Below, one piece after another: positions 1 through 30,390 of a stretch of 30,390 bases of DNA. How positions within the stretch are numbered: the first letter of the stretch is position 1; each line of letters opens with the position of its first letter. The notes under the pieces were generated by a model, which saw only the letters and a list, made by a program, of their open reading frames with translations, was not told the origin of the DNA and did no database searches. The position numbers and the translations under genes are program-made. The stretch is from a virus: the IMG/VR virus record IMGVR_UViG_3300022538_000439, positions 1 through 30,390 of that record. The stretch is one strand, 5' to 3'.

Positions 1-2
1 CC

Positions 3-236
3 AAGCGTGGCCTTGACATCAAGTGCTTTGAGGACCTGCCCCCTGATGTTCAAGAGAGCATCCGAACAGTGAGCGAGAGCAACGAGGAGTTCAAGAGAAG
101 GACAGGCATAGCCATCAGATACCAGCACCTATTCCCAGACAGTTTGGAAGTAGCAGTGGGTTCTATGAATGAGACAAGCGACCTGAATTTGACGAAGGCT
201 TTAACTAATCAGCCTCTAATGATGAGCAAGCCATGA
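3..236 (+). CDS. Unidentified phage protein, 3' part only
   Basis: This is the open C-terminal part (77 residues) of a gene that begins outside the window. Its stop TGA overlaps the ATG of the large terminase gene (ATGA), so the two are translationally coupled. Visible features are a charged, probably helical segment with a Leu-Pro-Pro-Asp turn near its start and an Arg-Arg-Thr-Gly stretch. Position directly before the large terminase is where small terminase subunits usually lie, and a small-subunit role is possible on that basis alone. No helix-turn-helix can be called from this fragment and I do not recognise the family. Confidence 0.7.
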   Translation, partial: KRGLDIKCFEDLPPDVQESIRTVSESNEEFKRRTGIAIRYQHLFPDSLEVAVGSMNETSDLNLTKALTNQPLMMSKP

Positions 237-1747
237 CAACAGAATCAAGAATAGTCCAGGTCCCGAACAAACTGTTTACCGACAGGTTGTGTCAGCACCA
301 GTTGGAGTTCCTGGAGGCTTTCGATAGTGGCCAAGGCCGATTCTCAATCCTCGAATGGCACAGGGGCAGTTACAAGACCACTACGATCATCAATCTATTG
401 ATTCGGGAGTGTATCGAGTATCCCCGCCACAAATACGTCTATGTTGGCCCTACCCAGGTACAGGCCAGGGAGATTGTTTGGGACGACCCCAATATGCTCC
501 CGGATGCCTTACCCGATAAAAAGGACATATTCTGGAAGCGCAACGAGCAGAAGATGACTATCACCTTCGGGAACGGCTCGTTATTGAAGATAGGCGGGGC
601 CGACCAGCCGGACAGTTGGAGGGGGATAGACGCTGATGGCGGGGCTTGTGACGAATGGGCGTTGATGAAGCACAGCACCTGGACTGAGATTTTAGAGCCG
701 ATTATCGCCCGTAAACCGAAGGCCGGGTGCAGGAAGCGGTTTTGGATATTCATTTACACACCCAAGGGGCCTAACCACGCAACTATGATGTTCAATATAG
801 CTGCTTGTGTCGAGGACGAGGCCAGGTTGCCGGTCAAGGGGAAGGCGGACAGGTTCCAGCCGGAATGGTTTGCCAGCAGGCTGACGAATGAGGAGTCCGG
901 GATTATAGCACAAGAGGAGATAGACCGATTACTAAGACAGGTCGAGATGGGCTTGTTGCCGTTATCGTTTTACGAGCAGGAATATCAGTGTAGAAGGGTT
1001 ACGGACGAGGAGCGGACTCTGATTACGTCCAAGATGCTGGCAGGACTGGATGAGATAGAATGGGACATTTATCGGGACAGGGCCAGGGAGATACGCAGGA
1101 TAGTGGCGATAGACCCTGCCTTTGGCGGTGATTTATGCTCCATCAAGGCCTTTGAGAATGGCCGGGAGCTTACCCAGCGGGGCTTGCACTTAAAACTGAC
1201 CAGTGAGGTTGCTCACGTTGCCAAGGTAATAGCCGAGGAGATAGGTACCAAGAACTTCATTGTCGATTGTATCGGCAGCGGCAAGGGTGTGGCTGACGAC
1301 TTGGCTAATGACGTTGCCGGTTATTTTGTGCAGTATTTCAATTCATCCGAGAAGGCCACTGGTAAGTCTGCGAAGTACAATGTTTTTGCCGATGTCAATC
1401 TGTATTACAACAAGAAGGCTGAGGCCGTGGCTTATGCCGCTTCTTTGGTTCGCAGGTGCGAGGTCGAATCTATTGTCGATGCCGAGACCAAGCGGCAGTT
1501 GGTGGCTTTGTCCAAGTACAAGGTTGCCCGGAACGGCAGGATGGTTATGGTTCTCAACAATGATGTCAAGAAAGTTCTGGGCTGCTCGCCTGACAAAGGA
1601 TTGTGCTGGGTTTACGGTATCTGGGGATTACAATACGTTGACCCCATAAGGAATGACGACTTGGATAGATATGACGAGGCCATGCGGGATTATAGGGACA
1701 GGAAGCGTAAGGCACGCAGGCCCAAGAGTCCAATGAGGATGTGCTAA
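233..1747 (+). CDS. Phage terminase, large subunit
   Basis: This is the DNA-packaging motor: an ATPase that docks on the portal and a nuclease that cuts concatemeric DNA. The 504 residues match the usual size. The N-terminal ATPase half has a P-loop-like segment at residues 43-50 (HRGSYKTT), a Walker B followed by the catalytic Glu (GGACDE, 136-141) and a coupling-type motif YTPKGPN (175-181). The C-terminal RNase H-like nuclease has its acidic residues at D294 (AIDPAFGGD), D345 (IVDCIGSGKG) and the DDLDRYDEA segment near 475-483. The ATG overlaps the upstream stop, and the stop overlaps the next start (TAATG). The odd point is the P-loop, where the Gly normally preceding the catalytic Lys is Tyr47. 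Confidence 0.95.
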   Translation: MTTESRIVQVPNKLFTDRLCQHQLEFLEAFDSGQGRFSILEWHRGSYKTTTIINLLIRECIEYPRHKYVYVGPTQVQAREIVWDDPNMLPDALPDKKDIFWKRNEQKMTITFGNGSLLKIGGADQPDSWRGIDADGGACDEWALMKHSTWTEILEPIIARKPKAGCRKRFWIFIYTPKGPNHATMMFNIAACVEDEARLPVKGKADRFQPEWFASRLTNEESGIIAQEEIDRLLRQVEMGLLPLSFYEQEYQCRRVTDEERTLITSKMLAGLDEIEWDIYRDRAREIRRIVAIDPAFGGDLCSIKAFENGRELTQRGLHLKLTSEVAHVAKVIAEEIGTKNFIVDCIGSGKGVADDLANDVAGYFVQYFNSSEKATGKSAKYNVFADVNLYYNKKAEAVAYAASLVRRCEVESIVDAETKRQLVALSKYKVARNGRMVMVLNNDVKKVLGCSPDKGLCWVYGIWGLQYVDPIRNDDLDRYDEAMRDYRDRKRKARRPKSPMRMC

Positions 1748-1887
1748 TGAGTATAGCTTCAAGTATTTTCGCTGAAAATGCAAATGAGGTTAAAACTGAG
1801 TGGGTAAGAAAACTTAGAGAGGCAAAAAATATGGAGGAGATTAAGGTTGTTATAGACGAAATAGACGAGGATAATTTTACTGAATGA
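1747..1887 (+). CDS. Small acidic hypothetical protein
   Basis: A 46-residue ORF whose ATG overlaps the terminase stop (TAATG) and is preceded by GAGGATG, a usable ribosome-binding site. The protein is helical and acidic at its C-terminus (EIDEDNFTE). No family is recognised. It is supported by coupled position, Shine-Dalgarno and lack of any competing ORF. The junction sequence before its start is repeated exactly before the next gene. Confidence 0.55.
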   Translation: MSIASSIFAENANEVKTEWVRKLREAKNMEEIKVVIDEIDEDNFTE

Positions 1888-1897
1888 GGATGTGCTA

Positions 1898-2092
1898 ATG
1901 GTTAATTGGTATTGGTTAATAGTAGCTGTAATACTCGGATACGATATAGGCGTATGGTATTGTTTACGAAAATGGGACAGGACGAGAAAACAAAAACCTG
2001 AAGCCAAGAAAAAGTTTAAACCCTTAACTAATATCGGAGTAGGGGAGTATGATGATAACTTTTTTCGTGTTAACGAAGAAAGGATGTGCTAA
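1898..2092 (+). CDS. Small single-pass membrane protein
   Basis: A 64-residue protein with an N-terminal hydrophobic helix (roughly residues 3-22) followed by a strongly basic stretch (KWDRTRKQKPEAKKK), so an inner-membrane anchor with a cytoplasmic basic tail is likely. I chose the ATG at 1898 because it lies 7 bases after GAGGA; a GTG at 1892 in the same frame would add two residues. Its C-terminus (ERMC) repeats that of the terminase because both genes end inside copies of the same junction motif. No function is assigned. Confidence 0.6.
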   Translation: MVNWYWLIVAVILGYDIGVWYCLRKWDRTRKQKPEAKKKFKPLTNIGVGEYDDNFFRVNEERMC

Positions 2093-2194
2093 TTGAGAAT
2101 ATACAGATTCTTTGAAAATCTTGTTATAATCGTTGTTTTATGTTTGCCTTATTACATTATACAGGATATCAGGAAGGTATCTGAGAGGCCGTAG
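2093..2194 (+). CDS. Tiny membrane protein, TTG start
   Basis: A possible 33-residue protein starting at a TTG that follows the third copy of the junction motif (AGGATGTGCTAAT). It has one hydrophobic helix (LVIIVVLCLPYYII) flanked by basic residues. Support is the Shine-Dalgarno-like AGGATG at a proper distance and the otherwise empty gap. The rare start and short length keep confidence modest. Confidence 0.4.
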   Translation: MRIYRFFENLVIIVVLCLPYYIIQDIRKVSERP

Positions 2195-2203
2195 GATGGA
2201 AGT

Positions 2204-2350
2204 ATGAGTAAAGAAGAGCCAAAGACTTATTCGCAAGAGGAATTACGAAAGATGTATGGCTTGCCGAAAAGAAGTTGGCGTAATTATTTTGGGCATCCAG
2301 AACCAGAGTTGCCACAACCCAAAAGCCCCAAGCCACAGGAGAATAAATAA
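2204..2350 (+). CDS. Small hypothetical protein, proline-rich C-terminus
   Basis: A 48-residue ORF with the ATG preceded by GGATGGAAGT. The N-terminal half is charged and includes YSQEELRKMYGLPKRSWRNY, which resembles a short helix-turn segment; the C-terminal half is rich in Pro, Lys and Gln. The stop overlaps the next start (TAATG), suggesting coupling. No family is recognised. Confidence 0.5.
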   Translation: MSKEEPKTYSQEELRKMYGLPKRSWRNYFGHPEPELPQPKSPKPQENK

Positions 2351-2574
2351 TGCCGGGCGAACACTGCAAAAGAAATTTACCTGATAAGCCAGGCGGAAAG
2401 GTTAAAGGTCGGGGCAAGGTATTGAGGATTCGCACGATAAACCCTAAACCTGGTAAGTATATCCACGTCAGGATAATGTCCAAGAAGGGGCCGAGAGGTG
2501 GCAGGACTCTTGCGAGTGGTGTGCAAACGAAAAAGACTCACGCAGAGCATTTAGCTCAAAGAATGACAAGTTAG
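2350..2574 (+). CDS. Small basic protein
   Basis: A 74-residue, very basic protein (Gly-, Lys- and Arg-rich, with PGGKVKGRGK and SKKGPRGGR stretches). The central IHVRIMSKKG segment looks like a beta-hairpin. Charge suggests nucleic-acid contact, but no family is recognised. Its ATG overlaps the preceding stop. Confidence 0.6.
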   Translation: MPGEHCKRNLPDKPGGKVKGRGKVLRIRTINPKPGKYIHVRIMSKKGPRGGRTLASGVQTKKTHAEHLAQRMTS

Positions 2575-2582
2575 GAGAAACT

Positions 2583-2699
2583 ATGAACCAAGAGGAATAC
2601 ATTAAAGAATTGAAGGAATTGTACGAGCGAGCCAAAAAAGAAGGACATCTTCAACTTGCCCTTGAAGTATTAGAACGGATTAAGCGGGGAAGACAATGA
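2583..2699 (+). CDS. Tiny helical hypothetical protein
   Basis: A 38-residue ORF that is almost entirely an amphipathic helix (EEYIKELKELYERAKKEG and following). The ATG has AGGAG upstream, and the stop overlaps the start of the co-chaperonin gene (ATGA). No function is assigned. Confidence 0.5.
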   Translation: MNQEEYIKELKELYERAKKEGHLQLALEVLERIKRGRQ

Positions 2700-2974
2700 A
2701 ACTAACCCCAACACTTGACAGAGTGGCAATAATCCGTGAGGAGAAGAAAAAGACAAGCAAGGGCGGGATAATCCTGCCTGACCAGGCCAAGGAAGAGTCC
2801 AATTACGGTGAGGTGATTGCCGTGGGGCCGGGCGCTTTCAATGTGGACGGTTCAAGGCGTGAAATGTCGGTCAAAAAGGGCGATGTGGTATTTTTCACCG
2901 ATTACCACGTTACGGTCACAGGATGTAAGACTGTAATAGTCGATGACGAGGACATTCTGGCGATAGTAAAATGA
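2696..2974 (+). CDS. GroES-like co-chaperonin (Cpn10 family)
   Basis: This protein is expected to form the heptameric lid that binds host GroEL and helps fold phage proteins, such as the capsid protein, in the cytoplasm. At 92 residues it has the full Cpn10 length. It begins with the family pattern L-T-P-x-x-DRV, has a Lys-rich mobile loop (about residues 16-30) with the GGIIL tripeptide region (23-27) that docks on GroEL, GEVIAVGPG at 38-46, a KKGDVVFF strand near 60-67 and the terminal DEDILAIV. The ATG overlaps the preceding stop and the stop overlaps the next ATG. No GroEL gene is visible, so it presumably works with the host chaperonin, as phage T4 gp31 does. Confidence 0.92.
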   Translation: MKLTPTLDRVAIIREEKKKTSKGGIILPDQAKEESNYGEVIAVGPGAFNVDGSRREMSVKKGDVVFFTDYHVTVTGCKTVIVDDEDILAIVK

Positions 2975-3162
2975 TTAAGAGATTGATTTGCTGGTTAAAG
3001 GGACATTGTTGGTGTTTTTGGGCTTTTGCCGAACCCAATGGCGATAACATTCAATATGAGAGATGCTCAAGATGTGGCATACTCAAAGGTGATTTATCTT
3101 CTGCTGCAAGGCGTTTAGGTTGGATTAGTAGTATTGACTTAAAAAACTGGCTTGAGGGTTAA
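2971..3162 (+). CDS. Small zinc-binding-type phage protein
   Basis: A 63-residue protein coupled to the co-chaperonin gene (ATGA overlap). It has C7 and the GHCWC cluster (H12, C13, C15), then a CSRCG knuckle (C32, C35). This pattern of an N-terminal Cys/Gly-His and a later Cys-x2-Cys-Gly is common in small phage zinc proteins (DUF1660-like). Metal binding is inferred from spacing only, and the role is unknown. Confidence 0.65.
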   Translation: MIKRLICWLKGHCWCFWAFAEPNGDNIQYERCSRCGILKGDLSSAARRLGWISSIDLKNWLEG

Positions 3163-3163
3163 T

Positions 3164-3364
3164 ATGGATGATATTGAAAAGTTTGCGAAAATGAATGTCA
3201 GATTGCTTGAAATCAAACCTATGGATGTTCTTGTGGTAGATTTCTCGAAATGTCCCCAAGCAGCGACAGATGATGCTTGTGATATATTTCTCAAGGCATT
3301 TCCTATCCATAAGGTAATATTTATAAGTAACGATGTGGAAATTGGAGTCATAAGAAAAAAGTAA
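3164..3364 (+). CDS. Small hypothetical protein
   Basis: A 66-residue protein with alternating strands and helices (VLVVDFSKC, then VIFISNDVEIGVI). The ATG at 3164 follows GAGG and lies just after the previous stop; an in-frame TTG at 3152 is less likely. It contains two Cys residues. The stop overlaps the portal start (TAATG). Family not recognised. Confidence 0.6.
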   Translation: MDDIEKFAKMNVRLLEIKPMDVLVVDFSKCPQAATDDACDIFLKAFPIHKVIFISNDVEIGVIRKK

Positions 3365-5409
3365 TGCCAAAGAAAGCTAAACTATCTCACGACAAGAAAG
3401 AGGAGCTCAGGGTCAAGATGCTCAAGTTCCGTCAAGAGGCCGAGGAGGGCAATAAGCAAGCTTTTATCCGTATGACCCAGAACGAGCGGTTTAAGATAGG
3501 CAAGCAGTGGGATGTTGATGATACCACTTTCAACGAGGCACACGGCAAGTTTTCGCTGACAATTAACGAAGTTTTGCCCATTATTCTTGATATTGCCGGT
3601 ACTGAGCAGGAGAACCCCTTGGATTACAAGGTGCGCAACGTCAAGGGTGGAACTCGGGTCATTGCTGAGATACTTACTTCACTGGCCAAGAATGTGATGG
3701 ACAAGTCTATGGGGCGTGAGGAGGCTTCGAGAGGCTTTGAGTCCGGGGTATCTATCGGTCGGGGATTTCTTTATATTGACATTGACTACAACAATGACCC
3801 CTTGAACGGCGATTTGATTATCAAGGAGCTCGACCCGTTCATGGTATTGCCAGACCCCACCGGCAAGGAATATGACTACAACGCCGAGCAGGGCGGGGCA
3901 AAGTATATCTGGGTGGACGAATGGGAAGACAAGGAAAAAATGGAGGCAAAGTATCCGGGCGAAGACCTTAAAAGTGCGCATTACGACCCGGTAGCACAGG
4001 GACTCTGGGGCCGCTTTACGGGAATAATGGGTTTCATGTTCGGCGGCGGTCCCAACCTGCATTTGAAAGACGATTACCGCCATCACGATGACCAAAATAC
4101 CACGGAAGAGGAATTGCAGGGCAACGTCACCAAGCAGACAAACAATTATCGTAAATCCGTATGCTGGTGGAAGGAGTGGAAAAAGGGCGCATACGTCCAG
4201 AGGCTTGACGACCCTCTGAATTACTTAGTCTTGACCGACCCCAAGGATATTTCATACGCCAAGCGAATTGCCGAGACTAATGAGAACATAAGGGTAATAG
4301 AAAAAGACCGTTACGAGAACCAGTTGACGGTTCCCATACTCAATAAGACCGTGATGTTAGGCGATAAATTACTGGAACATATCCCCGACCCGTTTGACGG
4401 TATGAACCTATACCTGATAGTGAGGTTTGCCCCGTATTTCGACCACGGCTACGAATACCCCCCGGTCGAGAACCTGATAGGGCCGCAGAAGCTCATCAAT
4501 TACACTTTTTCGCAAGTAGTGAACATACTCAAGGGACTGGCAAATACAGGGTGGAAAATAGCAAAAGGAACTCAAAAAGCAAAGGAGTGGCTTGAAGACC
4601 ACAGTGGCGAGGATAATATAATAATTGATGAGAGTAAATATGGTGGTAAAGCAGAAAAGATTGAACCTAATACTTTTCCAGTTGGCCTTGACATCATAAC
4701 CGAGCGGGGCAAACAGAATATGCGTGATATTTCTCAAGTCCAGTTACAGGTCCCGAAAACCGTCAGGCCGGAGTCGGGGATAGCCAAGCAGGTTGACGAG
4801 ATGCGGGGCTTGAGGACCAAGGGCATTATCTTTAGGAACTGGAACCAGACCAATATTTTACTTGCCCGGGTAATGGTGGAGTTGATACGCAATACCGAGA
4901 TATTCTCCGATGATGAGATAATGGCGATAATCGACGAGGAGGATTTGCTGGATGATAAGATTTTAGACCAGGCCAAGGGCATTATTATCAACCAGATACA
5001 GCAGCAGGGCGGGAGAATACCGCAACAGCCGCAGCCCCCGAACCCGATAAGGGTGCGTAATGCCTCCGTTGAAATGCAGGCACAAATGTTGGATTCTTTT
5101 CGGGAAGAAATGGAATTATTTCAACAGTTCGTAGAGCAGGTGGAGCAGACGGCCATACCGATAGCCAAGGACATCATATTAAAACTGCTCAGGAAGATGC
5201 AGCAGGGTCGATACGGTATCAAGGTCGATACCTCGCCGATGGCACCGACCGTAAGAATGATGAGAAGGATTGAGGCGCTCGAGCTTGACAAACAGTTAAT
5301 CGAGGGCGGCAGGGCGGGCATATCCCGCAGGAAACTGATTGAGATTTCAGATGTTCCGGACAAGGAAGAGATAATCGCCGAGGAAGTACCGGTACAGGGG
5401 GCGGCATAA
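3364..5409 (+). CDS. Portal protein, P22-like
   Basis: The portal is the dodecameric ring at one capsid vertex through which DNA enters and leaves, and it is the docking site for the terminase. The 681 residues fit the P22 class of short-tailed phage portals. Family-like features are the early LTINEVLPIILDIAGTEQEN segment followed by DYKVRN, then SIGRGFLYIDIDY and ELDPFMVLPDP in the wing region. The C-terminal third is rich in Gln and long helices (NPIRVRNASVEMQAQ, then a helical barrel-like region). It lies a short distance after the terminase and is coupled to genes on both sides by TAATG overlaps. A scaffold-capsid pair follows downstream, as expected. Confidence 0.88.
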   Translation: MPKKAKLSHDKKEELRVKMLKFRQEAEEGNKQAFIRMTQNERFKIGKQWDVDDTTFNEAHGKFSLTINEVLPIILDIAGTEQENPLDYKVRNVKGGTRVIAEILTSLAKNVMDKSMGREEASRGFESGVSIGRGFLYIDIDYNNDPLNGDLIIKELDPFMVLPDPTGKEYDYNAEQGGAKYIWVDEWEDKEKMEAKYPGEDLKSAHYDPVAQGLWGRFTGIMGFMFGGGPNLHLKDDYRHHDDQNTTEEELQGNVTKQTNNYRKSVCWWKEWKKGAYVQRLDDPLNYLVLTDPKDISYAKRIAETNENIRVIEKDRYENQLTVPILNKTVMLGDKLLEHIPDPFDGMNLYLIVRFAPYFDHGYEYPPVENLIGPQKLINYTFSQVVNILKGLANTGWKIAKGTQKAKEWLEDHSGEDNIIIDESKYGGKAEKIEPNTFPVGLDIITERGKQNMRDISQVQLQVPKTVRPESGIAKQVDEMRGLRTKGIIFRNWNQTNILLARVMVELIRNTEIFSDDEIMAIIDEEDLLDDKILDQAKGIIINQIQQQGGRIPQQPQPPNPIRVRNASVEMQAQMLDSFREEMELFQQFVEQVEQTAIPIAKDIILKLLRKMQQGRYGIKVDTSPMAPTVRMMRRIEALELDKQLIEGGRAGISRRKLIEISDVPDKEEIIAEEVPVQGAA

Positions 5410-5531
5410 TGAAAAAGAAAAACGTAAAAGTTGCATACCCTATTGGTCGTTGGCCAGCAGGGAAAATATCATCGTGTGTAATGACAAAAGACAAGAGATT
5501 GGTTATCAAACCAATTAAAAATAGGAATTAG
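5409..5531 (+). CDS. Tiny basic hypothetical protein
   Basis: A 40-residue, strongly basic ORF coupled to the portal stop (TAATG). It starts with a Lys run and ends in KPIKNRN. Nothing is recognisable; support is coupling and fit between neighbours. Confidence 0.45.
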   Translation: MKKKNVKVAYPIGRWPAGKISSCVMTKDKRLVIKPIKNRN

Positions 5532-5539
5532 GAAAAGAA

Positions 5540-6019
5540 ATGAAAGAAAGCAGAATATTGATTTTTGGACTTATAGTTTTTGCCAGTATAACCTTTTGCG
5601 TTTTTGGGGCGAGATTGAGTTATATATTTTCCGAGTGCGAAGTATTACTTGCTGAGAACATAGAGCTAAACGAACCAACGTATTATCATCCCCTTGACCC
5701 ACGTGCTTATACTTGCCCGAAATGTTATCCTGGAGCAAAAGGAGATTTATGTCCAGGGCATTGTGAGCCAAACGAACCAGAATGTATTGCTATTGAACAT
5801 CCGATGTTATCAGAAGGTTATACATTCAATATTTGGGAACCAAACGAAACAAATGTAGTATCTTTAGACTTTATCCCCACTTGGCCGGACTACATAGAGT
5901 TGGAGAAAGACTTGGTAATTATTTGGCCCAAAGAGACAATAGCAGAGAACTTAGATTGGCATTATCAACCTAAAGTAACGATGGCCAAAGGCACAAAGAT
6001 ATATTTCAAAGAGGACTAA
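5540..6019 (+). CDS. Membrane-anchored cysteine-rich protein
   Basis: A 159-residue protein with an N-terminal signal-anchor helix (about residues 7-24, LIFGLIVFASITFCVFGA), so the remainder probably lies in the periplasm. The middle part has a Cys cluster, CPKC followed by two further Cys and then PEC, which may bind metal or form disulfides. A beta-rich C-terminal part follows, with many Asn-Glu-Pro triplets. The ATG is preceded by AGGA. No family is recognised, and such a protein beside the portal gene is unexpected. Confidence 0.7.
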   Translation: MKESRILIFGLIVFASITFCVFGARLSYIFSECEVLLAENIELNEPTYYHPLDPRAYTCPKCYPGAKGDLCPGHCEPNEPECIAIEHPMLSEGYTFNIWEPNETNVVSLDFIPTWPDYIELEKDLVIIWPKETIAENLDWHYQPKVTMAKGTKIYFKED

Positions 6020-6056
6020 ACATCAAATTGTAAGCGTAAATTAACGAGGACTAAAA

Positions 6057-6527
6057 ATGGCTGAAGAAAACGAGAAAACAAAGGATAAAGAAAAAACAGA
6101 AGACGAAAAATTGTTAGCCGAAGCCAAGGAACTTGGCGTTACCAGGTCGAAAATATCAGTATCGCCTGGTTTCCGCACCAAAGACAGTACCCCGGAGAAA
6201 TTAGCAAAAGAGGAGAATAAACAAAATAAGCTGGCGGACGAAAGATTAAAAGACCGGGTGGAACAAGCCAAGGTGAATGCCAAGATAAAACCCATAGACA
6301 AGAGAAAGAATTTATTGGTCAGCAGGTTCAAAGCCGTAAAGTCCCGTGCCCGACCCAATAATTATTCTGATGCGAACATCAAGGCGTGGCTCGAAGAGCT
6401 CAAGATGATTGACAATAATCCGAAGTCCTGGAACAAGGTCACGAAGAACGGCACAATACCTTTTATACCCGATAACCGGAGAAAGAAAACCGCCAAGGAA
6501 ATGCTCGATAGTATGGACTTAGACTAA
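6057..6527 (+). CDS. Highly charged hypothetical protein
   Basis: A 156-residue protein that starts with an acidic/Lys-rich coiled-coil-like region (about residues 1-80) and continues with a basic region (KSRARPNNYSDANIKAWLEELK, about 92-115). The ATG follows GAGGA. Its place between portal and scaffold suggests a role in head assembly or packaging, but this is inferred from position only. Its stop overlaps the next start (TAATG). Confidence 0.65.
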   Translation: MAEENEKTKDKEKTEDEKLLAEAKELGVTRSKISVSPGFRTKDSTPEKLAKEENKQNKLADERLKDRVEQAKVNAKIKPIDKRKNLLVSRFKAVKSRARPNNYSDANIKAWLEELKMIDNNPKSWNKVTKNGTIPFIPDNRRKKTAKEMLDSMDLD

Positions 6528-6682
6528 TGAATGAGCAGGAACGCCGAGTACGATTAAATGAGATTGGCAAGGAGATAGCTTCCTTGTACCCGAAGTTAAA
6601 CGGTTCCGTCACCTTTGATTATAGTCAGGGAATTTTGAAAGGACTTAGAGAGGACACTAAATGGCGTCCTGATAAAAAATAA
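6527..6682 (+). CDS. Small hypothetical protein
   Basis: A 51-residue ORF coupled to the preceding gene (TAATG). An N-terminal basic helix is followed by a short strand segment (NGSVTFDYSQGILKGL). It is the last gene before the intrinsic terminator at 6733-6772. Family not recognised. Confidence 0.55.
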   Translation: MNEQERRVRLNEIGKEIASLYPKLNGSVTFDYSQGILKGLREDTKWRPDKK

Positions 6683-6732
6683 ACCATAGGGTTCGCCAAA
6701 ACTAAATAATCGAGGTATTAGTACATAAACGA

Positions 6733-6772
6733 CCCTCACAGATGGGATAACACCCGTTTGCGAGGGTTTTTT
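6733..6772 (+). terminator. Intrinsic (Rho-independent) terminator
   Basis: CCCTC (6733-6737) pairs with GAGGG (6762-6766), with an inner GGG/CCC pairing (6744-6746 with 6753-6755), followed directly by a run of six T. It closes the packaging/portal transcription unit and separates it from the scaffold-capsid unit. Confidence 0.75.
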
Positions 6773-6945
6773 AATTAGGCTGTACGGCACAGCGGCAAGG
6801 CCGGACACCGATGGTCGTAAAGGTTCTAACCGACCCAGTTATCAGACTGAATCTGAGTTACCTTTGGTAGTTGTGGGTTACAACTGCCCCCTATTCCGGG
6901 GAATCGGAAGATACGGCTCTCTCAGCCGGTAAAAAGGAGATTGTT
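6773..6945 (+). other. Hairpin-rich leader upstream of the scaffold-capsid genes
   Basis: This non-coding stretch between the terminator and the scaffold start holds a row of short hairpins: GCTGT/ACAGC (6779-6783 with 6789-6793), GGTCG/CGACC (6813-6817 with 6831-6835), CAGA/TCTG (6843-6846 with 6852-6855), a 9-bp stem with one G-T wobble (6866-6874 with 6880-6888) and CGGCT/AGCCG (6914-6918 with 6924-6928). The last hairpin sits just upstream of the AAGGAG ribosome-binding site. No sigma70-like promoter was seen here, and I recognise no known riboswitch class. It may be the 5' leader of the capsid mRNA. Confidence 0.5.
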
Positions 6946-7845
6946 ATGGATACTGAAAAATCTGAGATTGCTGCAATGCCGGAAGGCATGAGTAGCGAAG
7001 AGCTTGACGCATTGACTACAGGCGAAGAGGTTGAGAAACCTGAAGTCATTGCTCAAGAGGCTACTACAGAGGAAAAACCTTCTCTGGCTGAGGAGTCCGT
7101 AGAGAAAAAGGACGAAAAAGAAGTCGAAGAGGTTAAAGAAACTGTAGAGAAAAAAGCAGAAGAAGTAGAAGAGAAAGTTGACCCTAAAGATGCCGTGATA
7201 GGTGATTTTAGGCGCAGGAATCGAGACCTCGAACTTGAAAAGGCAAGATTAGAGGGCGAACTCGCAACTCGAAAGTCTCTGCAAGCGACTGACGAGAAGC
7301 CGAAATCACCACTCGAAATCGCCGAGGCTGATTATCTTGCGCAAAACGGTACTCTTGAGGGGTTCGCTATGAATGGCGAACTCTATCGTCAGCAAAGAAA
7401 TTTCGATGACAAGCAGGCAGTGGAAAAGACGGCCAAAACGCAGGAAGAGCAGGCTATATTCACTATGAACAAGGAAGTGGATAGTTTGCAGTCAGGGGAT
7501 TTATCACCTGCAAAAGTGGGCGATGGCCTTGATTTTAAGTCTGTAATTGCTTTAGGCAAAGGATATCTTGATAAAGCTGACATTATGAAAATCGAGATTA
7601 CAAGCCACAGGGAAGGTATTCCTGCCAGTGTACGAAAGACTTATGAACTCTGCAAACAGGCCGTTCTTGCCGCTAACAACGAGGACACCAAACTTCTTCA
7701 AAACGCTATCAGTAAATCTCAGACTAAACCCAAAAAAGAAACAACAGACATCGACGCCCTCACTACTGAGGACGAAGATAAAATAAAGGGCGAAGCTGAG
7801 AACGATACTCCTAATCAGAGAATAATTAACTTTCTTTTTGGTTGA
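6946..7845 (+). CDS. Putative capsid scaffolding protein
   Basis: A 299-residue acidic, helical protein immediately before the major capsid gene, the standard place for a scaffold. Residues about 25-85 are a Glu/Lys-rich low-complexity coiled coil, followed by an Arg-rich coiled coil (FRRRNRDLELEKARLEGE), a helical middle part and a Lys-rich tail ending in NFLFG. I chose the ATG at 6946 because AAGGAG lies 8 bases upstream; an in-frame TTG at 6871 would run through the hairpin leader. Scaffolds are poorly conserved, so the call rests on composition and position. Confidence 0.75.
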   Translation: MDTEKSEIAAMPEGMSSEELDALTTGEEVEKPEVIAQEATTEEKPSLAEESVEKKDEKEVEEVKETVEKKAEEVEEKVDPKDAVIGDFRRRNRDLELEKARLEGELATRKSLQATDEKPKSPLEIAEADYLAQNGTLEGFAMNGELYRQQRNFDDKQAVEKTAKTQEEQAIFTMNKEVDSLQSGDLSPAKVGDGLDFKSVIALGKGYLDKADIMKIEITSHREGIPASVRKTYELCKQAVLAANNEDTKLLQNAISKSQTKPKKETTDIDALTTEDEDKIKGEAENDTPNQRIINFLFG

Positions 7846-7883
7846 GTATCAACTGCTTGGTTTCGCCGGAAAGGTAAAAGATT

Positions 7884-9086
7884 ATGGCGAGAACAAGTAT
7901 ACTTCATGCGCATGAGCTGACGCAGAAGGCATGGCCTCAAACAGTATTTAGAATAATGCTTGAGAATATGCAACTGTCGAGCTTAATGAGCGAAGGTAAC
8001 GATATGCCTATCGTTATCGACAGGACATTACAGGGACGGCCTGGCGACCAGGTTATATTTGAGCTTGATATGCCGTTATCCAGCGCCGGTGGAACGGACG
8101 ATAGCGACATCGAAGGCAACGAGGAGGCGATGAGCTTCTTTAACTTCCCCGTTACTATCCATGAGCGGAACCACGGGGTTCGTTCTGCAGGCAAGATGAC
8201 GGACAAGCGTTCCGCAGTCAAGATACGGTCGAAGGCGGCCTATGCTATTGCCCGATGGACTGCTGAGCAGGTCGAAAATGATATGATTTGGGGTTTATCA
8301 GGTGTAGGCAATCAGAATACCTACCCTGGTGAACTCACTTCGGCAATTCTGACCGTCAATGAGAAGGCTCCGAGCTCCTCTCGTATTTTCTACGGTGGAC
8401 AGAATGTAGCGGGCACGACTATCAAAGAGGAAACGACCGACCTTTTACTTGCTGATGGAACAACTTCCGATTGGGCGAATTATCTTTTAGGAACGAAGAT
8501 AATTGACATTATCAAGATAAGGGCTCAATTAGCATCCCCGAAGTTCAAACCCATCTCTATCGCAGGTAAATTCTACTATGTCTTTTTAGGGCATCCCTTA
8601 CAGTACAAGGCCCTGCGTGCAGAGACCGGGGCCGCTGGGTGGGCTCAGATTCAGGCAAACGCCAACATTCGCGGCTTGTCCAATCCCCTCTTTACCAGGG
8701 AGGGAACAGGGCCGGAACGGATGTTCAATGGTATTGTCGGGGTATGGAATGATGTTATCCTGCTCGAATCCGAGCGTATCGAGACTCGCGTGGGCGGGGA
8801 AACATTCGATAACGTCACCGCCATTGCCGCCAACGTAGTAAGTGGAACTTCGAGAATAGCCAGAGGATTGTTCCTTGGTGCCCAGGCCGGTCTGCTCGGC
8901 TGGGGTCAGCCCTGGAAGCGTCTTGAGAAGAATTTCGACTACAACCGCAAGCCTGGTACGGCAACTGACGGGATTTATGGCTTTTCAAAGGTACGTTTCC
9001 GTGACCCGGGCGCTTCCCAATCCACCAATACCGCCCAGCCTGATTTCGCAGTGTGGTGTGTGGATACCGCCGTTGGCGAGGCGTAA
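7884..9086 (+). CDS. Major capsid protein, N4-gp56 family
   Basis: This is the HK97-fold shell protein. The 400 residues fit the N4-gp56 (DUF4043-type) family. The most recognisable block spans about residues 75-140: an LEGNEEAxxFxN-like stretch (here IEGNEEAMSFFNFPVTI), then HGVRSAGKMTDKRSA, then a helix ending in NDMIWGLSG. The expected early pattern GDQVIFELDMPLSSAG precedes it. The start is supported by GGAAAGG upstream. It follows the scaffold candidate and should be its assembly partner and perhaps a client of the phage co-chaperonin. Confidence 0.9.
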   Translation: MARTSILHAHELTQKAWPQTVFRIMLENMQLSSLMSEGNDMPIVIDRTLQGRPGDQVIFELDMPLSSAGGTDDSDIEGNEEAMSFFNFPVTIHERNHGVRSAGKMTDKRSAVKIRSKAAYAIARWTAEQVENDMIWGLSGVGNQNTYPGELTSAILTVNEKAPSSSRIFYGGQNVAGTTIKEETTDLLLADGTTSDWANYLLGTKIIDIIKIRAQLASPKFKPISIAGKFYYVFLGHPLQYKALRAETGAAGWAQIQANANIRGLSNPLFTREGTGPERMFNGIVGVWNDVILLESERIETRVGGETFDNVTAIAANVVSGTSRIARGLFLGAQAGLLGWGQPWKRLEKNFDYNRKPGTATDGIYGFSKVRFRDPGASQSTNTAQPDFAVWCVDTAVGEA

Positions 9087-9130
9087 ACAAACCGTAAATA
9101 TTAACCCTTTTTAAGAAAGGTGAAAGAATT

Positions 9131-11056
9131 ATGAGAAAGTTAATTTTTACTTTAATGATTATAGCGCTTCTGGCTTGCCCGGCAATGGCCCAACGCTATC
9201 GTCAAATGCAAATTGCTATAGTGGATGAGTTCGGACAGGCCGTGACCAATATCGACCAGATTGAGATATACGATGCCGGGACAGACACCGCATCTACTAT
9301 TTATAGTACCAGGGCAGGGGTGAGCAGGACAAACCCGATGACTACTACTTCAGGGGGTTTCGACCAAAGTCTCGGCCTTGCATCTTGGTTTCAGTCCGCG
9401 CCGGATTTCAAGATAACTGTTGTAGAGAGCGGTGAATCCCAGTCTTTGACGGTTGATAATCTAACGAGTACGGATGTTCGTTTTGCCTGGTACGTAAATT
9501 ACATCGGAGAAGCGGCCACTTTGCAGATAACGGATGATACTACCTTGGATTTCGGCACCAGCGACAACTTCTATTTTGACTGGGTTGCCGGTAGTACAAA
9601 GTTAATATTAGCACCCGCCGCCGATGACGCCAGGTGGGACATTGGAATAGCGGATTATGCCACCGATATTTACTGGATTACCGGGGCGTCTATTGCCACT
9701 GATTATGCCCTCTTCGACCAAGATGAAGCTGAGATTTATCTCTGCGATATTGATGTTATGTGGGACGATGAGGCCATTGCGATATTCGGCTCCGACGAGG
9801 ACTTCAGTATTTATTCCAGCTCGGCAAATGTTTTGGTATTTGACCCCGGAACAACGGCGAATACTATCAACTTCGGTACAGCTAATACTGACGCTGTTGA
9901 TATAAAGTGGTTTACCGATACCAGTGCCAACTTCGTTACCTTCAACGAAGGCGACGATGAGGTGTATTTTACTGATGTCGATATTCAAATGGATGACGAT
10001 GCCGACATTATTTTCGGTACTCAAAACGACTTTGTTATCGAAAGTGATTCGACTGCGGTATTAGAAATTCTTGGTAGTGGTTCCAGTGAAGACCACGCCG
10101 TTAATCTCGGTCTTGCCTCATCGGGTGTTGACCTCAAGGCTTTCGGTACAGATGCCGGTGACTATTGGGAATGGGACTCCTCTGCTGATTTAGTAACGAT
10201 AGTCGGCGATGCCGTTGCCTGGACTCTCACCGAGGCCGCTACTACTGCGGTAAATATCGACATTACCGGTACTGACGGCGGTTTTGACCTGGATACTACA
10301 GATGGTCCGATTGCTCTTACTACAGCCGGGGGAGTTCTTGGTGATATGACCCTGACTGTATCGGATGATTATGCGAATACTGTTTCTGGTCACTATGCCT
10401 TGGCCGTTACCGGTTCGGCTACTATCACCACTACCTCGGATACAGCAAGTGCAATTTACATTCGAGAGAACGCCGGAACATCCGGGACTATCAAGATACA
10501 CGCCGACCAGGGCGAAGGAGACGAGTCTATTTATTTAGACTCGGATGCAGGCGGTATTACCATAAAGGCCGATGGCGGTTCGATTGATATTGAGCCGACC
10601 GGTGGTTCTGACGGCGACTTGGGAATAACGGTTGGGGATGATATGACCGTTATTGTCAGTGGCGATTACTCCTTGGCTGTTACCGGCACTACCACTCTGG
10701 ATGAGATTCTTTTCAAATGCCACGTAGAGGTAGTCACCACCACAAGTACGACAGTTCATGCCGTAGATACCGGCACGGTCTTTGTCACTACATCGGGTAC
10801 GGGCTCTCAGACGTTTTCGTTACCAACCGCAGCCGCCGGTCTGGTATTTACTTTCGTAGATATTAGTGCCACCGCAAACGATGACGTAAAGATTTTAGCA
10901 TCTTCCGGTGATACTATCAACGGGGGCACGGCGAATAGATGGTACTGGAATACCGCCGATGCAATACCCGGAAGTGCGACTCTTATGGCTGTTGATACTG
11001 CTGCCTGGGTTGTTATAACAAGTATAGGAACTTGGGCAAATAACAATGACCCGTAA
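9131..11056 (+). CDS. Exported repetitive fibre-like protein
   Basis: A 641-residue protein rich in Asp, Thr, Ser and Gly. It begins with a clear Sec signal peptide (MRKLIFTLMIIALLACPAMA, cleavage expected after residue 20). The rest is made of beta-rich repeats with a recurring plan in which a DDx-x-x-FG-type turn is followed by a short strand and an Asp-rich loop, for example D(A/D)xI(A/I)FG near residues 215 and 295. It resembles phage fibre or decoration proteins built on beta-helices. A C-terminal domain from about residue 525 (TTSTTVHAVDTGTVFV) looks like a small beta-sandwich. AAAGGTGA precedes the ATG. A virion role is inferred from position; the signal peptide argues for export. Confidence 0.75.
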   Translation: MRKLIFTLMIIALLACPAMAQRYRQMQIAIVDEFGQAVTNIDQIEIYDAGTDTASTIYSTRAGVSRTNPMTTTSGGFDQSLGLASWFQSAPDFKITVVESGESQSLTVDNLTSTDVRFAWYVNYIGEAATLQITDDTTLDFGTSDNFYFDWVAGSTKLILAPAADDARWDIGIADYATDIYWITGASIATDYALFDQDEAEIYLCDIDVMWDDEAIAIFGSDEDFSIYSSSANVLVFDPGTTANTINFGTANTDAVDIKWFTDTSANFVTFNEGDDEVYFTDVDIQMDDDADIIFGTQNDFVIESDSTAVLEILGSGSSEDHAVNLGLASSGVDLKAFGTDAGDYWEWDSSADLVTIVGDAVAWTLTEAATTAVNIDITGTDGGFDLDTTDGPIALTTAGGVLGDMTLTVSDDYANTVSGHYALAVTGSATITTTSDTASAIYIRENAGTSGTIKIHADQGEGDESIYLDSDAGGITIKADGGSIDIEPTGGSDGDLGITVGDDMTVIVSGDYSLAVTGTTTLDEILFKCHVEVVTTTSTTVHAVDTGTVFVTTSGTGSQTFSLPTAAAGLVFTFVDISATANDDVKILASSGDTINGGTANRWYWNTADAIPGSATLMAVDTAAWVVITSIGTWANNNDP

Positions 11057-11195
11057 AGAGAACATTTCTTTTCCGGTTAAGGGACAACTTACGGCGACCC
11101 AGGCAATATGGGCCTGGGTCGCTTTAGGTCTTGTAATTCTGTTCTTCTGGTTCGCCGCTGCGGTGGGTTGCTGGACTATTTGGAGATGGTTTTAA
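11046..11195 (+). CDS. Small single-pass membrane protein
   Basis: A 49-residue protein whose ATG lies inside the end of the preceding gene (11-base overlap) and whose stop overlaps the next start (TAATG). It has one long Trp-rich hydrophobic helix (about residues 21-45) with a Lys/Arg-containing N-terminus. It opens the glycan cassette. A holin-like or membrane-adaptor role is possible, but nothing specific is visible. Confidence 0.55.
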   Translation: MTRKENISFPVKGQLTATQAIWAWVALGLVILFFWFAAAVGCWTIWRWF

Positions 11196-11701
11196 TGGGT
11201 TATTTAATTGCAACAATCAAGTCCTGGAATATACAAAGGGCAGAGAAATTAAGAAATATTCGACCAGAACTTTTTGAATTAAGAGGTCGCCAACAACCAG
11301 TTATTTATTATGAATTGATAACCGAAAAAGAAGACCTTAATCTTAATAGGCTGAAGGAAACTAATCCTCGGTACATATTTTTTCCTCATTGGTCGTGGAT
11401 GATACCCAGGGAGATATACGAGAGATTTGAATGTATTGTTTTTCACGAAACGGACTTACCTTTTGGTCGGGGTGGCAGTCCGATACAGAACTTAATATCA
11501 ATGGGCATAGAGGAGACCAGGATTTCCGCCTTGAGAGTAATCGGGGAGCTGGATGCCGGTCCTGTTTATCTCAAACGTGATTTGAAACTTAACGGTTCGG
11601 CCACCGAGATATTCAATCGTGCATCAGATATTATTTATGAAATGATACTGGAGATTATCAAAAACGAACCAACGCCCATTCCCCAGGAATCAGAATTTTA
11701 A
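11195..11701 (+). CDS. Formyltransferase-fold protein (short form)
   Basis: A 168-residue protein of the formyl_trans_N fold, which uses 10-formyltetrahydrofolate to formylate amino groups, in some members on amino sugars of surface glycans. The core is PRYIFFPHWSWMIP (58-71), FHETDLPFGRGGSPIQNLI (83-101) and ELDAGPVYL (118-126). H84 and D120 match the catalytic His and Asp; the usual Asn two residues before the His is Val82. It lacks a C-terminal domain, so it is shorter than typical enzymes. The ATG at 11195 is chosen because it overlaps the upstream stop; an upstream extension would run over that gene. A substrate cannot be read from sequence. Confidence 0.75.
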   Translation: MGYLIATIKSWNIQRAEKLRNIRPELFELRGRQQPVIYYELITEKEDLNLNRLKETNPRYIFFPHWSWMIPREIYERFECIVFHETDLPFGRGGSPIQNLISMGIEETRISALRVIGELDAGPVYLKRDLKLNGSATEIFNRASDIIYEMILEIIKNEPTPIPQESEF

Positions 11702-11702
11702 G

Positions 11703-12365
11703 ATGAAAATGAATATGGTCAATGGTATAGCCGGAATAGCGGTACTTACTTCAAAAGAGAGCTGGTATGTTCCCCGGGCGGAGATATTAGTATCGTATCT
11801 TTGCTCTCAGGGATATGACGGCAAATTATGTTTTGAGCCGGAAGATGTTGGTAATGTTGATGCTGTTTTCATATTGAGTTATTTTCATCTGGTCAGTAAA
11901 GAGTTCTTAAGCAAACATAAGCACAATCTTGTAATTCACTGTTCTGATTTGCCTCAAGGGAAAGGATGGTCGCCAATTACCTGGCAAATACTTGAAGGTA
12001 AAAGCAAAATTCCCATAGTCATTTTTGAAGTAGTTGAGGACATGGATGCCGGAGACGTATATTTCAAGGACTATGTTGAGTTTGAGGGTCACGAATTACT
12101 TGATGAAATCCGATTGAAACTTGCTCAAAAAATTATTGAATTGTGCATACAGTTTTTGAGGTCAATCCCTAAAGGTCACAAACAAACAGGAGACGAAACA
12201 TATTACCGGCGAAGAAATCCCGCTGATAGTATGTTAGACCCCCAAAAAACCATAGCCGAGCAGTTTGAGCTTTTAAGAGTTGTCGATAATAAAAGGTATC
12301 CGGCTTTTTTTAATCATCGAGGTTACAAGTACGAATTATTTATCAGAAAGGTGTTGGAGCAATGA
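11703..12365 (+). CDS. Formyltransferase-fold protein with C-terminal domain
   Basis: A second 220-residue member of the same fold, one base after the first. The matching core is VIHCSDLPQGKGWSPI (77-92) and VEDMDAGDVYF (111-121), giving H79 and D115 as the catalytic pair, again with Val in place of the usual Asn (V77). Unlike its neighbour it has a C-terminal part with YYRRRNPADS and RYPAFF followed by YKYELFIRKV, as in formyltransferases of surface-polysaccharide loci. Two related enzymes in tandem may act as a pair, or one may be a non-catalytic partner. The likely substrate is an amino sugar, by family and context; this is inferred. Confidence 0.8.
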   Translation: MKMNMVNGIAGIAVLTSKESWYVPRAEILVSYLCSQGYDGKLCFEPEDVGNVDAVFILSYFHLVSKEFLSKHKHNLVIHCSDLPQGKGWSPITWQILEGKSKIPIVIFEVVEDMDAGDVYFKDYVEFEGHELLDEIRLKLAQKIIELCIQFLRSIPKGHKQTGDETYYRRRNPADSMLDPQKTIAEQFELLRVVDNKRYPAFFNHRGYKYELFIRKVLEQ

Positions 12366-12472
12366 AGATTATTCTCTACATATTTAGAGTTATTCAATTT
12401 ATATTCTATGAAGGAGATAAGAAATATAACGGGCATTGGGACGAAAATCATTGGTGGGACCATAATGAGTAA
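12362..12472 (+). CDS. Tiny hypothetical protein
   Basis: A possible 36-residue ORF coupled to the formyltransferase stop (ATGA). It has a short hydrophobic N-terminus (MKIILYIFRVIQFIFY) and a His/Trp/Asp-rich tail (HWDENHWWDHNE), which could bind metal. Its end overlaps the next gene by 8 bases. Support is position only. Confidence 0.4.
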   Translation: MKIILYIFRVIQFIFYEGDKKYNGHWDENHWWDHNE

Positions 12473-12635
12473 AATACTTCTCTATATTCTGATTTTAGGC
12501 ATTGTCCTGTTTTTGGCTACGGTTCTTTTTACGGCGATACATTGGCTGGCAACACCCCTAAGAGTTGCCAGGCTGACTTTTTTTGAAAGATTGTTAAATA
12601 ATTACTGGGGCTTTCTTGCTTATTGGCTTAAATAA
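12465..12635 (+). CDS. Small membrane protein sharing its leader with the O-antigen ligase-like protein
   Basis: A 56-residue protein with an N-terminal transmembrane helix and a second amphipathic region. Its first residues (KILLYILILGIVL) almost equal those of the O-antigen ligase-like protein encoded about 860 bases downstream. I chose the ATG at 12465, overlapping the upstream tiny ORF; an in-frame ATG at 12408 lacks a ribosome-binding site. The stop overlaps the methyltransferase start (TAATG). Function unknown. Confidence 0.55.
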   Translation: MSKILLYILILGIVLFLATVLFTAIHWLATPLRVARLTFFERLLNNYWGFLAYWLK

Positions 12636-13324
12636 TGCGCGGTCTATTTTATAACAGATTAACAGCAAAGTTGGCTGTAGGAACAGTGCTGCGTGGCCAT
12701 AGCCTATGTTATAAGTTGGCCGGGCGATTTGCTTCGGTCTTAAACGGAGGATTGCATCCTAAGCATAATATCTTGAAATACAAGGAGTGGTTCTTGGATA
12801 ACATCGAATCGGGTTGGACTATTGTGGATTTAGGTTGTAACACTGGAATGCTGCCGTTTATGCTGGCAGAGAAAGCAGCTTCTGTTTATGGCATTGAAAT
12901 AAATGAGGAGTATATCTCCATTGCCAGGACACGGTATGCCAGAGATAATATCGAATATATTTGTGCTGACGTTACGACATATAGCTATGCTTCATGTAAG
13001 CCTAATTGCGTAACGATGTCAAACGTACTGGAACATATTGATAACCGTGTTGACTTTTTGAAACGAATCATTCGCCAAATTAACTGGGCAAATGATAAAA
13101 AGCGACTCCTCTTCCGTGTCCCCCAAATTGACCGCGAATGGCTTGTTCTCTACAAAAAGAAGATGGGAGTTGAATATCGACTTGACCCGACCCATTATGT
13201 TGAATATACACTTGAAAGTTTTACTAAAGAAATGGATGAAGCAGGGATTAGAATAATCAATGCGGATATACGCTTTGGTGAAATTTATGCGGTTTGTGAA
13301 GCTAAATCTCCAAACGAAATTTGA
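12635..13324 (+). CDS. Class I SAM-dependent methyltransferase
   Basis: A 229-residue protein with a complete Rossmann-type methyltransferase core. The SAM-binding motif I is VDLGCNTG (64-71), the acidic residue after strand 2 is in GIEIN (E88), ADVTTY (111-116) follows strand 3, and SNVLEHI (129-135) is the motif IV region typical of Methyltransf_11/23-type enzymes. The N-terminal 50 residues are basic with a conserved-looking HPKHN segment, seen in some glycan methyltransferases. Its place between formyltransferases and an O-antigen ligase-like protein suggests a sugar or lipid-linked glycan substrate. The stop lies one base before the next ATG. Confidence 0.85.
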   Translation: MRGLFYNRLTAKLAVGTVLRGHSLCYKLAGRFASVLNGGLHPKHNILKYKEWFLDNIESGWTIVDLGCNTGMLPFMLAEKAASVYGIEINEEYISIARTRYARDNIEYICADVTTYSYASCKPNCVTMSNVLEHIDNRVDFLKRIIRQINWANDKKRLLFRVPQIDREWLVLYKKKMGVEYRLDPTHYVEYTLESFTKEMDEAGIRIINADIRFGEIYAVCEAKSPNEI

Positions 13325-13325
13325 A

Positions 13326-14912
13326 ATGAAGAAACTTCTTTACATCCTGATATTAGGTATTGTCTTATGTACTTTTGCCTCCAGTGATAAAGTATTGGAG
13401 CAAGGTCTGTCCATACGCAATATAATCTGGGCTGTTCTGGCCCTGGTATTGTTCTATGTGATTTCCTCGTCAAAAACTGTTTTCATAAAGTCGCCGATTT
13501 TCCTGGTCTTTTTCGCATTTCTTTTAGTGACTGCGATTTCACTTTTCAAGGCCATCAATGTCACCGAAGGATACTTCGAGGTCGGAAGGGTCTTGGTGAT
13601 GTTAGTCTTTCTCTACGGAATTTCAGTGATTCTATATGAGCAGGAGAACAAAGACAAATTGATAATAGCCTTGATAATACTTGCTCTATGTATAGGTATC
13701 TACGGGGTTTACGAATATTTCACAGTAACCTACAGTCGGCGATTGGGTTTTATGAGTAACCGTAACCTCTGGTCTGCGGCTCATCTTCTTCTTCTGCCTT
13801 TCTGTTTATATGGCTTGAAACGATGGAGATATTTATGTATCGTTGCCGGGACCCTGTTGTTATTCAATATTGTGACCCTAATGACCCGCTCAGTTTGGGC
13901 TTCTCTATTAGTATCTACTTTCGTAACTCTGTTGATATTTCGCAAGATTCCCAAAATAAGAGTAATCGTTTTGATTTTAGTGGTTGTGGGGTTATTTCTC
14001 TATTTTGGAAATTATAAAAGAAGAATAAGGGGAGTAATCGGTACGGACTCTCTTGCGTTGCGTTTTCAAACCTGGAAGCAAACTTTGCAAATGTCCCGTG
14101 ACAATCTTCTCGGAGTAGGGGCGGGCAACTGGAAAATCAATGTTGCCAAGTATGGTAATGAATACCCCGGCGTGGCATCAGATGGTACTAAGGCGCAAGG
14201 TGAGCGTTTTTTCCTGCGTCCTCACAATGACGGCCTTTGGGTGTTGTCCGAGACGGGAGTAATCGGCTTTGGTCTTTACGCAACCATCTTTTTGATGTCA
14301 CTTTACTATTCTTACAAGACCAAAAATATGGCAATGTTTTTCGGGATTATGTGCTACCTGGGATTCGCGTTCTTTTCGTTCCCCAAAGAGAGGGTATTCC
14401 CTTCGGTCATTTTATTAGTGATGATAGCAATAGTCATTCCGAAAGAGAAGTGGATTTGTCTCAGTCCCCAGTTAGTCCATTTCGCAAAGGTGCTGGTAAC
14501 TGTATTACTGTTGATGACCATATCGCTTTATGCCGTCAAGTTCAAGACCGAGATAATGATTAGAAGGGTCATAGATAACAGGGGACGGAAGAACTGGCAG
14601 GAAGTCATAAATATAATTGATAACGAATACTCAAGACTATCGACTATCGACCCGATATTCGCTACGCCGATTATCTTCTATCGGGCGGAGGCCTATCTTT
14701 ATCTCGGTAATTATAGGCAGGCTCTTGAGGATTTCAAGAGAGCCTACCGGCAGAATCCATTTCATATTTACGTTATATCGAATCTCGCAAGCTGCTATGC
14801 GATACAAGGATTCCCTAAAGAGGCCATAGAATATTACGAAGAAACCCTAAGAATATGTCCATCTTTTGTAGCGGCAAGAAATAATCTTAAAACATTAAAA
14901 GGAAGAAGTTGA
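13326..14912 (+). CDS. O-antigen ligase/polymerase-like membrane protein with TPR-like C-terminus
   Basis: A 528-residue polytopic inner-membrane protein of the Wzy_C (O-antigen ligase) superfamily, whose members transfer glycans from undecaprenyl-diphosphate to lipid A, to a growing chain or, in PglL-type enzymes, to protein Ser/Thr. About ten hydrophobic segments span residues 1-405. The large periplasmic loop carries RFQTW (246-250), LLGVGAGNW (261-269) and RPHND (298-302), whose His300 matches the family's essential His, then SETGVIGFGLY. Residues about 445-528 form two TPR-like repeats (YRAEAYLYLGNYRQALEDF and the NLASCYAIQGFPKEAIEYY unit). ATG 13326 lies one base after the methyltransferase stop. 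Ligase, polymerase and protein glycosyltransferase cannot be told apart from sequence. Confidence 0.85.
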   Translation: MKKLLYILILGIVLCTFASSDKVLEQGLSIRNIIWAVLALVLFYVISSSKTVFIKSPIFLVFFAFLLVTAISLFKAINVTEGYFEVGRVLVMLVFLYGISVILYEQENKDKLIIALIILALCIGIYGVYEYFTVTYSRRLGFMSNRNLWSAAHLLLLPFCLYGLKRWRYLCIVAGTLLLFNIVTLMTRSVWASLLVSTFVTLLIFRKIPKIRVIVLILVVVGLFLYFGNYKRRIRGVIGTDSLALRFQTWKQTLQMSRDNLLGVGAGNWKINVAKYGNEYPGVASDGTKAQGERFFLRPHNDGLWVLSETGVIGFGLYATIFLMSLYYSYKTKNMAMFFGIMCYLGFAFFSFPKERVFPSVILLVMIAIVIPKEKWICLSPQLVHFAKVLVTVLLLMTISLYAVKFKTEIMIRRVIDNRGRKNWQEVINIIDNEYSRLSTIDPIFATPIIFYRAEAYLYLGNYRQALEDFKRAYRQNPFHIYVISNLASCYAIQGFPKEAIEYYEETLRICPSFVAARNNLKTLKGRS

Positions 14913-15506
14913 ATGTCGATAACGAAAGCGAACATCCTGACAGAAGTAAACGACAATCTTGAAACTGATTTGGATGATATTGACAAGTACATCCAGAAAG
15001 TTTTGGATGACTTGTCCGAGGAGGACTTACTGGTCGGTTCCGATGCTACCCAGGAACTCGAATCAGGGGATACCACGCTCGATGAACCTGATGGTTTTCG
15101 GGCTTTGATTAACATTGTCCTGACTATCACCTCAAGTTCTTCGGAGCAATTCCCGTTAGTCAAATTACCCGGCGGGCATAAGCAGTATCGGGAGTTGCGT
15201 CATAACGACGATTCGATAGGGATACCGAGATTTTTCAGTAATTTTAACGGCAAGTTTTATTTATGGCGTCCGGCCAATGCGGCCTTTACATCCCTTATAG
15301 AGTATTACAAAGACCACCCACAGGATGTCGATAATATCGAGTTCGGGGACAATTACAAGAATGTGATTTATGCTGGTTCTACCTTCTATACTGCTTTGAA
15401 ATCAGGCAGGACAAGGATGATACAACTGTGGGGCACGGTCTATCAGGATGCCAAGCAGAAGCGAATTGACTCTATGGTCTATCAACCGAGATTTGTTAGG
15501 GGATAA
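14913..15506 (+). CDS. Head-tail adaptor candidate
   Basis: A 197-residue protein of the size and plan of the portal-adjacent adaptors of short-tailed phages (SU10/gp4-like). A helical acidic N-terminus (about residues 1-50) is followed by a beta-rich middle with LPGGHKQYRELRHND and FYLWRPANAA, then helices ending in a basic tail (YQPRFVRG). It begins one base after the glycan cassette and ends overlapping the fibre gene (TAATG). Normally such a gene follows the capsid gene closely, so the cassette appears to be inserted between them. The family call is by resemblance and position. Confidence 0.6.
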   Translation: MSITKANILTEVNDNLETDLDDIDKYIQKVLDDLSEEDLLVGSDATQELESGDTTLDEPDGFRALINIVLTITSSSSEQFPLVKLPGGHKQYRELRHNDDSIGIPRFFSNFNGKFYLWRPANAAFTSLIEYYKDHPQDVDNIEFGDNYKNVIYAGSTFYTALKSGRTRMIQLWGTVYQDAKQKRIDSMVYQPRFVRG

Positions 15507-16243
15507 TGATGACGACTTTTTCACACACTTACGACGTCGATACTCCAGCAGGAAGTGATGACCCCGCCGAAGCTGACGACAGGATGCAGGAAATCAAGGC
15601 GGCGGTTCAGGAAAGAGAAAATGTTGACCATTATTGGCCTAAAACGGGCACAGAGGTTTCTCACGCCGACGTTGGCGAGCATAGAAAAGTAACCTTACGT
15701 ACAGGTTCCGCTCCAACAAAAGCTGATGATAAGGGATTTGTGTATGCCAAAGATGTATCTGGTAAGGCGGAATTATTTTACCGAGACGAGGATGGGGACG
15801 AAATCCAAATAACGACCGGAGGTATATTAAACTCTCTTAATCTTACCGGTGCGCAAACGGCTGCCGGAGTTAAAACTTTCTCCTCAATACCCAAAATACC
15901 AACAACCGCTCCGACAGTAGATGCAGAAGTGGCGGGGAAAAAATATGTAAATGACCAAATAACGGCAAACCAAGACTCTACTTATAGTGGAGGAGAAAGT
16001 CATACTTTCAAAGGCGGTCTTATTTGGAAACAGGGTTCCACATCAGTCGGTGCTAACACTACTAAGGCAGTTACTTTTGGGACTGCATTTTCAACCGAAT
16101 GTACCCGGGTCTTTGTTTCCTACGGAAGTCAGACGATTTGGCAGAGTGTTTGTAGTGTAACGACCAAAAGTAAAACAGGTTTTTCTGTTAGAAATAATAG
16201 TACCGGTACAAATACGGTATCTTGGTTTGCAATAGGATATTAG
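15506..16243 (+). CDS. Tail fibre protein with gp53-like C-terminal domain
   Basis: A 245-residue fibre-like protein. The N-terminal part (FSHTYDVDTPAGSDDPAEAD, then DRMQEIKAAVQERENVDHYW) is a familiar virion-attachment segment in phage fibres. A segment with AAGVKTFSSIPKIPT and a KKYVNDQI unit near residues 118-152 is the common fibre shaft linker. The C-terminal domain from about residue 180 ends in WFAIGY, as in gp53-like receptor-binding tips. It has no signal peptide, in contrast with the fibre-like proteins elsewhere in the window, so it probably is a cytoplasmically assembled tail fibre. Confidence 0.8.
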   Translation: MMTTFSHTYDVDTPAGSDDPAEADDRMQEIKAAVQERENVDHYWPKTGTEVSHADVGEHRKVTLRTGSAPTKADDKGFVYAKDVSGKAELFYRDEDGDEIQITTGGILNSLNLTGAQTAAGVKTFSSIPKIPTTAPTVDAEVAGKKYVNDQITANQDSTYSGGESHTFKGGLIWKQGSTSVGANTTKAVTFGTAFSTECTRVFVSYGSQTIWQSVCSVTTKSKTGFSVRNNSTGTNTVSWFAIGY

Positions 16244-18100
16244 ATGGCTGATTTTGCAATAATATCTCCGAAGCTCGGTGTATCCGAGGGTATGCCAACT
16301 ATCCTTTTGTCAGAGGCTTTTATGGCAAAAGGTTCGGAGAATGTACACGAGCGCTATGGCCGTTATGACAAGTTGCTGGGCAGACTCCCTGACTTATACG
16401 ACAGTGAGAATGTAAAGATAAAAGCTCCGACCGATGTTTACACAATATCGGCGATAGATAGCTCCAATAAGAAACTCACAGTGACCGGTGACGTTACTTC
16501 CGGCGAAACAGAATTGGCGGATGGCGCTACTATAAGAATCAACGGGGGAACCACGGCGGCCAACAATATCACTTTCACCGTCAATGGGACACCGACCTAT
16601 TCATCTCCAAGCTCAACTGTTTACGTAGATGAGTCCATATCAGTCGCAGGTGCAACGCCCGGTAATTTGTTCGTCGGTGCTACCCCAGTTATAGAATATC
16701 ACCGGCATATAAGACAGAGTACGGGGACGGAATATTTACTGTTAGGGACTAAATATCATATTTTACTTTGGCTTCAATCGAACAGGTCATTGACGGTCAA
16801 ATGGACAACCCTTGTTCCGGCCAATGTCAAAAGATGGGAGATTAAAGACCACCTGAGAAATGTCGTTGCTACCAACAATTCTGACTTCGTGTTGTGGTGG
16901 AATGTCGATAGTAGCGCGGCGAATGCTTTTACGGCTCTCGATAATTCAAATGGCATAGATTACGAGGGTACATCCAACAGGTTGACGAAATGCAAGCATA
17001 TAACCTCTTACGAGAGATACCTGATTTTGGGATATACTACGGAAGCGGGGACGACTTACCCCCAACGGGAAAGATGGGCTTCATTAGCCACTGGTGGCTC
17101 GACTATTGATTTCGACGAGAACGGGTCAGGCGATGCCGGTGCTAAAGAGTTTACTACAACCCCCGGATTCCTAATGGGGTTCGCAAGGCACGGGGACGAT
17201 TTGGTAATAGCAAAAGAAGATAGTATGTATAGAAGCTGGCACGTTACGGCAGATACCGTGTTCGAGTGGGAAGAATATATACTCAAGGTAGGATGCCTAT
17301 CGGCTGATTCATTGATAAACGACAAAGCGGGAAGATTATACTGGATAGCTTCCGACCTTACCATCCGCGAGATAATGACACCCCGTTCCATAAGTACGGC
17401 GGTGGACATAACGGTAAAGGGTTTGAATACCGCAAAGGCTGAATTTATACAGGCAACTTACATTGACGAATACGAGGAGATATGGTGGTCGTTACCGAGC
17501 AGTGATAGCGATACCAACGATACGATAGTTGCGTTCCATCCCAACAGCGGTAGAAGTTATATCTATAAGATTCCAGTAAGGGCTTTCGGTGATTTCACGC
17601 AGCAGGAGGCGTTTACTTACGATACCCTGCCTTATGATACTTATGCAGACTGGGGTGCGGCCTGGTTAATATACGACACCCAGAGGAACGTAGTGGGATT
17701 TCCGCTGGATTTGGCCTCGGACTATCTGGGAAATACCTTTGACCTGCACCGGGCTAATAATGACGATGGCAGCGACTTTACGGCCATACTGATTATATCC
17801 ACGACATTGACGGTTCCGAAATCACTTAACCTTTTCAAGAGGGTGAACAACGGTGCTGACCTTATATTTAACAGAAAGTCATCGGGCGAGGCAATACTTT
17901 ATACCAAAAGGGACACCGAGAGGGGCTGGCAGTTATTGGGTACGGTCTCTTTTATTGATACCGACTTACCGGAGATGGTAATTGTTCACGTGCCGTTTGA
18001 TAAGCGGGCAAAGTCTTTCGAGTTCAAGTTAGAATCATCTGACAGCATGGAGTTTCTGGGAATGATATTTAGAGAATATGTGTTTGACGATTACAGATGA
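16244..18100 (+). CDS. Tail nozzle / tail-tubular B-like virion protein
   Basis: A 618-residue beta-rich protein with the plan of the nozzle or stabilisation proteins of short-tailed phages (T7 gp12, P22 gp10 types). The opening (NVHERYGRYDKLLGRLPDL) is followed by an inserted beta domain (about residues 65-145), then propeller-like blades with RWASLATGGSTIDFD, FARHGDDLVIAKEDSMYRSW and GRLYWIASDLTIREIMTPRS. The C-terminal part is another beta domain. It lies between the fibre and small tail genes and would form the distal tail tube. It starts directly after the previous stop, and its stop overlaps the next ATG (ATGA). Confidence 0.7.
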   Translation: MADFAIISPKLGVSEGMPTILLSEAFMAKGSENVHERYGRYDKLLGRLPDLYDSENVKIKAPTDVYTISAIDSSNKKLTVTGDVTSGETELADGATIRINGGTTAANNITFTVNGTPTYSSPSSTVYVDESISVAGATPGNLFVGATPVIEYHRHIRQSTGTEYLLLGTKYHILLWLQSNRSLTVKWTTLVPANVKRWEIKDHLRNVVATNNSDFVLWWNVDSSAANAFTALDNSNGIDYEGTSNRLTKCKHITSYERYLILGYTTEAGTTYPQRERWASLATGGSTIDFDENGSGDAGAKEFTTTPGFLMGFARHGDDLVIAKEDSMYRSWHVTADTVFEWEEYILKVGCLSADSLINDKAGRLYWIASDLTIREIMTPRSISTAVDITVKGLNTAKAEFIQATYIDEYEEIWWSLPSSDSDTNDTIVAFHPNSGRSYIYKIPVRAFGDFTQQEAFTYDTLPYDTYADWGAAWLIYDTQRNVVGFPLDLASDYLGNTFDLHRANNDDGSDFTAILIISTTLTVPKSLNLFKRVNNGADLIFNRKSSGEAILYTKRDTERGWQLLGTVSFIDTDLPEMVIVHVPFDKRAKSFEFKLESSDSMEFLGMIFREYVFDDYR

Positions 18101-18381
18101 GAGCTAAAAAAATATTAGGACTGCCGTTACCGGAAGAGCTTACATCGAATAAGCTCGAAGATATAAAGGAGTATTTGACTAAATTTTACAATGCTCTTGA
18201 TACGGGATACAGACTTTTATATCAGGACACGGCGGAGATACAAGTTGACTCCGATGGCTGGATATATTTCGGCAATAAAGACACGAATGGGAGCTGGCGG
18301 ATCGGACGCTCCGGCAACGATTGGAATATGGAAAGAAGGGAATCAGATTCGTGGGTAGCAAAGGGAGCGGCAACGGAATGA
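18097..18381 (+). CDS. Small virion-type protein with fibre-like C-terminal motif
   Basis: A 94-residue protein coupled to the nozzle gene (ATGA). A helical N-terminus (EELTSNKLEDIKEYLTKFYN) is followed by a short beta motif, WIYFGNKDTNGSWRIGRSGN then DWNMERRE, often seen in small phage tail or fibre proteins. It has no signal peptide. Its stop overlaps the next gene, an exported protein. Confidence 0.65.
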   Translation: MRAKKILGLPLPEELTSNKLEDIKEYLTKFYNALDTGYRLLYQDTAEIQVDSDGWIYFGNKDTNGSWRIGRSGNDWNMERRESDSWVAKGAATE

Positions 18382-18731
18382 GAAGATTCATTGTAATATT
18401 TCTGATAATAGCAGTTATTTTAATATCGGTGGTATATGCCGGTCTTGACGCAAAGGACGGTAAGGTAATCAATGTCGCCACGCCCACAGAGGGAACTGAT
18501 GCGGCCAATAAGGATTACGTTGATGCCCATATAGTTGCTACCAGCACACCTGCCAGCACTTCCGGTACGGGGACGGTCGGGTCGATAGTGTGGGACAACG
18601 AATATGTCTATGTATGTATAGCTACCGATAGTTGGTTGAGGATGGAGTTAAACGCCTGGGGCGATAAATTGTTACTTGAAACTGGCGATGTGATATTGAA
18701 TGAATCCGGAGGCAAATCAATATTGGAGTAA
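18378..18731 (+). CDS. Exported small fibre-like protein
   Basis: A 117-residue protein beginning with a signal peptide or anchor (MRRFIVIFLIIAVILISVVYA, residues 1-21). The mature part starts with a fibre-type linker (GLDAKDGKVINVATPT then TDAANKDYVDAH), which in ordinary phages belongs to cytoplasmically assembled fibres, then a compact beta domain with VWDNEYVYVCIATDSWLRM. ATG 18378 overlaps the previous stop; a longer in-frame start would overlap that gene further. The combination of fibre linker and signal peptide is unusual. Confidence 0.75.
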   Translation: MRRFIVIFLIIAVILISVVYAGLDAKDGKVINVATPTEGTDAANKDYVDAHIVATSTPASTSGTGTVGSIVWDNEYVYVCIATDSWLRMELNAWGDKLLLETGDVILNESGGKSILE

Positions 18732-18733
18732 AA

Positions 18734-21700
18734 ATGAAAAAGCTAACGTACATAATTTTATTACTGTTCGCATCGACACTATATGCCGCTGATACGAAAC
18801 TGTCGGCACTAAGCGAACTAACCACCGTTGCGGACGCCGACCTCATTTATATCGTAGATGTGACTGGTACTACATCATTGAAGATAACCGTCCTCAATCT
18901 TTTCGATACCATAGATACCTTTGCTGAACTAAATACTATCGTGGCCGACAAGACGCTTGCTAATTTGAATGATGCGATGACGTGGGTTGCTCTTGGCACA
19001 TTTAATTTAGGTATAACTATAACCACGGGCGACCCTTTTACTTTAGGTGCAGTCCGATGGGATGATGGTTCTGACCAAATTGACGGTGAACAGATTGCGA
19101 ATGATACCATTGATGATGATTCGATAGACTTTGTCGATGTTACCGGGGCAGATTTAACGCTTACCGATGCTGGGGCGATAACTTCGACAGGAACGATAAC
19201 CGCCACCGTGGGATTCGATATTGTCGGAGCCGCTGATATTGATTACGGCTCTGCGGACGTTACCGACCATACTTTTATTACCGATGGTACAGGAACGGCA
19301 GAGGTTGTCTTGCCGACTGGTTCTATTGACGGGACGGAAATATTAGATGATACGGTAGATTCCGCCGATTATGCCGCCGATTCAATAGATAACGAGCATA
19401 TCAACTGGTCAGACATTGATAATCTCGGTGATGAGGGAACAATTACTGTCGCCGATACGACTGATACAACTTCTTACGTAGCTTTATGGGAGAGTGCCAC
19501 AGGAGATTTGGCCGCCAAATCCGATGGTGGACTTCTCTATGATGCAGGGACGGCAACTTTGGCAGTAGGAGGCTCCTTAACTGTATCCGGTTCTGTTACT
19601 GTTTCGTATATTTTAGAAGCGGCGACTCTGACCGAGGGCGGCAATGCTGTCTATAGTTCTGGCGAAACGCCCAGTGGTGAATTAGGCGGTACATACGCTA
19701 ATATTACGATAGATGATGGTGTGGCCGTCTCAAGTTGGAATTTAACTACACCCACATTTACAACCACTGCTTTACTTGTAGGAATACTCCAAGATAACGA
19801 TGATATGGTTTTTGAATGCGATGCAGATTCGGACGGCTCGAACAAATACAGCTTTACCGATGGGGCGGCGACAGAGATAGCCGCACTTACCGAGGCGGGG
19901 GCATTGCAGCTTGATAGCAATTTGACTATCGGAGCAAATGCTGATGTTGACTATACCTTAACATTTGACGGCGATACTTCCGATGGCGTACTGAATTATG
20001 ACGAGGACAATGCTGAGTTTGAATTTGACCAAAATGTAGTTATAACCGGTAGTCTTACTGTTACTGGCTCGGTGACTGTTTCAGATATTTTAGAAGCGGC
20101 AACTCTGACTGAAGGTGGCAATGCAGTATGGAACGCATCTGAAACAGACATACTTGATTCAGGGCATTACATAGCCGATTCTATCGACAACGAGCATATC
20201 AACTGGGCTGACATTGACAATCTCGGAAATGAAGGGGCTGTGACTTTAGCAGCTACGGTAACTGTCTCAGATGATGAGAGCACCGATGACGACCAAGAGA
20301 TAGTCTTTACTACAGACAACGCCACCTTGGAGTCAGACGGGGACTTTCACTACAGCCCGGATACGGGTACGGTAACGGCCACTGAGTTTGTCGGCGGTGG
20401 AGCGGGATTAACGGGTACTCTTACCGCTTACGATGATATAGCAGACCCGGATGCTTCGGGTTCGATAAGTTTTGATGATGGAGAGACGGCGACTTATACG
20501 GGAACTAATGATGGGGCTATATCATTCTTCACTATCCAGAACTCCGATGCAGACCACACCGGGGGGAATCTATATCTTCTTGACCTCGATTATAGTGCCG
20601 ACGATGGCGATGCCGATGCGGACTTTATCAAGTTTCAAGACAGTGGCGGTGTAGTGATGACAATACAGCAGGGCGGGGAGATTGCGACGGACGGTGGTAT
20701 TACGGCTGGAGGAACAGTAGAAGGAGCAACGATAACCGAAGGGGGGCAGGCGGTTTGGAACGCCACTGAGACAGACATTCTTGATTCAGGACACTACATT
20801 GCAGGCTCGATAGATTATGAACATTTAGCTGATGATGTTATATCAGGAGCGGCGGCGGTAGGAACTTTTGAATCGGGTGATACTTTTTTAGTCTTAGAAG
20901 CGGGTGTAGGATTAAGGGAGGTTGATTATGACGATTTGCCTGGCGCCGCCGGAGTTACCGCTTGGGATGATATTGGAGACCCAGATGCCGCAGCGACTAT
21001 TGACTTCGTAACTTATACCCAAACCATTGATATAGGAAAATCCGATAGTGGGGGCGGTGATGGTTTGATTCTTGATGTTACAGGATTGGGTGCAGGTCCA
21101 GATGATGTTACCGCCTTATTGATTACAACTGTTGCTAATGATGATACTGATTATATTCCTATGGAAGTTTATGATGATTCGGGTGGTAGTCCTGATTTAC
21201 TTTTCGAGATAAGTTCAACTGGTAGAGTTTATGCGAAAGGAGGAGTATATTTAAGTGGTGGAGCATTATTAGATAGCCCTATACCTAACTTTACAGTTAC
21301 AAGTGCAAGTGATGTGTTTACATTAGGTTTCGGTGGTACTGATATTGATATATTATGGTCTGACGGCGTATTGAACCTTCGTAATCAAGAAGATGGTGTT
21401 GATGCTATCGTAGAGATTGAGGGTAAGGACGCCAATGAAAAAGGTATCTTGCGGGTTCTTTCGGATGGTGACGACAAGAACATCGAACTATACCACGATG
21501 ATACCGATGGTCACATCTTAACAAGTTCGGGTGATTTGCATATCGAACCCGATAATAAACTTACTGTAATTACAGGTTCTTTAACCGTTACCGGCTCTGT
21601 TACTGTTTCCTATATTCTTGAAGCTGCCACATTAACCGAAGGCGGAGTGGCGGTTATAAATGCAACAGAAGGTGGGGCTTGGACAGGCACACACGACTTG

Positions 21701-22099
21701 ACTGGAGCAACTGTAAGTATGCCCAAGCGGACATCGAATGACGAAAGATTTTTTTCTTTCAATGTTTGGAACCCAAACGCCGTTTACGATACGGATACTC
21801 AAATTTGTTTCGAGCCTAACCTTCCGGCAGCAATAACAATTACCGAAGTGACGGTCACGCTTGATGCCGACCCGACAACCGAGCTTGACTGGGACTTGAA
21901 ATGGGCTGATGCGTTTATAGGGTTGGGTAATGCGGCTCTGATTGTAGCGATTGATACGACCAGTGGCACTACTGATGTCGATTCTGGTTTTGATGATGCT
22001 ACGGTTGCGGCGGGAAAATGCCTTTATATAGAAATGGCAGCCGACCCCGACAGTAACATCAAACAAGCAATTGTAAAAATAAGATACGATTTCGATTAA
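18734..22099 (+). CDS. Giant exported repetitive fibre-like protein
   Basis: A 1121-residue protein with a Sec signal peptide (MKKLTYIILLLFASTLYA, cleavage expected near residue 18). The early part has a fibre-like KITVLNLFDTI segment. The body contains recurring units: SLTV(S/T)GSVTVSYIL followed by EAATLTEGGNAV at about residues 280, 438 and 947, a shortened unit near 660, and an ADSIDNEHINW(S/A)DIDNL unit at about 215 and 480. It is very rich in Asp, Thr, Gly and Ser. The C-terminal 120 residues (from about FFSFNVWNPNAVYDTD) form a non-repetitive beta domain that could be a receptor- or ligand-binding tip. GGAG precedes the ATG. A surface or virion fibre role is inferred. Confidence 0.8.
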   Translation: MKKLTYIILLLFASTLYAADTKLSALSELTTVADADLIYIVDVTGTTSLKITVLNLFDTIDTFAELNTIVADKTLANLNDAMTWVALGTFNLGITITTGDPFTLGAVRWDDGSDQIDGEQIANDTIDDDSIDFVDVTGADLTLTDAGAITSTGTITATVGFDIVGAADIDYGSADVTDHTFITDGTGTAEVVLPTGSIDGTEILDDTVDSADYAADSIDNEHINWSDIDNLGDEGTITVADTTDTTSYVALWESATGDLAAKSDGGLLYDAGTATLAVGGSLTVSGSVTVSYILEAATLTEGGNAVYSSGETPSGELGGTYANITIDDGVAVSSWNLTTPTFTTTALLVGILQDNDDMVFECDADSDGSNKYSFTDGAATEIAALTEAGALQLDSNLTIGANADVDYTLTFDGDTSDGVLNYDEDNAEFEFDQNVVITGSLTVTGSVTVSDILEAATLTEGGNAVWNASETDILDSGHYIADSIDNEHINWADIDNLGNEGAVTLAATVTVSDDESTDDDQEIVFTTDNATLESDGDFHYSPDTGTVTATEFVGGGAGLTGTLTAYDDIADPDASGSISFDDGETATYTGTNDGAISFFTIQNSDADHTGGNLYLLDLDYSADDGDADADFIKFQDSGGVVMTIQQGGEIATDGGITAGGTVEGATITEGGQAVWNATETDILDSGHYIAGSIDYEHLADDVISGAAAVGTFESGDTFLVLEAGVGLREVDYDDLPGAAGVTAWDDIGDPDAAATIDFVTYTQTIDIGKSDSGGGDGLILDVTGLGAGPDDVTALLITTVANDDTDYIPMEVYDDSGGSPDLLFEISSTGRVYAKGGVYLSGGALLDSPIPNFTVTSASDVFTLGFGGTDIDILWSDGVLNLRNQEDGVDAIVEIEGKDANEKGILRVLSDGDDKNIELYHDDTDGHILTSSGDLHIEPDNKLTVITGSLTVTGSVTVSYILEAATLTEGGVAVINATEGGAWTGTHDLTGATVSMPKRTSNDERFFSFNVWNPNAVYDTDTQICFEPNLPAAITITEVTVTLDADPTTELDWDLKWADAFIGLGNAALIVAIDTTSGTTDVDSGFDDATVAAGKCLYIEMAADPDSNIKQAIVKIRYDFD
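19571..21655 (+). repeat. Dispersed internal repeats of the giant fibre-like gene
   Basis: Related blocks of about 80 bases lie at 19571-19650, 20048-20130 and 21575-21655, with a shorter relative at 20714-20762. A second block type lies at 19381-19436 and 20179-20236. The peptides are nearly identical, but many codons differ at third positions, so the repeats are old at DNA level and conserved at protein level. Confidence 0.75.
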
Positions 22100-22118
22100 G
22101 GATACGAGATATGATTGA

Positions 22119-22340
22119 CTATTCTTCTAAGGACATTTTGTATTCCGCCCAAGCCAGTTCGAAGGCAATTTCCTCGACTGTCATATCTGTCGGGTTGTTG
22201 CTCTTTATGAATAGAGCCAAGACTTTCCATCTGTCTCGATTATCTACCGGCTTTGGTTTGACAACTATCCTTTTATCCTCGCACCAAGAGCATCCCGACA
22301 AAAACAAGATGATTAAGATTGTTATGAGTATTTTCTTCAT
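22119..22340 (-). CDS. Small lipoprotein on the opposite strand (moron candidate)
   Basis: A 73-residue lipoprotein encoded against all neighbours. The signal is MKKILITILIILFLSGC with a lipobox LSGC and lipidated Cys17, followed by a short charged mature part (EDKRIVVKPKPVDNRDRW, then an acidic helix ending AEYKMSLEE). It should sit in the inner or outer membrane facing the periplasm. Its own promoter lies just upstream (22348-22376) and would give a leaderless message. Phage lipoproteins of this size with independent promoters often act in superinfection exclusion; that role is inferred. A plus-strand ORF (22111-22380) occupies the same interval but is less convincing. Confidence 0.75.
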   Translation of the reverse strand: MKKILITILIILFLSGCSWCEDKRIVVKPKPVDNRDRWKVLALFIKSNNPTDMTVEEIAFELAWAEYKMSLEE

Positions 22341-22347
22341 TTGGTCA

Positions 22348-22376
22348 ATTATAACATTTATTGGTAACTTTGTCAA
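22348..22376 (-). promoter_or_regulatory. Perfect-consensus sigma70 promoter for the reverse lipoprotein gene
   Basis: On the minus strand TTGACA (22371-22376) and TATAAT (22348-22353) are separated by exactly 17 bp (22354-22370). Both boxes match the consensus at all 12 positions. The -10 box ends 7 bases before the ATG, so transcription should begin at or one base before the start codon. Confidence 0.85.
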
Positions 22377-22397
22377 CTAAAATCTAAGGAGCAAATT

Positions 22398-23093
22398 ATG
22401 AACAGAAGATTTGTAGGCAAGATAATGCAATGGTCATTGATTTCTCTGACTATTGTTATCTTGGCAATAGTATGTATCTACCCGGCACACAGGGCGCAGG
22501 CTGTCCTTACAATGACGACATCTTTCGATACGATTGATGCCTGGCAAGCTCTTGGAGCTGCTACATTGGCTGTAGGTAATTCTGAAGATGTGTCGGATTA
22601 CTCAGTGATACTTTATATCGAAACCGCCTATTCCGGCTCCGCCGCCCAAGCGGGATGTGATGTGATAGTAGAAATATCCTATGCAACTGGCGACGATTGG
22701 ATACAACTTCATACATTCAAAGGCAAGGCTGTTACGCCTGGACTGAATGATTTAGATGAGGGCGGCGGCACTTCTGCCGGTGATACGACCATAACGACCA
22801 CAAGTGGAGCAACCCAGGATTTTGATGTCGTGGGACAAAGATGGTTCATCTTGGACGGGACTGTAGGTGAGAGCGAAATAGTCAGGACTAAGAGTTGGGA
22901 TACCCAAACCGCCACGTTGGTTCAGGACGCAAAATATGCCCATTCGGACGCAGAGGTTATTAGTGATGCAGTTGACCAATGGGCTATCAAGTTACCACTT
23001 GGCGCAACCTTTGTTCACGTTCTTATAAACAATAGTGACGCTGATGCTACTATGCACTGGCGTTCATTCGTATCCAAGGTTTCGGCACTATGA
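22398..23093 (+). CDS. Exported or membrane-anchored beta-rich protein
   Basis: A 231-residue protein with a long signal peptide or signal anchor (hydrophobic stretch about residues 12-28, possible cleavage in HRAQA near 35). The mature part is beta-rich: SYSGSAAQAGCDVIVEISYA-like strands, a TSAGDTTITTTSG loop and a final VHVLINNSDADATMHWRSFV strand pair. It resembles a jelly-roll or carbohydrate-binding fold, but no family is recognised. AAGGAG precedes the ATG at 8 bases. It resumes plus-strand transcription after the reverse lipoprotein and overlaps the next gene (ATGA). Confidence 0.7.
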   Translation: MNRRFVGKIMQWSLISLTIVILAIVCIYPAHRAQAVLTMTTSFDTIDAWQALGAATLAVGNSEDVSDYSVILYIETAYSGSAAQAGCDVIVEISYATGDDWIQLHTFKGKAVTPGLNDLDEGGGTSAGDTTITTTSGATQDFDVVGQRWFILDGTVGESEIVRTKSWDTQTATLVQDAKYAHSDAEVISDAVDQWAIKLPLGATFVHVLINNSDADATMHWRSFVSKVSAL

Positions 23094-23959
23094 GAAAATT
23101 ATTCATAATATCTCTGATTCTCTTATTGGCGACTTCGGTATTTGCTCAATGGCCTTATGACAATAAACCGATGCTGGGTCGTCAAATCAACTGGGTACAT
23201 CCTCTATCTAAAGGTCTTGTCGGTCTCTGGCTATTCAATGAAGGCTCAGGCGGTCAAGCCTCTGATTTGAGCGGGAATGGGAATATAGGGATATTTGTTA
23301 ATAGTCCAATTTGGGGGATTGGTAAATATGGTCAATTAGTTAATTTTGTTTCCACATCTTCTCAAGTAATATCAGTATCAAATGCCCCTGTTACCGCCGT
23401 TCCTATGACATTGATTTCCTGGGTAAAAACAGGGGCAGCCTGGAAGTACATATACGGAGTATCTGTTTGCAATAGTGGTTCTGAATTTAATAGGCATGCT
23501 GTAAGTTGTAGGGCCAACGTATCTTTCTCTTATAACTTCGGGGACACTGGCGTTAGTGGTGGTTCTGTTGTGGCAGATACCCATTATATGATAGCTGGGG
23601 TATCCTATGCCATCGATGACCATCATCTTTACGTGGATGGAATAGAAATTGCATCTTCATCATTGTCCAGTATCGCAACTGGTTTAGACAGGATTGGCAT
23701 TGGTGCCTTATATGATTCAACACCGTCATACAGCGATGGTGGTGTTGAAATGGCAATGATTTACAACCGTGCCCTATCTGCTTCTGAGGTCGCCTTACTC
23801 TACCGAGAGATGTTTTGTATGTTCGAGGAGGATAATATTGCATTGATGGCGGTAGAGGCTCCGGCGGTCGGCGGACAAGTCATAATAATACAAACGATGA
23901 TTCCAGTTTTTCTTATTTTCACTTTGGTCTGTTTCGTAAAAAGGAGAAAGCAATGTTAG
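23090..23959 (+). CDS. LamG/concanavalin-like protein with signal peptide and C-terminal membrane anchor
   Basis: A 289-residue protein. A Sec signal (MRKLFIISLILLLATSVFA, residues 1-19) is followed by a LamG-type lectin-like domain: GLVGLWLFNEGSGGQASDLS (about 43-62) is the family opening, then a VPMTLISWVKTG strand and DDHHLYVDGIEI, ending in AMIYNRALSASEVALLY. Residues about 262-284 are a hydrophobic helix (VIIIQTMIPVFLIFTLVCFV) followed by KRRKQC, a cytoplasmic stop-transfer signal. The predicted topology places the LamG domain in the periplasm with a tethered C-terminus. In most phages such domains are on virion fibres, so this arrangement is unusual. Confidence 0.8.
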   Translation: MRKLFIISLILLLATSVFAQWPYDNKPMLGRQINWVHPLSKGLVGLWLFNEGSGGQASDLSGNGNIGIFVNSPIWGIGKYGQLVNFVSTSSQVISVSNAPVTAVPMTLISWVKTGAAWKYIYGVSVCNSGSEFNRHAVSCRANVSFSYNFGDTGVSGGSVVADTHYMIAGVSYAIDDHHLYVDGIEIASSSLSSIATGLDRIGIGALYDSTPSYSDGGVEMAMIYNRALSASEVALLYREMFCMFEEDNIALMAVEAPAVGGQVIIIQTMIPVFLIFTLVCFVKRRKQC

Positions 23960-24465
23960 GTTCAGGTGCAACTGCCCAAATACTCGGTGCCGTAGCTGAT
24001 GAGCCAATGATTAAGGCACAAAAATCACCGCCTTTGAAAGCGATGATAGACAAGATGCTTGAGTTTGAATCGGTGCTCGGAAGTATGCCGGGGGCAAAAT
24101 TCGACGATGATGCCTGTCCTCTCAAGCACACTTTCACTGATGGTCTTTATATCCGTGAAATGAGAGCACCCAAGGGAATGTTGAATGTCAGTAAGTTACA
24201 TAAGACAACTCATCCTTATTTTATTTTGAAGGGCGAATTTTCCGTACTGACAGAAAACGGAATGAAAAGAATCAAAGCTCCATATACGGGTATTACCAAG
24301 GCGGGAACAAAACGAATCGTTTATTTTCACGAAGATACTACCTGGATAACCGTTCACCCAAACCCCAATAACGAAACTGATTTGGAGAAAATAGAGGATG
24401 AACTGATAGCAAAAAATTATGAAGAATTACCTGAAAATATAAGGGAGAATATATGTCTTTTGTAG
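23953..24465 (+). CDS. Cupin-like phage protein
   Basis: A 170-residue protein with a helical N-terminus (about residues 1-55) and a beta-barrel half: GLYIREMRAPKGMLNVSKLH (66-85) then HPYFILKGEFSVLTENG, AGTKRIVYFHEDTTWITVHP near 117-136 and an acidic tail (DLEKIEDELI). Proteins of this plan occur next to structural genes in many phages; the function is unknown. It starts with AAGGAG at 8 bases and overlaps the next gene by 13 bases. No signal peptide. Confidence 0.75.
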   Translation: MLGSGATAQILGAVADEPMIKAQKSPPLKAMIDKMLEFESVLGSMPGAKFDDDACPLKHTFTDGLYIREMRAPKGMLNVSKLHKTTHPYFILKGEFSVLTENGMKRIKAPYTGITKAGTKRIVYFHEDTTWITVHPNPNNETDLEKIEDELIAKNYEELPENIRENICLL

Positions 24466-25244
24466 CAGCAGCGTTAATAGGTGGCGGAGCGATGGTCGGC
24501 TCTACCTTATTGAGCAAAGGCGGCGGCGGTGATGTCGGATTTAAGCAAGTGCCGGAAACAAAAGAAGCCACGGCAGCGAGGAAGAAGCTAATGGAAATGG
24601 CTACCGGTCCGCTTCCAGAGATACCACGGCGGGGGGTAGCTCCCCTGCCGGGCATGACGGAAGAGAGACAGCTTGCCCGAACAACGGCCAAGGAACTTGT
24701 CCAGCCACAGGACATTTTCAGCTTGCCGGAAGTACAGGGAATCATACAGGAAGCTAATGTAACCGGCAACTTACTGGCAAACCGGTTGGCCAGGGCGTTG
24801 CAGGCATCTGGCAATATAACAACAACGACAGGTCGTGATGTATTGGGCAGGGCGGTAACGGAAGTTCAAAAGAGCCTTGCTGCGTCCTTGGCACCGTTTG
24901 CGATGGAAGAAAGGGGACGCAGGACAAGTATGATACCTATGCTCGAATCACTCGGCTTGACGGAAGAAATGATGGGCAGAGGTGTTACGCAGGCCCAGCT
25001 CGATGCCTTGTTTGAACAGCAGGCAACCGAGGCACAATTACCGATGACTTTCCAAGCACCGTTATTGCAGTCAATTATTGGCTCGCAACCTCCGGTTCAA
25101 CCGATAATTCAGGGCCAGCAGCCGAGCGCAATCAGCCAATATGCACCGTTAATCGGGCCGATGTTAAGTGCAGCTATGACTGGCGGTGGGCAGACTACTG
25201 GAGTGAATATGCCTGCTGATGTGAGAAGATTACTCTATCAATAA
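24453..25244 (+). CDS. Internal virion / DNA ejection protein candidate (first of three)
   Basis: A 263-residue protein opening with a Gly/Ala-rich hydrophobic segment (AAALIGGGAMVGSTLLSKGG) followed by GGG, common among DNA ejection proteins that pass through the tail. The middle is helical (about residues 75-170) with the SLPEVQGIIQEANVTGN stretch, and the C-terminus is Gln/Pro-rich. The call rests on composition and on being the first of three consecutive long, Gln- and Ala-rich genes after the tail genes, the usual place for ejection proteins in P22- and N4-like phages. Confidence 0.6.
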   Translation: MSFVAAALIGGGAMVGSTLLSKGGGGDVGFKQVPETKEATAARKKLMEMATGPLPEIPRRGVAPLPGMTEERQLARTTAKELVQPQDIFSLPEVQGIIQEANVTGNLLANRLARALQASGNITTTTGRDVLGRAVTEVQKSLAASLAPFAMEERGRRTSMIPMLESLGLTEEMMGRGVTQAQLDALFEQQATEAQLPMTFQAPLLQSIIGSQPPVQPIIQGQQPSAISQYAPLIGPMLSAAMTGGGQTTGVNMPADVRRLLYQ

Positions 25245-25253
25245 GGAAAACAA

Positions 25254-26291
25254 ATGAGACAAGTAATGTCACCAATAGACCTTAGGAGCCAGGCGGAAAG
25301 ACAAGGCATAACCAGGACTCAGCAAACGGCACAGGCCATAGCGAGTCTCCTACAACTTGCCGGGGCGACGGAACAGAAGCGGCGTGAACGTCAAACCCTC
25401 GATAGGATTACCAGGGCTATTGCGGGGGGTGCGACTACGATAGAAGCTATCTCTGCCGTTGCAAGGCAGGAACCTGAGTTCGGCACAGGTATTTCCGGGG
25501 CGTTGCAGAAATTTGGCGGTATGTTCCAGCCTTCCCCGGGCGCGATGGGGCAAAGTATCCAGCAGGCTATAATAGGACAGAGAATAAAGCAAGAATTGAC
25601 GCGACCAGAACCCTTTACGCTTACTCCCGGTGGTATGAGATTTACGGGTGCTGGCGAACCTATAGCGGGATTGCCGCCAGAACCAATGATTCCGACACAA
25701 AAAGCTGCACAAGCCAAATTGGATGCTTATAATAAAGCAAAAGCCATATCACCATTACAACGAAACAAACACCAACAGGCAGTAGTGGAAAAATATGAAC
25801 TTGGTCAGGCATTAGTTCAAATAAATTTAGGTAAGGCATCGCCGACCGAAAGAAAAGAAATTGCAGAAACGAGAGCAAGCGTAGATGCATTAAATAATAT
25901 TAAAGAATTATATGATGATGCAAAGACGCGGACAGGGCCGGTTGTGGGGAGATTAGACCCGATATTAGGAGTGTTTGGATGGACAACGCAGGAACAGGAA
26001 GATTTTATGGCAGCGACTTCAGCATTCAGGAATCGGATAATCAAAGAAATTACCGGCGCTCAGATGTCGGAAGTTGAAGCCAAACGTATCCTGAAACAAG
26101 TTCCCCAAGAAACTGACCCGCCCGCAAGATGGGAGGCCAAGTGGAGACAAAGCAAAAAGAACTTGGAATTTCTGCAAAAGCGCAGATTGGAGATATTGCA
26201 ACAATCAGGATTACAAGTACCGAGTGGACAGACGATTGATATAAGAAATATGTCAGACGAAGAACTAAGAAAAATAGTCGGGGAGCAATAA
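25254..26291 (+). CDS. Internal virion / DNA ejection protein candidate (second)
   Basis: A 345-residue helical protein with the charged opening QAERQGITRTQQTAQAIASL and a Gly/Pro-rich stretch near residues 90-150 (IPTQKAAQ follows). A long helical C-terminal half includes VGRLDPILGVFGWTTQEQ and FRNRIIKEITGAQMSEVE. The last motif (GAQMSExEAxR) recurs in phage internal virion proteins. AAGGA precedes the ATG and the stop overlaps the next start (TAATG). Confidence 0.65.
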   Translation: MRQVMSPIDLRSQAERQGITRTQQTAQAIASLLQLAGATEQKRRERQTLDRITRAIAGGATTIEAISAVARQEPEFGTGISGALQKFGGMFQPSPGAMGQSIQQAIIGQRIKQELTRPEPFTLTPGGMRFTGAGEPIAGLPPEPMIPTQKAAQAKLDAYNKAKAISPLQRNKHQQAVVEKYELGQALVQINLGKASPTERKEIAETRASVDALNNIKELYDDAKTRTGPVVGRLDPILGVFGWTTQEQEDFMAATSAFRNRIIKEITGAQMSEVEAKRILKQVPQETDPPARWEAKWRQSKKNLEFLQKRRLEILQQSGLQVPSGQTIDIRNMSDEELRKIVGEQ

Positions 26292-28492
26292 TGCCTATAA
26301 CCCCAGAACAAGCCAAAGCTGAATTGAGAAGGCGTCAGGCTGCCACAGAACTGCAAAGACGGGCTAATTTGCCACAAGGGGCGATAAAATCGACTGTGGA
26401 CGATGCTGTGGGTCTTATTGGGCAAGATAGACCCCCTGAACAACAAAAAAGAATAGAACAGTTAATTGACCAACTTGGTGGAAGGATGCCTGGATTAGAC
26501 CCTATACCGGTAGCGGGTTTTCCAGGCCCGGAAGAAGAGCAGAGAAGACGAGCTTATCAAGAATTGACACAAATGGGTTTTTCCCCTGAACAAATAAGAT
26601 TATCCTCACAAACCCAAAAAATCCTGGGCGGCGCACGTATAGGTAGAACTGTTGGTGGTATAGGTGGCGCTATTGCCGCAACAGCGGTGGCTGGCAGATT
26701 TATACCCGGCCCTATTGATGATGCTGCGATATTGGCCGCTCTTATAGCTACCGGGGGTGCGGGATTGGGCGGGGTAACTGGCGAGGCTATTCAAACAGGA
26801 ATAGAAGAAAAACGAATGATAGGTAAGAGGGAAGCATTAAAGGCATTTGCGATAGAGGCAGGGACAGAATTAGGAGGAAGAGCAGTTGTTGGTGGTGGCA
26901 AATTACTTTTTTCGCCCTTTATTAAAAAGATAATACCAGAGGCAGCAACATTGGTTGATGATTTTGCGAAGGTAGGAGGGCAGTTTTCACCAACTGAATT
27001 AGATAAAAGATTCTCATTGCGAATAGCCGAAGCATTTAGCAGAGGAGGTTTTGGGGCCAAAGAAATATTTCAGGAGTTTGAAGAAAAACAAGGTAGGGCA
27101 GTTTTGGCTTATGCAGATAGTATTATAGATGCCATTGGCGAAGGTGTTGCCCGGCAGACTCCAGAACAAATAGGAGAAATATTTGCAAGAGGAATAACCC
27201 GGCCAAATGGCAGAATATTCAATATATTGGATGATTTATTTGAACCTCTATACAAACAACTCGATGACTTGACCAAATCATCTATAATCAAACAGACAGC
27301 AAAGATAAGTGTGCCATCTACAATTTTAGACGAGACCGGCAAACCGTTTGAAAAGATGGTTACAAAAATTATCGGTGAACGAATTCAAGGTACTGGTGTT
27401 AGTACAAATTCTCTCAAAGCATTTAGAAAACAACTTATAGCTCAAAATCAGAGATTAGTTGATATTGCCAAACGAACCGGTAAAGAGTTGCCTCTTATTA
27501 GTCCGGCGGGAAAACAAATATTAAGCGATGTAGATAATCTTCCCAAAGTTGTAGGTCATTCTGATTACAGAGCGTTTAGAACAAAAGTATTAAAAGAAAC
27601 TCGCAAATTAAACAGGGATGTAGATATTTCAGAATCAATGGTTAAGAAAATATCAACTATAACCAGGAATGAATTACTTGACTCTAAAAGTGTTGCAGGT
27701 GCATCACCGAAGGCAAAAATATTGCACGCTAATATAAGCAGATTATATGCAACGGCACAAGAGGGGCTTGAAACGACATTCTCCGAAAAACTTGCCAAAA
27801 GACTTCTTCAAAATCCATCGAGGATAATAAAAGAAGTATTTCCTGCTAATAATCCGAAATCAATCAGGCTTTTAAGGCAGTCTCTTGTCGAGCCTATAAG
27901 TGGCAAGCCCAGCAGAGAAGGGAAAATGTTATGGAATCAATTAAGACAACAATGGCTTGCTGACGCTGTAAACGAGGCAACAAAAGAAGGTGTTGCAAAA
28001 CCTAAGATATTTAATAGTCAACTCAGAAAATTGGGTAAAGGTTTTCAGGAAATGTTCCCGGAAAAAGAGATAGCAAATAACGTAAAGAAGATACAAACAA
28101 TATTTGAAAGGGCTGGCAAAGCTCCGCCTACGGGGGCATCCCTATTTTCCCGTGGAGCGCAAGTCTATGGCGTAACCAAAATGTACCAGGGTAGCAAGGA
28201 GGGCGATTTTGTCGGTTTTACTATCGGAGCAACTATGGCTTTGGGGCCACTGGCTTTTGCAAAATTAGCGACACATCCTCAAGGTGTTAAATTTTTGACA
28301 TTGGGTTTCGAGATGAAACCAGGAGCATCTGGGCTTGTCCCCAATGTTGTCAGGATAATAAGATTGCTTAGAAATATAAATAAAAAGGAAGATAAACAGC
28401 GAGTAGCTATATTAAAGCAAAAACAATTAAAAAGATGGATAAAAGGTGCCCCAGCTCGTAGAGAGGCCCGAAAATTTGCTGGGGGTTTTTAG
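26291..28492 (+). CDS. Large internal virion / DNA ejection protein candidate (third)
   Basis: A 733-residue protein. The N-terminus is basic and helical (ITPEQAKAELRRRQAATELQ). Residues about 115-175 form a Gly/Ala-rich hydrophobic region (RTVGGIGGAIAATAVAGRFI and GATGGAGLGGVTGE-like), consistent with membrane insertion during DNA delivery. A long helical body follows, with a DYRAFRTKVLKETRKLNRD stretch and a Lys/Arg-rich C-terminus (RWIKGAPARREARKFAGGF). No lytic transglycosylase motif is apparent. The last codons contain an intrinsic terminator. Codon and base use becomes more AT-rich in the second half. Confidence 0.7.
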   Translation: MPITPEQAKAELRRRQAATELQRRANLPQGAIKSTVDDAVGLIGQDRPPEQQKRIEQLIDQLGGRMPGLDPIPVAGFPGPEEEQRRRAYQELTQMGFSPEQIRLSSQTQKILGGARIGRTVGGIGGAIAATAVAGRFIPGPIDDAAILAALIATGGAGLGGVTGEAIQTGIEEKRMIGKREALKAFAIEAGTELGGRAVVGGGKLLFSPFIKKIIPEAATLVDDFAKVGGQFSPTELDKRFSLRIAEAFSRGGFGAKEIFQEFEEKQGRAVLAYADSIIDAIGEGVARQTPEQIGEIFARGITRPNGRIFNILDDLFEPLYKQLDDLTKSSIIKQTAKISVPSTILDETGKPFEKMVTKIIGERIQGTGVSTNSLKAFRKQLIAQNQRLVDIAKRTGKELPLISPAGKQILSDVDNLPKVVGHSDYRAFRTKVLKETRKLNRDVDISESMVKKISTITRNELLDSKSVAGASPKAKILHANISRLYATAQEGLETTFSEKLAKRLLQNPSRIIKEVFPANNPKSIRLLRQSLVEPISGKPSREGKMLWNQLRQQWLADAVNEATKEGVAKPKIFNSQLRKLGKGFQEMFPEKEIANNVKKIQTIFERAGKAPPTGASLFSRGAQVYGVTKMYQGSKEGDFVGFTIGATMALGPLAFAKLATHPQGVKFLTLGFEMKPGASGLVPNVVRIIRLLRNINKKEDKQRVAILKQKQLKRWIKGAPARREARKFAGGF
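28449..28490 (+). terminator. Intrinsic terminator embedded in the end of the ejection gene
   Basis: CCCCAGC (28449-28455) pairs perfectly with GCTGGGG (28478-28484) over a 22-base loop, followed by G and five T up to the stop codon. The stem lies wholly inside the coding sequence, so it would end the late structural transcript at the last codon of the large ejection protein. Confidence 0.7.
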
Positions 28493-28695
28493 GAGTTAAT
28501 ATCGTAAAAATTCTTCCAGAATTTGGCGTCTTCTTTTTGTTGCTTATTGTTTACTTTTTGTTGTTTTTTGATATTAAAACAAAAAACGATAAACCAACAC
28601 AATAAAATGATACCAAAAATTGAATCGAATCCACCAAGAGAGGATATATAGAGTAAAGGCAAAATGATGCAAATTATAATGAATAGAAAAGCCAT
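28489..28695 (-). CDS. Small two-helix membrane protein on the opposite strand (moron candidate)
   Basis: A 68-residue reverse-strand protein with two hydrophobic helices (about residues 3-20 and 26-42, separated by the LGGFDS turn) and a Lys/Gln-rich tail (IKKQQKVNNKQQKEDAKFW). It lies between the late operon and the lysis-like cassette, facing back into the terminator region, and its stop overlaps the stop of the ejection gene. Its own promoter (28702-28730) predicts a leaderless mRNA. A role in superinfection exclusion or membrane control is possible, inferred by analogy only. Confidence 0.65.
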   Translation of the reverse strand: MAFLFIIICIILPLLYISSLGGFDSIFGIILLCWFIVFCFNIKKQQKVNNKQQKEDAKFWKNFYDINS

Positions 28696-28701
28696 AACTA
28701 A

Positions 28702-28730
28702 ATACTACCAAATTTATAACAAAAAGTCAA
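28702..28730 (-). promoter_or_regulatory. Sigma70-like promoter for the reverse membrane protein gene
   Basis: On the minus strand TTGACT (28725-28730) and TAGTAT (28702-28707) are spaced by exactly 17 bp (28708-28724). The -35 matches at 5 of 6 positions and the -10 at 4 of 6. The -10 ends 6 bases before the ATG, so the start codon is expected at +1. Confidence 0.65.
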
Positions 28731-28757
28731 GAGAAAAATAGAAAAAGAAGGAATAAT

Positions 28758-28979
28758 ATGGAAAACGAAGTATGCAAACATCATAGTGGATTGGTTCAGA
28801 AGATTGAAGATGTGAGAGATGATACTGGCAAGCAATGGGATGAGATAAACAAGATAAAAAACAGACCCCCGGTATGGTGTACGGTCGTAATTGCAATATT
28901 AAGTGCTTCACTGGGTTCAGTATTGACGTATGCCGCACTTGCGGTCAGGATAGCAACGGCAGCACAGGCGGCTCATTAA
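28758..28979 (+). CDS. Holin-like protein with coiled-coil N-terminus
   Basis: A 73-residue protein. Residues 1-36 are a hydrophilic helical segment starting ENEVCKHHSGLVQKIEDV; residues about 38-62 are a transmembrane helix (VWCTVVIAILSASLGSVLTY). This plan, a Cys-x-His N-terminus with one C-terminal helix, matches small XhlA/holin-associated phage proteins. AGAAGGA lies before the ATG. It opens a co-oriented group of four genes that looks like a lysis module, though no endolysin is in the window. Confidence 0.65.
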   Translation: MENEVCKHHSGLVQKIEDVRDDTGKQWDEINKIKNRPPVWCTVVIAILSASLGSVLTYAALAVRIATAAQAAH

Positions 28980-28990
28980 AAGGAATAAAA

Positions 28991-29182
28991 ATGGAAGGAC
29001 AAAAACCCAAAATTGAAGGCTGGCGAAAAATAGGAATTGGAGTAACTGCGATAACGGCATTGTCTATCAAGGGTTCGGTAGATTTCAAGATAGCGGTTAT
29101 CATTGGAATAATTGCCATCATTGGCATTATCGTACAAGGCGTACTGGACTATGAGAAGAAAAAAATACCTAAGAATGGTTGA
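28991..29182 (+). CDS. Second small membrane protein, holin candidate
   Basis: A 63-residue protein with two hydrophobic segments (GIGVTAITALSI, about residues 14-25, and FKIAVIIGIIAIIGIIVQGV, about 31-50) and a basic end (DYEKKKIPKNG). AAGGA lies before the ATG at 28991; the longer reading frame upstream would overlap the preceding gene. Together with the previous gene it may form a two-component holin pair. It overlaps the next gene. Confidence 0.6.
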   Translation: MEGQKPKIEGWRKIGIGVTAITALSIKGSVDFKIAVIIGIIAIIGIIVQGVLDYEKKKIPKNG

Positions 29183-29306
29183 GGAGCGCGACAGTGTTCA
29201 AGGGGCTATGAAGAAGGCTTTTGCGGAAAATAATATGGCCGAATATCATCGTTTGAACGGCCATTTAATATGGTTAGAAGAAAAAATCAGAAAGGGCAAA
29301 AAATGA
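29151..29306 (+). CDS. Small charged helical protein
   Basis: A 51-residue protein, almost entirely helical and charged (MVEERDSVQGAMKKAFAENN then LIWLEEKIRKGKK). The start is uncertain: ATG 29151 overlaps the holin candidate by 32 bases, and ATG 29175 by 8 bases is also possible. No membrane segment is present, so it is not a typical inner-membrane spanin. The stop overlaps the lipoprotein start (ATGA). Confidence 0.55.
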   Translation: MRRKKYLRMVEERDSVQGAMKKAFAENNMAEYHRLNGHLIWLEEKIRKGKK

Positions 29307-29764
29307 AAAATGTAATGTTGGCAGTAGTGTTGGTATTGGTGCTGTGTTTGACAGGTTGCACAGCCGGTTGGGCATTTGGGGATAGCGATGCGCTTGGCGC
29401 TCGGGTTGGTATTGAAGTAATCGACCCTAACGTCGAGGTTGGAGTATCGGCTATGTGGTTGCCTGACATTGAAAAACCGGTGGCATACGGACTTTATGCG
29501 GTCTATCACGGGCCGGAAGTTTTTGAAGTCCCAAATCCTTTTACTTTCTTCTCGGAAAGAATTTCAGGACATCCGTATGGCGGCGGCAAGTTTGACGTGG
29601 ATGAGAGATTCGAGGAAAGTATGTTATCGCCGATAGTAGGGTTTATATTTGCTGGCGATGACGAATCAGGAATTTCTGCATTTATCGAATATCAGCCCGA
29701 ATCTTTCGACCGGACACAAATAGGTGAAAGCAAACTGATGATGGGAGCAAGATACAAGTTTTGA
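29303..29764 (+). CDS. Lipoprotein with beta-barrel-like mature part
   Basis: A 153-residue protein with a lipoprotein signal (MKNVMLAVVLVLVLCLTGC), lipobox LTGC and lipidated Cys19. The mature part alternates strands typical of small outer-membrane barrels (ARVGIEVIDPNVEVGVSAMW, AYGLYAVYH, GISAFIEYQPESFD) and ends in GARYKF, a C-terminal aromatic residue as in barrel proteins. Location in the outer membrane is inferred. It follows the holin candidates and precedes a terminator. It could be an outer-membrane lysis protein or a surface-masking protein; the length and strand content are unlike known small spanins. Confidence 0.7.
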   Translation: MKNVMLAVVLVLVLCLTGCTAGWAFGDSDALGARVGIEVIDPNVEVGVSAMWLPDIEKPVAYGLYAVYHGPEVFEVPNPFTFFSERISGHPYGGGKFDVDERFEESMLSPIVGFIFAGDDESGISAFIEYQPESFDRTQIGESKLMMGARYKF

Positions 29765-29821
29765 GGGTTTTTCATCACCCTCGAAGGAGTTTGGTTTTTT
29801 GCTTGACTAAGCTCCTTTTTT
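29763..29821 (+). terminator. Double terminator after the lysis-like cassette
   Basis: A first hairpin pairs GAGGGT (29763-29768, including part of the lipoprotein stop) with ACCCTC (29777-29782). A second pairs AAGGAG (29784-29789) with CTCCTT (29812-29817), followed by T residues to 29821. The -35 of the next promoter lies in the second loop. Confidence 0.6.
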
Positions 29822-29831
29822 ATGTTATAAT
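29803..29831 (+). promoter_or_regulatory. Sigma70 promoter for the HNH-like gene
   Basis: TTGACT (29803-29808) and TATAAT (29826-29831) are spaced by exactly 17 bp (29809-29825). The -10 ends 6 bases before the ATG at 29838, so a leaderless transcript is expected. No ribosome-binding site precedes the ATG. Confidence 0.8.
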
Positions 29832-29837
29832 AGAGAT

Positions 29838-30158
29838 ATGATTGAAAAAAGATGTACTCAATGTGGCCAAACTAAACCCTTGAGAGCTTTCAATATTGAT
29901 AGAAATTGCAAGGTAGGGATTCGTGCACAATGCCAAGTATGTCAATATTCCATTCAAAGCAAACGGTACTATCGAGAGAAATTCAAACCTCAAGCCAAAG
30001 AAAAAGCAAGACAAGCATATAAAAACGGTCTTATACAAAAACCATTATTTTGCGAAAAATGTCACGAGAAAAAACCGCTTGATAAACATCATCCAGATTA
30101 TAACAAACCATTAGAAGTGATGTGGTTATGTAGGAGTTGTCATAAAGTAGCATCATAA
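29838..30158 (+). CDS. HNH-endonuclease-like zinc protein
   Basis: A 106-residue protein with an N-terminal Cys-rich ribbon (KRCTQCGQTKPLRAFNID, then a second CQVC pair) and a C-terminal part with FCEKC, KHHPDYNKPLEVMWLC and RSCHK. The Cys-x2-Cys, His-His-x-Asp-Tyr and Cys-x2-Cys-His pattern is that of compact HNH-type zinc nucleases common in phages. H-H (about 91-92) and the last H are candidate catalytic or metal residues. It has its own promoter and no ribosome-binding site. It may be a homing-type or packaging-linked nuclease, or only a zinc protein. Confidence 0.75.
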   Translation: MIEKRCTQCGQTKPLRAFNIDRNCKVGIRAQCQVCQYSIQSKRYYREKFKPQAKEKARQAYKNGLIQKPLFCEKCHEKKPLDKHHPDYNKPLEVMWLCRSCHKVAS

Positions 30159-30210
30159 ATCTTGCCTCATAACCCCCTACATTACAAGCACTTAATAAAA
30201 ACAGCAAGAT
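30159..30210. repeat. Inverted repeat upstream of the last promoter
   Basis: ATCTTGC (30159-30165) and GCAAGAT (30204-30210) form a perfect 7-bp inverted repeat 38 bases apart, just before the promoter at 30228. It could be an operator or a long-loop hairpin; nothing else supports either. Confidence 0.3.
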
Positions 30211-30227
30211 AATGACAAAATTGGTTC

Positions 30228-30256
30228 TTGACTTTCTAAAGTTTTTATGGTAAAAT
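30228..30256 (+). promoter_or_regulatory. Sigma70 promoter for the gene at the window end
   Basis: TTGACT (30228-30233) and TAAAAT (30251-30256) are again spaced by exactly 17 bp. Here the transcript has a leader of about 36 bases and an AGGAG (30287-30291) placed 7 bases before the ATG at 30299. Confidence 0.75.
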
Positions 30257-30298
30257 ACCGATAGTAATGGATTGATAAAAGAATATAGGAGTAATGCA

Positions 30299-30390
30299 AT
30301 GCCGATGACAATCAAGACTCCAAACCTTCAAACGAATCCCATAAAAAATGGCGACGGGGAGTTCCTGCTTGCTCTCATCGGCATTGCTAC
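30299..30390 (+). CDS. N-terminal part of an unidentified protein
   Basis: The first 30 residues of a gene that continues beyond the window, starting at an ATG with AGGAG 7 bases upstream. The readable part is MPMTIKTPNLQTNPIKNGDG followed by a short hydrophobic segment (EFLLALIGIA). Nothing can be assigned. Confidence 0.55.
   Translation, partial: MPMTIKTPNLQTNPIKNGDGEFLLALIGIA

Follow-up and report, generated by a model that had tools for sequence, protein, structure and literature searches.

The genes between the spike and the tail adaptor of the phage fragment analysed here belong to a recurrent phage module, which consists of a spike with a signal peptide, usually a small membrane protein, and an enzyme of the WaaL fold, together with variable tailoring genes. 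The enzyme set probably links sugar chains on the outer side of the inner membrane. Its core pair (small membrane protein and Wzy_C enzyme) recurs at this site in unrelated phages, always directly behind export-marked spikes, which suggests that the exported spikes of some phages are sugar-coated by the phages themselves. We give somewhat less than an even chance to the specific proposal that the core pair works as a substrate-linked, oligosaccharyltransferase-like module glycosylating the exported spike. The analysis shows the enzyme family, its predicted fold, the fixed site behind a signal-peptide spike and the movement with this spike between capsid lineages; the transfer of glycan to the spike is proposed.

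Gene organization of the cassette

The window is the entire virus record, a linear fragment of 30,390 bases, in which seven cassette genes fill the interval between spike and tail adaptor (Table 1). Every gene named in the first-pass annotation is present, and the cassette genes and their flanks are free of internal stops and all on the plus strand. The tight packing described there was recovered as well, with successive gaps of -11, -10, +1, -4, -8, -1, +1 and 0 bases from spike to adaptor, where the value of -10 assumes a start of FT1 at 11186 and a start at 11195 gives -1. The latter is probably the correct start, because of a TAATG stop-start overlap and the 1zgh match beginning there. The start of the Wzy_C gene was placed at 13326 instead of the mechanical ORF start at 13260. 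Pfam searches confirmed the assigned protein families (Formyl_trans_N twice, Methyltransf_11 and Wzy_C) and the position between the capsid/fibre genes and the adaptor, with Phage_capsid_3 (1e-42) and SU10_adaptor as flanks. A scan for sigma-70-like promoters returned 23 sites on both strands compared to 14.7 +/- 3.9 in shuffled sequences, and none at the cassette start. The ribosome sites are of the AGGAG type, which argues mildly against a Bacteroidota host.

Table 1. Positions of the cassette genes and their immediate flanks in the window.
Feature	Position	Strand	Basis
Putative virion spike/fibre, N-terminal Sec signal peptide, proposed acceptor	9131..11056	+	MRKLIFTLMIIALLACPAMA-Q N-terminus; AF2 fold matches
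Small membrane protein (49 aa), the upstream member of the core pair	11046..11195	+	Counterparts beside the Wzy_C gene in relatives
FT1, formyltransferase-fold, 1zgh type	11195..11701	+	Formyl_trans_N; phmmer 1zgh 5e-50
FT2, formyltransferase-fold, Fmt/ArnA/PseJ-like	11703..12365	+	Formyl_trans_N 6e-11; phmmer
Tiny protein, hydrophobic N-terminus, 36 aa	12362..12472	+	Sequence; overlaps FT2 stop
Tiny membrane protein, 56 aa	12465..12635	+	Start repeats Wzy_C gene start
Class I SAM-dependent methyltransferase	12635..13324	+	Methyltransf_11 2e-13
Core enzyme, WaaL-fold (Wzy_C) membrane protein with C-terminal TPR domain	13326..14912	+	Wzy_C 3e-14, TPR, AF2
Flank, tail adaptor (SU10 adaptor type)	14913..15506	+	SU10_adaptor PF24175 9e-08

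The core enzyme has a predicted WaaL-like fold

The core enzyme had been annotated as O-antigen ligase/polymerase-like, in agreement with its Wzy_C match of 53.3 bits (PF04932, curated cut-off 31.7) and its AF2 model (pLDDT 90, pTM 0.91). Among PDB folds, the O-antigen ligase WaaL (7tpg) was the best non-TPR match (E 1.6e-4, prob 1.00) and the only one under E 0.001, at 14 % identity. The model predicts a WaaL-like fold with a large, putatively periplasmic loop (232-310) containing H300, as in the PF04932 fold. Because nine hydrophobic segments precede this loop and four come after it (13 predicted membrane segments), both the catalytic loop and the TPR domain are predicted to be periplasmic. 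R246, H300-N301-D302 and E309 are invariant or nearly so across the family, and the VGAGN motif and R356 are also conserved in the alignment. The enzyme thus shares with WaaL the fold, the Wzy_C domain and the Arg and His-Asn region conserved within the periplasmic loop. It differs in the low identity, an extra membrane segment, the TPR domain and the location of its gene between spike and adaptor, outside any LPS locus.

PglL_A (PF15864) and Wzy_C_2 gave no Pfam match up to E 1, and the enzyme was therefore kept out of the PglL/PglS class; TfpO and TfpM likewise come without these domains. Judged from sequence, domain content cannot tell a protein oligosaccharyltransferase from WaaL or Wzy, and the authors of two previous studies also regard shared domains as insufficient to separate oligosaccharyltransferases from ligases (PMC3643930, PMC12645811). 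A BFVD structure search for a known viral fold yielded TPR-type matches only and no full-length structural match.

Relatives with and without the cassette

In the two nearest capsid relatives (L001 and L002, capsid 77-80 % identical), the spike is followed directly by the adaptor and the cassette is absent. An independent metagenome contig (L004, capsid 78 % identical) carries a two-gene form in the order spike, 41-aa membrane protein, Wzy_C protein, adaptor. Its Wzy_C protein is 34-37 % identical to the counterpart in the window, and the adaptors of all three relatives are 65-72 % identical to the window adaptor; an adaptor-based search returned no further relatives of the window. The pair of small membrane protein and Wzy_C enzyme is the simplest form of the cassette where it is present.

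A single-sequence search of viral contigs with the Wzy_C protein of the window returned no match. Alignment-based searches recovered nine further virus contigs, all fragments, with a Wzy_C-TPR protein (L009-L014, L016-L018). When 26 cellular homologues were included in a tree, the 11 phage proteins grouped together as a single clade (support 100/99) next to Bacteroidota/Fibrobacterota proteins. A recent gain of the gene from a host is unsupported, as the phage proteins stand apart from the cellular ones. A tblastn search of 50,697 deposited phage records returned nothing at E 0.01, and this phage clade of WaaL-fold enzymes is apparently undescribed.

The capsids of the family span at least four families (PF13252 in the window, phrog_212, phrog_1357 and phrog_3437), and the Wzy_C tree does not track them, since L009 pairs with L013 and not with L011. 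L009 and L013 share 51 % identity in the Wzy_C protein and 59 % in the spike, with no BLAST match between their capsids or adaptors, which indicates that ligase and spike travel as a block. The capsids of L009 and L011 are 89 % identical, their Wzy_C proteins 42 %. The cellular homologues come mainly from Bacteroidota and Fibrobacterota. Five of them (L022, L026, L031, L038, L041) are directly followed by the gene for a Sec-signal protein, which is of a common type in all five; others have glycosyltransferase genes or an O-antigen-type exporter in their vicinity. That the cellular matches are prophages was rejected, with no phage late gene among the cellular loci listed, those other than about L036-L043.

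Linkage to signal-peptide spikes

The spike N-terminus is kept in L001, L002 and L004. The AF2 model of the window spike is of low confidence (pLDDT 58), and the best fold matches of this weak model are anchor domains of phage tailspikes and capsid spikes (7rej, 9ny6). Two spike types precede phage Wzy_C genes: a beta-helix-like family (L009, L010, L011, L013, L016, L017, L018) and spikes with a common C-terminal domain (window, L004, L012, L014). In all ten readable contigs, the gene ahead of the pair encodes a Sec-type signal-peptide protein, as called by a home-made rule, compared to 12/146 (8 %) of the other genes; as the contigs are related, the nominal p of 1e-11 should not be read as a true probability. 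A membrane protein of about 40-50 aa usually accompanies the phage Wzy_C gene: counterparts of 37-53 aa lie beside it in L004, L009, L010, L011, L013, L014 and L018, with BLAST homology restricted to L009, L011, L013 and L014.

Of 51 phrog_212 relatives, only three carry the Wzy_C enzyme, all of them already known. Many others have a signal-peptide spike without a Wzy_C gene, indicating that the enzyme is unnecessary for export, and L090 combines a spike of the beta-helix family with the absence of a Wzy_C gene. The capsid-to-adaptor slot of relatives holds many different genes. In L070 these are a glycosyltransferase-FkbM, a methyltransferase, PIG-L, a glycosyltransferase and WbqC, with an identical set in L078 and a partial one in L077. 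In the phrog_212 group, such soluble sugar cassettes lie behind spikes without a signal peptide (3/8 vs. 0/15, Fisher 0.03, small numbers). A membrane enzyme with an exported spike and soluble enzymes with a cytosolic spike would, within these small numbers, be the pattern expected if the spike is the acceptor.

Tailoring genes of the inner insert

FT2 matches 1zgh (3e-16), which was deposited under the name 'methionyl-tRNA formyltransferase', followed by ArnA (5e-12) and PseJ (7e-06) in phmmer searches. Both formyltransferase-fold proteins belong to the family of these enzymes and share their HxxDLPxGxGxSP motif; they differ as phage proteins and in the Asn-His-Asp triad, of which His and Asp are present and Asn aligns to Val, as it does in 1zgh. 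Their activity is uncertain because of this exchange. A homologue of FT1 in the viral contig L067 sits among Polysacc_synt_2, GNAT, PIG-L, NeuB and HisF-type genes. A role of FT1 in amino-sugar chemistry is likely, since this cluster appears similar to a nonulosonic-acid set. For the methyltransferase, none of the sugar-specific families reached its own cut-off.

The core pair was probably split later, when FT1, FT2, the tiny genes and the methyltransferase came to lie between its two members. This fits the low G+C of the insert (31-40 % vs. 41-53 % in most other genes, with 49 % in the small membrane protein and 41 % in the Wzy_C gene), the absence from the other examined phage contigs of any relative of FT1, FT2 or the methyltransferase, and the start of the second tiny gene, which copies that of the Wzy_C gene (33/45 bases identical between 12468-12512 and 13326-13370). 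The direction of change would be from the pair to the elaborated form. The inner joints from FT1 to the methyltransferase are seen in the window only. A separate case of elaboration is L012, in which a glycosyltransferase and a methyltransferase come after the Wzy_C gene.

Proposed mechanism and alternative explanations

According to our model, the spike (9131-11056), with the signal peptide seen in its sequence, would pass through Sec to the periplasm, and host or phage would supply an undecaprenyl-linked glycan, as the Wzy_C family suggests. FT1, FT2 and the methyltransferase, assigned by family and with putative substrates, would tailor the glycan sugars in the cytosol before flipping. The Wzy_C enzyme, with loop and TPR domain predicted to be periplasmic, would then move the glycan onto the spike. 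Speculatively, the decorated spike might arrive at the cell surface, or become part of virions during lysis or later. The wider idea of a phage oligosaccharyltransferase family that glycosylates its own Sec-exported spikes in the periplasm before they join the particle, with exchangeable tailoring genes, is conceivable but less likely than not.

Fold, topology, the single phage clade, signal-peptide linkage and block exchange all count for spike glycosylation, as do the soluble cassettes behind phrog_212 spikes without a signal peptide. By analogy, the Sec-signal proteins downstream of the five cellular homologues and the precedent of substrate-adjacent oligosaccharyltransferases point the same way. 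The genes of TfpO/PilO, TfpM and PglS often adjoin those of their own substrates (PMC12645811), and 21/31 pglL candidates adjoin pilin genes (PMC3643930). The phage module resembles these systems in that a Wzy_C enzyme gene adjoins that of one exported, fibre-forming protein, which we propose as the substrate. It differs in that the neighbour is a phage spike and no pilin, in the TPR domain, and in that the phage enzyme is known from sequence and model. Mycobacteriophages of the Che8 group (cited in PMC11256854) also glycosylate their own virion; there, glycosyltransferases encoded close to the 3' end of the genome and a capsid target take the place of the membrane ligase and exported spike considered here. 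A search of the open-access literature returned no paper on a phage-encoded O-oligosaccharyltransferase. Against spike glycosylation count the non-discriminating domains with PglL_A and Wzy_C_2 unmatched, the common signal-peptide spikes without a Wzy_C gene, including L090, the cellular homologues near glycosyltransferases or an O-antigen-type exporter, and the Val in place of the triad Asn in FT1 and FT2. Furthermore, assembly of virion parts normally takes place in the cytosol, and the place of the spike in the virion is putative.

Modification of host LPS or capsule is nearly as likely as spike glycosylation. A phage WaaL-/Wzy-like ligase or polymerase with its tailoring enzymes would then alter O-antigen or capsule during virion production and block superinfection or re-adsorption to debris, and the slot behind the spike would merely be a tolerant insertion site. 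It also accepts soluble sugar cassettes, and polysaccharide genes are found close to some of the cellular homologues. Phage-borne membrane proteins of such a role, several with Wzy_C, are known from D3-type wzy and VarioGold VG_p25 (PMC9658991) and from wzy1Ph/wzy2Ph in Acinetobacter (PMC13228068); unlike the cassette, these are prophage genes, and VG_p25 sits outside the late genes. Host modification leaves unexplained the constant signal peptide on the preceding spike, the co-travel of spike and enzyme, and the small partner. The first-pass annotation had set the glycan cassette beside the O-antigen alteration by P22 and epsilon15. The insertion of the cassette between spike and adaptor within the packed virion run is supported, as is its absence from L001 and L002. 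A likeness to P22/epsilon15 conversion is not supported as stated: the phage enzymes have no match in the 50,697 phage records at E 0.01, form a separate clade and neighbour a Sec-exported spike. Serotype-conversion genes of the P22/epsilon15/D3 type are expressed from the prophage and lie outside the late virion operon, whereas the cassette abuts spike and adaptor on one strand. No integrase was found in the window or the L004 record, both possibly incomplete. Of the two purposes suggested there, decoration of exported phage proteins fits better than a block of re-adsorption, because a constant Sec-exported spike neighbour is the genomic sign of substrate-linked oligosaccharyltransferases.

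It is unlikely that spike, small protein and Wzy_C gene co-move only through convenient borders of a recombination hotspot, with the enzyme functionally unlinked to spike and virion. The varied contents of the slot and the presence or absence of the pair among closely related phages would agree with this, but a random passenger would hardly hold one order and strand over four capsid families or be long kept as a single, phage-only clade. An assembly artefact or chimeric contig, to which the G+C contrast of the insert might point, is highly improbable: both outer joints recur in L004 from another metagenome, which rules out a chimera there, and the inner joints show start-stop overlaps. The module is real and wider than could be seen from the window.

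Implications for phage biology

Should the spike be the acceptor, phages would glycosylate their own proteins through a pathway that is membrane-bound and linked to its substrate, and virion spikes crossing the envelope would challenge the view that virion parts are made and joined in the cytosol only. Under either reading, spike glycosylation or envelope modification, the phage proteins represent a new-looking clade of WaaL-fold enzymes, unmatched among the deposited phage records that were searched, and the spike-adaptor slot stands out as a location for phage-borne sugar chemistry.

Sugar-related and putative sulfate-related genes in other viral contigs

Sugar genes were also observed elsewhere. 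A viral contig with a homologue of the window formyltransferase-fold protein FT1 (L067) carries a nonulosonic-acid-like set near virion-like genes, and in two phrog_212-group contigs (L070, L078) the interval between spike and tail adaptor genes, where the window has its own cassette, holds a soluble sugar cassette. In L009, a virus contig with the Wzy_C-TPR protein, a GT-A-like protein is encoded between decoration protein and spike, as in most other phrog_212 contigs found. In L011, which also encodes Wzy_C-TPR, a gene for an APS kinase-like protein and, after it, one for a sulfotransferase-looking protein lie immediately upstream of the capsid gene; the L009 counterpart of the sulfotransferase-looking protein had no match in Pfam.

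Positions of the genes discussed
Contig	Position	Feature	Details
L067	871-8463	Nonulosonic-acid-like set	Polysacc_synt_2, GNAT, formyltransferase-type, PIG-L, NeuB, HisF-type
L070	3133-8037	Six-gene cassette	GT-FkbM, methyltransferase, PIG-L, GT, one unassigned gene, WbqC
L078	6050-11233	Six-gene cassette	As L070
L009	8165-8803	GT-A-like protein	~210 aa; weak Glycos_transf_2 match
L011	5124-5864	APS kinase-like protein	
L011	5865-6548	Sulfotransferase-looking protein	
Window	2696-2974	GroES (Cpn10)	Between terminase and portal
Window	18372-18731	Putative virion protein	N-terminal Sec-like signal peptide
Window	18734-22099	Putative virion protein	N-terminal Sec-like signal peptide
Window	22398-23093	Putative virion protein	N-terminal Sec-like signal peptide
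Window	23090-23959	Putative virion protein	N-terminal Sec-like signal peptide; C-terminal hydrophobic segment, then KRRKQC

Cellular Wzy_C-TPR neighbours

In five Bacteroidota/Fibrobacterota loci (L022, L026, L031, L038, L041), the gene directly after Wzy_C-TPR encodes an exported protein, and these proteins share an SxSPSxGxxGQxLPITISG-like N-terminal start. The two genes are a candidate enzyme-substrate pair in cells.

Shared genes and possible gene exchange among phages

The window GroES gene has counterparts in the capsid relatives L001, L002 and L004 and in L006. A segment inserted into the L002 adaptor gene (11790-12647) shows 36% identity to a portion of the 16244-18100 protein. Window 26291-28492 and L018 20155-21447 (another Wzy_C-TPR virus contig) come from phages of different capsid families, yet are 57% identical over 444 aa, a further sign of block exchange.
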